Below are positions 1 to 64,000 of a stretch of DNA of 64,000 bases, in pieces. The stretch is from Vibrio atlanticus. GTDB lineage: Bacteria > Pseudomonadota > Gammaproteobacteria > Enterobacterales > Vibrionaceae. Made by a program: the position numbers and the translations under genes. The stretch is taken from positions 434,001 to 498,000 of the forward strand of contig NZ_AP025461.1 in the NCBI RefSeq assembly GCF_024347315.1. The letters run 5' to 3'. The notes beneath the pieces are model-generated. The model ran no database searches, was not told the origin of the DNA, and worked only from the letters and a program-made list of their open reading frames with translations. The number at the start of each line of letters is the position of its first letter. Position 1 is the first letter of the stretch.

Positions 1-130
1 AGTAAGTGCCTTCGTTTGCCATCTCAACAAAACCAGCCGCAAGCTTGGTTGCCATCTCTGGCTTCATGTCGCGAGCTAAAAGGATTCGTTCGTATTCTTG
101 TTGTAGTTTTTCTGTTGATACTAAAGGCAT
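1..130 (-). CDS. Ldh2-family NAD(P)-dependent oxidoreductase, N-terminal part
   Basis: Only the first 43 codons lie in the window; the gene runs off the left edge. The start ATG (128-130, complement) follows a good Shine-Dalgarno GGAGA. The peptide begins MPLVSTEKLQQEY and reaches FVEMANEGTY, which matches the N-terminus of the malate / L-lactate / 2,3-diketogulonate reductase (Ldh2, YiaK-like) family, where a similar stretch is followed by SHG. Members reduce or oxidise 2-keto/2-hydroxy acids in the cytoplasm. It is divergent from the glycerate kinase gene, which suggests hydroxy-acid catabolism. The substrate cannot be told from this fragment. Confidence 0.6.
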   Translation of the reverse strand, partial: MPLVSTEKLQQEYERILLARDMKPEMATKLAAGFVEMANEGTY

Positions 131-152
131 CTGTGTTCTCCGATAATTTGAA

Positions 153-167
153 TTCCATAATACGGAA
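153..167. promoter_or_regulatory. Candidate operator (inverted repeat TTCC-N7-GGAA)
   Basis: TTCCATAATACGGAA is an inverted repeat 22 bp upstream of the Ldh2-family start, and a further ATTCCG half-site lies at 182-187. IclR- and GntR-type repressors often use TTCC/GGAA-like palindromes, but no regulator gene is present here to tie to it. Apart from this, 131-557 holds no convincing gene. Confidence 0.25.
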
Positions 168-557
168 TCAATTATTGTTTTTATTCCGAAAAAATTCTGT
201 GAGCAAAGTTACGAAATATTTCCTTATTAAGTTTTTCTCTAATAACTGTTAACTGGTTAAAAAGTGGAACAAAAAGATTTAAAGATTCCGCAATGCGAAA
301 CAAAAAGCGTGTTCAGGATCTGGTTTCTACGACTAATTGAGGTGAAATTCGACAATTTGGCGGGATTAAACTTGTCAAAAGATGGGTTATTAACCAACCG
401 TAACTTTACTGAATATAAAATAGTGGCGGTGAAATCTGAGGTGTTGGTCAAATTCGGAGAGGGAAGTACGCACAGTTGACCCGTCTTCTATATAGTGGTT
501 TTGTTGTTTTTGTACTATTGCTTGGTAGATATTTGTGAAGTATTGGAGCCAGCTTCT

Positions 558-1727
558 ATGAAAATTGTTATTGCACCAGACTCGTTTAAAGAATCTTTAT
601 CGGCGGTATCGGTGGCGGCGTGTATTGAAAAGGGCTTTCGTGAAATCTTCCCTGACGCTGACTATGTGACCTTGCCTCTGGCCGATGGTGGCGAAGGTAC
701 GGTAGATGTATTGCTACAAGGTTTAGCCGGACAAAAGCGAACAAATAAAGTCCAAGGGCCATTGGGTGAGTTGGTTAGTGCAGAATGGGCGATGTTAGAA
801 CCGTCAGCTCAGAGAACCATGAGAACGGCTTTGATAGAGATAGCTGCTGCGTCTGGTTTGGACTTGCTTACATCAGAACAGCGCGATCCTTTGGTTGCTT
901 CTTCTTTTGGTACTGGGCAACTGATACTCGAAGCGATAGAGCAGGGTGCTCAAACCATCATTCTTGGGTTGGGTGGCAGTGCGACTAACGATGGCGGTGC
1001 AGGTATTGTTCAAGCTCTAGGTGGGCGCTTACTCGATAGGAATGGACAAGAGCTTGGTAGAGGTGGTGCTGCACTTGCAGAACTTGCATCAATAGATCTT
1101 ACCGGCTTAGATTCGCGCTGTGCAGATGTCGAATTGATTGTGGCGTGTGATGTTGATAACCCATTGTGTGGCGATAACGGTGCCAGCTATATATTTGGTC
1201 CGCAAAAAGGAGCGACACCTGAACAAGTCTTAATGCTTGATAAGGCGCTTGAGAATTTTGCTCAAGTTGCAGAAACGCAAGGTTATGCCGGTGGCGATGA
1301 GCCTGTTTACAAGCGCGTGGGTTATGGCGCAGCTGGTGGCACGCCGATGGGGCTTGGTTTGTTATTCAATATCCAAATTAAACCCGGCATTGAGATGGTG
1401 CTCGATGTTTTGCAAGCTGATGATCTATTGAAAGGTGCCGACTTGGTGATTACTGGCGAAGGGCAGATGGACAACCAAACTCTGCAAGGGAAAACGCCTT
1501 ATGGCATTGCTAAACGAGCGAGCTTACAAGGCATTCCGATCATAGGCATTGCTGGCTCACTGGGAACAGAAGTAGAAGCACTTTATGGTGAAATGAACAG
1601 CTTGTTTGGTACGGTTCGTTCTCCTCAGTCACTTGACCAAGTTCTGCTAGAAGCCGAACTAAACCTTACCAGAACGGCGAGAAATATCGCTGCGACTCTG
1701 AAAGTAGGCCATGCGATCTTGAAATAA
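558..1727 (+). CDS. garK: Glycerate kinase (GarK/GlxK type)
   Basis: Phosphorylates D-glycerate with ATP to a phosphoglycerate that enters glycolysis; cytoplasmic. The protein starts MKIVIAPDSFKESLSA, the family hallmark, and contains ADGGEGT and the glycine-rich GLGGSATNDGG, plus LVITGEGQMDNQT near the C-terminus. With the chosen ATG it is about 389 residues, normal for the family. The frame extends upstream to 495, but that extension is not conserved in character, and the MKIVIAP start is standard. The divergent hydroxy-acid dehydrogenase suggests a short glycerate/tartronate-type pathway. Whether the product is 2- or 3-phosphoglycerate cannot be read from sequence. Confidence 0.93.
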   Translation: MKIVIAPDSFKESLSAVSVAACIEKGFREIFPDADYVTLPLADGGEGTVDVLLQGLAGQKRTNKVQGPLGELVSAEWAMLEPSAQRTMRTALIEIAAASGLDLLTSEQRDPLVASSFGTGQLILEAIEQGAQTIILGLGGSATNDGGAGIVQALGGRLLDRNGQELGRGGAALAELASIDLTGLDSRCADVELIVACDVDNPLCGDNGASYIFGPQKGATPEQVLMLDKALENFAQVAETQGYAGGDEPVYKRVGYGAAGGTPMGLGLLFNIQIKPGIEMVLDVLQADDLLKGADLVITGEGQMDNQTLQGKTPYGIAKRASLQGIPIIGIAGSLGTEVEALYGEMNSLFGTVRSPQSLDQVLLEAELNLTRTARNIAATLKVGHAILK

Positions 1728-1928
1728 AGTGAGGTTTGACAATTGGTTACTTAACATCATGGTTCGATAGGTTTTATAGATAGCAACGATAAATAGAAAC
1801 GATTATATTTTATACCATTAGAGGTCTATTCTATACCCATAATATTTTAGGGGCTTTTGAAAGGAAGCCAGTATAAATATCAAGGTGCACTCACTATTGC
1901 TGCACCTTTGGACCTTAAGGAATAGATC

Positions 1929-3380
1929 ATGAGTAAAAAACTAACTACAGCTGCGGGTTGTCCTGTTGCTCATAACCAGAATGTTCAAACTGCGGGTAAG
2001 CGCGGTCCTCAACTTCTTCAAGATGTTTGGTTTTTAGAAAAGATGGCGCATTTTGACCGCGAAGTCATTCCAGAGCGTCGTATGCACGCGAAAGGTTCAG
2101 GCGCTTACGGTACATTTACTGTTACGCATGACATTACCAAATACACCAAGGCAAAACTGTTTTCTGAAATAGGTAAAACGACCGACTTGTTCGCTCGTTT
2201 TACAACGGTTGCGGGTGAGCGCGGCGCCGCTGATGCTGAGCGTGATATCCGCGGCTTTGCATTGAAGTTTTATACCGAAGAAGGCAACTGGGATATGGTG
2301 GGTAACAACACCCCAGTATTCTTCCTTCGTGATCCTCTTAAGTTTCCAGATCTAAACCATGCGGTTAAGCGTGACCCGCGCACTAACATGCGCAGTGCGA
2401 AGAACAACTGGGATTTCTGGACTTCTTTGCCGGAAGCTCTACACCAAATTACCATCGTGATGAGTGATCGTGGTATCCCTGCTACTTACCGTCATATGCA
2501 TGGTTTTGGTAGCCATACATTCAGCTTTATTAATGCAGACAACGAACGTTTCTGGGTTAAGTTCCACTTCAAATCTCAGCAAGGTATTAAGAACTTGTCT
2601 GATGCAGAAGCGGCACAAGTGATCGGCGATGACCGCGAAAGTCATCAACGTGATCTGCTAGACAGCATTGATAATCAAGACTTCCCTAAATGGACACTGA
2701 AAGTTCAAGTGATGCCAGAAGCGGACGCAGCGAAAGTGCCATACAACCCGTTCGATCTGACTAAGATCTGGCCACACGCAGATTACCCATTAATTGAAGT
2801 GGGTGAGTTTGAATTGAACCGTAACCCACAAAACTTCTTCGCTGAAGTTGAGCAGTCTGCATTCAACCCGGCAAACGTGGTTCCGGGTATCAGCTTCTCA
2901 CCAGACAAGATGTTACAAGGCCGTCTGTTTGCTTACGGTGATGCACAGCGCTACCGTTTGGGTGTTAACCATCAGCATATCCCAGTAAACGCACCTCGTT
3001 GCCCTGTCCACAGCTACCACCGTGATGGTGCGATGCGTGTTGATGGTAACTTTGGTAGCACACTTGGCTATGAGCCAAACAACGAAGGCCAATGGGCAGA
3101 GCAGCCAGACTTTGCAGAGCCAGCATTGAACCTAGATGGTGCTGCAGCGCATTGGGATCACCGCGAAGATGAAGATTACTTCTCGCAACCGGGTGACTTG
3201 TTCCGCCTGATGACGCCAGAGAAACAAGCGATTCTGTTTGATAACACTGCTCGTAACCTAGGCGGCGTGCCTAAAGAGATTCAGCTGCGTCACTTAAGAC
3301 ACTGTTACAAAGCCGACCCAGCATACGGAGAAGGCATTGGTAAGCTACTTGAAATCGATGTAAGCGAATTTAAGTCGTAA
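1929..3380 (+). CDS. katA: Catalase (monofunctional, small-subunit)
   Basis: Decomposes hydrogen peroxide to water and oxygen using haem. It is 483 residues, typical of clade 3 small-subunit catalases. Visible landmarks: the distal histidine segment [13 protein letters not shown] near residue 55, [22 protein letters not shown], and the proximal tyrosine segment [14 protein letters not shown] near residue 340. There is no signal peptide, so it is cytoplasmic. It is monocistronic with a strong terminator at 3405-3440. The 200 bp upstream is AT-rich; no OxyR site could be assigned with confidence. Confidence 0.96.
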
Positions 3381-3404
3381 TCAATAAGTTTGATTAGTTA
3401 AATG

Positions 3405-3440
3405 AAAGGCCGTTGAGTGAATCACTCAACGGCCTTTTTT
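3405..3440 (+). terminator. Rho-independent terminator of katA
   Basis: A near-perfect stem built on AAGGCCGTTGAGTGA and its complement is followed by a T-run, 25 bp after the catalase stop codon. Confidence 0.9.
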
Positions 3441-3610
3441 GATCATGCTGTGTATTAGGTGAGTCATGTAAGTCGTACCAATTACTTGAAAATTAGCACC
3501 ATTTCTATTGATAGTTTTTGCCTATCAAATTAATAAACTCATCCCATTATATTTAGTTAGGGTAACGGATTATCCTACGGCTATCAGTTTATAAAGTAGA
3601 AGAGTTTGAG

Positions 3611-4483
3611 ATGAGTAAGAGCGCATTAATCGTTGAAGGTGGGGCAATGAGAGGCATCTTCGCAGCAGGAGTATTGGACGCTTTTATGCAAGACGATTTC
3701 CGTCCTTATGATTTTGCTATTGGCGTATCTGCGGGTGTGTCGAATTTGGTTGGTTACTTATCTCAAGCTCCGAAGCGTAGCTACAACGTGATTACTACCA
3801 TGGCGACGGATAAAACGTTCTTCAATCCTGCTCGCTTTGCTAAAGGTGGCAATTTGGTCGACGTTAAGTGGTTGTGGGATGAATCTAACCATCGTTATCC
3901 ACTGGATTGCGGTCAGCTGTTCTCAAGTGTTCCTTTAATTGCTGCTGTAACTAACGTCGATACTGGCAGTGCCGATTACTATCATATCAAGCCTGAAAAC
4001 CTTTCTAACGTGGTTGAAGCAACCACCGCGTTACCTATCGCTTACCGTGAAACACCGTGCTTCTCTGGTGGTTGCTATACCGATGGTGGTGTAGCCGACT
4101 CTATTCCGGTTCGCGAAGCCTATCGTCGTGGTGCACGAGACATTACCGTGATTCTTTCTCACCCATTAAGCTACCGAATGAAGCCGCAGAAGTATCAGTG
4201 GATGCTGAAAAAGCTGCTAAAGAAATTCCCTAATATTGCAGAGTCGATGGCGGTGCGTGCCGAAAACTATAACCAGTCTTTGGAGTTCATTCGTAACCCT
4301 CCAAAAGATGCGACCATCAAGGTGATTGCGCCACCAGAAGCGTTTGCAGTGAAGCGTTTGACAATGGATCAAACGGTCTTGAATGCAGGTTATGAGATGG
4401 GTGTGAAAGCAGGGGAAGAGCACCTTGCCATTAGAAAGGGTGTCTATGGCTTAGATACCGAAGATTGTCATTTCTGCGTTTAG
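3611..4483 (+). CDS. Patatin-like phospholipase (YjjU-like)
   Basis: Predicted serine acylhydrolase of the patatin family. Ser-Asp dyad landmarks: oxyanion-hole GGAMRGIF at residues 10-17, nucleophile elbow GVSAG near residue 39, and the aspartate in TDGGVAD near residue 160. It has 290 residues and no signal peptide, so it is probably cytoplasmic or membrane-associated. Closest in style to E. coli YjjU. The C-terminus ends with a short Cys-containing tail (CHFCV). The in vivo lipid substrate is unknown. Confidence 0.88.
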   Translation: MSKSALIVEGGAMRGIFAAGVLDAFMQDDFRPYDFAIGVSAGVSNLVGYLSQAPKRSYNVITTMATDKTFFNPARFAKGGNLVDVKWLWDESNHRYPLDCGQLFSSVPLIAAVTNVDTGSADYYHIKPENLSNVVEATTALPIAYRETPCFSGGCYTDGGVADSIPVREAYRRGARDITVILSHPLSYRMKPQKYQWMLKKLLKKFPNIAESMAVRAENYNQSLEFIRNPPKDATIKVIAPPEAFAVKRLTMDQTVLNAGYEMGVKAGEEHLAIRKGVYGLDTEDCHFCV

Positions 4484-4510
4484 AACTGTTTTTGAATGCG
4501 GGATAAACGA

Positions 4511-4546
4511 GAAGCCACGCTGTTCACTTAGGACTAGCGTGGCTTT
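4511..4546. terminator. Terminator between convergent phospholipase and ldhA genes
   Basis: AAGCCACGC pairs with GCGTGGCTT across an imperfect loop, lying between two convergent genes; it could serve both strands. Confidence 0.7.
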
Positions 4547-4601
4547 CTATTTCTAGATTGAGTCTATTACTAACTCAGTCTGCTATTAACTCAAGTTGTT
4601 G

Positions 4602-5594
4602 TTAAACCAGTTCGTTGCCGCTGGTATTGCCAGTAAAGAAGGCATCAACACTGGTGAGCGTTGTATTGGCGATGTTGAACAAAGCATCTTTGGTCAAGAA
4701 GGCTTGGTGACCTGTAAACAATACATTGTGACAAGCAGATAGGCGACGGAATACGTCATCCACAATCACATCGTTAGATTTGTCTTGGAAGAACAACTCT
4801 TTCTCGTTGTCGTAGACATCAAGGCCAAGCGCGCCAATCTTGCTTTGTTTCAACGCTTCGATTGCTGCGGTTGAATCCAGTAGTTCACCACGGCTGGTGT
4901 TGACGATCATCACGCCATCTTTCATTTTCTCAAATGCCGTTGCATCCAACAGGTGGTAGTTCTCTTTACTCATTGGGCAATGCAGAGAAATCACGTCAGA
5001 TTCTTGGTAAAGCTCGTCGAGCTCAACGTATTTAGCGCCCAGTTCTTTTGCCAATGGGTTCGGGTATGGGTCGTAGCATAGGATGTTCATGCCTAAACCT
5101 TTCAGAATACGCATGGTTGCTAGCCCAATTTTGCCAGAGCCGATCACACCAACAGTTTTACCGTGGAAGTTAAAGCCAACCAAACCCTCAAGAGAGAAGT
5201 TCGCATCACGAGTACGTTGGTATGCTTTGTGTAGTTTACGGTTCAAACACATCATCATGCCGACTGTGTGCTCTGCTACTGATTCTGGAGAATAAGCCGG
5301 AACGCGAACCACTTGCAGACCAAACTCTTTGGCTGCGTCTAGGTCGACTTTATCAAAGCCCGCACAGCGCATCGCGATCAGCTTGGTGCCGCCTTTAGCA
5401 AGAATCTCTAACACGTCTCGCGATAGGTCATCGTTTACAAACGCACAAACCACTTCGTTGTCGTGCGCCATTTTTGCTGTTGTTGTAGTGAGTCGAAAAT
5501 CGTGAAAATGGAACTCGGCGTTGAGTTCGCCTTTTGCCAGTTCAAATGATTTTTCGTCGTATGATTTTGAGCTAAAAAAAGCAATGTTGAGCAT
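4602..5594 (-). CDS. ldhA: D-lactate dehydrogenase (fermentative, NAD-dependent)
   Basis: Reduces pyruvate to D-lactate with NADH during fermentation; cytoplasmic. The 330-residue protein has the D-isomer 2-hydroxyacid dehydrogenase pattern: nucleotide-binding GVIGSGKIGLATM near residue 150, NTSRGELLD carrying the catalytic Arg near 234, the DNEKELFF segment typical of fermentative LdhA, and the catalytic His in FTGHQAFLT near 297. Length and motifs match E. coli LdhA. Single gene, convergent with the phospholipase. Confidence 0.93.
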   Translation of the reverse strand: MLNIAFFSSKSYDEKSFELAKGELNAEFHFHDFRLTTTTAKMAHDNEVVCAFVNDDLSRDVLEILAKGGTKLIAMRCAGFDKVDLDAAKEFGLQVVRVPAYSPESVAEHTVGMMMCLNRKLHKAYQRTRDANFSLEGLVGFNFHGKTVGVIGSGKIGLATMRILKGLGMNILCYDPYPNPLAKELGAKYVELDELYQESDVISLHCPMSKENYHLLDATAFEKMKDGVMIVNTSRGELLDSTAAIEALKQSKIGALGLDVYDNEKELFFQDKSNDVIVDDVFRRLSACHNVLFTGHQAFLTKDALFNIANTTLTSVDAFFTGNTSGNELV

Positions 5595-5817
5595 GGCTTC
5601 CTCTCTTACCTAAAATATAAATAACCCACTGATTCATTCTTTGAAACGGGATTAAAACTAATAACTCTGTTCAGTGTGCTAGAGTTTTTTTCTCTTGTCT
5701 ATCACCATTAGTCATTGTAATTACTATGGTTATTTGGTCTGTTGTCTTCACTTATTGAACATTAAAAATCACAGTACGAGGCAGCTTGCTTATAAGTTCA
5801 TCAATATTGAATGGATC

Positions 5818-6150
5818 TTACTTTCGGGTGTTGAACATCTTCTTAGTCTCTTTCTCAGACCAGAAGTTAATGTTGAATTGTGCGTCGTCGCTAAGCTCTA
5901 CTCGATGCCAATATTGAGGTGGGCTGGTGGCAAATTGCCCAGGCAGGATCGTAATAACACTTTCCGGTTCTGTCGCGTTTGCATCAGCAAAACCATAGAA
6001 GGTGACGGTGCCTTTCATTACGCAGATCTGCCCGAATACACCTTCTGCGGTGTTGTGGTGATTAAGCAATGCAGCCGGTATGTTGTCTTTGGTGAAAAAT
6101 GGCGTTGAACGTTGAATTTTCCAGTGTGACGGAATACGTAAATGACTCAT
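5818..6150 (-). CDS. DUF1971 cupin-like small protein
   Basis: A 110-residue protein resembling DUF1971, the small beta-barrel domain also found fused to TehB tellurite-resistance methyltransferases. Features include RSTPFFTKDNIPAALL near the start and the WHRVELSDDAQFNINFW segment near the end, with histidines at cupin metal-ligand-like positions (NHHNT, WHRVE). No methyltransferase domain is attached. Separated by about 60 bp from the downstream reductase gene on the same strand, so the two may be co-transcribed. Biochemical role unknown. Confidence 0.75.
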   Translation of the reverse strand: MSHLRIPSHWKIQRSTPFFTKDNIPAALLNHHNTAEGVFGQICVMKGTVTFYGFADANATEPESVITILPGQFATSPPQYWHRVELSDDAQFNINFWSEKETKKMFNTRK

Positions 6151-6212
6151 ATAAAACCTCTTGTCTGTATTTTGAATACAAGCCTTAGCTTTGATTGAAT
6201 TGGTGACCGTGA

Positions 6213-7016
6213 TTACCAGTAGTTTTCACTGCTGAATTGGCCGGGCTTTCGGCGTAAGTGCTTCTCGAAACCTAAGTTGGTTAGTGCTTCACTTGTGTCG
6301 CGAACCATTTGCGGATTGCCACAAAGGTAGAAAAAACTGCGGGTTTGATTGAAAGTGACAGACGTGGTTTGCTCAAGGTCGCCGCCAAGTAACAAGCTTG
6401 GGATTCGTCCGCGCAAAGTTCCGGTGACTGATTCTCTAGAAATAATTGGCACATATTGTAGTTTCCCTTGGAAGTGATTAACGAGTTGATTGATTCGATC
6501 TTGATACGTGAGGTCTTGCTCTGTTCTTACGGCATGAACCAGTACAAGGTTTTTGAACGAGGTGACTTTTTCAGATTCAGAGCCGTTATGCTGCTGTATC
6601 TGCATGCTTTCGAGCATTGAGATAAAAGGCCCAACGGCGGTTCCGGTTGAAAGCATCCATAGATCGTCGGCGATCTCTGGGATCTCCTCTAATGTCATGA
6701 ACCCACTTGGGTCTTTGCCGACAAATATGTCATCGCCTACCTTCAACTCATGAAGTTGAGGTGAAAGCTGCCCGTTCTGATCCTTAATAATCAAAAATTC
6801 CAGATGTTGATGACCTTGTTCGTGCTCTGGCGCATTCACCATGGAATAAGCACGTCTGACAAACTCGCCTTCACTGTTACGTAGCCCCAGCTTAGTGAAC
6901 TGCCCCGCTTGGTAGGGCGAGACTGGCGCACTGACTTGCAGCGAGAACAGTTGCTCTGTCCATTCGGTCTTGTGTACGACTTTTCCGGTTACTAAGCCAT
7001 GAGGAATATCTGTCAT
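6213..7016 (-). CDS. fpr: Ferredoxin/flavodoxin-NADP+ reductase (Fpr-like)
   Basis: FAD-dependent electron transfer between NADPH and ferredoxin or flavodoxin. Family landmarks: FAD-binding RRAYSMVNAP near residue 50, NADP-binding STGTAVGPFISML near 120, YLCGNPQMVRDT, and the C-terminus RRKPGQFSSENYW with terminal aromatic Trp. The frame is open upstream, but the start MTDIPHG at 7016 is preceded by AAGGTGA at good spacing and gives about 267 residues, slightly longer than E. coli Fpr (248). A second, chromosomal fpr is common in vibrios, so this may be a paralogue. Confidence 0.87.
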   Translation of the reverse strand: MTDIPHGLVTGKVVHKTEWTEQLFSLQVSAPVSPYQAGQFTKLGLRNSEGEFVRRAYSMVNAPEHEQGHQHLEFLIIKDQNGQLSPQLHELKVGDDIFVGKDPSGFMTLEEIPEIADDLWMLSTGTAVGPFISMLESMQIQQHNGSESEKVTSFKNLVLVHAVRTEQDLTYQDRINQLVNHFQGKLQYVPIISRESVTGTLRGRIPSLLLGGDLEQTTSVTFNQTRSFFYLCGNPQMVRDTSEALTNLGFEKHLRRKPGQFSSENYW

Positions 7017-7356
7017 ATCATCACCTTTATTTAGAGAAGTTATCTCATTAAGGATACTCAACTATTTACACTTTGGAGTTGCATGTACCATGCCATTAGT
7101 GAGAATGCTTATCAATACCGATCATTCGGTGGAAATGAACTTGAATGATGTCAAATAGACTTTGCACTATTGTGTCTAAATGACATCTTTGTTGTTTTTT
7201 GATGTGGCACTTTCAGATTAAGGGGAGAGATTGATTTGTGGGCACAGACCAAAATTAGTTCCGTGGTTTGACCCTTAATGTATTCACCAATAACTAAAGA
7301 GAATATTTTATAGATGAGTATAATGGCGGCTTTCGATCTCAATATAGCCGTGTTTT
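7017..7356. other. Intergenic region without a supported gene
   Basis: Divergent promoter region between the reductase and the acyltransferase. Open frames here have no family resemblance or ribosome binding sites. AT-rich; no operator assigned. Confidence 0.5.
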
Positions 7357-8310
7357 ATGCTTGATAATCTTCGTATGGCCTTGAACGTGTTGTTCGTGAC
7401 CATCAATACCGCAATGACTGCGTTTACCGTGAGCTTTTTTGGCCTCATCAAACTGATTCTTCCAATCTCTATTGTTCAAAAGTCATGTACTCGTTTAGCG
7501 AACTTCACATTTTGGTGTTGGGCTTCGCTTAACCTTTGGATGTTGAATGTGAATAACGATATCGAGTGGCAAGTTGAGGGCGGGGAAGACATCTCGACTA
7601 AGCAATGGTACTTGATGATGTCGAATCACCTCAGTTGGGCGGATATCGTGATCTTGTCTTCGATCTTGAAAGACAAGATGCCAATGACTAAGTTCTTCCT
7701 TAAGCATGAATTGCTGTACGTTCCTTTTGTTGGTTTGGCTTGTTGGGGCTTGGATATGCCTTTCATGAGACGTCACTCACGTGAGTTTTTGATTCGTAAC
7801 CCTGAGCGTCGCAATGATGATTTCGAGGCAATTAATAAGGCATGTACTAAGTTCAAATGGGCACCGACAACCTTGGTGAATTTTGTGGAAGGGACTCGTG
7901 CAAACCACGAGAAACTGGCGACAGCGAAAACACCTTATCGACATCTACTCAAGCCAAAAACCGGCGGTGTGGCGTTCGCTCTATCGGCAATGGGCCCAAT
8001 CTTGGATGGTATTGTGGATGTCACTCTGGCTTATCCAGAAAATCAGGCTTCTCCATTTGAAGACATGCTGAAGGGGAAAATGACCAAGGTGGTGGTGCGT
8101 ATTAAACTGCACCCAATGGATGAGAACGTGAACGGTAATTATTTTGAAGATAAAGCGTTTAAACGTCGTTTCCACAGTTGGTTGAATAGTACGTGGAAAG
8201 AGAAAGACGACTATCTCGATACGGTTTATGCTCTTGATACGGTTGATACGCCCTGTGAGGTTGAAATGATTGATGAACCTGATGTCGCTTATAAGAAACA
8301 AGAACAGTAA
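7357..8310 (+). CDS. PlsC-type 1-acylglycerol-3-phosphate acyltransferase (YihG-like)
   Basis: Membrane-bound acyltransferase that moves an acyl chain to lysophosphatidate or a related acceptor in phospholipid synthesis. Two hydrophobic segments occupy roughly residues 10-55. The catalytic NHLSWADI (NHxxxxD type) is near residue 90, and the substrate-binding FVEGTR is near 170. At 317 residues it resembles E. coli YihG, a minor lysophosphatidate acyltransferase, more than PlsC itself (about 245). The C-terminal 20 residues are acidic and probably disordered. Single gene with its own terminator. Confidence 0.88.
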   Translation: MLDNLRMALNVLFVTINTAMTAFTVSFFGLIKLILPISIVQKSCTRLANFTFWCWASLNLWMLNVNNDIEWQVEGGEDISTKQWYLMMSNHLSWADIVILSSILKDKMPMTKFFLKHELLYVPFVGLACWGLDMPFMRRHSREFLIRNPERRNDDFEAINKACTKFKWAPTTLVNFVEGTRANHEKLATAKTPYRHLLKPKTGGVAFALSAMGPILDGIVDVTLAYPENQASPFEDMLKGKMTKVVVRIKLHPMDENVNGNYFEDKAFKRRFHSWLNSTWKEKDDYLDTVYALDTVDTPCEVEMIDEPDVAYKKQEQ

Positions 8311-8333
8311 GATCATACCAAATCGATAGCATC

Positions 8334-8371
8334 AAAAAAGCCGATAGTTCATTGAACTGTCGGCTTTTTTA
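8334..8371 (+). terminator. Terminator of the acyltransferase gene
   Basis: AAAAAAGCCGATAGTTCA pairs with a complementary arm ending in a T-run; 24 bp after the stop. Because it carries A- and T-runs it may also act on the minus strand. Confidence 0.88.
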
Positions 8372-8459
8372 TTGATTGGACTTTGTCTACTCAAACAGTG
8401 CAGTCAGTGCTCACTATGTTTTAAAGCGCTAAAACAAGGATGGTCAAAGAGTGAGGAAG

Positions 8460-9203
8460 TTAAATCGCTTGGTAAGCCTCAATGATGTGCTTAACCTGAC
8501 TGGTTTTGCCTTGCTTCTCTTGTCCTTGATGGATGCGCAAGTAGTGCTGCAATGTTTTGGCTTTGTATTGCTGTGATACTTGCTTCTGTTGTTCACAGTT
8601 CGGAGTCCAGATCTTGTCGCCGACGCTTGATATCTCAGTTACCGTTCGGTTATTGCCGTTTTCATCTAGATTTTTGTCGCTTTCACCTTGGTTATTGCTG
8701 ACCAATAAAATCTCGTAGTAACGACGGTTCTCTTCAATTAACACTTCATCAATTAGGCCGAAATTGAGCGCCTTTAAATGATTTCTTAATTCGAACTGCT
8801 GATGAACCGGGCAAAGCAAAAAATCGATCGCTTTGTCTGGATGCTTGCAATGAATATCGTTGACGAGCTTTTGTGTTAGATCGCCTCCCACCCCCGCAAT
8901 AATGACTAGATGTCTGCCAGTGTGCTTTTCCAATGGAATCGCTGCGACATCCAAGCAGTAGACTTGCCATTGGCTGGTCATCGCTTGTTGGTCTGAATTA
9001 TCTTGGGGAAAGTAACGCGTTAGCTTGCCTTCCAGCTCATTCATCAGAGTAGGGACAATATCGACAAAATGAATCTGCGGTGCTTTGTGGTCAGATAATA
9101 GCTGAACACCCAAGAAGCCGTGATCACAACAACAGTCCCAAATATGTTGGTAGTCATTACTGACAAGGGAGTGGAGAGTTTGCAGTCGGTTACTTAGCTT
9201 CAT
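8460..9203 (-). CDS. trmK: tRNA (adenine(22)-N1)-methyltransferase family protein (TrmK)
   Basis: SAM-dependent methyltransferase of the TrmK (DUF633) family, which methylates N1 of adenine 22 in tRNA. The N-terminal LSNRLQTLHSLV and the SAM-binding DCCCDHGFLGVQLL near residue 23 are typical, followed by VIIAGVGGDL near 100 and LLCPVHQQFELR. It has 247 residues. The insertion around residues 165-195, rich in Asn/Asp/Gly, is unlike the compact Bacillus protein. It stands alone downstream of the GGDEF gene, which has its own terminator. Confidence 0.82.
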   Translation of the reverse strand: MKLSNRLQTLHSLVSNDYQHIWDCCCDHGFLGVQLLSDHKAPQIHFVDIVPTLMNELEGKLTRYFPQDNSDQQAMTSQWQVYCLDVAAIPLEKHTGRHLVIIAGVGGDLTQKLVNDIHCKHPDKAIDFLLCPVHQQFELRNHLKALNFGLIDEVLIEENRRYYEILLVSNNQGESDKNLDENGNNRTVTEISSVGDKIWTPNCEQQKQVSQQYKAKTLQHYLRIHQGQEKQGKTSQVKHIIEAYQAI

Positions 9204-9271
9204 AAGGCTCGTATCGTCAAAAAAGGGTATTGTTGTATCGAACGCGCATTGTAATGACTTTCCATAAAAAC

Positions 9272-9307
9272 AAAAGCACCTAGGGGATTAATCCTAGGTG
9301 CTTTTTT
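9272..9307 (-). terminator. Bidirectional-looking terminator after the GGDEF gene
   Basis: AAAAGCACCTAGG pairs with CCTAGGTGCTTTT around a short ATTA loop. It lies just downstream of the minus-strand sensor gene and upstream of trmK. Confidence 0.88.
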
Positions 9308-9356
9308 GTTATCGGTATCGTACCAATCGGTGTGATACGAGCGTGTTAGCTAATGT

Positions 9357-11162
9357 CTACGACGCTTTGGCTACGCCTCTAATGTGACCTTCTACTCGAT
9401 TCTTTCCAAGTTGTAGTGCGATAAGCTTTGCTTGTTCCGCAAGGGCTAAAGCAGAGTCTGTTTCGCCGTCTATTTGCGAAAACCCGACGCTGATACTGAG
9501 TGACAATGTGATATCCGGAGTGACTATGGTTTTCTCGGCGATGCTGACTCGACATTGTTCCAATTGGTGCTTGGCATCCTTCGCATCATTCGCTTTGAAT
9601 AAAACGGCGAACTCCTTGTCCCCAACTCGAGCAAGGCAAAGCCCTTTTGGCTTAGGAAAGTAAGAACGCATCGCTTCTGCGGCGAGCTTTATCATCTTGT
9701 CGCCAATCGCTTCACCGTAAGCTCGATTTACGTGGTCAAAGTTATCGATATCGAGCAGAGCTACATAGGTATCGGGTTCGCATGCGTAGTTGTCGATCGC
9801 GATGTTAAAACTACTTTTGTTGTCTAACTGAGTCATGAGATCTTTACTGCTCAATTGATGGTGGAGCAGTAAGTTAGACAACGAGACTTCCGTGTAATCT
9901 TTGATCATACGTAAAATACTTTGGCTGATCGGCAAGGGCGCATTGACGTAAATCACCGCGATTAGCTGGTTACGAGAGTGCAAAGGGATACAGTAGTGGC
10001 GTTGGAGTATTTTTAGTTTACGAGCCAATGGATCCGCGTATTTGCTGCTTCGATAAGCCATGCTCTCGGGAGCAAATCGCTCAGCAAGGGCTTTGTCAGA
10101 ATGTACCGTTGATTTGTTTCCATGATAATCGATGGTACTGAATGAATGGCTCTCTGCTTGATAAAGGCAGAATTGAATGCCTTTTTGATAGGTAAAGCTA
10201 TTGAATATGGCTTTTAACTCTCGTTTAAAGCTGGCGAGATCATCAACTTTATTCAGTTGAGATAACGACATGTTCAAGCGGTGAGCCAGGTAGTGTGCGC
10301 CAATCCATAATAGAAGCAGTGACCCGAGTACCACGCCAGTTAGCGTAAATTGGTGTGAGCTGGTGAGTATGTCGTGACGATCAGTGCCCGAGACGAATAC
10401 CCAGTTTAAGCTGTTGTCAGCATCAAATACCGTTATTTTGAAATTATCTTGATAGTAGTATTCGTGTTGGCCGACGGTCTCACCTTGCGAGAGCTGGTGG
10501 CTGATGCCGGCATGATAGCTGATGGATTTGGAGCCAATGCGTTTCGGATCAGGATGGAAAACCAGTCGTTCGGTTGCTCTATCAACCACAAATACATAGC
10601 CACGGTCTAATGTCTTTAAGTCTCTCAGGCCTTGTGTGGTATGCAAAAGGTCAAACTCAATCCATATTTCTTTGTTCAACTGTTCCGTCGTGTGTTTGAT
10701 CGCGAAAACCCAACGACCATCGGGTTTTTGGTAGATAGAAGAGATGTAAAAACCTTCTACAACACTATCTATTGGATTCCACTGGATGGCATCGATCTGC
10801 TCATTGGAAAGAGGCAGGCCACGAGTTGAAATATATTGTTGGGATTGAGGCTGGTATTGAACAATATCGGAGAAGTTAGGTGTTCTCTTAAGAATATTGT
10901 CACTGATGTCCCTGAATTTTTGTTCACCGACTGGGCCTGATGTAGATAAGCTTAAACTGGTTTCCAAAAAATAGAGTTTGCCGAATGTGGCTTCGATGTT
11001 GGAATTGATGATGGAACTTGCGATACGAATATTTGATAGTGATTGTTCTTTTGCCGTCGTTTCTACTTTTTCAAGTTGAGCTGCAGCAAGATAGAGCATC
11101 CCTCCAGTTAATAAAATAATGTATGGTTTAAAAAGCCGAATTAATGTTTTAGGTAAAGCCAT
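9357..11162 (-). CDS. Membrane sensor with Cache-type domain and degenerate GGDEF domain
   Basis: About 601 residues. One transmembrane helix near residues 8-28 is followed by a periplasmic region of about 240 residues with a dCache-like look (contains DRGYVFVVDRATERLVFHPD). A second helix lies near 275-295 (VVLGSLLLLWIGAHYLA), then a linker domain and a C-terminal GGDEF domain (about 445-601). The signature is LARVGDKEFAVLF: GGDEF has become GDKEF, so diguanylate cyclase activity is doubtful, and no RxxD inhibitory site is seen before it. The start at 11162 is the first ATG; the upstream TTG is less likely. It may act as a receptor or GTP/c-di-GMP effector rather than an enzyme. Confidence 0.8.
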   Translation of the reverse strand: MALPKTLIRLFKPYIILLTGGMLYLAAAQLEKVETTAKEQSLSNIRIASSIINSNIEATFGKLYFLETSLSLSTSGPVGEQKFRDISDNILKRTPNFSDIVQYQPQSQQYISTRGLPLSNEQIDAIQWNPIDSVVEGFYISSIYQKPDGRWVFAIKHTTEQLNKEIWIEFDLLHTTQGLRDLKTLDRGYVFVVDRATERLVFHPDPKRIGSKSISYHAGISHQLSQGETVGQHEYYYQDNFKITVFDADNSLNWVFVSGTDRHDILTSSHQFTLTGVVLGSLLLLWIGAHYLAHRLNMSLSQLNKVDDLASFKRELKAIFNSFTYQKGIQFCLYQAESHSFSTIDYHGNKSTVHSDKALAERFAPESMAYRSSKYADPLARKLKILQRHYCIPLHSRNQLIAVIYVNAPLPISQSILRMIKDYTEVSLSNLLLHHQLSSKDLMTQLDNKSSFNIAIDNYACEPDTYVALLDIDNFDHVNRAYGEAIGDKMIKLAAEAMRSYFPKPKGLCLARVGDKEFAVLFKANDAKDAKHQLEQCRVSIAEKTIVTPDITLSLSISVGFSQIDGETDSALALAEQAKLIALQLGKNRVEGHIRGVAKAS

Positions 11163-11279
11163 GATATCCAAAGACGTTATAGATTCATTTTTATAGTACG
11201 GCCATACTAAACAGTTTTCGTAATCACATCAATGCAAAATGTTCCATATAAAAAATTGAGTTTGTGACGTTCAACTAAT

Positions 11280-11311
11280 AAAAAAGCCAGTCATAAACAT
11301 AACTGGCTTCT
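11280..11311 (-). terminator. Terminator of the glgX-like gene
   Basis: On the minus strand AAGCCAGT pairs with ACTGGCTT and is followed by a T-run, about 50 bp after the glgX stop. Confidence 0.8.
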
Positions 11312-11357
11312 ATGGCTTCGCACGTTCTATTAAGCTGGTTTGGCTTTTAACCTAAAC

Positions 11358-13331
11358 CTAAACCGAATCAGTCTTGTTTGGCGAATAGTGCAAAATTGCC
11401 ATTGAAACGGGAGATAACAGCATTTCACCTTCGGCATGACCCGGTTTCACGTTTCGCAAGTTGGTATCACAGATGGTTACCCAGTCTTGCTTACGGTCAC
11501 TCGGCAAAGAAAATCGAGCAGGTGCGTTGGTTTGGTTGATCAGATAAATCAACTCGTCGCCATCTTTGCCGATGCCTAAATGTAAGGCTACGGAGCTTAA
11601 ACGGTTCCAATCATCATGTTCCATGATTGTGCCATCAACACGGCTCCAGAATATACGGTTAGAATTACGTTTATCGCCACTGAACGCTTTGATAAACGGC
11701 ACCATGTATTGCTGACGTGCGGAGATCATCTCAGATAACCAAGCCTTGAAGTAAGTCTTACGCTCGGAATCTTCCCAGTTGAGCCAGCTGGTGACCCCGT
11801 CTTGGCAGTACGCGTTGTTGTTCCCCTTTTGAGTATGAGATAACACATCGGCCGTCAAAATATGCGGAATACCGAATGCAAATAACAGGCTAGCCATGAA
11901 GTTACGCTTTTGCTTTTCGCGTGTTGCGATAACCAAAAGGTTTTCTGTGTTGCCTTCTACACCATAGTTTTCAGAGCGATTATCACCGTGTCCATCGCGG
12001 TTGCTCTCACCATTTTCTTCATTGTGCTTATGTTTATAAGAAACAAGATCTTGCATGGTGAAACCGTCATGATAAGTGATGTAGTTGACGGTTAATTTGT
12101 ACGGCCAGTGTGCGGCACTGTAGATGTCACGAGAGCCCATTAAGCGAGTCGCAAACTCTTTCAAGTAGCCTTGATCACCACGCCAGAAGCTACGAGTGAT
12201 ATCTCGCAGTTTGTCGTTACATTCATTCCACCCCAACGGAAAATTGCCAACTTGGTAGCCATTTGGCCCGATGTCCCATGGTTCTGCAATTAACTTGGTT
12301 TCTTTCAATACCGGATCTTGGGCGACGGCTTTGAAGAAAGCAGCCTCAGGATTGTAGTTATCGCCTTCGCGCCCCAGTGTTGCTGCCAAATCAAAACGGA
12401 AGCCGTCGACTTGGAACTCACTAACCCAGTAGCGCAGTGTATCCATTACTAAGTTAAGTGCTGGTTGGTGGGTGAGGTCGACCGTATTACCACAACCGGT
12501 GAAGTTCGCGTAATGACAGCCATGCTTAATGTAGTAGCGGCTATCCAGTGCTTTTAGGTTGAAGGTTGTACCACCTTCACCGCCTTCTGCAGTGTGGTTG
12601 TAGACGACATCGAGAATGACTTCGATACCGTTGCGGTGCAGTTCTCGAATCGCGGTTTTGAGTTCACTTACGGCGTCTTTCTCTGCGTAGCGTGGGTCTG
12701 GCACCATAAACAAATATGGATTGTAACCCCAGTAATTAACTTTCCCCATATCCAATAGGTGGGGTTCATGCATACATGCAGCAATAGGTAAAAGTTGTAG
12801 AGAATTGATGTTTTGCTGTTTATAGAATGCAAGCATTTCGGGGCTAACTAACCCCAAATAACGGCCTTTCGTATTGGTCGCGACTTCTGGGTGAAGTTGA
12901 GATAGGCCTTTAACATGGGTTTCGAAAAGAACGGTCTCTTCGCGGCTAATACGCGGCTTTTCGACATCTTGCCAATCGAACGTGTCATCAACTACGAGAC
13001 ACTTCGCCATCGAAAAGCTTTTTTCATTGGTATATGGCGTTGCGTAATCGAGCGGTTCGCTTATTGCTTTAGCGTAAGGGTCGGAAAGTAAGATCGGGCC
13101 ATTATCAGTTTCAGCAATGAAACCGTATTTTTGTCCCGCTTTAATACCATCAACAAATACATATCTGATATCAGCGTATTCATTTTCCAATTTATAAGTG
13201 GTGAACTCATCGTTCTCGTCAAAAAGAGCGAGAGAAAGGGATTTACAGTCAGGGGAATAAATTGAGAAGTTACAGCCAGTGTTACCTAGCGTTGCGCCTA
13301 GTGGATAAGGGCGAGCGAGCGTTCTAGTCAT
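11358..13331 (-). CDS. glgX: Glycogen/maltodextrin debranching enzyme, GlgX-type (GH13 isoamylase family)
   Basis: Hydrolyses alpha-1,6 branches in limit dextrins in the cytoplasm. 657 residues without a signal peptide, matching GlgX length. An N-terminal CBM48-like domain covers about residues 1-110 (RPYPLGATLGNTGCNFSIYS). GH13 motifs: DVVYNHT near 242, nucleophile D315 in DGFRFDLA, acid/base E351 in AEPWD, and the third acid D423 in YHDGF. It is divergent from lamB, with MalT-box-like sites between them, so it is likely part of the maltose regulon rather than of glycogen storage. No glg biosynthesis genes are nearby. Confidence 0.92.
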   Translation of the reverse strand: MTRTLARPYPLGATLGNTGCNFSIYSPDCKSLSLALFDENDEFTTYKLENEYADIRYVFVDGIKAGQKYGFIAETDNGPILLSDPYAKAISEPLDYATPYTNEKSFSMAKCLVVDDTFDWQDVEKPRISREETVLFETHVKGLSQLHPEVATNTKGRYLGLVSPEMLAFYKQQNINSLQLLPIAACMHEPHLLDMGKVNYWGYNPYLFMVPDPRYAEKDAVSELKTAIRELHRNGIEVILDVVYNHTAEGGEGGTTFNLKALDSRYYIKHGCHYANFTGCGNTVDLTHQPALNLVMDTLRYWVSEFQVDGFRFDLAATLGREGDNYNPEAAFFKAVAQDPVLKETKLIAEPWDIGPNGYQVGNFPLGWNECNDKLRDITRSFWRGDQGYLKEFATRLMGSRDIYSAAHWPYKLTVNYITYHDGFTMQDLVSYKHKHNEENGESNRDGHGDNRSENYGVEGNTENLLVIATREKQKRNFMASLLFAFGIPHILTADVLSHTQKGNNNAYCQDGVTSWLNWEDSERKTYFKAWLSEMISARQQYMVPFIKAFSGDKRNSNRIFWSRVDGTIMEHDDWNRLSSVALHLGIGKDGDELIYLINQTNAPARFSLPSDRKQDWVTICDTNLRNVKPGHAEGEMLLSPVSMAILHYSPNKTDSV

Positions 13332-13510
13332 TGCTTGATTTCTTGTTCGTTTATCAACATCAGTGAACTATTAGTAAAAGGCTTTGTCCCATTAAGGTCA
13401 AGCAACTTCATAGAATAAATTTTGTTGAAAAATAATTCATCGATGAAGTTCAAATTATATATTTGAAGTAGATCTCACTTATGCTGAATAATTAGATCTG
13501 TGTGCTGTCT

Positions 13511-13628
13511 ACTCCTCCTAGATTAAGTGATCCAACCCTTTAAAATACCATTCTGTATAAACTCTACTCCCTTCTCATCCCCCTTAATTTAGTTCGGGGT
13601 GGAGGAAGTCAAACTTGTCATCCCCTCT
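13511..13628. promoter_or_regulatory. Cluster of MalT-box-like sites between glgX and lamB
   Basis: Four matches to the MalT core GGA(T/G)GA: GGAGGA on the minus strand at 13513-13518, GGGGATGAG on the minus strand within 13574-13583, GGTGGAGGA on the plus strand near 13598-13606, and GGGGATGAC on the minus strand at 13617-13625. E. coli MalT recognises GGGGA(T/G)GAGG and binds cooperatively to arrays. The arrangement fits activation of lamB and perhaps glgX. The rest of 13332-13763 is AT-rich promoter DNA without genes. Confidence 0.65.
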
Positions 13629-13763
13629 TAATATTGGCTCCGTTGAAACGAATCAGGGGAAACCCTAAACCTCTCTATCTTACGCCCACCATTACTGCCT
13701 TTGGTTGTCGCAAGAGAGCAAAAATATAAAACCTAAAATAAATCGTCCTTAATGGAGTTAAGA

Positions 13764-15161
13764 ATGAAAAAAGTAAGTTTGATTGCTGCTGCAGTGGCTT
13801 CTGCACTTGTCGCTGGTTCAGCGTTCGCAGAAAGTGAAGTTGCACTTGATGTAACAAGTGGTGACTCTGCAATGGAAGTAGAGGTAAAAAACCCTACTGA
13901 CGTTATCACTGACGGCTGGGAAGTGCATGGTTACATGTCTTCTAACGTTCGTGTTGTAGATGGTAAAACAGTAGACACTGAATTCGGTAAGCCAGATTAC
14001 AAAACAGCGGGTACTCACGGTAAGAGTACTAACCAAGTTGAATTTGTAATTAAGAAGCACTCTGAGTACCAAAATGGCGTGTGGGCGGATTACGTTCTTC
14101 GTACTGAATATGGTAATGGCAACTCTTACGCTTATTCTTCATCAGGTAGCCAAAAAGCAGATACAACAGCACAGTTTGAAGTAAAAGAAGCCTTCGTTGA
14201 GCTTGGCGGTATTTTAGGTGAAGACACTTCTATTTGGGGTGGTCAACGTTTCCTAAACCGTGCTGCAGGTATCTTGTCTGGTGAGTTCTGGAAGCAGTCA
14301 TCAGGTATTGGTGCTGGTATTCAAACTAAGCTTGCAGGACATACTGCTGGTATCGCTTACGTAATGGCTGATCCTGATGCGGGCAAGGCCGATTACATGA
14401 AGTGTCAAGATCCAACTAAACCTGAATACGACGCAACAAAACCTGCATGTGAAACTGTGACTAAAGGTGAACGTACGACAGCGTCTTCTATTGATTTGTA
14501 TTTCTACGGCGTAGAGACTGGTATTGGTTCTCTAGACTTTGATTTTAAATACGGTCAGAAAGTGGTAAACGACGGTGAAGATCAAGATGGTATCGGTGCA
14601 TCTGTAACACTAAACACAAGCTACTACGGCCTAGACGGTTGGACTCAAAACGTAATTGCTTACGGCTCTGGTGTAATGCAAAACCGTGGTGTTAACTTCG
14701 GTGGTTGGTCTGGCGGCGATGATAAAGCTGAGTCTCTATTCTTAACTTCTTACGGTGTACTAAACATTTCAGAAAGATGGCAGCTAGGTACGGAAGCTGT
14801 GTACTTTACAGCTCTTGACCAACTGTTTGGTGCTGACGGTTTGACTCGTTACATGGTTGCTGCTCGTCCTTCTTACAAGCTGAACGACAACGTTCGTTTA
14901 GAAGCAACGGCTTCTTACGGTCACGAAGAGGGTGATGAAGGTTACTTTGGTGGTCGTACTGGCGATGCTGTAGAGAGCGATATTCTTAACCTAGAAATTG
15001 CAACTGCATTTACAGCGAACTCTGACTACTTCGGTCGTCCACAAGTTAAGCCTTACATTAGCTACATTAAAGCTGATGATGAAGCAAGTGCTAAACAAAT
15101 TGGTATCGATAACGGTAAAGACGAATTTGTATTCGGTGTACACACTGAAATTTGGTTCTAA
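13764..15161 (+). CDS. lamB: Maltoporin LamB
   Basis: Outer-membrane trimeric porin for maltose and maltodextrins. The start at 13764 is supported by GGAG seven bases upstream and by the signal peptide MKKVSLIAAAVASALVAGSAFA, cut before ESEV. The protein has 465 residues, near the family size, and ends in the outer-membrane C-terminal aromatic (EIWF). The mature part shows VHGYMSSNVR and the GRxFLNR-like segment WGGQRFLNRAAG. A loop near residues 210-230 carries two cysteines (KCQD...ACET) that may form a disulfide. MalT-type sites lie upstream; malM follows after an attenuating hairpin. Confidence 0.94.
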   Translation: MKKVSLIAAAVASALVAGSAFAESEVALDVTSGDSAMEVEVKNPTDVITDGWEVHGYMSSNVRVVDGKTVDTEFGKPDYKTAGTHGKSTNQVEFVIKKHSEYQNGVWADYVLRTEYGNGNSYAYSSSGSQKADTTAQFEVKEAFVELGGILGEDTSIWGGQRFLNRAAGILSGEFWKQSSGIGAGIQTKLAGHTAGIAYVMADPDAGKADYMKCQDPTKPEYDATKPACETVTKGERTTASSIDLYFYGVETGIGSLDFDFKYGQKVVNDGEDQDGIGASVTLNTSYYGLDGWTQNVIAYGSGVMQNRGVNFGGWSGGDDKAESLFLTSYGVLNISERWQLGTEAVYFTALDQLFGADGLTRYMVAARPSYKLNDNVRLEATASYGHEEGDEGYFGGRTGDAVESDILNLEIATAFTANSDYFGRPQVKPYISYIKADDEASAKQIGIDNGKDEFVFGVHTEIWF

Positions 15162-15175
15162 ACCGTTTAAAGTAT

Positions 15176-15199
15176 AAGGCAGCCATTGGCTGCCTTTTT
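15176..15199 (+). terminator. Hairpin between lamB and malM
   Basis: AAGGCAGCC and GGCTGCCTT around a 3-base loop, followed by T's. Probably a partial terminator that lowers malM expression relative to lamB. Confidence 0.82.
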
Positions 15200-15239
15200 C
15201 CGTTTCCCCCAACAACAACCAATAGTGAGAGAGATTACA

Positions 15240-16136
15240 ATGACAAATAAAAGCTCTATGTTAGCCGTGGTACTAGGTGCCTTGCTAAGCGGTTGTGCTT
15301 CCGATGCTCAGGTTCAAACTAAACTCGATGCACCTACCAATGCAGAAGTATGCTGCAGCGATTTTTCGCAGTTCCCATACGCACAATTGAATGATAATGA
15401 AGATTTAAAATTTGATATCGACTTGGGATCACCCGTCGGTACATTTACAACAGGCAATAGCCACTTTGCAGCGTTCAAGTTCAGCGAGCGCTCAGGTGAG
15501 ATGGTCGTTAAGCTATCGAGCTTGATGATCGATGATTCAGTTTTTGCTCCAGAAGCTATGCTTCTAGATGAAAACTTTAAGCCAGTGCAAACATTGAAGT
15601 TTGAAGACTTTAAGGTTCAGGCATCCGACGCTTTTACTCGCACGAGTTACATTGAGCGCTTGCGTATTGATGCGAGCAAGACACCTTATATTGTTATCTA
15701 CACGCCTGCTGATGAGCTTGGCAATAAGGTGAAAGTTGATCACCCAGCAAAGGTGAGAGCGAAAGAATTTGGTGAGGTGATGCCTATGGTCACCGATCCG
15801 GTATACACCAATCAATTAGGTGGTCGTTTAGAGTTAGAAATTAAAACTTTAAAACTTCGCCCTTACCGTGCTAAACCTGCCGTAGCGCCAGTCGCTGCTG
15901 TTGCTGCCCCTGCCGCTCTGGCAGCAACTGCAACAACACCGACTGCTGTTGCACCGAAGAAAGCAGACACGCAGATACGTGTGCAGCAAGAGACAAAAGA
16001 CTTCTATTTGTCTGCTATACAAAATGCGGTGAAGTCAGGTGATATACCGAAAGCTTTAGGTTTGTTAGATGAAGCGAAGGCACTTAATGTTGAAGGTGCA
16101 CAAGAAGCTTTTGTGCGAGCCGTCAACGCAAAATAG
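15240..16136 (+). CDS. malM: Maltose operon periplasmic protein MalM (lipoprotein-type signal)
   Basis: Periplasmic protein of the maltose regulon whose exact role is unknown even in E. coli. The start at 15240 is preceded by GAGAGAG and yields a lipoprotein signal ending LLSGC at residue 17, suggesting lipid anchoring. The central domain (about residues 40-210) follows MalM (VCCSDFSQFPY; IVIYTPADELG). An Ala/Pro/Thr-rich linker (about 215-245) and a C-terminal region of about 50 residues follow. About 298 residues in all. Located directly downstream of lamB as in enterobacteria. Confidence 0.88.
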   Translation: MTNKSSMLAVVLGALLSGCASDAQVQTKLDAPTNAEVCCSDFSQFPYAQLNDNEDLKFDIDLGSPVGTFTTGNSHFAAFKFSERSGEMVVKLSSLMIDDSVFAPEAMLLDENFKPVQTLKFEDFKVQASDAFTRTSYIERLRIDASKTPYIVIYTPADELGNKVKVDHPAKVRAKEFGEVMPMVTDPVYTNQLGGRLELEIKTLKLRPYRAKPAVAPVAAVAAPAALAATATTPTAVAPKKADTQIRVQQETKDFYLSAIQNAVKSGDIPKALGLLDEAKALNVEGAQEAFVRAVNAK

Positions 16137-16269
16137 CTTGTTCGCTTGTTCGCTTGTTCGCTTGTTAGTTAGTTAGTTAGTTTAATAGATTAGTGGGCTT
16201 AATGGCTTAGCAGCCTAGTATCTTAGTCGCTTAGATAGAGATAGAGATAGAGATAGAGATAAAGATAGA
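16137..16269 (+). repeat. Stacked short tandem repeats after the malM stop codon
   Basis: Begins immediately after the malM stop: about three copies of the octamer CTTGTTCG, then about four of TTAG, then six of the hexamer GATAGA (one variant) at 16234-16269. The array ends exactly at the terminator hairpin. Read-through in any frame does not look like protein. Confidence 0.9.
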
Positions 16270-16294
16270 ACGCTCCTTTAAAGGGGCGTTTTTT
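16269..16294 (+). terminator. Terminator of lamB-malM
   Basis: AACGCTCC pairs with GGGGCGTT (one wobble) around TTTAAA, followed by T's. Confidence 0.8.
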
Positions 16295-16333
16295 ATATCT
16301 GAATTTATAGACACTTCAAGTTTAGAGGTCGTT

Positions 16334-17161
16334 ATGCAATCTGAATTGATTATTATCGATGAGTTCTTTATTCCACAGTTGAATCGAACTCGAACGCTCC
16401 GCATTTACCTTCCTGCGGGGTATCACCAAGCAGAGCACGCTTATCCTGTCTTATACATGCATGATGGGCAGAATGTCTTTGAGAAGTCTACAGCGACGTA
16501 TGGGATGTGTTGGGATGCACAAACGACACTCGATGAGATGCAAAGGCTCGGTAAGTTATTCGGGTTAATTGTTGTCGCCATCGACAGCAGTCATGAGCTT
16601 GATGGCATGGAGCGTTACAATGAGTATTCGCCTTGGCGCGCTAACCAAGAGATAAAAGAGTTGGGTGTTGGTGATGAGCTACTTAAATTTGGTGGTGAAG
16701 GGGACGAATACATGGCGTTTATCTGTCATACATTGAAGCCTTATATCGACCAAACATACAGAACAAAGCCGATCCGAGAGTTTACGTACCTTGCTGGCAG
16801 TTCAATGGGCGGACTAATTAGCTTATATGGTGGCTCACTGTACCAGAATACCTTTGGCGTGCTTGGGGTTTTCTCTCCGGCGTTTTGGTTCAATAAACCC
16901 TCATACTTCGAGTATATGAAAGAGTTTAGCTTTCTGTCTCCAACGAAAATATATATGGATATGGGAACGAATGAAGCTCGTGAAGAGGCAAGCGTAGATT
17001 TTGCTGACGTTTATCTGAGTGGTTCAAGGGCAATGAACACGTTACTCACTCAAAAGCCGAACGTGACGCTGTTTTATCAAGAAGGGCAAGGTCATCAACA
17101 CAATGAACTAGCTTGTTCGTTGCGATTCCCGGATTTTATCGACTTTATTTTTAGACAATAA
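16334..17161 (+). CDS. Esterase-family alpha/beta hydrolase
   Basis: 275 residues, esterase D / IroE-like fold (PF00756 type). Visible features: LRIYLPAGY near residue 24, YPVLYMHDGQNVFEK near 38, the nucleophile elbow GSSMGG near 156, and the likely catalytic His in EGQGHQHNE near 255. No signal peptide is seen, so it is cytoplasmic. Relatives act on acylated sugars or ferric-siderophore esters. Position inside the maltose block suggests a sugar-ester substrate, but this is inference. It follows the malM terminator, so it probably has its own promoter, and it is convergent with the 1,6-glucosidase gene. Confidence 0.78.
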   Translation: MQSELIIIDEFFIPQLNRTRTLRIYLPAGYHQAEHAYPVLYMHDGQNVFEKSTATYGMCWDAQTTLDEMQRLGKLFGLIVVAIDSSHELDGMERYNEYSPWRANQEIKELGVGDELLKFGGEGDEYMAFICHTLKPYIDQTYRTKPIREFTYLAGSSMGGLISLYGGSLYQNTFGVLGVFSPAFWFNKPSYFEYMKEFSFLSPTKIYMDMGTNEAREEASVDFADVYLSGSRAMNTLLTQKPNVTLFYQEGQGHQHNELACSLRFPDFIDFIFRQ

Positions 17162-17164
17162 AAG

Positions 17165-17216
17165 AAGGCCTAACTCCGTTTTGTCTTCGTAACCGGTGTA
17201 TTAGGCCTGCTTTTTT
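17165..17216. terminator. Terminator between convergent esterase and glucosidase genes
   Basis: AGGCCTAA and TTAGGCCT form an outer stem with an inner CCG/CGG pair, then a T-run on the plus strand. Confidence 0.7.
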
Positions 17217-17277
17217 ATCGCTTTATAGCCATATCACTTTATACGTCTATAAAGCGATAGGCTTAGTATCAGCAAAG

Positions 17278-20106
17278 CTAGTCCTTGGCTGCTGACAATT
17301 TTTGCTTATTGCGCTTGTTCAACAAGTAGTCCTTGCTCATCAAGCTGTTGTGTTGCCTTGCAAAGTCGGGCTTGGCAAATTGTAAATCGCGTAAGATGGC
17401 GTTATTTGGCTTTGGTTGAATCTCAAACTGCGCTTGTTTGTCGTTGACCGTGACCTGTTGTTGGTGACTGTCGATCATGATCTCCAACGATTGTTTTAAT
17501 GGTGTCGAGATTACGGCAACAGACTCATGGTTTATGTCTAGCGTAAGCACCAATGTGATTTCGGGACTTACCGTATCTTCTAGATTTGACTGAATCTTGT
17601 AATGAGAAATCCCATTTTTGGATTCAAATGACAGTCGTAGCTGGTTTCCTTGACCAAAAGGCAACGAAGCCACCAATTCGCTCCAACAACTTGGGAAGTT
17701 TGGTGTTAGGTGTATCTGATTGTCCAATAAGCGTGGGCAATATCCCAAATAGTCCTGTTGCGCGTTACGAGCGTATTCTGAAACGGACCAGGCTTGAGCA
17801 AACGTCCCTGATTCTATAAGGTCGCGGTCACTATCTTGGAAAGCGTCTAAATTCTCACTCATTGTCCCTCTACAGCCTTGTGTAAGGATCTGTTTTGCCA
17901 AGTTTTTGGATAGTTGGTAACTGAGATCTTGCTGCTTAAACTTGTTGAGCGCCGTAATGGTAAAGCCCGCATTCCACCCCCAGATCGTCCCGTTGTGATA
18001 AGCCGCGTCTTTGTGGTACATGGCTTGATTATCGTGATAAGGATGAAAATCGACATGCTCTTGTTGCAACGAGCAGATGCCCCATGGGAACAATAGCGTT
18101 TCTACCGCGTTCTTGACGATGTATTGCTCTCTTTCATTTTGATTAAGCTGGCTTTTCTGAGGAATTGAAATCGTCATCAACTGATTCGGGCGCACGCTAT
18201 AATCAGGCACATCATCTTGTGATAAATGATCGGCTAGGCGATGGTTTTTATCATCCCAAAACTTAGTGGCGAAACTCTCTTTCACTTTTCCGGCTTGGAT
18301 TGTCCAGCTCTTTTCTGAATCAGAGTCGCCCACCAGATTAGCGAGTTGAATCGCGCAGTTTAAGCTTTCAAACCACAAAGCTTGGATGTCATTGGCTTTG
18401 GGCCCGCGAGGAGACCATGGTGTCATCCCATCAATTTTTGCATCCATCCACGTATCAGGGTGGCGATGTGCCATCAGACTGTCTTTATTCGAATAATCTT
18501 CATTCAAGCAATCTTTACTCAAGCCATCTTTATTCAAGTAATGTTTTTCGACACCCGTGATGAAACGCTTGAGAGTGGGGTAAATGGCCTTAGCGAACGC
18601 CACATCGCCAGAGTAGTTGATGTACTCAAGGGCTTCACGAATCATCCAAGGAGTACCATCGGTGGTGTTATAAATGATGTTCGTTTTACTGGTCACTCGA
18701 TTCGGGATTCGGCCGTAATTTGTGGAATTTTCGTCGAGCATCTGCATGGACGCAAAGTTTTCAATGATCTCTTTTGCTTCACTAAACAGCCCATTAACCA
18801 AGCTTGTGCCCGACAAAGCGATAAAGGTGTCGCGGCCCCAACAGTCCTTGAACCAAGGTAATCCAGCCCAAATGCCCGTGCCGAACTCATGACTCACAAA
18901 GGTTCGGCTTGCAAGGCGCGACCACATGACGGCTTGGTTGTATTCAAGGTCGTTGGTCCACAAATAATTATTGGTTAAGAACTCATAAATCCGCTGTTGG
19001 TGAAGAACGTGTTCGTTATTTTTGATCGCTTGATTAACCAATGAGCTAGCGGTTTCAAGAGTTTCAGCAAAGCCGAGGTAGACGACAAGTTCAGTTTGTT
19101 TATCTGACGTCGTGAGCATGAGTTTTGTATTGCTCTCTGAGAGCTGAACTAGGTCGCGAAGTTCAGGGTGAGCGTCTAGCGAGATCTCTCGTGCATGTAC
19201 AGCATGATTGCTTGCGATGGCGACAAACCTTGGGCAGCCGTCTGGGCAAACTTGAGGGCTGAGTTCTATGACGATGTTTGAGTCTGAGGTATGAACTTTA
19301 GAGTGAGTGGTCGGTATGTTGAGTTCTGGAATTAAGCTTAAAGCGCTCGGTTTGTTTGACGACACCGTGAGCGATACGAGTCTGGAACCTTGAATCAGGC
19401 TCAGGGACTCTCGGTTATGATCATAGTGATGTTCAATACCATAAGGCGTCAGGCTGGCACGCTTAGCCTCTAACTTGTTATTGAGCTTGCCGTCGATATA
19501 GCTGGCGAAGGTTCCCAGTATCCAACCTTGGTGGTGACGATATTTGCCACCGTTTACATAGCTATAGGTTGCGCCATGATAGTAACCATCGACATTATCC
19601 CCGAACACAAACGGAAATGACTGTGTCTCTGAGATGGTGAGCTCTTGGAACAGTTGGTCATGTGGCATTGCAAATTCAGGGTGTTGCCAGTGAGTTAGCG
19701 TCTCCTCAATCTCAGCCTCAATCAGGTGAGTATCAATAGGCTCACGTTGAGGTGTTGATAGATCATTGTATTCCCCCTTGGTTACGGTGATCGTTGGCGT
19801 CGAAGAGCCAAATTGCACCTTCAAGGAGTATTGACCAGCGACAGCGGGAGAGAGCAGCAGATCATTGCCAATACCTTGTGTATTGATAAGCGGCATTGCT
19901 TGTTCCAATTCACAGAGAGTGGCTACACTTTCATGCCCTGAAAGTGTCCATTGCTTGGTGCCATCTGAATCCGAAATTTTGAAGCGGTAAAGGTCGGTAG
20001 ATAAACATAGGTTTGCTCGATAGGAGCCGTCTTGCTCTTTGAACAATGGGGTGTCTAACCCCCAACCATTGAATGTACCTTTTAGGTAAAGAGTAGGGAT
20101 TTGCAT
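17278..20106 (-). CDS. Amylo-alpha-1,6-glucosidase-type glycoside hydrolase (GDE C-terminal-like)
   Basis: About 942 residues. The N-terminus (about 1-100, TLYLKGTFNGWG) is an E-set/CBM48-like carbohydrate-binding domain. The C-terminal half is an (alpha/alpha)6 barrel resembling the debranching-enzyme GDE_C family, with GLPWFKDCWGRDTFIALSG and TTDGTPWMIREALEY as landmarks. Predicted to remove single alpha-1,6-linked glucose units in the cytoplasm. The start MQIPTLY at 20106 is chosen because the longer reading frame would begin inside the terminator hairpin of malE. It lies 79 bp downstream of malE on the same strand. It carries an in-frame 15-bp repeat (see 18482). Exact bond specificity is unproven. 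Confidence 0.82.
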   Translation of the reverse strand: MQIPTLYLKGTFNGWGLDTPLFKEQDGSYRANLCLSTDLYRFKISDSDGTKQWTLSGHESVATLCELEQAMPLINTQGIGNDLLLSPAVAGQYSLKVQFGSSTPTITVTKGEYNDLSTPQREPIDTHLIEAEIEETLTHWQHPEFAMPHDQLFQELTISETQSFPFVFGDNVDGYYHGATYSYVNGGKYRHHQGWILGTFASYIDGKLNNKLEAKRASLTPYGIEHHYDHNRESLSLIQGSRLVSLTVSSNKPSALSLIPELNIPTTHSKVHTSDSNIVIELSPQVCPDGCPRFVAIASNHAVHAREISLDAHPELRDLVQLSESNTKLMLTTSDKQTELVVYLGFAETLETASSLVNQAIKNNEHVLHQQRIYEFLTNNYLWTNDLEYNQAVMWSRLASRTFVSHEFGTGIWAGLPWFKDCWGRDTFIALSGTSLVNGLFSEAKEIIENFASMQMLDENSTNYGRIPNRVTSKTNIIYNTTDGTPWMIREALEYINYSGDVAFAKAIYPTLKRFITGVEKHYLNKDGLSKDCLNEDYSNKDSLMAHRHPDTWMDAKIDGMTPWSPRGPKANDIQALWFESLNCAIQLANLVGDSDSEKSWTIQAGKVKESFATKFWDDKNHRLADHLSQDDVPDYSVRPNQLMTISIPQKSQLNQNEREQYIVKNAVETLLFPWGICSLQQEHVDFHPYHDNQAMYHKDAAYHNGTIWGWNAGFTITALNKFKQQDLSYQLSKNLAKQILTQGCRGTMSENLDAFQDSDRDLIESGTFAQAWSVSEYARNAQQDYLGYCPRLLDNQIHLTPNFPSCWSELVASLPFGQGNQLRLSFESKNGISHYKIQSNLEDTVSPEITLVLTLDINHESVAVISTPLKQSLEIMIDSHQQQVTVNDKQAQFEIQPKPNNAILRDLQFAKPDFARQHNSLMSKDYLLNKRNKQKLSAAKD
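18482..18541 (-). repeat. In-frame 15-bp tandem repeat inside the 1,6-glucosidase gene
   Basis: Four imperfect 15-bp units encode the pentapeptide series YLNKD, GLSKD, CLNED, YSNKD near residues 523-542. The period is a multiple of three, so copy changes keep the frame. Likely a surface loop insertion in the catalytic half. Confidence 0.88.
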
Positions 20107-20121
20107 AGCGACTTGATTTCC

Positions 20122-20152
20122 AAAACAAAAAAGGCACAGCATGCGCTGTGCC
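20122..20152 (-). terminator. Terminator/attenuator after malE
   Basis: GGCACAGC and GCTGTGCC form an 8-bp stem followed on the minus strand by TTTTTTGTTTT. Read-through would still transcribe the 1,6-glucosidase gene. Confidence 0.85.
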
Positions 20153-20184
20153 AAAGGACAATAGGATATTAATAAAAAGAAAGG

Positions 20185-21363
20185 TTATTTGGTGATTTGT
20201 TTCGCTGCTGTGTCTAGTGCTTCTCTAACGGTTTGCTTACCCTGCATTGCGTTATCGATAGCCGCACCTTCAGCGAACCAGTAAGCCGTCATTTGCGGAA
20301 TGTTTGGCATGATTTCGCCGTTTTCAGCATTCGTCATGGTTGATTTGATGCGATCATCGCTCTCAAGAATTTTTTGGAATGATTTTAGTGTCACCGCGCC
20401 AAGAGGCTTGTCATCATTCATGGTTTTCAGAGCGTCGTCTTGGAATAGGTAGTTTTCTAAGAACTCGACAGCAAGATCAGTATTTGGACTCGCAGCATTG
20501 ATACCCGCACTTAGGATTCCAACAAATGGGTTACCTTTACCGCCATTTAATGTCGGCAGTTCAGCAACGCCATAATTAACACCAAGCTTGTCTAAGTTAC
20601 CCCAAGACCAAGGGCCATTAATGGTCATCGCCACATTGCCATTGGTGAACTCTGCTTCTGCGACTGAGTAATCCATATTCGGGTTAACTACCCCTTGGTT
20701 TACCATATCAACTAAGAATTGAAGGCCGCGAACACCCGCTGCATTGTTAACACCTGTGCTTTTAGCGTCATAGCCTGTTGCTGTTTTTTCAAACGCGAAG
20801 GCACCACCAGCAGAAATCATCGGCCATGTGAAGTACGCATTTTTCACATCCCACATGATGGCTTTTTTGTTTTGCTTAGCCATTTCTTTCTGAATGTCAG
20901 CAAGCTCTTCCCATGTTTTTGGTGGGTTTGGAAGTAGGTCTTTGTTGTAGATTAGAGAAGGTGCTTCGATTGCTAGAGGGTAGCCCACAACTTTACCGTT
21001 GACTGTCACCGCATCCCAACTGAAGTCGACAAGCTTTTCTTTGAATTCTTTACTTGGGTTAAGTTCGTGAAGTAGGCCTGATTCTGCGTAGCCACCAAAA
21101 CGGTCGTGTGCCCAGAAAATGATGTCAGGGCCGCCGCCTGTTGCTGCGTGTTGTTGGAATTTAGCTTCCAGTGAATCTGGGTACTGAACGTTAATTTTCA
21201 CTCCGGTATCTTCTTCGAATTGTTTACCAATTTCAGCAAGACCGGCATAACTTTTATCGCCATTGATCCAGATAGTGATTTCACCTTCTTCCATAGCAAA
21301 AGCCGGTGCATTGAAAAGAGCAGCAAGGGTACAAATAGACAGTGTTTTCAATAGAGGTTTCAT
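20185..21363 (-). CDS. malE: Maltose/maltodextrin ABC transporter binding protein MalE
   Basis: Periplasmic solute-binding protein delivering maltodextrins to the MalFGK importer. The signal peptide [23 protein letters not shown] precedes a mature start [15 protein letters not shown], closely like MalE. Further matches are [21 protein letters not shown] and NGPWSWGNL. 392 residues, as in E. coli. No malF, malG or malK gene lies in this window, so this copy is separated from the membrane components. Upstream 21364-21768 shows no clear MalT core, so its control may differ from lamB. Confidence 0.93.
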
Positions 21364-21768
21364 AGTTTCATTCCATATTCAGAAGGTTATCCATAACGAT
21401 AATCACTTCTATCAGTTCTTATTATCTGAGAGTGATTTTAGCTATTTCCTCTCTTCTTGAGAAATAGGTAAACAGGTGGGAGATATAGTAAAAATCTATA
21501 TCATTATGGTGAGCCTAGTATTTTGGAGGCAGTGGGCAGCTTTTGTGATGTTGAACGTGAAAAGAAATGTGAAGACGGGCTCAAACAAATTGATGGTGAT
21601 TTAGCTATCGCTCGCTAAGAAGAGCGTTGCGTATATTGGCTTATGCGATGTCGGATTCAAGATACGGATATGTCGAGTTAAATGTACGTTTATGTTGGAG
21701 CTAATATTTCGCTATGTCGGCTAAATATGTGGCTATGACAGTTAAGTTTTTTCGCTAAAGAACAACGA
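21364..21768. other. Intergenic region upstream of malE, no gene seen
   Basis: About 400 bp, AT-rich, between malE (leftward start) and the terminator of the next leftward gene. No open frame with ribosome binding site and no GGA(T/G)GA MalT core on the malE coding strand were found. Confidence 0.5.
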
Positions 21769-21795
21769 AAAAGGCAAGGGGTTACCTTGCCTTTG
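21769..21795 (-). terminator. Terminator of the oligo-1,6-glucosidase gene
   Basis: AAAGGCAAGG pairs with CCTTGCCTTT around GGTTA, downstream of the repeat array that follows the gene's stop. Confidence 0.82.
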
Positions 21796-21820
21796 TTCGG
21801 GGGTTAGCTCTTATGGTGCT

Positions 21821-21932
21821 ATAGCTTCATAGCTTCATAGCTTGATGCTTTATAGCTTTATAGCTTTATAGCTTTATAGCTTTACAGCGAATACCTCATA
21901 GCTTTACAGCTTTACAGCGAATGCTTCATAAG
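21821..21932. repeat. ATAGCTTTAT-type tandem array and duplicated gene end
   Basis: Decamer-like units of ATAGCTTTAT and close variants fill 21821-21880. The last coding bases of the neighbouring glucosidase gene (TTTACAGCGAATGCTTCATA, 21912-21931) recur as TTTACAGCGAATACCTCATA at 21880-21899, just past the stop codon. So the array appears to have grown from a duplication of the gene's 3' end. Confidence 0.85.
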
Positions 21933-23535
21933 GGGCTAAGTTGAGTTGCGCGTCGAGGCTCGAAACCTCACCATAGTTTTGGATTAGGCAAGTTGCTGTT
22001 TGAGTACGATACTGCTCAGGGACATCAAGCGTTAACGCTTCCCCAGAGAAGTTACATACGACAAATAGCTGCTCACCATCCAACTCACGTACGTAGGCGA
22101 AAACCTTGTCGTGTTCTTCAAAAACAGGAATGAATGAACCGTAGACAATCGCTGGGTGAGCTTTTCGTAACTCTATCAATGTCTTGTAGTGATAAAATAT
22201 GGAACTTGGATCAGCCAACGCACTTTCGACGTTGATCTCTGGGTAATTTGGATTCAGCTCAATCCAAGGTGTTCCGTCAGAGAAGCCTGCATTAGTTTGG
22301 TTATTCCAATGCATTGGTGTTCTAGCGTTGTCACGGCTGTTCTCGTGAATGGCGTCCATCATGTGTTCATGAGTGACACCCGATTCCGTTTTTACTTTAT
22401 AGAAATTGTGCGTTTCAATATCTTTATATTGGTCTAGATTGTCAAAAGCGACATTGGTCATGCCAATCTCTTCACCTTGATAAATGTAAGGTGTGCCTTT
22501 TAAGAAGTGCAAACACGTCGCCAGCATTTTTGCTGACTCAACTCGGAGATGTTTGTCATCACCGTATTTTGAAACCAAACGTGGCAAATCGTGGTTGTTC
22601 CAAAAAAGGGAATTCCAACCACCATCAGCCAGCTCTAGCTGCCACTTGGTCAGCACATTTTTGAACTCTCGAAGATCAAGCGGAATCGGGTTCCATTTGT
22701 CACCGTTTTCCCATGTCAGGGTAATGTGCTCAAATTGGAATACCATAGAAAGTTCATTCCTATCTTGTCCACTGTATAGCTTGGCTATTTCTGGTGTTGC
22801 GCCCCAAGTTTCTCCTACGGTTAACAAATCCTTGTTACCAAAGGTCGCCTGATTCATTTGTTGTAATAGCTTGTGCAGCCTTGGTCCGTTACCAGTGATT
22901 CCTTTATCGATCTCTTTACCAATAAGATCAATCACATCTAAGCGGAAGCCGCCGATGCCAAGGTCAATCCACCAGTTCATCATAGTATGAACTTCTTCTT
23001 GAACCTTCGGGTTTTCCCAGTTCAAATCTGGCTGACGTTTCGAGAATAGATGGAAGTAATATTGTTGTGTGAGTTCATCCCACTGCCAAGCACTTCCGCC
23101 AAAGATAGAACCTTGGTCATCCGGTGCGTTGCCATCCGGTTTTGCATCGCGCCAAATGTAATAGTCTCGATACGGATTGTCTTTTGAAGAGCGTGCTTGC
23201 TCGAACCAACGGTGCTCATCTGACGTATGGTTTACCACTAGATCCATAACAATCTTAATGTCACGCTCTTTCGCTTCATCCATCAGGCGTTTCATCTCTT
23301 CCATCGTGCCAAACTCTTCAGCAATCGCTTGGTAGTCGGAGATGTCGTAACCGTTATCGTCCATTGGAGATTGATAAACAGGAGAGAGCCAAATGACATT
23401 AATGCCTAGTTCTTTAAGGTAATCGAGTTTGCTGATGATTCCATTTAGGTCACCGATACCGTCATTATTCGAGTCTAAAAAGCTACGCGGGTAAATTTGG
23501 TAGACCACTGCGTCATGCCACCATTTCTGTTCCAT
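21904..23535 (-). CDS. Oligo-1,6-glucosidase-type alpha-glucosidase (GH13_31)
   Basis: Cytoplasmic exo-acting alpha-glucosidase, about 543 residues. GH13 motifs: DLVVNHTS near 99, nucleophile Asp near 200 in GGFRLDVIDLIG, acid/base Glu near 243 in TVGETWG, third Asp near 316 in NNHDLPR. The residue after the nucleophile is Val, the marker of alpha-1,6 preference in this subfamily; alpha-1,4 enzymes have Ala or Thr. Trehalose-6-phosphate hydrolase is a less likely alternative. The start is set at ATG 23535 (MEQKWWHDAVVYQIYPRSF); a GTG four codons upstream is possible. It is divergent from a LysR gene that may regulate it. Confidence 0.9.
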   Translation of the reverse strand: MEQKWWHDAVVYQIYPRSFLDSNNDGIGDLNGIISKLDYLKELGINVIWLSPVYQSPMDDNGYDISDYQAIAEEFGTMEEMKRLMDEAKERDIKIVMDLVVNHTSDEHRWFEQARSSKDNPYRDYYIWRDAKPDGNAPDDQGSIFGGSAWQWDELTQQYYFHLFSKRQPDLNWENPKVQEEVHTMMNWWIDLGIGGFRLDVIDLIGKEIDKGITGNGPRLHKLLQQMNQATFGNKDLLTVGETWGATPEIAKLYSGQDRNELSMVFQFEHITLTWENGDKWNPIPLDLREFKNVLTKWQLELADGGWNSLFWNNHDLPRLVSKYGDDKHLRVESAKMLATCLHFLKGTPYIYQGEEIGMTNVAFDNLDQYKDIETHNFYKVKTESGVTHEHMMDAIHENSRDNARTPMHWNNQTNAGFSDGTPWIELNPNYPEINVESALADPSSIFYHYKTLIELRKAHPAIVYGSFIPVFEEHDKVFAYVRELDGEQLFVVCNFSGEALTLDVPEQYRTQTATCLIQNYGEVSSLDAQLNLAPYEAFAVKL

Positions 23536-23729
23536 CTCAATGTCCACTTAATGAGTTAATTGACCTTACTATAGTGATTTCATCTTACACTGGGAAATAG
23601 CATTACTAATGCTCTCTATAGAAAAATCCTATATCATGAGTGCTATCCACTGCACACTGTGTTCAGTGGTTTAATTTGTTGAATTTCTAACCTCGCATTT
23701 TGTGATCGAATGCAAACTAAGAGAATCCT

Positions 23730-24647
23730 ATGAACAAGCTATACCGATACTTTCTGATGGTTGCGCATACTGGCAGTATTAAAGGTGCCGCGGAAAAGCT
23801 GAATATTAGCCAGCCCTCCTTGACCGCTGCGATCAAGAAATTAGAGAGTGATGTTGGTGTGGCTATTTTTACTCGTAAGTCAAAAGGCGTTGAGCTTACC
23901 GAGTACGGGTTGTTGTTTCGGGAGTTTGCACAAGAACAGCAAGAAAAGCATCTGTCTTTAATGCATCGCTTTACCGACATGCAGCAGCGCCAATCAGGTA
24001 AATTGAAGCTCGGTACTGGGGAAGCTTGGTGGGAACAATTTGTGTGCAAGGCGGTTGAGGAATACAAGCAACAAGAACAAATGGGCTCGCTACATTTAGA
24101 GTTCGGTAACAACTTGTCTTTGATGCACCACTTGGTTCAAGGTGATATCGACTTGTTTGTTGGCCATGAAATCTATGGGATGCATGAGAGATGCAAAGTA
24201 ACGTTTTACCCACTCTTTCGAGACAAAGAAGCGGTGTTTGTTCGTGCTAACCATCCATTGCTAGCGAAGAAGCACTTAGACCCGATCTTGTTAAGGCGTG
24301 AGATGTTAGCGTTTCCAATACTCCAAGTGACCCCCGATCACTCTAGACATAACTCTGTACTGTCTGATCACGTAAATTCACAGCCTGGTGGGCGCGATAC
24401 CGAGGTGGTTGGGCGAGATGTCTATGATGTTGACTCTCTTTTTGCGAGCTTAGATATGTTAAGAATGTCTGATGCTGTCATGCCATACAGTCATAAAATG
24501 TGTGACTGGATGAAAGACAAAGGCTTCGAAACCTTACTGATTGATGACTCTAAGCTAGGAAACGTTGGCCTCTACGCGAAACAGGGAGCGGAAGACCTCA
24601 AGATTAAGACGTTCATTGAGATCTTACAAAAAGCCAACTTTGATTAA
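23730..24647 (+). CDS. LysR-family transcriptional regulator
   Basis: 305 residues with an N-terminal winged helix (YFLMVAHTGSIKGAAEKLNISQPSLTAAIKKLE, given by its ends at residues 6 and 40) and a periplasmic-binding-like effector domain. It is divergent from the oligo-1,6-glucosidase gene over a 194-bp spacer, the usual arrangement for a LysR regulator and its target, so an isomaltose-type inducer is plausible. The effector is not identifiable from sequence. Confidence 0.88.
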   Translation: MNKLYRYFLMVAHTGSIKGAAEKLNISQPSLTAAIKKLESDVGVAIFTRKSKGVELTEYGLLFREFAQEQQEKHLSLMHRFTDMQQRQSGKLKLGTGEAWWEQFVCKAVEEYKQQEQMGSLHLEFGNNLSLMHHLVQGDIDLFVGHEIYGMHERCKVTFYPLFRDKEAVFVRANHPLLAKKHLDPILLRREMLAFPILQVTPDHSRHNSVLSDHVNSQPGGRDTEVVGRDVYDVDSLFASLDMLRMSDAVMPYSHKMCDWMKDKGFETLLIDDSKLGNVGLYAKQGAEDLKIKTFIEILQKANFD

Positions 24648-24725
24648 GCATTGCATGAAATACGAAACTCGTTTGGGTAAGAGTCCAGTCTTGGTTGTGC
24701 AGAGCAGTTTAAATAAAGTCTAAAT

Positions 24726-24783
24726 TTGAACTAGTAGTGATCGGGTAGTACAATATAGCTATTGAATGAGTGATGACATTCAA
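24726..24783 (+). promoter_or_regulatory. Promoter and operator of the toxin-antitoxin pair
   Basis: A -35 TTGAAC (24726-24731) and a -10 TACAAT (24749-24754) are separated by 17 bp. Just downstream, TTGAATG-N8-CATTCAA (24762-24783) is a perfect 7-bp inverted repeat, well placed for autorepression by the antitoxin or its complex with the toxin. Confidence 0.65.
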
Positions 24784-24820
24784 CTAACTAAAGCAACAAA
24801 TACAAACAGAGTGAGTGATT

Positions 24821-25069
24821 ATGGACACAGCAAATGTAGAAACCGTCAGTTTCTTAAAAAAAAATGCGGCTAACTTGCCTTTAAGTGAACCACTAACGAT
24901 CACGCAAAATGGAAAACCTACGTATGTAGTTGAGTCGTATGAAGACCATAAAAAACGTCAAGATGCCATTGCGCTAATGAAACTGGTTAGCTTTGCAAAA
25001 AATGATGTTGTTCAAGATCGTGTAACTTCGTCTAGAGATTTAAGAAGTCGATTAGCTGCCCGTAAGTAA
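24821..25069 (+). CDS. Phd/YefM-family antitoxin
   Basis: 82 residues starting MDTANVETVSFLKKNAANLP. The N-terminal half has the Phd/YefM look: short helices, then PLTITQNGKPTYVVESYEDH, the conserved beta-strand segment of this DNA-binding fold. The basic C-terminal tail (SRDLRSRLAARK) would bind the toxin. The ATG at 24821 has a GAGTGA site upstream; an earlier GTG two codons before is weaker. Eleven bases separate it from the toxin gene, as expected for a type II operon. Confidence 0.85.
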   Translation: MDTANVETVSFLKKNAANLPLSEPLTITQNGKPTYVVESYEDHKKRQDAIALMKLVSFAKNDVVQDRVTSSRDLRSRLAARK

Positions 25070-25080
25070 CAAAGGTAAAT

Positions 25081-25419
25081 ATGACTCATAAAGTAGAAAT
25101 TCAATACACGGAAACATTTGAAAATTCGCTAAATGATTCGATTGATCACCTAACTCAATGGAATGATGAAAAATCAGTCATTGAAGGGATTGAGAGTCTT
25201 TTAGATGCCTTTGAAGAAAATGTGAGCCATAACCCTAACATGTATTCTAGATGTTCTGAGCTTGTAGGGTTGGGGGTCACTAGTATCAGAGAGTTCAAAA
25301 AATCGGGTTTTAGGCTGTTTTATGAGGTGAATAATGGCACGGTTATAGGCCTAGTCTTATTAAGGCAAAAACAAGACATATCAATGGCTCTCGTTGATTA
25401 TTGCATCATACATAAATAA
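25081..25419 (+). CDS. RelE/ParE-family toxin
   Basis: 112 residues, second gene of the pair. The pattern of an N-terminal helix pair, then SIREFKKSGFRLFYEVNNGTVIGLVLLRQKQD (quoted from residue 68 on, in parts), fits the RelE/ParE toxin fold; the Arg/Lys residues in SIREFKKSGFR correspond to the active strand. Whether it is an mRNA interferase or a gyrase poison is not decidable here. It sits at the left edge of the accessory region, where such pairs stabilise islands. Confidence 0.82.
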   Translation: MTHKVEIQYTETFENSLNDSIDHLTQWNDEKSVIEGIESLLDAFEENVSHNPNMYSRCSELVGLGVTSIREFKKSGFRLFYEVNNGTVIGLVLLRQKQDISMALVDYCIIHK

Positions 25420-25584
25420 AGTTATAGCAGAGATTTAGCTCATGTACTTATAACCCCGTTTAGTGACTTACGGGGTGTGTTTTAATTCGAGTTAAGCGGC
25501 TGTTGTTAAAAAGCTTTATGATGTGTTCGCTTTAAAATCCAAAGGCTATCAGCCGTAATAGAAAGCCCCTCTACACCCATTCGC

Positions 25585-25830
25585 TTACCCTTTGGTCTGG
25601 TGACCTGTTTTCTTCGCAAACTTTTGCATCGCTTCAGCAAAGGTTGTTGCCCCACCTTTGGCTTGAACCTGTACTACCTTATACCCCAATTTCTCTAGCG
25701 CTTGGCGCTCTGCTAAAACAGCGTCATCGTCTTGCTGGCTGCCCTGTGCTGGCTGATGAAGGTAACACCCTTCTAATTGACCATCTTCAACTAGTTGGTG
25801 GTGTTTCAGTGCATTGATATCAAAATTCAT
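25585..25830 (-). CDS. Small conserved-looking hypothetical protein (81 aa)
   Basis: MNFDINALKHHQLVEDGQL start, no signal peptide or membrane segment. Acidic and glutamine-rich in the middle (GSQQDDDAVLAERQALEKLGY), then a basic C-terminus (AMQKFAKKTGHQTKG). The ribosome binding site is weak. No family is recognised. The composition is credible for a real protein. 25420-25584 between the toxin and this gene holds no other gene. Confidence 0.5.
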   Translation of the reverse strand: MNFDINALKHHQLVEDGQLEGCYLHQPAQGSQQDDDAVLAERQALEKLGYKVVQVQAKGGATTFAEAMQKFAKKTGHQTKG

Positions 25831-26212
25831 AATCAGTCTTTTCGTGTAAATGGGGGATACCTACGGCAAAGGCTGCAAGTATCGATAATTCGATTGTTTG
25901 TACCATAAGGCATTTTAACCATAAAAAGCGAATGGAAAAACAGTAAACCAGTGGAATGTAATCGGGAGCGGTTAACCTCAGAAAAGGGATGAGGTAATTG
26001 AGATCGTGCTAGCACGTTTTTGGACAAAACCAAGTTAGGAGAGACACCAAACTTGGCTGTTTCGAATGAATAATTCTAAGTAAAAACCGTGAATGGAATG
26101 CCTTTTCACCACCTTCCACTTGATTTCAGAGTACTTATATAGAGGCATCAGGCATATTCAACAATCGGGATTAAGTACTGGCTACGCAACATTTAATCCT
26201 TATTTGTTAAGT
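25831..26212. other. Intergenic stretch with palindromes, no gene seen
   Basis: Contains the perfect 12-bp palindrome CGTGCTAGCACG (26005-26016) followed by T's, and a hairpin with arms CCAAGTT / AACTTGG (26030-26056). Between them lies TTTTTGGACAAAA, a string also present near 39185. No reading frame with a ribosome binding site. Confidence 0.45.
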
Positions 26213-26557
26213 TTATAACTTTGATCGCTTACCAGTGGCGTATTCGTAACAGTCTGCGTAAATATGTGCGGAAAACTCTTTAGATACGTTATCTAGTTCT
26301 TGATTGGCAGCCTTAAAACTTATCGCTTCTTTGATAAAGTTACCGTTTCTCAGTCCGTCAAGGTAATCTGGATTTTTGGTTACGTACAAATCGTTAAGTT
26401 TTTCTTCAGATGTACCCATTGAAAGATCTTTCATAATTTGTTTTGCAGTCTCAGCATAATTTTCGCAGTTTGCGATTTTTTCTTCAGTGCTGATTTTTCC
26501 AAATGCTTGAAACGAAAAACCAATTAGAAGTACTGCCAATACTTTATTCTTATACAT
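26213..26557 (-). CDS. Small secreted hypothetical protein
   Basis: 114 residues with a clear signal peptide (MYKNKVLAVLLIGFSFQAFG, likely cut before KIS). The mature protein is charged and helical with two cysteines (NCENYAE and DCYEYATG) that may form a disulfide in the periplasm. AGGTAAG precedes the ATG. No family is recognised. It is one of the row of minus-strand genes separated by attC-like repeats. Confidence 0.65.
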   Translation of the reverse strand: MYKNKVLAVLLIGFSFQAFGKISTEEKIANCENYAETAKQIMKDLSMGTSEEKLNDLYVTKNPDYLDGLRNGNFIKEAISFKAANQELDNVSKEFSAHIYADCYEYATGKRSKL

Positions 26558-26599
26558 TCTTACCTCAAGTATTTAATTCAACATGGATTCAAAAACTTA

Positions 26600-26697
26600 G
26601 CTGATTTAAGTGAGCAACGCTACCACCGAACCTAATCCTTTGCTCCGTAAACACATAACCCAACGCTGGATGAAAAATGCCATGCGTTGGGAACCTG
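26600..26697 (-). repeat. Diverged attC-like repeat, copy 1
   Basis: Follows the stop of the YbjQ-domain gene. On the minus strand it opens with CCCAACGCATGGCATTTTTC and closes with GGTAGCGTTGCTCACTTAAA, the order expected of a Vibrio attC (R''/L'' ... L'/R'), though the outer core sites are degraded. CCCAACGC and GCGTTGGG can also pair directly with one bulged base. It shares about 70% of its bases with copy 2 at 28280. Confidence 0.45.
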
Positions 26698-26699
26698 TC

Positions 26700-27242
26700 T
26701 CAAACGCTTGTTTGGCGTTTTTCCACAACAACCGCAGTGCCTATAGCAGTAACCATAAACATTGACTTTCCACCACCCGAAACCTCATCTACGTCGATAG
26801 AAACACCAACGATAGCATTGCAGCTTTTACTTGCAGCTTGCTTTCGTAGACCAAGGAGGGCATTGGACTTGATTTGATCAAGTTTATTGTTATACGTACC
26901 TGATTGTCCTCCCACAATGTCACGAACGCCAGCGAGAATATCACGTAGGAAGTTCGTACCCGCAACAACAGTCGTTGTGATTACACCATGGTTTTCAATA
27001 ATTTCGAGGTCACTAGATATAGAGTTAGTTGATGAGGTCTTAACAAACTCAAAGTTGTCTTTACTCTTTAATTGGGACTCCCAAGTTGCAATAGCCTCTT
27101 CCGCATTCGCAGCTTCACAACTATCACTGAGAATCGTGAAGCCTTGCTCCATAAACGAGCCAATTTCTTCAGATGCTGTTGCTGACATTACGTCTACAGG
27201 AACAGTTACACCAGATTTACCAAAAACAATATATTTATTCAT
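26700..27242 (-). CDS. YbjQ/UPF0145-domain protein with extra N-terminal module
   Basis: 180 residues. The C-terminal 105 residues follow YbjQ (GVITTTVVAGTNFLRDILAG; RDIVGGQSGTY; CNAIVGVSIDVDEVS; MVTAIGTAVVVE), a pentamer-forming family with no proven function, sometimes called heavy-metal-binding. The first 75 residues (MNKYIVFGKSGVTVPVDV...EQGFTILSDSCEAANAEEA) are not part of YbjQ and resemble the N-terminus of the next gene upstream (27335-27748). No signal peptide is seen. Cassette-like setting. Confidence 0.75.
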   Translation of the reverse strand: MNKYIVFGKSGVTVPVDVMSATASEEIGSFMEQGFTILSDSCEAANAEEAIATWESQLKSKDNFEFVKTSSTNSISSDLEIIENHGVITTTVVAGTNFLRDILAGVRDIVGGQSGTYNNKLDQIKSNALLGLRKQAASKSCNAIVGVSIDVDEVSGGGKSMFMVTAIGTAVVVEKRQTSV

Positions 27243-27334
27243 CTATACGTACCTATTTTACGCTTTAGCGCATACCCTAGACACTACACCGATTAGAAAA
27301 GTATGTTGAAACCTTGATCGTTTTTATGGCGCTT

Positions 27335-27748
27335 TTAACTGATTTTATTAGCTATATAAATCAGTGTTTTGCTAATGCTATGAATAAGCAATGTAACCAA
27401 TAAACTCGCTCCTGCACCTACAAAATAGAGCACTGCGAATTCGCGAGTTCTGTATGATTCAGCAGATTCAAAGCCCATGATAATTAAGATTAAACAGCCA
27501 ATAATCGACAGTATAGTGAATATCGTTGAGCATACGCTCAAGTAACCTGCTGGGTTTTTTAGCTCTCCAACGACCTCCCCATTAGTTGCTTTATACTCTT
27601 TAGAATACTTTTTTTGTGCCTCAATTCTGTCAGCAGCTTCTATTTCACAAACGAACTTATATCCCTTATTAATAAGGCTATCTACAGTAGCTCTCTCACG
27701 TTCAAACTGTGTAGTGCCACCCAACTTTAAAACAGTATATTTACTCAT
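27335..27748 (-). CDS. Two-helix membrane protein sharing the N-terminal module
   Basis: 137 residues. The N-terminal 60 (MSKYTVLKLGGTT ... INKGYKFVCEIEAADRIEA) align with the N-terminus of the YbjQ-domain neighbour: KY-V at residues 3-6, a G/F-Y turn near 28-31, and an EA-x-x-EA pattern near 38-45. The rest is two transmembrane helices (about 70-92 and 103-125). No known family. The layout suggests a shared soluble module placed on different outputs. Confidence 0.6.
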   Translation of the reverse strand: MSKYTVLKLGGTTQFERERATVDSLINKGYKFVCEIEAADRIEAQKKYSKEYKATNGEVVGELKNPAGYLSVCSTIFTILSIIGCLILIIMGFESAESYRTREFAVLYFVGAGASLLVTLLIHSISKTLIYIANKIS

Positions 27749-27783
27749 TTTGTTACACCATTAATTTCTGTGTGTTTTTCATA

Positions 27784-27836
27784 CAAAGCCACCGTATTCA
27801 CTGAAGCCGATCGAACCAAAAATGCCAAAGGTTAAC
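27784..27836 (-). repeat. Diverged attC-like repeat, copy 3 (partial)
   Basis: On the minus strand it reads TAACCTTTGGCATTTTTGGT and then ACGGTGGCTTTG. This is a short relic of the same sequence class as copies 1 and 2, lying between two minus-strand genes exactly where a cassette boundary would be. Confidence 0.3.
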
Positions 27837-27856
27837 TGTCACTCTTGAGGAGTTTG

Positions 27857-28261
27857 TTACATTTCGGACTCATTCAGCTTCTTTTCAATCCATGCCTTAG
27901 AGTATCCCTTAAGCAACTCAAGACTAAACTTCAGCGATTCCCCAGCAGTCTTACTCTTGAACTCTTCCCAAATAGCAATACGATTGACCGCTTCCCAATA
28001 TTGACTAGCAAGCTCAGACATTCTCCAATTGCTCACACTCCAAGCTGGATGCGTGGAATCGTACATTTCATATGGGTTGTTTGCCCGATTGGAAACTATC
28101 CACCTTTCATCTGATAAACGATTCAAATGAAACTTTAATTCCTCAATTGGGTACTTCTTAACTTCCTCTTCCTGAACAAGTTCTTGAATTGATAACTCTG
28201 CTTTATCTGAGCTGACAAAAGCTGAAATAATGCATTTCAAACAATCATGATTAACTACCAT
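27857..28261 (-). CDS. DUF2513-like hypothetical protein
   Basis: 134 residues, cytoplasmic. An N-terminal winged-helix-like half (ELKFHLNRLSDERWIVSNRAN near 41-60) is followed by a C-terminal pattern (MSELASQYWEAVNRIAIWEEF ... SLELLKGYSKAWIEKKL, in parts) resembling the DUF2513 family often found on phages and islands. GGAGG lies immediately before the ATG, so it is likely translated well. Function unknown; the assignment is by general pattern only. Confidence 0.55.
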   Translation of the reverse strand: MVVNHDCLKCIISAFVSSDKAELSIQELVQEEEVKKYPIEELKFHLNRLSDERWIVSNRANNPYEMYDSTHPAWSVSNWRMSELASQYWEAVNRIAIWEEFKSKTAGESLKFSLELLKGYSKAWIEKKLNESEM

Positions 28262-28279
28262 TTAACCTCCGAGAAATAT

Positions 28280-28378
28280 CAACACCGCATTAAGGTGACC
28301 AACGCTACCACCTAACCTAAACATTGCGCCGCAAACACGAACCCCTACCTTAAACTGAAAATGCCAAGAGTTGGAAAT
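28280..28378 (-). repeat. Diverged attC-like repeat, copy 2
   Basis: Follows the stop of the J-domain gene. On the minus strand it begins TTCCAACTCTTGGCATTTTC and ends TAGCGTTGGTCACCTTAATG followed by CGGTGTTGAT, close to a Vibrio attC right half (GCGTTGGTCACCTTAATGCG then GCGTTA). The left core site is degraded, so it is probably no longer a good recombination site. Confidence 0.5.
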
Positions 28379-28383
28379 CGCTA

Positions 28384-28929
28384 TTAAATGCTTTCTGATG
28401 CCACTTCGTTCTTCAACTTCTCATATGAGTCGTTAATCCTTTGCATCATAGCTTTGCTTCCACCTTTATCTGGGTGGTGGATGGACGCTAGGCTTTTGTA
28501 ACGCTTTCTAAGATCTTGACTACTGGGTAAAAATTCATATCCTAAGATATCTCGCTCCGTTAATGAGCAATCAGATTCAAATAGTTGGCTGCTCAAATTG
28601 AAATTTTCTTGAGTCAGAAGATCGATCTTTCTTTCGGCTTCACTAAGTAATGACTTCAGTTCATTTATTCGGTGGTTGGCTTTGCGGATAGTCTCATTAG
28701 CTTTGTCTAATAATGAACCTTCACTTTCTTTGCTTTCTCGCTTGGCGTCTGCCTCTAAGTATCCGAGCTTAGTTAATACATATGTAGCCCTTTCCCTTTC
28801 AGTGTCATTGTAATAATCAGTGTGAAGACGGCTTAACATTAACTTAGCTGTTTTTACTGACAGCTCTTCGCTTCCTTCAAACAAGACTGCTCTCTGCTCT
28901 GAATGAGCAGATGAAAAAATATCGAACAT
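28384..28929 (-). CDS. J-domain protein (C-terminal DnaJ domain)
   Basis: About 181 residues from the ATG at 28929. An N-terminal helical part (about 1-70) and a coiled coil (about 75-125, ETIRKANHRINELKSLLSEA) precede a C-terminal J domain with the invariant HPD in SIHHPDKGGSK and helix IV NDSYEKLKNEV. It should stimulate an Hsp70 partner. There is no Gly/Phe or zinc region, so it is a type III J protein. A GTG start at 28995 would add a hydrophobic N-terminus; the true start is uncertain. No dnaK gene is near. Confidence 0.75.
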   Translation of the reverse strand: MFDIFSSAHSEQRAVLFEGSEELSVKTAKLMLSRLHTDYYNDTERERATYVLTKLGYLEADAKRESKESEGSLLDKANETIRKANHRINELKSLLSEAERKIDLLTQENFNLSSQLFESDCSLTERDILGYEFLPSSQDLRKRYKSLASIHHPDKGGSKAMMQRINDSYEKLKNEVASESI

Positions 28930-29223
28930 AACAAAGCAACCAACATAAAAAACATCGAGAAATAATAGCAAGTAAGTTGTCGAAGATATACTCACAGTAG
29001 CATAACTCTTCCTATACGGCTTTTAGCCGTTTTTTATCGTCATTCAATTCGCAATCAATACCTTAGATAAAGGTAAGGGAGAGTAAAAGGCAAAATGGCG
29101 CATAATTTTGAAAGCCTAACTCTTTAGATTTCGTCGGATAAATTAGAGTATTGCGAAAATCACGTATTCAAATCTTAGTAACGAGCTGTGCTGACAAGTT
29201 TTGGGGCAGATCTGAGCTAACTG

Positions 29224-29382
29224 GCACTTTTTGAGAAAAGTGCCACGAGTAAAGCTTCAGGTCCATGAAGACTCTGGACAATTATTTGCCAGTGATTTTG
29301 CTAAATTAGCAAACCATCAATAACTAAAGGTATGGCAAATTTACTTGTGAAGAGCTAATGCGATGAGTAGCATCGCATTAGC
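29224..29382. repeat. Double-hairpin non-coding element, left copy
   Basis: Starts with a perfect hairpin of arms GGCACTTTT / AAAAGTGCC (29223-29244). Next is a core (29276-29333) that aligns without gaps to 39188-39245 at about 69% identity, including TTGCCAGTGA, TTAGC and AATAACT. After TGAAGAGC it ends with a perfect 12-bp stem GCTAATGCGATG / CATCGCATTAGC (29354-29382). No gene lies in 28996-29582; the core is repeated in the same orientation at the other end of the hydrolase-siderophore block. Confidence 0.5.
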
Positions 29383-29582
29383 AAAAGTATTTGTTTAGGT
29401 GCGCATTAAGAGCCTTCATGGTAAACCGACCACCTACGCACAACGGGGGGATGGAAAATGTTATCAACAGCTGTTGAGTTCACGGTCTGAAACTAAAATC
29501 TAAGCCTGCGACCCTGTAAATTAACTCTTCGACTTAACCTAAAAGTACAGATTCCTCACTCATAACGCCGCCATTTGCGACC

Positions 29583-30452
29583 TTATAAATACTTATCGAA
29601 CCAATTTAGTTCTTGCTTGACTACAGATTCAAAGAACTTACCACTGTACACCTGATAGTGGGTTGCACCTCGCTCAATATGTAACTGTTTAGGTTCATTA
29701 GCATGCTCGAATAACTTTTTCGACTCACTAGCTGGATTCACTCCGTCTTCACCGGCTGCCACTACTAGCAGGGGTTTATTTAGTAACGCTAGTGCGTTAA
29801 TTGGTTTGTGATTCATAGTTTCCCACACAGTTAAGAATGGGATTTTGATATTTAAAGCTGGGAAGTCATCTTTAAAATTATTAAAAAACTCTACAGATTG
29901 AGGGTCACCTAATACTTTAGCGATTGGCACCATCATCTCTTTGCCAGTCTTCGCCTTCTTGTCGCGCATGCGCTCTAACGTGCTAACAAATTTCCCTTTC
30001 TCTTCTACGTTCATTTCTCCAGTAATAACGGACTCACCATCAGCAAAAGTTAACTGAGCTACTACACATTGCACCTTCGGGTTGAGGCTTGCTGCAATAA
30101 TTGAGTTCGCGCCACCAAAAGAAGTCCCCCAAAGCCCAATACGGCTCGCATCAATATTTTGCTGAGTAGATACCCATTCGATTGCAGCATTGATATCTTC
30201 AATTTGTAACGCTGGTACTAAACGACCAGGTTCCCCTTCGCTTTCTCCAAACCCACGGTAATCAAAGGTAAGCGCAGCGTATCCTTGCTCTGCAAATCGT
30301 TCAGCATAAGCAGGAAGTAGTAACTCTTTCACACCACAAAAACCGTGACACAAAATGATGATTGGATAGTGTGTTTGTGGTTTATTTTTTGGCAAGTAAA
30401 GATGAGCGGAAATAGCCCCCCCTTGAGAAGGGAATTTAACATGTTGATACAT
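29583..30452 (-). CDS. Alpha/beta hydrolase (dienelactone hydrolase / S9-like)
   Basis: 289 residues, cytoplasmic. Features: PIIILCHGFCGVKEL near 27, YAALTFDYRGFGESEG near 54, the nucleophile elbow GLWGTSFGG near 108, the acid in AAGEDGVNPA near 230, and the catalytic His in ERGATHYQVYSG near 272. Related proteins hydrolyse xenobiotic or lipid esters. AAAGAGAAC precedes the ATG. It is the first gene inside the direct-repeat-flanked segment and is divergent from the siderophore operon; no direct link to it is evident. Confidence 0.82.
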   Translation of the reverse strand: MYQHVKFPSQGGAISAHLYLPKNKPQTHYPIIILCHGFCGVKELLLPAYAERFAEQGYAALTFDYRGFGESEGEPGRLVPALQIEDINAAIEWVSTQQNIDASRIGLWGTSFGGANSIIAASLNPKVQCVVAQLTFADGESVITGEMNVEEKGKFVSTLERMRDKKAKTGKEMMVPIAKVLGDPQSVEFFNNFKDDFPALNIKIPFLTVWETMNHKPINALALLNKPLLVVAAGEDGVNPASESKKLFEHANEPKQLHIERGATHYQVYSGKFFESVVKQELNWFDKYL

Positions 30453-31271
30453 TTATATGTTCTCTTTGTAGTGGCGTTTATATGTTATCTAAAGATTCTT
30501 TATACACTAATTACTTTAACGATCTGTTCTGACCAATATATTAAGCTCTAGTTCATATCGTAAACATTAAGACACCTAAAACCTTGGGGAAAATCAGGAG
30601 TGGTAAATTCGCGAGTTTACTATCAAAAACTGCCCTCAGAGCACCTCAAAGAATCTTAGCTAAGATTTGGGGCACTTTTTAAGGTGATTCCACTTCCTTA
30701 GCGCTTGGAAAGTTTGCGATGCTTTCAGAGCGATTTAAAGGTTAAAAATCATCTAGTTACTTCGAACCAAGAGTTGCACTCTGATACTCATTTACGTTCT
30801 TTATGAGTTTTGTTTTTCAGATTAGTTCTACAAGTATGGAAAGTCGCCTAATTTAGAATCCAGCATTGACGGTGCAGGTCAAAGGCATTGTGCTCTTGGG
30901 TACCTAGACCGATTAGCTTTTAGAAACAAAATGTCGCTTAGCAAATCGTCCAGCCTGAATGAAGCAGATCATGCTCCCCATAGACACGGCTCTGTAACTC
31001 ATTCGACTGCCACCGTGCATTGAGCCCTATATAGTATTTACTGAAAACGTCATCTATAGATGATAAACCCGAAAATGTATTACCCTTTAAATACAACAGC
31101 TAAATCTTGAGTTATATAACGGCTTCTTGCCCTTAAACTCAGCTCTTCCTTTTAACTTTATTTCTTGCACTGCTCACGTACAAAGTTTCCCGATATTCGC
31201 TTTCTAATTCCCAATATTGCTATTGTTAAGCTAACGATTAGATGAGAATGAGTCCTATTAAGGAGTCGTCT
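30453..31271. other. Long promoter-side intergenic region, no intact gene seen
   Basis: About 820 bp between divergent genes. No open frame with ribosome binding site or known family. Holds a CATCTATAGATG palindrome near 31050. No Fur-type palindrome comparable to that at 37964 was found in front of the ABC transporter genes. Confidence 0.45.
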
Positions 31272-32942
31272 ATGTATCTATCTGACAAGATGAGCGTCAC
31301 TCAAGCCCTCATTGCACTATTAAAAACGGAAAAAAAGCGTATCACTTATACCAGTGTTAGCGCCGTGTTGTGCGTGTTCGCAGAACTCGCCACTTGGATT
31401 TGCTTATACGTCGCATTGAGCAATTATCTGAACACCCAAAGTCTGAATTTCTACTTAGCTCTTATGACCATCGCAGTCTGTGTGCACTATTTTTTCTATG
31501 CAATTTCGGTATGGCAGGCGCATCTTGCTGCTTATCAAATTATTCAGACCATTAGGCAGAAGCTTGTTCGTGCTCTGTCTGAAATGCCGACCGTTAAACT
31601 GATGCAATACCATCGTGGAGATTTAGAAAAGCGACTCAATGATGATTGTCAGAGCCTTGAGCCTCTTATTGCTCATCATACTACCGATATTATTACTGGA
31701 ACTTTACTTCCGTTTGTTTTGCTTGGTTTTATGGTTAGCATCGACTGGCAGCTAGGCTTAATCGCATTAAGTCCTCTCCCCCTCGCTGTGATTGCCCAAA
31801 CAGTCATGATGCGTGGCTTTTCAGATAGACAAAAAAAGTACAATCAAGTCGTTGCGAATATGCATAAGGCGCAACTGGAATTTTTACGCAGCATCGGCGT
31901 GATGAAACTTTTCGGCGTTGATGCTGACTCTTACCGCCAGTTAAGCCATAACATGACTAAGCACCACAAGCTGGTTAACGCTTATACCAATCAAATGGTT
32001 GGAGCATGGGTCACCTTTACCACCTTAGCTCAAGCGTCTTTGGTTCTTGTTATTCCATTCGCCATCGTAAAATTGACCCAAGGTTCATTAAGTCCAGTCG
32101 AGCTCGCAATGATCGTGATTCTTTGTGCCGGCATCCTTAAACCATGGTTGGATCTAACACAGATATTTGGGCAAGTGCAGCAGTCCTTCTCTTCTTTAGA
32201 GCGAATACTACCTCTGTTCTCCGCAACGTCGGATCAATATTTCAAATCCGTTGCAACGCCTTATGTCGAGCTTTGTTGTGAAAATTTAGCGGTCAAACGT
32301 GGCTCACTCGACATCGTCAGTGGGCTGAACCTTCAGTTATCTCATGGCGAATGCATCGTAATTCAAGGAGCGTCAGGCTCAGGGAAAAGTAGTGTATTGG
32401 CAACACTCTATGGAGAACTAGCAACATATGAAGGCGATTGGTTTATTAACCCAAAAACCGTGTCTTCGATGTCCGATAGAGAGCGAAGCCAATTTATCTC
32501 AGTTGTAGACCAACAGCCGGTTTTCTTCAGCGCATCAATACGTGAAAACTTGGTCTTAGGAGATCGATTGATACACGACTCCGTGATTCTCAAGCTCCTC
32601 GATATGCTTGGACTTTCTGCACTTATCGAACAACTTCCTAATGGTTTGTATTGCAGTATGGATGAAACCGAACGCAATTTTAGTGGAGGGGAACTACAAC
32701 GGTTAGCCATCGCTCGTGCCATGCTGGTATGCCCTGTCATTCTGGTTTTAGACGAAGCGACTTCCCATCTAGATAAAGTAACGGAAAATCGTGTTCTAGA
32801 AGCAATACGTAAATATGCACCGCAGCAAATCCAATTGGTCATCAGTCATGGTCCAGAAGCACTAACCATCGCTAACCGAGCGTTTTCATTATCACACGGT
32901 CAACTTAAAGAAATTGACCTTGAGGAGGCCGTCTGTGCGTAA
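31272..32942 (+). CDS. YbtP-like siderophore ABC transporter, permease-ATPase half
   Basis: About 556 residues. Six membrane helices span about 25-310 in an exporter-type fold, followed by an ATPase with Walker A GASGSGKSS near 373, signature FSGGELQR near 473 and Walker B VILVLDEATSHLD near 495. Together with the next gene it matches the YbtP/YbtQ (IrtAB-like) class: exporter-fold half-transporters that import ferric siderophores through the inner membrane. The start at 31272 follows AAGGAG at good spacing. It overlaps the next gene by 8 bp. The context with FyuA-, YbtX- and YbtA-like genes is what supports uptake rather than export. Confidence 0.85.
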   Translation: MYLSDKMSVTQALIALLKTEKKRITYTSVSAVLCVFAELATWICLYVALSNYLNTQSLNFYLALMTIAVCVHYFFYAISVWQAHLAAYQIIQTIRQKLVRALSEMPTVKLMQYHRGDLEKRLNDDCQSLEPLIAHHTTDIITGTLLPFVLLGFMVSIDWQLGLIALSPLPLAVIAQTVMMRGFSDRQKKYNQVVANMHKAQLEFLRSIGVMKLFGVDADSYRQLSHNMTKHHKLVNAYTNQMVGAWVTFTTLAQASLVLVIPFAIVKLTQGSLSPVELAMIVILCAGILKPWLDLTQIFGQVQQSFSSLERILPLFSATSDQYFKSVATPYVELCCENLAVKRGSLDIVSGLNLQLSHGECIVIQGASGSGKSSVLATLYGELATYEGDWFINPKTVSSMSDRERSQFISVVDQQPVFFSASIRENLVLGDRLIHDSVILKLLDMLGLSALIEQLPNGLYCSMDETERNFSGGELQRLAIARAMLVCPVILVLDEATSHLDKVTENRVLEAIRKYAPQQIQLVISHGPEALTIANRAFSLSHGQLKEIDLEEAVCA

Positions 32943-34623
32943 CACGCTCAAGCTACTCGATCACGCTGATATCAATCCAAAAACGTTTTTGGTTGGTATT
33001 GCAGGTAAGGTACTCAGTGAGATCCTGCCATTAATTTGTTGGCTACTGGTATTCGGAGCCCTTACCCAAACATTGTTACTTCCTCTTAAAGCCCTATTCG
33101 CAATTTCACTTATCACGGTTGTCGTTCAGTGGCGGTTAGGGCAATCCACCAAACAGAGCTTCTTAGGCGCTTATGACATTACCCACCAACTGAGAAAAGT
33201 ACTACTACATGACATTCGCAGCCAACCGTTTTCCAAGATAGTAGGTCAAGGTCTGGGAGAGCGCATTAAGCTAATCACTCGTGACTTAAAAGCATTCGAA
33301 GACATTTTTAGCCACTTAATTGCTGACTTGGTCTCGGCTCTAGTGGTTCCGTTCGCGATGCTTTGTGTAATGCTATTTTGCTCACCTTACCTTGCTTCAC
33401 TTATGCTGATTGTTATGGTGAATGCGAGCCTATTATTGTGGAAATTCGAAGATGATTTTTCCAAAAAAGCACAGCGCCATGTCGATAAAAACGCTTCTTG
33501 CACCAACAAGTTGCTCGAATACATTGCTTGTTTACCCACGCTAAAACGCTTTGGTCGTAGTGAAGTATTAGCGACGCCACTTAGTCAAGAATTAGCTGAC
33601 TTGCGCAAAACAGGGTTAGGGGTTGAATGGGCTGGAGGAATAGGCGTTATTTTAGCAAGCTTGCTGCTTGAGCTTTCTATTCCAATGGTCGCAGGTCTTG
33701 GTGCTTACCTAAATAGTATTGGCAACCTTACTATCGGGGAGTGGTTAGTTTCGATCATTTCTGCGGTTGCTTGTATCCGACCATTTGTGCGAATGGCCAT
33801 TTTCTCTACGTTGTTGAGATACATGGCAAAATCTGCAGATCGCTTGTATTTCTTGAGTCAAGAGCCACAACAACCTGTGCATGGTGTTCAAGCGCATCAT
33901 CACGATATCGAATTCAAAGCGGTTGAGTTAACTCTGGATGGCAACACCATTCTTAAAGACATCAATTTGCAGGTTCCATATGGTCAACATATTGCGCTTG
34001 TTGGTACTAGTGGAGCAGGAAAAACCACGCTGTTGGACTTGCTCGCGGCATTCCATATTCCAACTCACGGGACAGTAAAAATTGGAGGAAGTACGGTAGA
34101 AGCTACTGGGACAATGTACTGGTATCAGCAGATCTCCTACGTAACCCAAAATGTGCAATTGTTCGCAGGGACGTTAAAAGACAACTTGCTCATCGCCAAA
34201 ACAGACGCAAGCCTTCAAGAATTGGAGACAGCAATCACAACCGCAGGACTTGATGAGCTGCTCGCCCGCTTGCCACAAGGGCTAAACACCGAAATAAATG
34301 AGAATGGCAAGGATTTATCGGGTGGAGAACGTCAACGCTTGTCCCTCGCAAGAGCGTTACTCCATGATGCGCCAATTGTGTTGCTCGATGAGTTTACATC
34401 TGCTCTCGACCACCCTAAGCAACAGGAAATACTGCAAAGCATTACCGAGAGTTTTGCATCTAAAACCATGATCACGATAGCGCATCGTTTGGACACCATT
34501 GCTGATGCCGATTGCATCTATTTGATGAGCCAAGGTCGCATTGATGATTTTGGCTCGCACGAGCAATTAATCACAACCTCTTCGCACTACCAGTCTCTGT
34601 GGGAAGCTCAACATAATAATTAA
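32935..34623 (+). CDS. YbtQ-like siderophore ABC transporter, permease-ATPase half
   Basis: About 562 residues, partner of the preceding half-transporter. Membrane domain about 20-310, then Walker A GTSGAGKTT near 362, signature LSGGERQR near 462 and Walker B PIVLLDEFTSALD near 483. The start is the GTG at 32935, preceded by GAGGAGG, and it overlaps the previous gene by 8 bp, giving tight translational coupling for a heterodimer. An N-terminally longer reading frame has no ribosome binding site. Confidence 0.86.
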   Translation: MRNTLKLLDHADINPKTFLVGIAGKVLSEILPLICWLLVFGALTQTLLLPLKALFAISLITVVVQWRLGQSTKQSFLGAYDITHQLRKVLLHDIRSQPFSKIVGQGLGERIKLITRDLKAFEDIFSHLIADLVSALVVPFAMLCVMLFCSPYLASLMLIVMVNASLLLWKFEDDFSKKAQRHVDKNASCTNKLLEYIACLPTLKRFGRSEVLATPLSQELADLRKTGLGVEWAGGIGVILASLLLELSIPMVAGLGAYLNSIGNLTIGEWLVSIISAVACIRPFVRMAIFSTLLRYMAKSADRLYFLSQEPQQPVHGVQAHHHDIEFKAVELTLDGNTILKDINLQVPYGQHIALVGTSGAGKTTLLDLLAAFHIPTHGTVKIGGSTVEATGTMYWYQQISYVTQNVQLFAGTLKDNLLIAKTDASLQELETAITTAGLDELLARLPQGLNTEINENGKDLSGGERQRLSLARALLHDAPIVLLDEFTSALDHPKQQEILQSITESFASKTMITIAHRLDTIADADCIYLMSQGRIDDFGSHEQLITTSSHYQSLWEAQHNN

Positions 34624-34674
34624 AACGCCAGCGCTGTGAGTAGTGCTAACTTATTCAGATTCAAGGAAAACAGT

Positions 34675-36648
34675 ATGTACAATATATCTTCGCCGCGCAC
34701 CGTTATTGCTAGCGCTATTCTGACTATTATGGGCTCTTCATATTCTTATGCTGAAGAAATTCTGCCAGTAATGGAAGTGGTTGTTGTTGAGGCGACTAAA
34801 TTCGATACTCCCTTAACACAAGTGAATAACTCTGTTGTAGTCAAAACAGGAGAGGAGCTCGAAAAAGCAGGTATCTATCAAGTAAAAGATCTGGAGATGG
34901 TGTTTCCTGGGTTACTCATACAAACTCGCGGGAATCGAACTTACGCCAACACCACCGTGCGTGGGATTAGTTCACCAGACTATTACTCTCCTGCCGTAAG
35001 TATTTATGTGGATGGTATCCTTCAGGATAATGCTTTTGTTACTCAGCCGCTTATTAACGTAGAAAAAGTTGAATTGCTGCGCGGCCCGCAAGGGACACTT
35101 TATGGTGGTAACGCGCAAGGCGGTGTAATTAACATCGTAACTCGTCGTGAAGTTGATTCCACAGAAGTTAAGACTTCAGCTTTATATTCTAATTTAAGCC
35201 AGCAAATTGATACTGTCGTATCTACCCGTTTATCAGACTCTCTTTCTGCGGATATTGCCGCCAGATACGTCTACGATGAAGGTGATATTAAGCATGCCGC
35301 TAGTGAAAAAAAAGACGCAAACGATGCGGATGAAAAATCGGTAAAAGTTCGACTTCATTACTTACCAAACGACTCCAAACTTAGCGCAACCCTATCTATT
35401 TCGACCGATAAACTTGATAGTCATGAAGAATGGTACCTCACTGAACGTGAACATGATTCTGGCGTAAAAGATGCGCCTATTCCTAAACTGAAGCGAGACG
35501 TAAATACTTTTGCTTTAAATCTTGGTTACGATTTAGGTTCATCACAAATCACGAGTATCACAGCTTATCAAACACGCGAAATAGATCGGAAATATGTATA
35601 TGGCAACTACCAAGAAGATCAAAATAAGTTCAGCCAAGAATTGCGGTTAAATCAACAATACAATGATCGTTTTAGCTATGTACTCGGTGGCTACTTGGAA
35701 TCTCGCCGTTTAGACGTTTCGGCAAACAGTGCACGAAACAAGTTGGATTATGACACTTACGCGTTGTTTGGGCAGGCAAACTACCAATTCGTACCACAGT
35801 GGGACTTAACGCTTGGAGCTCGAGCTTCATACCTAAAAGTAAATTCTAATTTTAACGGAAACCCAGCATGGGGGATTAACCCTTTTAACAAAGAGCAGAC
35901 AGAATCGACTGTCTCGCCAAAAGCCGCAATTGGTTGGCAAGCGAATGAGCAAACTCGAATTTATGCATCGGTAACAAGTGGTTACCGCCCAGGGGGATAC
36001 AACGTCGTCCCGTTAAGTAATGCAGATGCAAATGGTTATGATGCTGAAAATTCACTTAATGGTGAACTGGGGTGGCGCACCAGTTTTGCGAATCAAAAAG
36101 TCGATTTTAGTGGTGCATTGTACTGGATCAAAACGGAAGATATTCAGCTATATACTGGTACACCTGGCAATCAGACTCTCAAAAATATGGGGGAGGCTGT
36201 AAGCAAAGGTATTGAAACCGAGCTGGCATTTTACCTAACCGACGATCTCACGATAACCGCAGCGGGGACTTATGGACGTTCAACATTTGAATCAAACAAT
36301 AGTACATTTGAAGGCAATCGACTGCCATATGCACCGGACACGACAGCAACATTTGGCTTCAACTATTACTTGCCAGTAACGGGAGTCCAAGGGGATATTT
36401 CGATCAATTCTCAAGCTCGCTATAATTCCAAGATTCACTTTAACGAAGCCAATTCACTATCGCAAAGCGCGTACACTTTGGTCGATTTATCAATTAACTA
36501 TGACTATAACCAAGACCTGTCTATTTCGCTCTTTAGCAACAATATCACAGACAAAGAATACACCACCTACGCGTTCTCTTACGGACAAACCTACAGTAAT
36601 TACGGTACTGGTAGAGAGATCGGTGTGAAAGCGAAATATGAGTGGTAG
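34675..36648 (+). CDS. FyuA-like TonB-dependent siderophore receptor
   Basis: Outer-membrane receptor of 657 residues. Signal peptide cut near SYA/EEI; TonB box in MEVVVVEATKFD; plug domain with LYVDG-like IYVDGILQD and VELLRGPQGTLYGGNAQGG; 22-strand barrel ending in KAKYEW. The strings GYRPGGYNVVP and TEDIQLYTGTPG-type segments parallel the yersiniabactin receptor FyuA, making it the closest recognised relative. The ligand is therefore probably yersiniabactin, piscibactin or a similar phenolate-thiazoline siderophore. Fifty-one bases separate it from the ABC genes; the next gene overlaps its stop. Confidence 0.85.
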   Translation: MYNISSPRTVIASAILTIMGSSYSYAEEILPVMEVVVVEATKFDTPLTQVNNSVVVKTGEELEKAGIYQVKDLEMVFPGLLIQTRGNRTYANTTVRGISSPDYYSPAVSIYVDGILQDNAFVTQPLINVEKVELLRGPQGTLYGGNAQGGVINIVTRREVDSTEVKTSALYSNLSQQIDTVVSTRLSDSLSADIAARYVYDEGDIKHAASEKKDANDADEKSVKVRLHYLPNDSKLSATLSISTDKLDSHEEWYLTEREHDSGVKDAPIPKLKRDVNTFALNLGYDLGSSQITSITAYQTREIDRKYVYGNYQEDQNKFSQELRLNQQYNDRFSYVLGGYLESRRLDVSANSARNKLDYDTYALFGQANYQFVPQWDLTLGARASYLKVNSNFNGNPAWGINPFNKEQTESTVSPKAAIGWQANEQTRIYASVTSGYRPGGYNVVPLSNADANGYDAENSLNGELGWRTSFANQKVDFSGALYWIKTEDIQLYTGTPGNQTLKNMGEAVSKGIETELAFYLTDDLTITAAGTYGRSTFESNNSTFEGNRLPYAPDTTATFGFNYYLPVTGVQGDISINSQARYNSKIHFNEANSLSQSAYTLVDLSINYDYNQDLSISLFSNNITDKEYTTYAFSYGQTYSNYGTGREIGVKAKYEW

Positions 36649-37889
36649 TGAAGCACATGGTTAGTACTCAAAGAATCAAACTCAAACCGTTGCTCGCCGT
36701 GTTGGCGAGCGTTTACACCATTCAAAGCCTGGTGAGTATGTTTACGCTACAAGGTTTACCCGCTGTCATGAAATATGAGGGATTAAATACCTCCCAAATA
36801 GGCTTGTTCTACCTTGCGATGCTTCCTTGGGTTGCTAAATTTTTGTGGTCACCTTGGATTGAACGACAACGAAAAAAGGAGGGGAGCTTAAAAAATCACG
36901 CCGTTATTATCTTTGGTTCTCAACTGGTCTTGATTGCCATACTCGCCGCCCTTTGCATTATGGGGACTATAGAGAGTCAAATGACGCTCTTTGTTGGTGT
37001 ATTTGTTATCAGCCTCTTTTCTAGCTTCGCCGATATCGCTACCGATGGTCTCGCGATTGATCAGTTGGAAGCAAAGAAAAGGTATTTAGGTAACGTAATG
37101 CAAGTTGGGGGATCGTATCTTGGTGCGGTTTTTGGTGGAGGGCTATTTATCTATGTTACTGCGCTGTTCGATTGGCAAACAGCACTATTTGGTCTGGCTT
37201 TGCTGACTTTATTATTCAGCATACCAACGCTTTCTTTGTTTTTTAATAGCCATAATCAACAGTACGTAACAGCAATACAGCCTTCTCTAAAAGCCTCATT
37301 TTCTAATCCTAAAGTTAGGCTTGGATTGATATTTATTACCTTGTCACAACTTGGTACTCGAGGGGGGCTATCAATGATGATGCCCTTCTTGGTTGATAGT
37401 GGTATACAGCTAGAAAACTTGGGGCTTTTGGTTATCGGCGGCGGTGTTATTACTGGTTTGATTGGTGTTGTTTTAGGTGGGTGGCTGATCAAAAAAAGTG
37501 ATGCACTCAAAGTCCTACTGCTGATGACCAGTTTTGAGGTCATAGCTTTTAGCTTTTATCTAGCATACGATCTAAATATCACTGGATTGGGGGGGGTAAT
37601 CGCAGGCGTTTACGTAGTAAATGGTATCATTACTTCAGCGAAATTTGTCGCGCTTTACACTTTGATGATGGATTTTGCCGCAGGTAATCAGTCAGGTGTG
37701 AACTTCTCACTTTTTCAATCTATGGATATGTTTATAGCAATAGTGATGGCAATCGCGTGTGGCGTGTTAATTGACTCCTTGGGATATTCGGCACACTTTG
37801 AATTGATGCTCACCTTTAGCCTACTCGCAATATGCTTAATCCCTGTATTAAAACCAACCGGGAAGACAAACCTTGCTTCGCAAACCTAA
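36648..37889 (+). CDS. YbtX-like major facilitator transporter
   Basis: About 413 residues with 12 predicted membrane helices. Belongs to the AmpG/RhtX-like MFS group to which YbtX of yersiniabactin loci belongs; RhtX-type members import siderophores. The GTG at 36648 shares a base with the receptor's stop (TAGTG), implying coupling; an ATG at 36657 is an alternative. Together with the ABC pair it gives two candidate inner-membrane routes. The role of YbtX is unsettled even in Yersinia. Confidence 0.78.
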   Translation: MKHMVSTQRIKLKPLLAVLASVYTIQSLVSMFTLQGLPAVMKYEGLNTSQIGLFYLAMLPWVAKFLWSPWIERQRKKEGSLKNHAVIIFGSQLVLIAILAALCIMGTIESQMTLFVGVFVISLFSSFADIATDGLAIDQLEAKKRYLGNVMQVGGSYLGAVFGGGLFIYVTALFDWQTALFGLALLTLLFSIPTLSLFFNSHNQQYVTAIQPSLKASFSNPKVRLGLIFITLSQLGTRGGLSMMMPFLVDSGIQLENLGLLVIGGGVITGLIGVVLGGWLIKKSDALKVLLLMTSFEVIAFSFYLAYDLNITGLGGVIAGVYVVNGIITSAKFVALYTLMMDFAAGNQSGVNFSLFQSMDMFIAIVMAIACGVLIDSLGYSAHFELMLTFSLLAICLIPVLKPTGKTNLASQT

Positions 37890-37963
37890 TCAAAGCTTTA
37901 TCGTCAAAGGAGTTCCAATTTTGAAAAGGGCTCTTTTCTCTGGCTGATCTACTTAGTTTAAAA

Positions 37964-38000
37964 ATTAATATAAATGATACCTATTATCATTTATATTAAT
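37964..38000. promoter_or_regulatory. Large perfect palindrome: Fur-box / AraC operator
   Basis: Two perfect 16-bp arms (right arm TATCATTTATATTAAT) are separated by the 5-bp spacer CCTAT. The centre, TGATACCTATTATCA, matches the Fur consensus TGATAATNATTATCA at most positions. It lies 43 bp before the YbtA-like start and about 75 bp after the YbtX-like stop. Fur repression is the simplest reading; the outer arms may serve the AraC-type regulator. Confidence 0.7.
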
Positions 38001-38042
38001 TGCTCTGGGGAGATGCTCACAAGAGACGACGAGGCTGTAAGA

Positions 38043-38909
38043 ATGAGTAATATCGTGAAGAGCTTAAGCTTAGTTAGCGGCTTAGAGGGAACACTTGATG
38101 TTGTAGCTCTCGATGATGGTGTGAATGCCTACATAGTTAACTGTAAAGCGACAATGGACATTCAATTCAACGACCCAGCAGATGCTGGGTTCTATATAAG
38201 CTTTGCTGGCACCAACTATGCCTACAGTCCCAAATATCCAGATTACCCAGCGGCATCTTTTGCTTCTCGATGCATTGCATCGCTTTTGCTTGATCCTGAA
38301 CCAGTCAACCCAATTGAATTAGCAGAAGGAGGTCGAATTGAGAACATTCGAATCCACTTCCCGTTACACCATAGCTTGACTAAAAACTTACTTCCCCAAA
38401 GTGGAAAATCATCATTCAAACCTTTCGATCTTTATGAGACGGGTTGGCAGATGCCACTAACAGGGGAGGTCCTCAATGTTGCTAAATCAGTTTGGAGCAA
38501 TAATTTTCAAGGTATTGCCCGGACGGTGTGGTTAAGAGGTAAAATATTAGAGTTATTAGCACTACTCATGGTGCATAAAGAACCTAAATCTCTAGCAGAG
38601 CAAGCCTGTGACCTTATCGCAACGCAACCTCATATCGATTGGAATATACCATGCTTATCTAAGGAGCTTGCAACTAATGAGTGTTATTTAAAACAATCAT
38701 TTAGAGAACAGTTCAACATGGGTGTTGCAAGTTGGATACAGGCTTATCGCATCAATCTTGCTAAAGAGCGTTTAACCAATTCTAATGAATCAATTACCAA
38801 TATCGCCCTAGATTTGGGCTATCAAAGTGGCAGTTATTTTTCGAAGGTCTTCAAACAGCACTCCGGGCTTACGCCAAAAGCATTTCGAAGCCGTCTGTTA
38901 GGAGAGTAA
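38043..38909 (+). CDS. YbtA-like AraC-family regulator
   Basis: About 288 residues, C-terminal double helix-turn-helix of AraC type (ELATNECYLKQSFREQF near 225 and SITNIALDLGYQSGSYFSKVF near 255). In yersiniabactin loci YbtA activates receptor and synthesis genes when the iron-siderophore is present. The start MSNIVKS at 38043 is chosen because GAGG precedes it; an upstream ATG would lie inside the palindrome at 37964. Unlike in Yersinia it follows the uptake genes on the same strand. Confidence 0.82.
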   Translation: MSNIVKSLSLVSGLEGTLDVVALDDGVNAYIVNCKATMDIQFNDPADAGFYISFAGTNYAYSPKYPDYPAASFASRCIASLLLDPEPVNPIELAEGGRIENIRIHFPLHHSLTKNLLPQSGKSSFKPFDLYETGWQMPLTGEVLNVAKSVWSNNFQGIARTVWLRGKILELLALLMVHKEPKSLAEQACDLIATQPHIDWNIPCLSKELATNECYLKQSFREQFNMGVASWIQAYRINLAKERLTNSNESITNIALDLGYQSGSYFSKVFKQHSGLTPKAFRSRLLGE

Positions 38910-39402
38910 CCAGTGCTTAAAAAAAACGGTTGCTGAAGCATTAATAGAGCAGTTTCAAATAACAATCATGGTTTCTTGAAGCTTCAGCACTTTACTCAAA
39001 TAACCACTCTATAGAGGATCTAAACTGTAGAGTGGCATCGTTCTGTAATTCGGACTTTCTGGATGTCTCGACACTACAACCAACCGTTGAACTGACCATT
39101 ATTCAAACGCAGGTTTCGATGATGATAAATCATATGGTAAATATTCACACTTGAGATAAACCGTGTAACTATCTGGAACTCATTTTTGGACAAAAGCTTG
39201 CCAGTGAGTATCCTACTTTAGCTATCCTTGAATAACTTTTCGTATATCAAAATGAAGAGCGGCACCATCGAGGGAGGTGCCGAAAATGAAAGCTTTTGGA
39301 CAATAACAAGAATCGTAACCTAACAATACTCAAAATATTTTATGCAAGCTAGAGTGAATTATATTCCGTTCGTTCATCCAACTTTGTTGCAGGGCCGATA
39401 AA
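38910..39402. other. Intergenic region at the right end of the siderophore block
   Basis: No gene recognised. It contains the second copy of the repeat element described at 39188 and a further TTTTGGACAATAA string near 39296. Confidence 0.5.
39188..39282. repeat. Non-coding element with hairpin, right copy
   Basis: GGACAA ... TTGCCAGTGA ... TTAGC ... AATAACT ... GTAT (39188-39245) aligns without gaps to 29276-29333. Both copies then reach TGAAGAGC followed by a hairpin, but the hairpin sequence differs: here CGGCACC / GGTGCCG (39260-39282). Same orientation as the left copy, 9.9 kb apart. Confidence 0.5.
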
Positions 39403-40269
39403 TTATACTTCCAGCGGAATAGTAGTATTAGTCATTTTGGCTATTAGCCTCCCGACTCGCTCGCGCATCTCGCGTCGATCCACAATCATGTCGATTGCGC
39501 CATGCTCTAAAAGGAACTCACTCCGCTGAAAACCTTCGGGCAGTTTCTCTCGAACGGTTTGCTCTATAACACGACGCCCAGCAAAACCGATAATTGCCTT
39601 CGGTTCGCCGATGTTAATATCTCCCAGCATGGCTAGACTCGCTGATACCCCCCCCAATGTCTGATCAGTTAATACAGATATGTAAGGGAGGCCTTCATTG
39701 GATAAACGATTTAACGCAGCGCTGGTTTTTGACATTTGCATTAACGACATAAGAGATTCTTGCATACGAGCACCACCACTGGCAGAAAAGCAAACTAATC
39801 CACAATTAGCTTCAATAGCGGCCTCAACGGCACGAACAAAACGAGCGCCGACAACAGAACCCATTGAGCCAGCCATAAAAGAAAACTCGAAAGCACAGGC
39901 AACAACTGGTAAGCCCAGTAGCTTTCCTTTCATCACAACCAAGGCATCTTTTTCTCCTGTACTTTTCTGGGCTATAGCAAGGCGTTCCTTGTAGCGTCTC
40001 AGATCCTTAAAGTTCAGTAAATCTTGTGGCTCATGTTCACTGGCAATCTCAAATCGTTCTCCTTTATCCAGAAAGCTGTCTAAGCGATGGCGTGCCGACA
40101 TTCTCAAATGATGATCGCATTTTGGACATACCTCCAGGTTTTCCTCAAGAGCCATGCTGTAAAGGATCTGGTCGCACGAGGGACATTTAGTCCATACCCC
40201 ATCTGGAATCGACGCTTTACGTGTACTTATTATATTCTTTTTATCTAACAGCTTTTCTAACCAACTCAT
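39403..40269 (-). CDS. accD: Acetyl-CoA carboxylase carboxyltransferase beta subunit, stand-alone AccD variant
   Basis: Beta half of the carboxyltransferase that makes malonyl-CoA for fatty acids. 288 residues. Zinc ribbon C29/C32/C48/C51, CoA/biotin-site region [16 protein letters not shown] near 134, and [15 protein letters not shown] near 161. The loop that reads LTDPTMGG in E. coli is LTDQTLGG here, so the position of E. coli Met203 is Leu (residue 205 here). The C-terminal tail of about 15-20 residues found in housekeeping AccD is absent. The usual truA-accD-folC neighbourhood is missing; instead there is a divergent LysR gene and an insertion sequence. Likely a second accD acquired as a resistant copy. 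Confidence 0.9.
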
Positions 40270-40377
40270 GGGATACCTTTACCAGATAACTTTAGTAAGG
40301 GGTATTATATAAGCCAACTTCTGGTAATAAAGCGTGTAATATGGGCTTTATAATCCAACATTATGGGATGAAGGGAA

Positions 40378-41283
40378 ATGTTTGATAAGATTGATCAGCA
40401 GTGGCTAAAAAGTTTTCATTGTGTCTATGAAAACAACAGCTTTAAACGCGCGGCGGAATTTCTAAGCTTACCGACGTCAAATGTCAGTCGCCATATCGCT
40501 TTACTGGAAGAACGACTGGATACACGACTATTTGACAGGACTACACGCCGAATAGCTCCGACAGATGCAGGGGAACATCTTTATTTACGAACACAGCCAC
40601 TGCTGGACAAACTTAATGACGCACTTGAGGAAGTGACTCAGCATTCTTATGAAGTCATGGGGCAACTTAAAGTTTTAATGCCAGACTCACCTGCTTTGGC
40701 TCAAGCATTGGTTTCTTTTTGTATCCAGCATCCATCAATTTCATTATGTTGTGATACGAGCATTAGCCCTAAAGAGGATTTACTTGATGGGTTTGACGTT
40801 ATTTTGAGCTTTCACAGAGGAAAGCTTGAAGACAATAATTGGGTAGCTAAGGAGATTAAACGCTGGCAAAGTGCTGTTGTAGCATCCCCCCAACTTCTAC
40901 AGGTCTCTCCCAGACCTTTTCAGATTACCGATTTAAAACACGTTCCGTGCATCAATAGCTTTACCGTACTAAATGGAACTCCCTGGGTTTTCAAAAACGC
41001 TAAAGGTGAGCCAATCACCCAAAAGGTACAGTCCTCATTTAAGGTCAATAGCGGGCATCTTGCCAAATCTGGCGCATTAGCTGGTTTGGGATTCGCGATA
41101 CTACCAATCGAATCCTGTCGCAATGAGATAAATGCAGGCTCTTTGGAAGTCGTAGAACTAGAGTACGAACCTGAAGATCTAGTTTTGTATGTCTTTTATG
41201 CTTCCAGAAAACACTTGGCAAAAAAGATCCCGATATTTATTGAACACTTACAGCACCAAGCAAATTTAGATAAAAGGACATAA
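40378..41283 (+). CDS. LysR-family regulator divergent from the extra accD
   Basis: 301 residues. N-terminal winged helix (SFHCVYENNSFKRAAEFLSLP near 14, then SNVSRHIALLEERL) and a type 2 substrate-binding effector domain. The 108-bp divergent spacer to accD strongly suggests it controls that gene, which would make the extra carboxyltransferase inducible. The effector is unknown; a carboxylase inhibitor or a fatty-acid signal would be plausible inference. Confidence 0.85.
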   Translation: MFDKIDQQWLKSFHCVYENNSFKRAAEFLSLPTSNVSRHIALLEERLDTRLFDRTTRRIAPTDAGEHLYLRTQPLLDKLNDALEEVTQHSYEVMGQLKVLMPDSPALAQALVSFCIQHPSISLCCDTSISPKEDLLDGFDVILSFHRGKLEDNNWVAKEIKRWQSAVVASPQLLQVSPRPFQITDLKHVPCINSFTVLNGTPWVFKNAKGEPITQKVQSSFKVNSGHLAKSGALAGLGFAILPIESCRNEINAGSLEVVELEYEPEDLVLYVFYASRKHLAKKIPIFIEHLQHQANLDKRT

Positions 41284-41569
41284 GCTGAAGAACAATTTTG
41301 ATGAAAGGCTTTGTCTGAACCACTTCTTTAGAGTCGGTGATTAGCTAAGCGAATTATTATGCAAAAGAGAGGCTACTTGGTGTACACAGTATGGTGCAAG
41401 AAACTGGGAGATTCCGCGCATCGATGTTGCGCGGTCTGCCATTAGTAAAAGTCGGGCTATTTTCTGGCGAGATTTACTACCGTTTTGTTGCGCAAACTTG
41501 ATGTATGGAATCCACTCCCTCTCTGCCAATCTACACTTAGCAGAGTGCAGTTATAACGAGGGTTCCAAT

Positions 41570-42601
41570 ATGTTGACTAAAAATGTTATCGCGATCGACC
41601 TAGCAAAAAATGTTCTGCAAGCCTGCCATATCAGTATTTACGGTGAGATGCTGTCCAATAAACCTTTAAGTCGACAGAAAATGAAAGAGTTTCTTGCCAA
41701 GGCTAAGCCTTCCATTGTCGCCATGGAAGGTTGTTGCGGCTGCCACTACTGGGGGCAATTAGCTGAAAAGTTTGGACACGAAGTGCGGATTATCAACCCG
41801 AAGAAAGTGAAAGGCTACCTAGAAGGACATAAAACTGATCATAATGATGCCCTTGCTATCGCTAATGCCGCTATCCAAATTGGTATCAAGTACAGCCGTC
41901 CAAAGTCATTAGAACAACAATCTATGCATTCATTAGAAACCAGCCGTAGGTTCTTATCTCGTAGTGTGGTTTCCTTAGGGCTTCACATTAGAGGGACGAT
42001 TTTGGGCTACGGGATAGCAAACCCTAGAGGTGAAAAAGGTTTAAAAGCGTCGGTTCAAACAGTACTTGATGGAGAGACCTCAATACCAGCAAATGTTGTA
42101 TCCGTTCTGTCCATGTTGTGGGAGCAATATAAAGAACTGAAAGCAAAACTCATCGCGTTCGAAAAAGAGAAAAATGCGTTAACCCGTCAGATAGAACCAT
42201 GCCAACGATTAATGGAAATTGAAGGTGTTGGTGAAACAACAGCTGCGATGCTTTATACCACTCTGGGTGATGGAAAGCAGTTCAAGAATGGAAGGCAAGC
42301 TTCAGCGTTTGTTGGTCTTACGCCCAAACAACACAGTTCAGGTGGTAAGGTCTTTATGGTTGGGATCGATAAATGCGGTGGTGTGAAAGAGCTACGCTCC
42401 CTTCTCTATCTTGGTGCAATGTCTTACGTTGGACGACTACCAGAAAAACCGAAGACTCAAAAGGATGCTTGGTTGAGGAGTATCATAGATCGTATCGGAT
42501 TCAAGAAGGCCTGCATTGCACTGGCGAACAAAGTGGTACGGACTGCATGGGCAATGTTACGGTATGAATCTGAATATAAACCTGTTTTACTCACCGATTA
42601 A
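41570..42601 (+). CDS. IS110/IS1111-family transposase
   Basis: 343 residues. The N-terminal RuvC-like DEDD domain begins AIDLAKNVLQACHI, with Glu in VAMEGCCG near 56 and Asp pair in GHKTDHNDALAIA near 99-102. The C-terminal transposase_20 domain carries MEIEGVGETTAAML and the serine-bearing ASAFVGLTPKQHSSGGK near 245-262. Intact, so the element may be active. The ATG at 41570 follows GAGGG. Confidence 0.93.
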   Translation: MLTKNVIAIDLAKNVLQACHISIYGEMLSNKPLSRQKMKEFLAKAKPSIVAMEGCCGCHYWGQLAEKFGHEVRIINPKKVKGYLEGHKTDHNDALAIANAAIQIGIKYSRPKSLEQQSMHSLETSRRFLSRSVVSLGLHIRGTILGYGIANPRGEKGLKASVQTVLDGETSIPANVVSVLSMLWEQYKELKAKLIAFEKEKNALTRQIEPCQRLMEIEGVGETTAAMLYTTLGDGKQFKNGRQASAFVGLTPKQHSSGGKVFMVGIDKCGGVKELRSLLYLGAMSYVGRLPEKPKTQKDAWLRSIIDRIGFKKACIALANKVVRTAWAMLRYESEYKPVLLTD

Positions 42602-42817
42602 TCATTAATAAACTCTTAAATTTCACAAAATGATGATGCATAAAAGGTAAGACCAACCTACTGAAAACCTGGCCATTCTGTCATGCTAAGCAAGCTGCTA
42701 ACTCGATAAGGACAGTAGGTGCGCAAAACATCAAAGGCTAGAAGGTAGCTCCTTCAATAAGAAGCCGAATATACGACCGCATCTTAACTTTTATTACCAA
42801 AATCACTTTGTAAATAC
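42602..42817 (+). ncRNA. Candidate bridge RNA region of the IS1111 element
   Basis: 216 non-coding bases between the transposase stop and the right inverted repeat. IS1111-group elements encode their guide (bridge) RNA in this right-end segment, which specifies donor and target. The segment contains self-complementary stretches such as GGACAG/CTGTC around 42674-42716. Location is by family knowledge; boundaries and loops are not resolved. Confidence 0.45.
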
Positions 42818-42983
42818 GTGGATTCCATATATGGAAAGGGGCAAAAACAAGCTACAGCCACCCGCCATAGCTGCTTAGAGCGTGCTTTGAAAACCAACGA
42901 CCGTTTGAATTTTACTTATCCAAAGACGACGTTAAGTAGCGTATTTTAACGCCGTCATTGTTAGTTGCTTTTAGAACGGTTGA

Positions 42984-44750
42984 TTAAAGGGGTAACACCC
43001 AAGCGAAAGCGGCTAGGGGTTTTAATTCTGCGCTGAAGTAACCGACACCATTTTCCACATACAGCGTCTGTTGTTGGACGCCTTCAATATGTTCTTTGAG
43101 CGTATAGCTTCCGTCAGCGATGCCTAGTTTTTGAATAACCTCTGCCGTCACCTTCAGCTGAATGTGGTCTGTTTTGCTTTGGCTGAAGTTAGCCGCGGCG
43201 ATAACCAGTTCTTGATTATCGAAACGCAAGAAAGCATAAACTGAATCACTTAGCTGATTGGATTTGTGTAAATCTTGGTACGCTCCGGTCATCGATGAAT
43301 GGTTCAATGAAAAGGTCATCACTTGTTGATAGAAGAGTCTGAGTTGCTTTTCGTCATCGTTGAGCTGCCCACCATCGAACTTTCCTCCGTTCATCCATTT
43401 TTGATGTTGAGGAACACCGATGTAGTCAAATATAGACGTGCGAGAAGGTTGCCCAAAGCCTGCGTTCTCCGCGCCCGATTCGCCGACTTCTTGCCCGAAG
43501 TAAATCATGGTGGGAGAGCTACTTAATAGCGCACTGACTAACATGGCTGGTTTGGCAATGTGTGGGTTACCAACAAACTCAGGAGACGCGACACGCTGCT
43601 CATCGTGGTTGTCCAAGAAGTGCATCATGTGGTGTTCGATGTCCATCATTTGATGCTGGATCTCAGGAATGATTGCCGTTGAAGCCTTACCTTGCATGAT
43701 TGCTTTTAGGCCGTCGTAAAGATCGACTTTGTCATACAGGTAGTCCATTTTACCCAAGCGAATGTAATCACGATAAAGGTCCGGTTGATACACTTCCGCC
43801 ATCAAAAAGGCGTCTTGATTCTTTACTTTGATTGATGAGTTGAGATAGCTCCAGAATTCGACCGGTACCATTTCTGCCATATCGTAGCGAAAGCCATCGA
43901 CGCCTTTTTCTAACCAATATAAGGCGATGTCTCGAAACTTAATCCATGAATCCGGCACATCAACGCACTGCCAGAAATGGTAGTGGGCGAGGTGATCACG
44001 CATCGCATAATCATCCGGTAGTTCAGGAAAGTCTTTTGAACCGTCTGGTCGCAAGCCATAGTTAATTTTTACGGTTTCATACCAATCATCGAAGTTTGGT
44101 TTGCGCAAACGCGATCCGTTGCCTGTCCATTTGGCTGGGGATTCAAGAAACGGTGAGGCTAAATTCGGGTGTTGTTCGCCACCAAGAGGAGTGAACGCAG
44201 GTTCGATCTCGGGCAGTTCAAATGCGCTGTCAGGAATGTAATAGAAGTTATTGTTGCGATGATATTCAACCGTCGTGTCATCTTGATCGCCAAAGTCATG
44301 TACGCCTTCTGGGTTATTCAAGCCTTGGTAATTACGGGCAATGTGGTTAGGGACGATATCAATGATGACTTTCAAACCATTGTCATGGCTTCTTTTGATC
44401 AAGGCTTCGAATTCCTGTAAACGCTGCGCTGGGTTGTCAGCAAGATCTGGGTTTACGGAGTAGTAATCTTTGACGGCATAAGGTGAGCCAGCCCGTCCTT
44501 TTACAACGCTTGGATGATCGTCTGAGATGCCGATGTGCTTGTAGTCGTTGATCACAGCATGATGTGGTACTCCGGTGTACCAAATATGAGTGATGCCGAG
44601 TTCTCTAATTTCGGTCAGCGCTTTATTGGTGAAGTCACTGAACTTGCCCACGCCATTTTGTTCAATGGTTCCCCAAGGTGTGTTCTGTGTATTCTGATTG
44701 CCGAACAAACGGGTAAAAACTTGATAGATTGAATGTTTCTTGTTGTACAT
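42984..44750 (-). CDS. Cytoplasmic alpha-amylase family enzyme (GH13)
   Basis: 588 residues, no signal peptide, so intracellular. GH13 motifs: DIVPNHIARNY near 131, nucleophile D290 in DGFRYDMAE, acid/base E319 in FLMAEVYQP, third acid D383 in FLDNHDEQR. A large insertion between the second and third motifs (about 145-260) is rich in Asp/Pro/Phe. The C-terminal beta domain begins near 490. Likely splits imported maltodextrins inside the cell. Located next to pullulanase, on the far side of the accessory island from the other glucan genes. Confidence 0.87.
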   Translation of the reverse strand: MYNKKHSIYQVFTRLFGNQNTQNTPWGTIEQNGVGKFSDFTNKALTEIRELGITHIWYTGVPHHAVINDYKHIGISDDHPSVVKGRAGSPYAVKDYYSVNPDLADNPAQRLQEFEALIKRSHDNGLKVIIDIVPNHIARNYQGLNNPEGVHDFGDQDDTTVEYHRNNNFYYIPDSAFELPEIEPAFTPLGGEQHPNLASPFLESPAKWTGNGSRLRKPNFDDWYETVKINYGLRPDGSKDFPELPDDYAMRDHLAHYHFWQCVDVPDSWIKFRDIALYWLEKGVDGFRYDMAEMVPVEFWSYLNSSIKVKNQDAFLMAEVYQPDLYRDYIRLGKMDYLYDKVDLYDGLKAIMQGKASTAIIPEIQHQMMDIEHHMMHFLDNHDEQRVASPEFVGNPHIAKPAMLVSALLSSSPTMIYFGQEVGESGAENAGFGQPSRTSIFDYIGVPQHQKWMNGGKFDGGQLNDDEKQLRLFYQQVMTFSLNHSSMTGAYQDLHKSNQLSDSVYAFLRFDNQELVIAAANFSQSKTDHIQLKVTAEVIQKLGIADGSYTLKEHIEGVQQQTLYVENGVGYFSAELKPLAAFAWVLPL

Positions 44751-44942
44751 ACTTATATTCCATCTTGAGAAGTGGAGGTGTAGGGCTTTGTCATTGAAAC
44801 TGTGCTAGACGTTATGTTTGATATAGACGTTATATTTGGTATAGAAGTTATCGTTAGGAGGCTAGCTTAATCAGAATGCGGCTTTATCCTCCTTGGGTAA
44901 GAAAATCGGGGCGTAGTTGCTGTGGTATGTGAGCGGCTGCTC

Positions 44943-44970
44943 AAAAAAAGGGGAGGTTAATACCTCCCCT
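44943..44970 (-). terminator. Terminator of the pullulanase gene
   Basis: GGGGAGGT and ACCTCCCC around TAAT, followed on the minus strand by a T-run; 54 bp after the pullulanase stop. Confidence 0.9.
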
Positions 44971-45023
44971 CGCTTTTCCCCAAAAAAACAGGCTCGTCTG
45001 TGATGATTATGTGAATGTGAAGC

Positions 45024-48000
45024 TTATTGTTTCGTCACAGATACCACGGCTTTTTCTGCGCTGTCATTGAGTTGATGAATCGCATTCAGTGTGAATGTGT
45101 AGTTGCCGGCTTCGGTTACATTCAACTTACAGTCGCCTTCGCTGCCAATGTTGATCGAGCCTTTAGCTAAGTCGACGGAGTGACAGCCAATATCCAAGAT
45201 ACCCCAAGTAGAACCGCCAAACTTGAAGCCATATTCACCCACAGCCAAAGCGCCAGTGACAGAGTAAACGCCGTTACCAACGAAGTTCATCGCCCAAGCG
45301 TCCGTCGGGTTCCATCCGTTCATTGCACCACGTACATAGACGGTCGTTTTGCCATATGGCGGAATCTTAGATACGTCCTTTTGTGAGTTATCAACCGATA
45401 ACCCAGCACCTTGTGACGCGCCTTGAGTTTGCACAAACACAGCGGTGGTTAATGGCGGTACGGTGAACGTCTCAGCGGAAAAGGTGGCGCCTTTCACGAT
45501 GTCATCGGCAGAGTTCTTCTGAATAGTATGGAGTGTAAAGCCCGTCGCTCCCGTGATCTTGAATGATTGAGATTTACTCGTTGAGTTTACAACAACAACA
45601 AGCGCATCAGCGGTAGTATCTAGGTCTTTGCCCGTGGAGATTCCGTCATCAATTGACATCACGATCAGGCCTTCGATTTGATCTTTGCCCACATTGCGGA
45701 AGTCGACTCGCTTCATGATTTCTTCTGCTGTGTCTAAACGGAACAGTTCACTTGAGCTGCGGATTTTTAACAGCTCTAGGAATTGCTGCTTGGTTAGGTC
45801 AATGTCTTCTTTTACTGGTTTAGCTGTGCTGTCGGCAATGATGGTTTTGATGAGTTCCCAGTTGGCACCATCTTTGTCTTCACGAGGTAAGCCAACATTC
45901 CAGTTATTGCCAGTACCATCAAACATCACGCGGTTGTACCAATCGCCAGAGTCGTAAGAATCACGCTGCATCGATTTAGAACGTAACAGTTCAGAACCCA
46001 TGTGTATGAACGGGATGCCTTGGCCCAACATGACGGTCGAGAGCGATACCGACTGCATACGAGCACGTTCTGCAGAGCTTGTGCCTTCGGCGATTTTGTA
46101 AGCGTTGTTATCCCAAAGAGTTTGGTTATCGTGCTTGGAAACGTAAGAGATGTTCTCTGACGGCATTTTGGTGTAGCCGGCCGGTGCGCCGTTGTAGTCG
46201 ACGTTTTTGCCCAGTTTGGTATCGCCTTTGTAATCCAGTAATACGTATTCGGCTAAGTTACCGGCCATGCCTAAGCGCACAAGATCTTGGTTGTGTAAAC
46301 GACCGTTGACTGAGTCTTGATCAACCTTGGTTTCTTCGTTGGCAAACGCGGCGTTACCGAAGCCTTGGTTAAAACGAAGTGGGTGCTTACCTTCAGAATC
46401 GACACCGCCATCAAATGGGCTACCGCCTCGCACTGCATCACGCAAACGGTCAGAGAAGGTGCCAATTTCGGTGCCTGCCATATTGATCTGGTTGGCTTGT
46501 TCGAAGCGAGCGTTGTTTGCTACTTCGCCAAAATCCCAACCTTCGCCATAGAACAGGGTATTTGGGTCGATCTTGCGCACTTCTTTCAATGCTTCAACCA
46601 TTACGCTTTTTGGCTGGTGGCCCATTAAGTCAAAACGAAAACCATCAACCTTATAGTCGTCAGCCCATACCTTGAGTGAGTCGACCATCAACTTACCCAT
46701 CATTAGGTTTTCAGTTGCGGTGTTATCACAACACGTTGAGCTTTCCACGCCACCAGTGTTCACATTCAGGCGGTGATAATACCCAGGGACGATCTTATCC
46801 AGTACGGACTTATCGTTCACGCCAGACGCATTGGTATGGTTATAAACCACGTCCATGATCAGTTTAAGATCCATTTCGTGCGCAGCTTTAACCATTTGAC
46901 GGAATTCTAGAATACGTTTTGAACCGTTAGGATCTGTCGCGTAACTTCCCTCTGGAACGGTGTAATGAAATGGGTCGTAGCCCCAGTTGAAACTATCTAG
47001 CATACGCAGATCGTTCATTAGAGCTTGGGCATCGCCTGTTGAAGAGTTATAGCTGTTGAGTACGGTTTCGATGGTTTTGTTTTCATCTTCGGTGCCGCAT
47101 AAAGTCGCCGTTGGTTTTACGTTACAGAGTTTGCCAACGGTGTCGGTGATATCCACGCGGCTCGCGTCATCTTCATTGATGGTAGCGATATCGAATGCAG
47201 GTAAGATATGAAGCGTAGTTAAACCGGCATCTTTCAGAGCTTTCAAGTGTTTTACTGACTCACGATCGGCTTCTGTTAGCGCTAGGTACTTGCCGTTTAA
47301 GCTTGCTGTACCTAACTTATCACTGAAGCTAAAGTCACGAAGGTGTGATTCGTACAGTACGTGGTCTTCGTCTTTCTTCACCGTTGGGCGCTTATATCCA
47401 GCCCAACCTTGTGGCATCAGTGCTGCTTCATCAAGGTCAATCACTTGTGAGTATGCTGAATTCTTCGACAAGCCGAGTGAGTATGGGTCGGTCACAAGGC
47501 GAGTTTCGATATTACCAGTGGTTGGGTGGTAGACCTTCACTTGGTAACGGTAATAACTATTCACGGCGTTAGAAATTGAATCCGTTGCCCAAATGCCTGT
47601 TTCCAAGCTTTCCGTCATTGGGATCACTTTTGAACTTTGTCGGTCTTCGCTGTAGAGGACGAGTTCAACATCTTGCGCGGTAGGAGCCCAAAGTTTGAAG
47701 GTCGTCGTGCTGCCTTCCACAATCGCCCCCAGTGTTTCTCCGATTGCGTTACCCGTCTCTTTGTTGGCAAATACAGCATCAAGTACGCCGGGCTTTTGAA
47801 CTTTAGTTGAAGAGATAACGTCGCCATTCACATTATACGCAACAACAATGATTTGAGATTTCAAGATGGTGCGCAGCGTGCTGGCGTCAACATCAATTGA
47901 TAAAGCGGGTAGGCTTGCTAGATGACGGAAGCGTTCTTTTAATGCAGAGGATAGCTTGCCATCTTTTTTGAGTTCAACGGCCTGCCCACCGACGATCGCC

Positions 48001-48737
48001 TTATCATCGTTTATCGTGATGCTGTTATCGAATGCGTAGAACAACTTGAGAGAATCGGCACCGTCTGCAGCTTCCCAAGCGATTGTGTTTGAGTCCAACC
48101 AATGTGCCTTCTGGCCATCAATCTTAACTGGGCGTTCTGAAATAGGTTCGTAGTACAGCGCGCTGCTGCCATGGAAACCGAATACAGATTGAGATTGACT
48201 CAGTTTGGTGAGATCAATTTTCGAGTTGGCGCTGCCAAACGCCTTATCGCCGCCATTATGCAAGATGAAGTTCATGCACTTATGAGGGTCGGATGCATCT
48301 GGGTCGACTTTCAACACGTAGTAGGCGCCATAGGTATCATTGATGCCCTTGAATTCATAAGGTACATCCCAGTCAGTCCCATTGTTACCTAATCCCATGC
48401 CGACTAAGTCAGTGCTCGTACAACCTTCACCATTCCAAAGGTGAAGCCCCCAGCCGTCGTAGGTCGAGCCAGAAGCGCGAGCCGCTGCAACATCTCGTTT
48501 GTAATAAATAACAACTTCGTTTTCAGCGGCTTTATATAGACTATTGCTGTCAGAGTTTGTTTTGCTAGTGTCGCTTCCACAGCCTGCTACCAAGGTCGCG
48601 GTGACGAGAGGCAATATCGCCTTGGCTAAAGCTGAACGTTTGAAGTTGTTTGTTTGCGCAATATTGAAGCTCTTTGTTTTTGCAATCTTCAAGGTACTTT
48701 GTAGAATCTCGTGTTTATTGGTATTTATTTCGTTCAC
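45024..48737 (-). CDS. pulA: Pullulanase, large lipoprotein type (GH13)
   Basis: 1237 residues, cell-surface or outer-membrane enzyme cutting alpha-1,6 links in pullulan and starch. Lipobox ATLVAGC ends at Cys53 after an unusually long, basic pre-signal stretch. A CBM41 starch-binding domain covers about 70-170 (YDGWGLHLWNGEGC), then a linker and CBM48-like domain (about 330-440). The GH13 barrel has YNHTN near 635, nucleophile D703 in DGFRFDLMGH, acid/base near E732 in GEGWDFGE, and KHDNQTLWD near 865. A pullulanase C-domain follows, then a last beta-sandwich (about 1130-1237, VYVRGAMNGWNP) that looks carbohydrate-binding. The start is GTG. See the 24-bp repeat at its 5' end. Confidence 0.92.
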   Translation of the reverse strand: MNEINTNKHEILQSTLKIAKTKSFNIAQTNNFKRSALAKAILPLVTATLVAGCGSDTSKTNSDSNSLYKAAENEVVIYYKRDVAAARASGSTYDGWGLHLWNGEGCTSTDLVGMGLGNNGTDWDVPYEFKGINDTYGAYYVLKVDPDASDPHKCMNFILHNGGDKAFGSANSKIDLTKLSQSQSVFGFHGSSALYYEPISERPVKIDGQKAHWLDSNTIAWEAADGADSLKLFYAFDNSITINDDKAIVGGQAVELKKDGKLSSALKERFRHLASLPALSIDVDASTLRTILKSQIIVVAYNVNGDVISSTKVQKPGVLDAVFANKETGNAIGETLGAIVEGSTTTFKLWAPTAQDVELVLYSEDRQSSKVIPMTESLETGIWATDSISNAVNSYYRYQVKVYHPTTGNIETRLVTDPYSLGLSKNSAYSQVIDLDEAALMPQGWAGYKRPTVKKDEDHVLYESHLRDFSFSDKLGTASLNGKYLALTEADRESVKHLKALKDAGLTTLHILPAFDIATINEDDASRVDITDTVGKLCNVKPTATLCGTEDENKTIETVLNSYNSSTGDAQALMNDLRMLDSFNWGYDPFHYTVPEGSYATDPNGSKRILEFRQMVKAAHEMDLKLIMDVVYNHTNASGVNDKSVLDKIVPGYYHRLNVNTGGVESSTCCDNTATENLMMGKLMVDSLKVWADDYKVDGFRFDLMGHQPKSVMVEALKEVRKIDPNTLFYGEGWDFGEVANNARFEQANQINMAGTEIGTFSDRLRDAVRGGSPFDGGVDSEGKHPLRFNQGFGNAAFANEETKVDQDSVNGRLHNQDLVRLGMAGNLAEYVLLDYKGDTKLGKNVDYNGAPAGYTKMPSENISYVSKHDNQTLWDNNAYKIAEGTSSAERARMQSVSLSTVMLGQGIPFIHMGSELLRSKSMQRDSYDSGDWYNRVMFDGTGNNWNVGLPREDKDGANWELIKTIIADSTAKPVKEDIDLTKQQFLELLKIRSSSELFRLDTAEEIMKRVDFRNVGKDQIEGLIVMSIDDGISTGKDLDTTADALVVVVNSTSKSQSFKITGATGFTLHTIQKNSADDIVKGATFSAETFTVPPLTTAVFVQTQGASQGAGLSVDNSQKDVSKIPPYGKTTVYVRGAMNGWNPTDAWAMNFVGNGVYSVTGALAVGEYGFKFGGSTWGILDIGCHSVDLAKGSINIGSEGDCKLNVTEAGNYTFTLNAIHQLNDSAEKAVVSVTKQ
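48640..48687 (-). repeat. 24-bp tandem repeat in the pullulanase leader
   Basis: Two adjacent 24-bp units (first begins TTGAAGTTGTTTGTTTGCGC on the plus strand) with a decayed third encode the octapeptides KIAKTKSF and NIAQTNNF, residues 17-32, before the lipoprotein signal. Confidence 0.82.
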
Positions 48738-49114
48738 GTTTTGATATCCATATTTTTTACGAAGATGAATATCCTAGGCTTAACGATGCTCCACTATTTG
48801 TGACGCTTATGTATTAAGTTATTTTTAATCCGTAAAAATAGGAAACCTAGTGTCGATATCACGGATTGTGGTGGTTAACGCGCTTTTTTATTGGTTCAAT
48901 AGCTCATAAAATACAGTTGGTTAGCCATAGGCGTAGAAGATAGGAGTAGTCGCTAGGGGTGATAACTACGCCTTATTTATGTGAGCTTAGTGGCACTTCA
49001 CTCGCTGATTGTTTTTCCTATCAAAAAAAGTTTGTACTCATTCGCCTCAAATAGCCTTAGTGAGTCTTTAATGTGGAATGGTGACGCTATGTTGTTCATT
49101 ATCCAAAGGAGTTG
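48738..49114. other. Intergenic region between pulA and DUF1294 gene
   Basis: Divergent promoter region. No gene seen. No convincing MalT core in front of pulA, although GGGGTGATAA near 48956 is loosely similar. Confidence 0.45.
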
Positions 49115-49504
49115 ATGTTGTCTTCATCTATTCAAATCGCTATTACTTATCTGGTATTGGTAGCGGTATCTGCGTTGTTTTCAGAAAGTTCAAAAGCGCT
49201 CTTGGTGTGGTATTTAGTTATCGGAATAGTGACGTTTTTTGTGTACGCGAAGGACAAGAGAGCGGCAATCAATGGTAATTGGCGTGTACCAGAGAAAACT
49301 CTGCATGTTTTTTCTGTTGCTGGTGGTTGGTTAGGGGCGTTAATTGCTCAAGATAAACTGCGTCATAAAACGCAGAAGCAACCATTTAGATTTGTATTTT
49401 TCGTGACGGCGTCACTTAACGTTGTGGCTTTTGTCTGGACGTTAACGCCGAGTGGGCAGGCGACATTTGGTCAATGGCTAAGCGAGATTATTAAGCTCTT
49501 TTAA
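49115..49504 (+). CDS. DUF1294 small membrane protein
   Basis: 129 residues with three to four membrane helices. The conserved DUF1294 core is present: YAKDKRAAINGNWRVPEKTLH, here residues about 45-65, then GGWLGALIAQDKLRHKTQKQPF, of which the GGW-GA-x-AQ pattern and the RHKT motif are diagnostic. Function unknown. AAAGGAG precedes the ATG at 49115. Convergent with the LysE gene. Confidence 0.85.
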   Translation: MLSSSIQIAITYLVLVAVSALFSESSKALLVWYLVIGIVTFFVYAKDKRAAINGNWRVPEKTLHVFSVAGGWLGALIAQDKLRHKTQKQPFRFVFFVTASLNVVAFVWTLTPSGQATFGQWLSEIIKLF

Positions 49505-49558
49505 AGAAACGGATGGTTAGCACCGGTGTACTAACCATCAATAGATAAAGTAAGTCGA

Positions 49559-50143
49559 TTAGATCATCGGAATCGTTGAGGCTAGAAGTAAGCCTGCCAT
49601 ACCGTAGTTGAAGCTCTTGATGCGTACTGGTGTTGTTAAACAGTGTTGCAGTTGTTTGCCTGCTGCCGTCCAGAATGTCACTGATGGCAAGTTGGCTAGT
49701 GTGAATATACTGGCGATGATCGCGAGCTCCCACCATGAACTACCACTGCTGTACACTGAAATTGCCGTCAGCGCCATTGACCAACCTTTCGGGTTCACCC
49801 ACTGAAAACTTGCCGCACCAATGAAGGTCATGGGTTTAAAAGCCTTAGTACTTTTCGCTTTACCGCTCAATGCTATCTTAATCGCAAGGTACACGAGGTA
49901 AGCAAGACTCAGGTATTTCAAAATTTGGTGAGAGACCGGATAGGCGTTAAAAATCCCCATTAAGCCGAAGCCAACCAATAGCAACATGGCTGCAAACCCC
50001 AGAGCAATGCCAAGCATGTGCGGAATGGTACGAGCAAAGCCAACATTGGCTCCTGATGTCATGAGCATGATGTTATTTGGACCTGGTGTGAAGGTCGAGA
50101 CAAACGCAAACAAGGCAAGTGCGCTAAGTTGTTCTAAAGGCAT
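49559..50143 (-). CDS. LysE/RhtB-family amino acid exporter
   Basis: 194 residues, six membrane helices. The N-terminal FTPGPNNIMLMTSGANVGF motif near residues 17-35 is the family signature, and WVNPKGW near 125 is also typical. Exports amino acids or derivatives. The start at 50143 has GGAG at proper spacing; a longer frame lacks one. Divergent from an Lrp-type regulator over 141 bp, which is the common control arrangement. Confidence 0.9.
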   Translation of the reverse strand: MPLEQLSALALFAFVSTFTPGPNNIMLMTSGANVGFARTIPHMLGIALGFAAMLLLVGFGLMGIFNAYPVSHQILKYLSLAYLVYLAIKIALSGKAKSTKAFKPMTFIGAASFQWVNPKGWSMALTAISVYSSGSSWWELAIIASIFTLANLPSVTFWTAAGKQLQHCLTTPVRIKSFNYGMAGLLLASTIPMI

Positions 50144-50284
50144 TGTGATTCTCCAGCAGTAAAATGAACGAAGTGACTGACCGGTCATGACTTTCACGTG
50201 TTGAGAAACATAGTAGGTGGAAAGTGAGGCAATTATGTGCTTTTATTTCCTCAATTATCACTTAATGCACAATAATAAGTACTT

Positions 50285-50725
50285 ATGGATAGATTTGACG
50301 AAAGGATATTGCAAGAGCTTAAATTGGACGGCAGAATCTCCAACATTGAGCTTTCAGAACGTATAGGATTGTCGGCTTCAGCGACCTTAAGGCGAGTACA
50401 GGACCTCGAGCGTAAAGGGATCATTCAAGGTTACCGTGCGGTTCTGGATAATGGCCTGATGGGCGTTGGCTTTATAGCTTATGTTTCGATTGGCTTGTCG
50501 AGCCATAGCAAAGCGGCTCAGCTAGAATTTGAACAGCACGTCAGTATGGAAAAAGAGGTGGTGGAGTGCCACAACATTACTGGTGCCAACGAGTACTTGC
50601 TAAGGGTAGAAACAAAAGATCTACCGGGCTATAAGAAGTTTCATGCCGATGTGCTTGGGGAGTGTGCTCAGGTTCAATCCATTACGACTATGGTTGTTAT
50701 GGATACACCCAAAGATGAACGTTAG
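50285..50725 (+). CDS. Lrp/AsnC-family regulator
   Basis: 146 residues. Helix-turn-helix DGRISNIELSERIGLSASAT near 16-35, then the RAM effector domain (GYRAVLDNGLMG; VVECHNITGANEYLLRVETKD in parts). Senses amino acids and likely controls the divergent LysE-type exporter. Followed after 26 bp by a LysR gene on the same strand. Confidence 0.92.
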   Translation: MDRFDERILQELKLDGRISNIELSERIGLSASATLRRVQDLERKGIIQGYRAVLDNGLMGVGFIAYVSIGLSSHSKAAQLEFEQHVSMEKEVVECHNITGANEYLLRVETKDLPGYKKFHADVLGECAQVQSITTMVVMDTPKDER

Positions 50726-50751
50726 TCGAGTTTTATTTCAGGAGAGGCGCA

Positions 50752-51681
50752 GTGCCAAATACTAATCAGTTGTTATTGTTCTTAGATGTGGTTCAACAAG
50801 GGTCGTTTACCAAAGCGGCAACCTTGCATGATATGGACAACTCATCACTCTCTAAACAGATAAAAAAACTCGAGCAAGATTTAGGTGTTCAGTTGCTCAA
50901 CCGTTCTACGCGTTCGTTCTCGTTGACGTCGGCAGGGGAAGATATTTTAGCACAAACCTATGTGCTGAAAGATACTATCAATCAGATCCAAGGCATTGCT
51001 GATTCGTACCAATCTGAACCCAAAGGTGTGCTACGAATTACGTCGCCGATCTATTTTGGTCAGCAATACTTGCAACCTATCATTACTCAGTTCATGAGAA
51101 AGTATCCGGATGTTCAGATTGTACTTTCACTAGACGACAAGATCGCCAACATCATTGCAGGACAGTTCGATATCGCGTTTCGCTTCAGTAAGCTCGTTGA
51201 ATCCAATTTGATTGCCAAGAAGATTGCCGACAGTAACTTTATGTTGGTCGCCTCGAACGACTTTGTGAAGCAGCATGGTGAGCCAAAGACGCCACAAGAT
51301 TTGCTCTCTTTACCTGCGGTTATCTATACCAATGGTGATATGACGGTTGATCATCTACGTATCAGTGAAGAGTCGGGAGGCAACACTTTCCAAAGCCTGA
51401 CGATTCGTGGCAACTATAAGGTCAGTGATGTTCGTACCATGGTCTCTTGCGTGAAAGATGGCTTAGGTTATGGCTTCCTTGACCAATCAAACTTGTATGC
51501 CTCAATGAAAGAATTAGGCTTGGTTACGTTACTTCCAGATTATGCAATCTCGACGGTTGATACGGCTATTTATGCTGTGTATCCGCATCGTAAGCAGACC
51601 AAATTGGTCAAAGAGTTCATTACTACGGTTCAAGACTATATTGGCTCTCCGACCATTTGGGAGAAGATGCAGCAAGGCTAG
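50752..51681 (+). CDS. LysR-family transcriptional regulator
   Basis: 309 residues starting at a GTG, supported by AGGAGAG six bases before. Winged helix (FLDVVQQGSFTKAATLHDMD near 8, SSLSKQIKKLEQDLG) and effector domain. The group resembles LysR proteins that act locally on unknown targets; no divergent gene is present because the Lrp gene lies upstream on the same strand. Followed by a tandem repeat array. Confidence 0.88.
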   Translation: MPNTNQLLLFLDVVQQGSFTKAATLHDMDNSSLSKQIKKLEQDLGVQLLNRSTRSFSLTSAGEDILAQTYVLKDTINQIQGIADSYQSEPKGVLRITSPIYFGQQYLQPIITQFMRKYPDVQIVLSLDDKIANIIAGQFDIAFRFSKLVESNLIAKKIADSNFMLVASNDFVKQHGEPKTPQDLLSLPAVIYTNGDMTVDHLRISEESGGNTFQSLTIRGNYKVSDVRTMVSCVKDGLGYGFLDQSNLYASMKELGLVTLLPDYAISTVDTAIYAVYPHRKQTKLVKEFITTVQDYIGSPTIWEKMQQG

Positions 51682-51704
51682 TTGGAAAGTCTAGGCCATA
51701 AGCT

Positions 51705-51757
51705 GATAGATAAGATAGATAAGATAGATAAGATAGATAAGATAGATAAGATAGAAT
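51705..51757 (+). repeat. GATAGATAA tandem array
   Basis: Five perfect 9-bp units and a partial one start 23 bp after the LysR stop codon. No terminator hairpin was found directly after it. Confidence 0.93.
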
Positions 51758-51998
51758 AAGTAACGCCCAAGACTTATAGAGAAAAAGCGAGCGGGATCAC
51801 AGCATTAATGGAGTGCTGACGGATAGATACTCGTAGGCTTTTTATCATTATGTATTCCTGAGATACTGAACAAAATTCATTTTAGGGCGGAACGTTTTAA
51901 TAACTGCGCTTTTCCCTGTCATTCAAACATACTGCTCGCTATAGGTTGATTGCTTTCCTGTGTAGGGTGCTATTAGCCGAGTTAGGATAAAATATTTT

Positions 51999-53258
51999 AT
52001 GAGTACAATGGGAATCGCAATTGGTGCGACCGCTCTTTCGTTAATACTTATTGCTGTTTGGTTGGTCTCTTTGTCGCTAAGAAAAAAGCGCTTGGAACAA
52101 GAACGTAAAGCTCGCGCAGTTGCTTACCGAAAAGCGATTGAAAAAGCACGTATCCAAGAGCAAAAAGATCGTCAATTTAAGGCTGAAACTGGGCATGTAC
52201 CGTCGATTCTGTATTTGGCGAAAGAAGCCGAACGAGTCAATCTTAAGGAAGCTCTATATTGGTACGACAAAGCTGCCCATTTAGACAATGTCAACGGCAT
52301 GTACGGCATTGTGCGTCTGAGTATGAAGTGCAAAGAAGACCTAATTTTAAGAGAAAAGGCCAATTTTTGGCAGTTAGCGATATCAGCACTGGATAATGAT
52401 CCGCTTGCAAAATTCGAGGTGGGTAAAGCACTCGTGTTTGGTCGCGGAGTTGAGAAAAACCTTCCGAAAGGCAGCGCCTATATTGAAGAGTCTGCAGCTA
52501 GTGGTAACACTGAAGCGATGCTTTTTATGGGGGATTGGTGCTTAGATAGAGAGAACCCAGATTATTCTCCAGAAAGCTCTTTCATGTGGTACAGAAAAGC
52601 GGCTGAAAAGAATAGCCTAGACGGAAAAATCAAATTGGGTATGAGCTATTTGAACGGTGTTGGTGTTGTCGCTAATCATCGTGAAGCGGTTTACTGGTTT
52701 GAAACGGCAGCTGAAAAAAACTGTGCAGAAGCGATGTTTAAAGCCGGTGAGGCGTGGATTGACCATGGTGAGCACGGCAATGCTATCGCGTATATCTGGT
52801 TATTCTTATCGGCTCATTTTGGCTATGCGGATGCGAGGTATTTGAGAGATAAAGTTGGTGGGGATCTTGGTGTTGATGCCGTTGTGGGGTTACAGGCCCT
52901 GACTAAGCCAATAATGACCAAGTTGACGCAAGAAGCAATCACCAAGCACTCTATCGTTAAAGCGCTCAACAAGCTCTACAAACGCGATATCCCAGTGCAT
53001 AAGAAAGTGAAAGAAGCCTCTGACGAAGAGGGTGATGAGTTAGGTGTCGATAAGGCGGATTTGGATACTGAAGCCTCAAATGCTCAAGCTTCAAGTGCTC
53101 AAGGTTTAAATGCCAACAATCACCAACAGGCGGCTGAAAACCATGATGGTGACAAGGCAAGCGCGAATCGAGCATCACAAGATAAGCAAGCTAACTCTAA
53201 TAGCGGTTCTTTGGACTTTAGCCAACCGGCAGTCGAGTCTAACTGGAAGAGCAATTAA
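51999..53258 (+). CDS. Sel1-repeat (TPR-like) membrane-anchored protein
   Basis: 419 residues. One N-terminal membrane helix (about 5-28), a basic coiled segment to about 60, then five or so Sel1 repeats between about 75 and 270 (for example AKFEVGKALVFGRGVEKN, KIKLGMSYLNGVGVVANH, AMFKAGEAWIDHG). The last 85 residues are low-complexity, rich in Ala/Asn/Gln/Ser (ASNAQASSAQGLNANN). Sel1 repeats mediate protein contacts; no partner is indicated. The preceding 316 bp (51682-51998) holds the repeat array and no gene. Confidence 0.8.
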   Translation: MSTMGIAIGATALSLILIAVWLVSLSLRKKRLEQERKARAVAYRKAIEKARIQEQKDRQFKAETGHVPSILYLAKEAERVNLKEALYWYDKAAHLDNVNGMYGIVRLSMKCKEDLILREKANFWQLAISALDNDPLAKFEVGKALVFGRGVEKNLPKGSAYIEESAASGNTEAMLFMGDWCLDRENPDYSPESSFMWYRKAAEKNSLDGKIKLGMSYLNGVGVVANHREAVYWFETAAEKNCAEAMFKAGEAWIDHGEHGNAIAYIWLFLSAHFGYADARYLRDKVGGDLGVDAVVGLQALTKPIMTKLTQEAITKHSIVKALNKLYKRDIPVHKKVKEASDEEGDELGVDKADLDTEASNAQASSAQGLNANNHQQAAENHDGDKASANRASQDKQANSNSGSLDFSQPAVESNWKSN

Positions 53259-53411
53259 TAATCCGTGTTTATGAGTTATTACCTGTATTCTGTACATGAC
53301 TGAAACGAGTAGTTCTACAATTTAAAAAATCCAACGATGTTATATGAGTGTAGATGTTATAACTGACTGCATTAAGCCGCTAAGGCGATCCGTTATTCAT
53401 ACGGTAGGTGT

Positions 53412-53590
53412 TATACCAATCGTAGTAAATCACTGGTCACCCTAGCTTGCTAAAACGCTCGATAACTGCGTTAGTATTTTTGATTGTAGAATAACTACTT
53501 ATCGAAACTTCTTGTCGAAAAGAGCTGCCTTGTTCTCAAGCCTTTTCTCTGCGCTATTTTTGATCACTTACTTACTGTGATTGGTATTAT
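53412..53590. mobile_element. MITE-like dispersed repeat
   Basis: About 178 bp bounded by imperfect terminal inverted repeats TATACCAATC (left) and GATTGGTATT (right), continuing inward as AGTAAATCA / TACTTACTGTGA. Internally the string TGCGTTAGTATTTTTGATTG recurs as TGCGCTATTTTTGATCA. It has no coding capacity. Similar elements with ACCAATC ends are widespread between genes in vibrios and shewanellas; here it lies between convergent Sel1 and sstT genes. Confidence 0.6.
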
Positions 53591-53620
53591 TGACTGCGGC
53601 GGGTAAAGCACTCAAACAAA

Positions 53621-53647
53621 AAAAGGGAAGCATCTGCTTCCCTTTTT
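53621..53647 (-). terminator. Terminator of sstT
   Basis: AAAAAGGGAAGCA and TGCTTCCCTTTTT around a 2-base centre; symmetrical, so usable on both strands. Confidence 0.88.
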
Positions 53648-53714
53648 GTTTATGTACGATTTGCTTTTTAGAGCTTAGAGCTTAGAACTGTTTAGGTTCA
53701 GAGCAGCTAAAGGC

Positions 53715-54932
53715 TTATTGCTCTTTGTTTTGCTCGGCTTTACATACAGCAGCAGTGAACACTACGTCTGTTGAGCTGTTAAGCGCCGTTTCAGCTGAAT
53801 CTTGAATCACACCGATAATGAAACCAACCGCTACAACCTGCATCGCTACATCGTTTGAAATACCGAATAGGCCACACGCTAGCGGGATAAGCAGTAGTGA
53901 ACCGCCAGCAACACCCGATGCGCCACATGCTGATACTGCAGCAACAAGGCTTAGTAGAATCGCAGTGAAGATATCAATCTCAATACCCATAGTGTGTACA
54001 GCAGCAAGCGTTAACACAGTGATGGTGATTGCAGCGCCTGCCATGTTGATCGTTGCGCCTAGAGGAATTGATACAGAGTAAGTATCTTCGTCTAGCTTTA
54101 GTTTCTTACAAAGGTTCATGTTCACTGGGATGTTTGCAGCGCTTGAACGAGTGAAGAATGCCGTTACACCAGATTCACGAATACATTGCAGTACAAGTGG
54201 GTATGGGTTTTGTTTTGTTTTAATAAATACAAGCAGTGGGTTAACCACAAGTGCGATGATCAGCATTGAGCTTAGTAGTACTGCTAGTAGTTGACCGTAG
54301 CTTGCCAGTGCATCGAAGCCTGTTGTTGCGAATGTTGCAGAAACAAGACCGAAGATACCGAATGGGGCAAGGCGAATAATGAAGCGAACAATGTGTGAAA
54401 CACTGTGGCTTAGGTCTTCGAAAACCGCTTTGGTTGTTGCAGATGCGTGGTGCAGAGCAAGACCAAGACCGATTGCCCAAGCAAGAATACCGATGTAGTT
54501 CGCATTCATTAGTGCGCTAACTGGGTTGTCTACAAGCTTGAATAGAAGCGTATGAAGAACTTCTGCAATACCTTGAGGAGGGTTAGCACCTTCAGCGCCA
54601 GCAACCAGTGTCAAAGTGGTTGGGAACATGAAGCTCAGTACTACAGCAGTCAGTGCAGCAGAGAACGTACCAATCAAGTAAAGCACAATGATTGGACGCA
54701 TATGGGTATGCTGACCTTTCTTTTGGTTTGCGATAGAAGCTGCAACAAGAATGAATACTAAAATTGGGGCAACAGCTTTCAGAGCACCAACAAACAGGCT
54801 ACCTAATAGGCCTGCATCTTGAGCTGCTGAAGGAGAAACCATGGCGAGAACGACACCGAAAACAATACCAGCAAGGATCTGTAGAACGAGATTTCCACGA
54901 GCGATGCGGGCGAGCATGTTGTGATTTTGCAT
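53715..54932 (-). CDS. sstT: Serine/threonine:Na+ symporter SstT
   Basis: 405 residues, eight or more membrane helices, dicarboxylate/amino acid:cation symporter fold. Segments such as [20 protein letters not shown] near 265 and [27 protein letters not shown]-type hairpin near 330-356 are close to E. coli SstT (414 residues). Imports serine and threonine with sodium, suited to marine growth. Single gene. Confidence 0.93.
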
Positions 54933-55248
54933 AAAATACCTGCAATTGTTAATTTATTATAGTGATGTATCTTTTTATGAAGTTGTACCAAATCCAACTA
55001 TACACTAGCGGAATTGGCGGTCATATTAGCGGGATCTAAGAGGGTGTCTAGGGATAGTTTACTTTTAGGGTTATTGTTTGCGCTATGTGGTGTTTTTAGA
55101 GCTAAATGTTAAATAAATGTATTTTGATTGAGCTATAAATCTGCTGATTCTCATTTGATAGATTCAAAACACTGCAAATGTAGAAATGTAAACGGCTATA
55201 TGAAAGAACATTGTGTGCATAAATAACCACACCATTATCAAATTGAAA

Positions 55249-55276
55249 CAAAAAGCCCCACGTGATTAACACGATG
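55249..55276 (-). terminator. Terminator of rsgA
   Basis: On the minus strand GAGCCCCATCGTG pairs with CACGTGGGGCTTTTT. The 110 bases between the rsgA stop and this hairpin include a tandem repeat. 54933-55248 holds the sstT promoter region and no gene. Confidence 0.8.
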
Positions 55277-55343
55277 GGGCTCATTGTCTTAAATTAAAGT
55301 TATCTTAAGTTAGGTTATCTTCAATACAGCTTATAGCTGTTAA

Positions 55344-55385
55344 CCTTAAACCTTAAACCTTAAACCTTAAACCTTAAACCTTAAA
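55344..55385 (-). repeat. CCTTAAA heptamer array after rsgA
   Basis: Six perfect 7-bp units end two bases from the rsgA stop codon and lie between stop and terminator. Confidence 0.95.
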
Positions 55386-55387
55386 CG

Positions 55388-56452
55388 TTAGTCAGATGCT
55401 TTTTTAAGATTGCGGCCTTCTGATTGTACGGTTTTGTACATCTTGGAAAGCTGCTTATTGCTGGCGCGTTGTTCCGCTAACGAGGCGCCATTTCGGGCTT
55501 GTTCTCGCAATAACTTTCGATAGTTAGCAAATCGTCGCTCAGACAATTCTCCACTTTCAATCGCCTTGCGTATCTTGCAACCCGGTTCTGATTCATGATG
55601 ACAATCAGAGAATCGGCAATGCATGGCTAACTCTTCCACATCAGAAAAGGTTTCACTCACGCCTTCAGCGCAGTCAGCAAGTTGTAGCTCTCGCATTCCT
55701 GGAGTATCGAGCAGTAAGCCTCCCGATGTTAGCAAGTGGAGCGATCGTGATGTGGTTGTGTGTCGGCCTTTGCTATCGTCTTCACGAATGCCACCTGTGG
55801 CTTGTTCAGCCTCACCAAGTAATGAGTTGACTAAGGTAGATTTACCCACACCGGATGAACCCATTAAAGCCACAGTCTTGCCCGTTTTACACCAAGGCGA
55901 CAAAACTTGAGTTGAGTCTTGGTCTAGGCTATTCACCGCTTCGATCATCAGCATAGAATCTAAGCTTTGCACTTGTTGTACTTTGTCTTCGTAGTCATCA
56001 CACAAGTCTTTCTTGGTGAGTACGATAACGGCTTCAACCTGTGCTTCATTGGCGAGCGCTAGATAGCGTTCAATACGGCTTAGATTAAAGTCGTTATTTA
56101 ACGAAACCACGATAAAAACCGTGTCGATGTTAGCTGAGATATATTGTTCAGCGACACGGCTACCTGCAGCTTTACGGCTGAAGAGTGATTGACGGTCTAA
56201 TAAACGGCCGAATTGCAGTTCAGAGTTCAAGATTACCCAGTCGCCTACCGTCATTGAGGGTTGGTTTTGATGGATAGGGAGAGCGATTTCGCCTTGTTCT
56301 GACGCTAGTGTATAGCCGCTGCGATGGTGCGCGGTAATACGAGCAATGACGGATTGGTCATAGTCTTCGAGTGTCAGTTGTTGTTGGAATACAGGTTGCC
56401 ATCCAAGTTGTTGAAGTGACATTGGATTAGAAAATGCGTTTTGTGAATTCAT
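55388..56452 (-). CDS. rsgA: Ribosome small-subunit biogenesis GTPase RsgA (YjeQ type)
   Basis: 354 residues. Circularly permuted GTPase: G4 [11 protein letters not shown] near 148, G1 [16 protein letters not shown] near 200, G3 LDTPGMREL near 248. An OB fold occupies about 30-105, and the zinc site is [14 protein letters not shown] near 280-293. It tests late 30S subunits. Because vibrios usually carry rsgA near psd/orn on the large chromosome, this may be a second, RsgA2-type copy. Confidence 0.9.
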
Positions 56453-56784
56453 GTCTATTTACCCAGACGTGCGAGCTTTCTTTTCTTGTGAGAGCATTAA
56501 AGTCTTATGAGAGCATTAACTTCTTGTGAGCTCTCTTATTGTTGATGAGATCAAAAGAGTTAATGAGACCAAAAAGCGTTGCTGAGATTAAAAGCGTCGA
56601 GACGTCAAAAATGTTTTGAGTTTGGGTCGAATTCAAATAGATAGGACCCCGGATTGAGTCATGCTTTACAGGCATGCAGGAATTGATCACTTACGATCAA
56701 TAGTAAACCGGGTAAAAGTGTGCGGTCGTCAAAGAGTGACGATAAATTGGTCGATCGGTATTTAAGTTGGATTAACCAAACAAG

Positions 56785-56832
56785 TTAACGCGTTACTTTT
56801 ACTGCCAGTTTTAGTGTGTTCATTACAATCAT
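56785..56832 (-). CDS. Possible 15-residue leader or small peptide
   Basis: MIVMNTLKLAVKVTR then stop. AAGGAG lies eight bases before the first ATG, an unusually good site for such a short frame. It is in the 503-bp gap between pcuC-type and rsgA genes, which otherwise has no gene. Might be a leader peptide or chance; no conservation can be tested here. Confidence 0.25.
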   Translation of the reverse strand: MIVMNTLKLAVKVTR

Positions 56833-56895
56833 CTTCTATTCTCCTTGGTTATTAATGTGGTCAGGCTTTGAATAAAAAGCGAGCTCAGTTTAGCA

Positions 56896-56929
56896 AAAAG
56901 CCACGATGGCGAGAAGTCATCGTGGCTTA
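56896..56929 (-). terminator. Terminator of the copper operon
   Basis: AAGCCACGATG and CATCGTGGCTT around a 9-base loop, 27 bp after the PCu(A)C stop. Confidence 0.85.
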
Positions 56930-56955
56930 AATTATTTCATCGATTGTGAATCTGA

Positions 56956-57414
56956 TTAATGATGATCGTGATTCATCTTTTTCATGCCGCTCATCACTTT
57001 CTTCACTGGCGCATCAAAGGTCTGTGTTTCACCGTTTGCGAAGGTCAGTGTCATTTTGATTTGTTCACCTTCTTTTAGGCTGCTTTTTAAGTCAAACAAC
57101 ATGATGTGTAGGCTGCCCGGTTTAAGTACAGCTTTACCATTTGCAGGGATGGTGATCGCTTGAACTTGACGCATCTTCATTACGTCGCCATCAACGATAA
57201 CATCATGAAGTTCAACCTTTCCTGCTGCTGATGTTGTTGCAGAAACAATAGCGCGATCTTTATCGCTATGGTTCATCAGAGTCGTGAATACCGCGCTGTT
57301 CACTGCTGAAGGCGGGGTTGCGCGCGCGTACGCGTCATGAACCATAATATCGTTATTCGCTTGAGCAAGAGGAGTGAGCAATAAGCCTGCTAGAGCAAGT
57401 GCTTTTAACTTCAT
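56956..57414 (-). CDS. Periplasmic copper chaperone PCu(A)C
   Basis: 152 residues with a signal peptide (MKLKALALAGLLLTPLAQA, cut before NND). The copper motif H-X10-M-X21-H-X-M is exact (HDVIVDGDVMKM, then ... SLHIM). A Met/His-rich tail (MSGMKKMNHDHH) adds ligands. Delivers Cu(I) for cytochrome oxidase CuA assembly. It lies 114 bp downstream of the SCO gene on the same strand, the usual pairing. Confidence 0.92.
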   Translation of the reverse strand: MKLKALALAGLLLTPLAQANNDIMVHDAYARATPPSAVNSAVFTTLMNHSDKDRAIVSATTSAAGKVELHDVIVDGDVMKMRQVQAITIPANGKAVLKPGSLHIMLFDLKSSLKEGEQIKMTLTFANGETQTFDAPVKKVMSGMKKMNHDHH

Positions 57415-57528
57415 GTTGTTGTCCTTAATTTTTTGTTTTGGTCTGGGAGCTGACTTTTTGTTCGAACTTTATTCGTTAAGTTCTTTATTTTTGTACACGT
57501 TGTTTCTCGTCGCTGATGACTTGGTACG

Positions 57529-58125
57529 TTAGCGCGTTAATGTGTTAATAGCTTCAACAATTGGCGCTGGCGTTAACGTATGCGGCACTTTGGTAATCAG
57601 CGTGCCATCGGGTTTTAAAAAATAGAAATATGAGCTGTGGTCTAGGGTGTATTCCAACTCTGAACCTTCAAGCTTGGTCTTTCTAAAAATAACACCGTAG
57701 TTGTGTGCAAGCGTTGTTGTCACATCTAACGGGCCACTTAATCCTTCCATCATTGGGTGGAAGTATTGTGCGTATTCGTATGAGGCTTCAGCGGCATCAC
57801 GCTCTGGATCGAGAGAAACAAACATCGGGCGAATCTTGGCTTTTGCTTCATCAGAAATCTGGTTAAGTGCTCCGGCTAACATTGCTAGGGAAGTAGGGCA
57901 CACATCTGGGCAACGTGTGAAACCAAAGTAAACGATACGAACTCTGTCATCGGTTTGGTCAAAGATTTCCGTTGGCTGGTTATCTTTACCGAAAAGGGTT
58001 GTCGCGGAGAATTGTTGTTTTGCCGCGTGTTGTTTTTGAGCTTCGTTTTGCCCATCAAGATAACTTTTAACGCCAAAGCCAAGGACAAAAGCGACAACCA
58101 ATGCTAACGACCAATTTCTACTCAT
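57529..58125 (-). CDS. SCO1/SenC-family copper-binding thioredoxin-like protein
   Basis: 198 residues, single N-terminal anchor (SLALVVAFVLGFGVKSYL). The copper/redox motif is CPDVCP (CxxxC) near 74-78, and the conserved His is in YTLDHSSYFYF near 163. Works with PCu(A)C to metallate cytochrome c oxidase. Overlaps the upstream gene by 4 bp (ATGA-type junction), so the two are translationally coupled. Confidence 0.92.
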   Translation of the reverse strand: MSRNWSLALVVAFVLGFGVKSYLDGQNEAQKQHAAKQQFSATTLFGKDNQPTEIFDQTDDRVRIVYFGFTRCPDVCPTSLAMLAGALNQISDEAKAKIRPMFVSLDPERDAAEASYEYAQYFHPMMEGLSGPLDVTTTLAHNYGVIFRKTKLEGSELEYTLDHSSYFYFLKPDGTLITKVPHTLTPAPIVEAINTLTR

Positions 58126-58562
58126 CTTGCCATCCTTATTGCCGGGTTTACAGTATCGACACCATCAGTGAGCTCACCGATCCATGTCATCTTGTCTAAA
58201 GTACATACAGGTAAAATTACATCACCTTCATAGGTATTATTGCCAATGTTTTTTAATTGAAAACGTGCCGAGCCCATTTCCATCTCTAAACCTGTAAGCG
58301 ACAGCATTAATGTGTCAGAGGCTGCGCCTTCCCACACTACTTTGATTTTGGTGGGAGCCAGAGGTTGAGCCGTCTCGCGATCAAGTGTCATCGTAACTGT
58401 ATTTTGCTCACACGATGTGGTGGAAAGCATGCAGTAATCATCTAAGTTAATCTCAGCAGAGGCTCGCTCCATCGCTGATTCAAATTGCTGAATTGCTTGC
58501 GGTCCATAAAAGCCTGCCACGAGAGCGATCCCAAGAGCAGCAACCTTTAATGCAGAGTGCAT
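58122..58562 (-). CDS. Hypothetical periplasmic protein of the SCO operon
   Basis: 146 residues; N-terminal hydrophobic anchor or signal (ALKVAALGIALVAGFYG). Two pairs of cysteines (DDYCMLSTTSCEQ and PVCTLDK) in a beta-rich domain. First gene of the operon with SCO and PCu(A)C, so a role in copper handling or oxidase assembly is inferred. No named family recognised. Confidence 0.7.
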   Translation of the reverse strand: MHSALKVAALGIALVAGFYGPQAIQQFESAMERASAEINLDDYCMLSTTSCEQNTVTMTLDRETAQPLAPTKIKVVWEGAASDTLMLSLTGLEMEMGSARFQLKNIGNNTYEGDVILPVCTLDKMTWIGELTDGVDTVNPAIRMAR

Positions 58563-58660
58563 GTCGTGTTCTCATCTAATTTTATAAGAGCGGCGATGTT
58601 ATCATATCCCTCAATATGTGCTTGTATCAAAAAGTAATTTTGTGCGTATGGTAGAACTAA

Positions 58661-58688
58661 AAAAGCGAAGCCATTGGCTTCGCTTTTG
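58661..58688 (-). terminator. Terminator near the end of the DUF368 gene
   Basis: AAAAAGCGAAGCC and GGCTTCGCTTTT around ATT; 77 bp beyond the DUF368 stop on the minus strand. Confidence 0.85.
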
Positions 58689-58764
58689 TCTGTGTCATAG
58701 GTTCATGAGCTTAGTCTTTCTAAGTTCTATCCGTTCTGAATACGCTTGAGAATGGATAGAATGA

Positions 58765-59685
58765 TCAGTCAGCGTTGCGCTCTGCAAATTTCTCTAACCC
58801 AAGGACCAGAGCAATCGCTACAAGCATCATCACAATAGCCATTACTAGCTGTGAAGGTTGAGAAGTGACGGCTTCAAAATCAAACGGTGACAAGTTTTCT
58901 TGAATCAGAGGAACTTGCTCACCTTTAGAGTTTGTACGCCAGCTGATCGTTTCTTTCCACGGCCAAATCTTCGGCAGTGTACCGATCATCAAACCAGTCA
59001 AGAATACTAATGTGAAGTCGCGGAATGAGCGCAATAGCCAAGACAGTACATGTGAGAAAGTCAGCAGTCCGATCACACAGCCCGCAAGGAATAGCGCAAG
59101 TACATCGACTTGAAATGATTTAACGGCGCCAAGCACGGGGCCATACATGCCAATCAGGAGCAGAATAAAGCTGCCTGAAATACCGGGTAAAATCATCGCG
59201 CAGATAGCAATCGCACCCGCAATCAATACGTTGATGCTGGTTGGCTCCATTTGCAGCGGTTTAAGCACGGTAATGCTATAAGCGAAAGCAACGCCAAGCA
59301 GCAAAAACACGAAGCGAATCATATCGCGTTTCTCTACTTGCTTAAGAATATGGAAAACCGACACCAAGATCAGGCCGAAGAAGAAAGACCACAGTGGAAC
59401 AGGGTGGGTGACTAATAACCAAGAAATCAATTTTGCGAATGTCGTAATGCTCGTGAATACGCCCGCGAACAGTGAAATTAGGAAGAAACCATTGATGTGA
59501 TTAAACGCGGCTTTGAAGCCTTCGCGTTTCCATAAGCCAAGTACGCTAGGGTTAATTCTGCGAATGCTTTCTAGCAGCGTATCGTAGATACCAGTGATGA
59601 ATGCGATGGTTCCGCCCGACACGCCAGGAACAACGTCTGCTGAGCCCATTGCCATGCCTTTGAAAAAAGTACTTAAGTAGTTCAT
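58765..59685 (-). CDS. DUF368 membrane protein (PopT-type undecaprenyl-phosphate flippase)
   Basis: 306 residues with about nine membrane helices. The N-terminal MNYLSTFFKGMAMGSADVVP then GVSGGTIAFITGIYD is the DUF368 hallmark, and a second inverted half has ILPGISGSFILLLIGMYG near 165. Members, including one in Vibrio cholerae, have been shown to recycle undecaprenyl phosphate across the inner membrane. The ATG at 59685 is chosen over an upstream TTG. Divergent from the qrr gene. Confidence 0.88.
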   Translation of the reverse strand: MNYLSTFFKGMAMGSADVVPGVSGGTIAFITGIYDTLLESIRRINPSVLGLWKREGFKAAFNHINGFFLISLFAGVFTSITTFAKLISWLLVTHPVPLWSFFFGLILVSVFHILKQVEKRDMIRFVFLLLGVAFAYSITVLKPLQMEPTSINVLIAGAIAICAMILPGISGSFILLLIGMYGPVLGAVKSFQVDVLALFLAGCVIGLLTFSHVLSWLLRSFRDFTLVFLTGLMIGTLPKIWPWKETISWRTNSKGEQVPLIQENLSPFDFEAVTSQPSQLVMAIVMMLVAIALVLGLEKFAERNAD

Positions 59686-59897
59686 TGCTTCATAGAGTTG
59701 AGGATGATTTTGTGCAGTATACAAACTTTAGTGTAAAAAAAGTATGAATATGCCTTTGGCGAGGTGCTTTATTACCTCTTTAATTGTAAGGCAATACGTT
59801 GATGTGAACATCTGCCTTACATTTAAAATACAACTGCTTGGTGTCCTATTATCACCGGCTGCACTGAAATTTGTTTTCTATCGATATTGCATCTTGG

Positions 59898-59923
59898 TTG
59901 CATTATGCAAATGCACTTTGCAA
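59898..59923 (+). promoter_or_regulatory. Two tandem LuxO-type activator sites
   Basis: TTGCATTATGCAA (59898-59910) is a perfect match to TTGCA-N3-TGCAA, and ATGCACTTTGCAA (59911-59923) is one mismatch away. They lie 63 to 88 bp upstream of the sigma-54 promoter of the small RNA, the standard place for LuxO. Confidence 0.85.
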
Positions 59924-59985
59924 TTCGCATCATGAATTAGAGGTTTTTATGCGATGCAGGGCTTATAAAACGGCTGAATTAAAGT

Positions 59986-60000
59986 TGGCACGCTAACTGC
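59986..60000 (+). promoter_or_regulatory. Sigma-54 promoter of qrr
   Basis: TTGGCACGCTAACTGC (59985-60000) matches the -24/-12 pattern TGGCAC-N5-TTGC with one change. The expected start is about 12 bp further, at 60011-60012. Confidence 0.88.
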
Positions 60001-60011
60001 ATTATATACAT

Positions 60012-60121
60012 TGACCCTTCTTAAGCCGAGGGTCACCTAGCCAACTGACGTTGTTAGTGAACTTATGATTTGTTCACAAATATATAGAGCCAATCGCGAT
60101 TATTGCGGTTGGCTATTTTTT
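60012..60121 (+). ncRNA. qrr: Qrr quorum-regulatory small RNA
   Basis: About 110 nt beginning TGACCCTTCTTAAGCCGAGG, then the invariant Qrr core around 60032-60062 (CCTAGCCAACTGACGTTGTT), which pairs with luxR/hapR-type and other target mRNAs with Hfq. A stem AGCCAATCGC / GCGGTTGGCT with T-run ends it at about 60121. At low cell density LuxO-P and sigma-54 drive it. Which of the several Vibrio qrr copies this is cannot be told; it is not adjacent to luxO here. Confidence 0.95.
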
Positions 60122-60177
60122 TGTCTGTCGTTTGGCTCTTTATGATCAGCTATCTGCTATTAACCCCATGCTCCAAA

Positions 60178-60212
60178 CGAAAAAAAAGCCAGTCACCATC
60201 GGCGACTAGCTT
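60178..60212 (-). terminator. Terminator of malT
   Basis: On the minus strand AGCTAGTCGCC pairs imperfectly with GGTGACTGGCT, followed by a long T-run. It faces the qrr terminator about 60 bp away. Confidence 0.75.
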
Positions 60213-60219
60213 AAGCTTT

Positions 60220-60272
60220 TCTCGAATCAATCTCGAATCAATCTCGAATCAATCTCGAATCAATCTCGAATC
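60220..60272 (-). repeat. TCTCGAATCAA 11-bp array after malT
   Basis: Five copies (last one partial) fill the gap between the malT stop codon and its terminator. Confidence 0.94.
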
Positions 60273-60274
60273 GT

Positions 60275-62983
60275 TTAGTACCCCATCAACTGCAGTAAAT
60301 TCTCCGCTGTGCTGATCGCTTCTTTGCGGTTAGCAATGTTTAGCTTTTGGTAAAGGTTACGGATGTGAGTCTTGATGGTGGTACCTGCTACATCGAGTTC
60401 TTGAGCTATCTGCTCGTTACTGAACCCTGAATAGATCAAACCAAGTACTTGCCATTCACGCTGGGTGAGTGGGCTCGTGCGCACAAGTTCAGGAATGTTT
60501 GGGTGATTGACTAAGTTTTCAACAAAGTCTTCATCAAAGTGAACCGAGCGGCTGCGTTGGGTGGTCGAGATATCTTTCATGATCTGTTGAGCACGATGGC
60601 GTTCTAAGTCACCTAAGCCAGGCTTGTTGCTCAACTTATCCAAGATATGTCCGATAGTCCCGCCGTCTACTAAGAAGTTGCCGACCATACCGGTTTGGTT
60701 AGTCATATGAAGCGCTTCTTCAAGTAGCACGCGTGCGCTGTCTTCATCGTTAATTTGTGTACGTAACACGGCTTCAACGATCAAGTTTCGGTTGGTGTCT
60801 GTAATCAGGTGTGAACGCTGGGCTTCACTCTTAAGGAACGTCAGCGCTTCTTCCGCTTCTTCATACTGCTCGAGAATGATGTGAGCGCGAACGATGTTTC
60901 TCCATTGCAGTTGGCAGAAGTGGTTGCTTGCCGATTCAGGTCGAACAGCCACATTCAACCAATCACGTATCGCCTCTTTATTGCCTTTTACTTGCCAAAA
61001 AAGAATCAAAGAAAGAGAAGCGTTCGCCGTCCAGTCCACGTGGTAAGTCGATTGACGCAAAAGGTGCTGAATTTGGTCGATAAACTTAGATGCTTTATCA
61101 ATTTCACCGCGACTCAGTGAAATACGAGCCAACATTGAATAACTGTGAAGGTGCTTACTTGGCGAATGGTGACCAAGGATATCCAAGCCTTTGTAACAGC
61201 ACTCTTCCGCTTCATCTAATCGGTTCCAACACCAGAATATTTGAGCTCTAACACGCAGTAAGAATTCATGCAGAGGCACGTATTTTAGCTGGTGTTCTTC
61301 GATCAATTTGAACGCACTGTCTTGCAGCTCGAATGCCGCTTGAACGTAACCCTGTGCAATTAAGATCTCGCTCTGTTGTAGAATCGCCCAAAGCGCTTGG
61401 TGGTAAACTTGGTACTGGCGTGCAAGTTTTTCTGTTTGCTGCATCATCGGCAGTGCACGGCTCAAGTTGCCCATTACGTGATTGACTTCACCAACAACAG
61501 ACGTGGCGACAATTCGGCTACGATAAACGGTGGTGTTCAGCTGACTTAGCGAAAGCTCTGCCAATTCTAAGGCTTTTTCAGGTTCATTACTGTTAATCGC
61601 AACTTGCGCGCGTAGGGCGTTGTATTGCCCTTGTTGTTGAGTGTCGAGTTCAATATTTCGAGCTTGATATTGTGTTTCAGCCTCTTCCAATAATGTCCCT
61701 ACTTGTTCGTAGCGGTGCTGACTTTGTGCTAGCCAAGCTCGTAACATGGACAGTTTAGGGTCGCTGTAAAGTTGATCCGTAGTCAGTTGCTTGATCGCCA
61801 TCTCTAACGAGGAAAGCTCGCCTTGGTTGAACATCGGCCAACCGTGGTCTGTCAGTATTTGAATGATCAGTTCTGGGTCTTCAGCGCGCTGTGCATGGCG
61901 TAGTGCTTGGTGTGGTGTGTCTTGTTTAATCCACGCCTTCGCGGCACTTCGGTGCAACTCTGCTTCTTGTTGAGGGATTCGAGCTTGACGCTCATGTGCC
62001 AAAAATTCACCAAACAGGTTATGGAAACGATACCAGTTCTTTTCGCCTTCAAGCGGGTAGATGAATAAACCGAATCGATTTAATGATTCGATCATACCCA
62101 GTGCGTCTTCACGCTGCGTTAGCGCACAAACCAGTTCGTCGTTGAAGTGGTCAAGCACTGAACACTGCATCAAGAACTGTCGAGTTTCTTTGTCTAACAG
62201 GTCGAAAACCTCTTCAACCAAGTAGTCCCAAAGATGGGCTTGATTAAAGTGGGAGAAGGACTCAGCAGACTGCGCCAGCGTGCGTTTTTGATGTTGGGCT
62301 TGCAGCGCAATAAGTTGAAGTGCAGAAGGCCAACCCTCTACATATGTACAAATACTGTCTGCCGTTGTGTCATCAATACCATCGGCAACACGCTGATTAA
62401 AAAAGCGCGTCGTCTCTTCGGTATCAAAAGCCAGCGAGTCATTACCTAATTCGATCATTAAGTCTCGAACGCGAAGGTTTGCCGTACCTAGGGGGGGGGT
62501 ACCACGACTGGTTACAACTAGCGTGAGATTGTCGGGCATGTGTTTGAGGAAAAAGCGCATTGCTTCTTGAATGTCATCATTGTTGACTAAATGGTAGTCG
62601 TCTAAAACAAGAAAACATTCATGATGATAGTCCGACATCTCGGCGAATACTTCGCTCAATAAAGAATGCAGCGATGAAAACTGTCGTTTCTCTGCCAGTT
62701 TTTGGGCATTGGGACAGGAATTTTGAGTCGCTTTATTGAGTGATTGGAGTAGGTAGTTGATAAAACGGAAGGCATCGTTGTCACTATCATCGATGCTGTA
62801 CCAACCCACATTCGGCTTATCTAACAGCCACTGTGCAGCCATGGTGGTCTTGCCATAGCCCGCAGGAGAACGGAACAATACAAGCTTATAGCAATCTGCG
62901 TTCTGGAGCAGATCGAGAACCCTAGGTCGTAGGATTGCATTATGTAAGCGGCCGGGACGAGTCAGTTTCGAAGGGATCCACAT
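60275..62983 (-). CDS. malT: MalT, ATP-dependent transcriptional activator of the maltose regulon
   Basis: 902 residues, as E. coli MalT (901). The N-terminus [16 protein letters not shown] leads to Walker [10 protein letters not shown] near 39 and the Walker B-like [11 protein letters not shown] near 119 (STAND ATPase). Then comes a winged region, a TPR-like sensor superhelix (about 440-800), and a C-terminal LuxR-type HTH ([36 protein letters not shown], quoted in part, near 835-875). Activated by maltotriose and ATP. The ATG at 62983 is chosen by homology; a GTG five codons earlier is possible. Divergent from malP. Confidence 0.95.
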
Positions 62984-63354
62984 GTCGAAGTTTTTCACCT
63001 ATTCCGTGGCGTATGTTTTGGGGATTCTAAAACCGTAAAAGAGTTGCCCAATCACATCTGCCTAATTACTTAAGTCTGTGCTTATGTTACGTGAAGAAAA
63101 ATGGCACCGACTATGATTCTCCTCAGAAACCTTGCGGTCTTGCATGTTTTTGGCTTTCTACGCCCTTAATTTGAGACTTTGCTCACGTTGCGTGGTGGTT
63201 TGTGAATGTGACTTTGTTCAGTCTTACACTGAGATTTATGCAAAAGATGAGATATGGAAAATAATTTCGTGATCTCAAACTCAGATTTGCTAATCAGTTT
63301 ATTCCGGTTAAATAAAACTCACATCAATTAACGTTAAGTTATCGAACGGGAGCT

Positions 63355-63370
63355 TGTGATCTTAGTCACT
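63355..63370. promoter_or_regulatory. CRP-cAMP binding site
   Basis: TGTGATCTTAGTCACT matches TGTGA-N6-TCACA in nine of ten core positions. It lies between divergent malT and malP, 180 bp before malP, and could serve either promoter. The rest of 62984-63549 holds no gene. Confidence 0.75.
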
Positions 63371-63471
63371 CCAACTTTTTGTTCGAAGTTAGAACATGAG
63401 AGTCAGATCACTAACCTTACATCGGTACGCCCCCTACGCCCTCTCATCTACTCCTAGTTAGTCGTATTAAC

Positions 63472-63480
63472 GGGAGGATG
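63472..63480 (+). promoter_or_regulatory. MalT-box-like site upstream of malP
   Basis: GGGAGGATG contains the MalT core GGAGGA, about 70 bp before the malP start. CTACTCCTAG at 63448-63457 resembles the CTACTCCTCCTAG seen upstream of lamB at 13510. Confidence 0.55.
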
Positions 63481-63549
63481 TTTAGTTAATGGTGACCATG
63501 CACGATATGTCACAGATGAATTAGAACTATTAAAAGCGAGATTTCTGAA

Positions 63550-64000
63550 ATGAAACCAACTCAGCAAAAAACTTTCGATAAAGTGTCGTTCCAAGAAAGC
63601 GTTAAAAAGCATTTATCTGCAACTTACGCAACAACGATTGAAACAGCAGATAGCCGCGCATGGTACCTAGCAATGGGGCGTGCGCTAGCAGAATTGACAA
63701 CATTTGATCTGCTAGAAACTGAAAATGATGAAAAAATCAAAAACGCGAAGAGCGTTAACTACCTTTCATTAGAGTTTTTGATTGGTCGTCTAACAGGTAA
63801 CAACCTGATCAGCATGGGTCTGTACGAACAGATTACTCATGCAATGGAAGAGCTAGGCCAAAACCTAACTGACCTTCTAGAAGAAGAACGCGACCCATCG
63901 CTAGGTAATGGTGGTCTTGGTCGTCTTGCTGCTTGTTTTATGGATTCTTGTGCTGCACAAGAGTACCCAACAGTAGGCTACGGTCTTCACTACGAATACG
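63550..64000 (+). CDS. malP: Maltodextrin/glycogen phosphorylase, N-terminal part
   Basis: First 150 codons of a gene that runs off the right edge. KSVNYLSLEFLIGRLTGNNL near residue 70 and LEEERDPSLGNGGLGRLAACFMDS near 118-141 (in parts) are signature segments of glycogen/maltodextrin phosphorylases, which release glucose-1-phosphate from alpha-1,4-glucans using phosphate and pyridoxal phosphate. Divergent position next to malT with CRP and MalT sites supports malP rather than glgP. Confidence 0.93.
   Translation, partial: MKPTQQKTFDKVSFQESVKKHLSATYATTIETADSRAWYLAMGRALAELTTFDLLETENDEKIKNAKSVNYLSLEFLIGRLTGNNLISMGLYEQITHAMEELGQNLTDLLEEERDPSLGNGGLGRLAACFMDSCAAQEYPTVGYGLHYEY

What the first reader, a model, noticed from the sequence alone, without database searches (positions are those of the whole stretch)
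39403..40269. Second AccD with the Met203-to-Leu change linked to andrimid resistance
Seen: an intact AccD-like protein whose loop reads LTDQTLGG where E. coli AccD reads LTDPTMGG, so Leu (residue 205 here) replaces E. coli Met203, and Pro201 becomes Gln. It lacks the housekeeping C-terminal tail and the usual neighbours. Known: andrimid-producing bacteria carry an AccD homologue (AdmT) that resists this carboxyltransferase inhibitor, and Leu at the Met203 position has been tied to resistance. Some vibrios make andrimid. Inference: a self-standing immunity gene against a competitor's antibiotic, carried without the antibiotic cluster.
Basis: partly seen in the sequence, partly recalled or inferred. 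Interest (0 to 1): 0.82.

Follow-up and report, generated by a model that had tools for sequence, protein, structure and literature searches.

The report
Stand-alone LysR-controlled second AccD module
This Vibrio carries, besides its normal fatty-acid enzyme subunit AccD, a second altered copy paired with its own regulator; the same two-gene unit sits in vibrio andrimid antibiotic clusters and on a plasmid, so it is probably a portable resistance module against antibiotics that hit this enzyme.

Summary
In detail: 39403-40269 (minus strand) is an intact second AccD (loop LTDQTLGG); the genome's housekeeping accD (MTDPTMGG) is on another contig. The pair is a module: divergent in 65 loci of 64 Vibrionaceae genomes, some copies broken, with a shared operator-like palindrome, and on a Pseudoalteromonas plasmid. 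AccD2 proteins form one clade holding the AdmTs of two vibrio andrimid clusters, where the same LysR stands. All 63 intact AccD2 lack Met203 (Phe 42, Leu 13, Tyr 8) and 61 have Gln201; Leu is not the family mark, both vibrio AdmTs have Phe. One andrimid-cluster protein used as probe finds nothing in the own genome. Related LysRs without accD2 face an MFS transporter instead (17 loci), 10 with the same palindrome. Best reading: an inducible, mobile resistant-target module against andrimid-type carboxyltransferase inhibitors, mostly without a producer cluster. Resistance and induction are inferred. Resistant AccD is known (AdmT); the stand-alone, widespread, regulated module is a new variant.

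The parts
39403..40269 (-). accD2: intact second acetyl-CoA carboxyltransferase beta subunit, loop LTDQTLGG (Gln201, Leu203 in E. coli numbering)
40270..40377 (.). divergent intergenic region between accD2 and lysR with blocks conserved across modules
40352..40370 (+). operator-like palindrome AATCCAACATTATGGGATG, beginning 26 bases before the lysR start; the 19-mer at 40351-40369 is the only exact match of TAATCCAANNNNNTGGGAT in the own genome
40378..41283 (+). divergent LysR-type regulator, conserved partner of accD2
41498..42601 (+). IS110-family transposase next to lysR (flank, not part of the module)
24815..42601 (.). about 18-kb region that carries the module; none of its ORFs has a match in the stretches of 5 relatives compared; in 2 of the 5 (L263, L264) conserved genes from both sides of it lie within that stretch

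Best explanation
A two-gene resistance module. AccD2 is a working carboxyltransferase beta subunit that replaces housekeeping AccD in the complex with AccA; its changed loop (Gln201, non-Met203, with Ser170 and others) binds andrimid/moiramide-type inhibitors less well, so malonyl-CoA synthesis goes on. The divergent LysR senses the inhibitor or its effect and drives accD2 from the shared intergenic operator. The module moves between replicons and species, and the two vibrio andrimid clusters seen here hold a copy as admT. Shown: second copy, AccD family with zinc ribbon kept, module conservation, kinship to vibrio AdmT, purifying selection, presence on a plasmid of another family. Inferred: assembly with AccA, resistance, LysR ligand, induction.
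For: Second accD in the genome. Divergent lysR-accD2 in 61 of 80 fetched LysR loci, in both SWAT-3 loci and the window and in V. sonorensis: 65 loci in 64 genomes, broken copies included. AccD2 is one clade (63 rows, SH-aLRT 99) holding SWAT-3 and V. coralliilyticus AdmT, whose clusters also have the LysR (PMC5216899 passages). Signatures, 63 AccD2 against 75 housekeeping rows: Gln201 61 vs 0; non-Met203 63 vs 10; Ser170 63 vs 0. dN/dS 0.03-0.16 in 19 of 20 chosen pairs. Palindrome with at most 2 mismatches in 58 of 60 modules, 0 of 1200 simple shuffles. Plasmid copy in Pseudoalteromonas 89% identical, against 73-75% for five Pseudoalteromonas housekeeping AccDs. Pantoea AdmT: IC50 500 vs 12 nM and resistance in E. 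coli (PMC6269866 passage).
Against: No inhibition, growth or expression data. Phe and Tyr at 203 are not known here to give resistance, and Phe/Tyr/Leu also occur in 10 of 75 housekeeping rows. Pantoea and Serratia AdmT could not be fetched, so their place in the tree is untested. The andrimid probe protein matched only SWAT-3, and weakly G155, of 329 genomes, so producers look rare for so common a module; but one genome per species and one probe were used. The AccD tree does not reject AdmT lying outside the orphans (p-AU 0.43). One pair has dN/dS 0.35; 6 of 62 copies are short or broken.
Confidence: 0.72

Rival explanations
1. A metabolic isoform: the LysR senses acetyl-CoA or another metabolite and AccD2 adjusts malonyl-CoA supply under some condition, with no role in antibiotics.
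For: A LysR activator, AccR of Shewanella, is dedicated to an acetyl-CoA carboxylase gene and responds to acetyl-CoA (PMC11602165 abstract). AccD2 keeps the AccD family score and is under purifying selection.
Against: The LysR is not close to AccR: 9bce, the AccR effector domain, scores E 3.5e-10, behind seven other entries, among them the 207-residue AphB domains 5x0n and 5fhk at 1e-14. Patchy presence, 6 of 62 copies short or broken, plasmid and island location, presence in andrimid clusters and an MFS transporter as alternative partner fit a dispensable defence trait better.
Confidence: 0.14
2. Resistance module, but the natural threat is another carboxyltransferase inhibitor than andrimid, made by so far unknown marine producers.
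For: The andrimid probe matched 1 of 329 genomes, or 2 with a weak match, while 71 of 329 have a second AccD match. G155, which has a module (L213), carries ORFs that resemble part of the andrimid cluster. Butuanimides and thailandamides also hit AccA/AccD (PMC13151354, passages, section).
Against: Both vibrio andrimid clusters seen here have the module as admT.
Confidence: 0.11
3. A remnant: a selfish or decaying duplicate with no present function.
For: 6 of 62 copies are short or broken; V. pectenicida has accD2 without the LysR beside it.
Against: dN/dS 0.03-0.16 in 19 of 20 pairs for accD2, CxxC-15-CxxC zinc motif in 63 of 63 intact copies, operator-like site conserved.
Confidence: 0.03

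Closest known systems
AdmT, resistant AccD of andrimid clusters (Liu et al. 2008, recalled; PMC6269866 passage)
   Same: AccD homologue in addition to the housekeeping copy; the two vibrio AdmTs lie in the same clade, have the same loop type and the same LysR beside them
   Different: Here no andrimid cluster beside it, and no match to one cluster protein in the genome; Leu instead of the Phe of the vibrio AdmTs at 203; AdmT of Pantoea and Serratia not compared
AccR of Shewanella oneidensis (PMC11602165, abstract and passages)
   Same: LysR-type regulator devoted to a carboxylase gene
   Different: Only distantly related to this LysR; controls a multi-domain ACCase (accS), not a second accD
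Other resistant-target duplicates (for example a second FabI, IleRS or MetRS; recalled, from no call)
   Same: Insensitive copy of an essential target
   Different: Here with a dedicated divergent LysR whose relatives pair with an MFS transporter

Membership tests
AccD (acetyl-CoA carboxyltransferase beta subunit) | family model above curated cut-off, zinc ribbon | tested here: met
   TIGR00515 440.5 bits, cut-off 317.45; Zn_ribbon_ACC; CxxC-15-CxxC in 63 of 63 intact AccD2
AccD (acetyl-CoA carboxyltransferase beta subunit) | active with AccA | not testable with these tools
   needs purified complex
AdmT-type resistant AccD | additional to a housekeeping accD | tested here: met
AdmT-type resistant AccD | common ancestry with vibrio AdmT apart from housekeeping AccD | tested here: met
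   one clade of 63 rows in a tree of 110, SH-aLRT 99
AdmT-type resistant AccD | common ancestry with enterobacterial AdmT | not tested
   probe P0005 matched 0 of 392 genomes drawn from the family group of a Yersinia genome; AdmT of Pantoea and Serratia not obtained
AdmT-type resistant AccD | lies in an andrimid biosynthetic cluster | tested here: not met
   none of six andrimid-cluster proteins matched the 20-kb slice round it, and one of them (P0005) matched nothing in the own genome
AdmT-type resistant AccD | reduced inhibition by andrimid | not testable with these tools
   Met203 replaced is suggestive only
AccR orthologue | close kin of AccR | tested here: not met
   9bce (effector domain only) E 3.5e-10, eighth of 16 entries

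The most novel reading that the evidence does not exclude
A LysR sensor lineage of marine Vibrionaceae runs a swappable resistance cassette: one regulator and one operator type, coupled either to an efflux pump (the probable older state) or to a drug-insensitive AccD. The stand-alone cassette spread on islands and plasmids and was taken up into the vibrio andrimid clusters as admT, so resistance came before production there.
Probability: 0.35. Interest if true: 0.82.

Novelty: new variant of a known kind. Interest (0 to 1): 0.7.

Why it matters
If true, about a fifth of the Vibrionaceae species sampled (module in 64, second AccD match in 71 of 329 genomes) keep a ready, regulated resistance to a drug-lead class (carboxyltransferase inhibitors), nearly all without a detected gene for making andrimid. 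It would show a resistance reservoir before clinical use, offer a marker for finding producers of such antibiotics, and make the question of which came first, resistance or production, testable.

Tried and rejected
Rejected: that Leu203 is the mark of the family (Phe in 42 of 63). Rejected: that this is the only accD. Rejected: LysR as AccR orthologue. Not decisive: AccD-tree test of AdmT outside the orphans (p-AU 0.43; one search left a second test unfinished) and of Photobacterium/Pseudoalteromonas copies outside the Vibrio ones (p-AU 0.325). Not decisive: genome-wide scan for the palindrome with up to 2 mismatches, 62 hits against 27 for the reversed control. Led nowhere: search for an andrimid probe in 392 enterobacterial genomes, which had no positive control. 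Phage records gave 18 matches, the best at 65% identity. Several plasmid hits look like chromosomal accD on large records; one, from Klebsiella, was inspected. Papers: Liu 2008 and Silvers 2016 are not held.

The link between non-Met203 housekeeping AccD and lack of a second AccD (1 of 46 against 70 of 283, Fisher p 1.5e-4) is not corrected for phylogeny. 26 of the 46 are two genera, a pattern miss need not mean non-Met, and two of the 46 (G265, G058) gave no AccD match at all at the threshold. The second matches of G109, G189, G300 and G309 were not looked at, and where a genome shows three matches some may be pieces of a broken copy.

Full report
WHAT IS THERE. The ORF at 39403-40269 is real, intact and on the minus strand. 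It is AccD by NCBIfam TIGR00515 (440.5 bits against a cut-off of 317.45) and has the ACC zinc ribbon. The PDB alignment puts its Gln203 at E. coli Pro201 and its Leu205 at Met203. A search of the whole genome with PF01039 gives three matches: this one on contig 2, and on contig 1 a housekeeping accD and a 319-aa frame taken to be accA. The two AccDs are 78% identical over 288 residues; the housekeeping one is 308 aa and reads MTDPTMGG.

THE MISSED PARTNER. A LysR-type regulator starts 108 bases away on the other strand (40378-41283). Comparing eleven other loci with the window showed accD2 and this lysR together in all but one (V. pectenicida L052 lacks the lysR), while other genes were shared only between some; over the full set, flanking genes differ except between close relatives (judged by eye). 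I searched 329 Vibrionaceae genomes with each protein. A second AccD match at E 1e-60 was seen in 71 of 329, the own genome included (list copied by hand and counted). The LysR at E 1e-70 was seen in 91 of 329, 92 rows. I fetched 80 of the 92 rows. Of the other 12, four were at hand already (the own genome, two SWAT-3 loci, V. sonorensis) and eight, at 46-59% identity, were not fetched. In 61 of the 80 an accD2 lies divergently beside the lysR, as in both SWAT-3 loci and the window and in V. sonorensis: 65 loci in 64 genomes, broken copies included. The distance is 101-182 bases in the 60 modules with both genes intact. Of the 19 fetched loci without accD2, one is a contig end (L171), one has a broken lysR (L234) and 17 have an MFS gene instead.

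MOSTLY NO PRODUCER. In SWAT-3 one copy (L103) stands next to ketosynthase, adenylation, MFS, phosphopantetheinyl transferase and thioesterase genes; SWAT-3 is a known andrimid producer (PMC3559943, passages). A plasmid of V. coralliilyticus OCN008 has the same arrangement, with the ketosynthase protein 99.4% identical. PMC5216899 (passages) reports a LysR gene upstream of admT in SWAT-3 and V. coralliilyticus S2052. Of 83 stretches scanned with six cluster proteins, only L103 had them; some stretches are cut by contig ends. One cluster protein (P0005) was found in 2 of 329 genomes at E 1e-20: SWAT-3, and weakly (32%) G155; the own genome has none. SWAT-3 has a further orphan module on another contig (L104), 75% identical to its AdmT.

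ANCESTRY. In a tree of 110 AccDs the 63 intact AccD2 proteins are one side of a branch (SH-aLRT 99), inside the Vibrionaceae part, and hold both vibrio AdmTs. The AdmTs group with four orphan copies (99). In the LysR tree of 84 rows the two cluster LysRs also group with orphan LysRs, and a tree with them outside the orphans is rejected (p-AU 0.0013), although the group was named after the tree was seen. The AccD tree alone does not reject AdmT outside the orphans (p-AU 0.43). So kinship is firm; that the cluster took up an existing orphan module is favoured by one gene and left open by the other. Both are 'quick' trees, with long rows flagged.

RESIDUES. In E. coli numbering, among 63 AccD2 and 75 housekeeping rows: position 201 is Gln in 61 and Pro in 2, against Pro in 75; position 203 is Phe 42, Leu 13, Tyr 8, against Met 65, Phe 6, Tyr 3, Leu 1; position 170 is Ser in 63 against Ala in 75; position 162 is Cys 49, Ser 13, Val 1 against Ser in 75. 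So Leu203 is one form of a wider change, and loss of Met203 also occurs in some housekeeping lineages. In 329 genomes a DNA pattern for Pro201-Met203 was found in 283. Of the other 46, one has a second AccD match; of the 283, 70 do (Fisher p 1.5e-4). This fits a need for the module only where the main enzyme is sensitive, but the 46 are few lineages, so it is weak support. That M203L in E. coli AccD gives andrimid resistance is recalled from Liu et al. 2008; the held papers confirm only that Pantoea AdmT raises the IC50 from 12 to 500 nM and protects E. coli (PMC6269866, passage) and that AdmT carries an AccD change (PMC13151354, section read).

KEPT AND MOBILE. Pairwise dN/dS of accD2 is 0.03-0.16 in 19 of 20 pairs that I chose from near neighbours; the exception, 0.35, is a close pair. 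Six of 62 copies checked are short or broken and one more runs off its contig. The stretch 24.8-42.6 kb, which carries the module, has no ORF with a match in the stretches of five relatives next to their amylase and pullulanase genes. In two of them (G126, G160) the genes on both sides of the stretch are present and lie close together; in the other three only the amylase/pullulanase side was seen. G126, G160 and G311 of these five have a lysR-accD2 module on contig 1 instead; that of G126 is 93% identical to the window's. A plasmid of Pseudoalteromonas donghaensis with TraV and TraC genes and a MOBH relaxase carries the pair, with no andrimid gene annotated in the 24.9 kb fetched. Its AccD2 is 89% identical to the window's, whereas five Pseudoalteromonas housekeeping AccDs are 73-75% identical to the own one (none is from P. 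donghaensis). For Photobacterium alginatilyticum AccD2 is 89% and housekeeping AccD 84% identical to the own ones, though the tree test does not by itself reject vertical descent (p-AU 0.325).

REGULATION. The intergenic region has conserved blocks, among them AATCCAA-N5-TGGGATT, which begins 21-34 bases before the lysR start in the nine modules printed. It is present with at most two mismatches in 58 of 60 modules, in 0 of 1200 simple shuffles, in 3 of 1200 random window pieces (not inspected; the site itself lies in the window), and in 10 of 17 LysR-MFS loci, of which some are near copies. The motif was read from these same related sequences, so shared descent adds to the count. In the own genome its exact form occurs once, here. 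The 17 MFS transporters are one family; the only other ORFs of the set that two of them match are the two andrimid-cluster MFS proteins, at 25-26% identity. Searched the other way, the cluster MFS also matches three other ORFs. In the LysR tree, rooted by my choice on two MFS-paired rows, MFS pairing is the outer state and accD2 pairing an inner one, with three MFS-paired rows inside. This suggests that the regulator's job is a drug response.

MECHANISM. Most likely the LysR answers andrimid-like inhibitors, or the acetyl-CoA build-up they cause, and turns on accD2; AccD2 then forms an insensitive carboxyltransferase with AccA. The steps shown are the genes, their conservation, kinship and movement. 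Assembly, insensitivity and induction are inferred.

NOVELTY. Searches for print on a stand-alone or regulated second accD in vibrios (listings seen) found none in the held open-access library; subscription papers are mostly missing, so this is not proof. A resistant AccD is known. A stand-alone, LysR-controlled, mobile AccD2 in about a fifth of the Vibrionaceae species sampled is, as far as these searches reach, a new variant.

Noticed in passing
L193, L216, L220, L228, L230-L233, L235-L239, L241-L244: LysR relatives without accD2 stand divergently beside one MFS transporter family of about 410 aa (17 loci); 10 of the 17 share the module's palindrome with at most 2 mismatches.
   Followed up: yes
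L254 9839-15741 (genome G155): ORFs resembling part of the SWAT-3 andrimid cluster (a match at 32% to cluster protein P0005, and ORFs whose starts look like the cluster's 734-aa synthase and reductase) in a genome that also has an orphan lysR-accD2 module (L213): a possible andrimid-like cluster.
   Followed up: partly
window 31242-38909: Two ABC transporter genes, a TonB-dependent receptor, an MFS transporter and an AraC regulator in a row, in the same region without matches in the relatives' stretches; looks like a siderophore uptake set.
   Followed up: no
window 42984-48737: Alpha-amylase and pullulanase genes stand in the opposite order in the five relatives compared, with the same orientation: a local rearrangement.
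   Followed up: no
L103 2311-3366 and window 41498-42601: IS110-family-like transposases, 43% identical, lie near both the SWAT-3 andrimid-cluster module and the window module.
   Followed up: no
L052/L256 (V. pectenicida, G222): accD2 of the module clade without the lysR beside it.
   Followed up: no
L251 (Klebsiella pneumoniae plasmid NZ_CP129740): A plasmid record holds a chromosomal-type stretch pdxB-truA-dedA-accD-folC-cvpA-purF.
   Followed up: no
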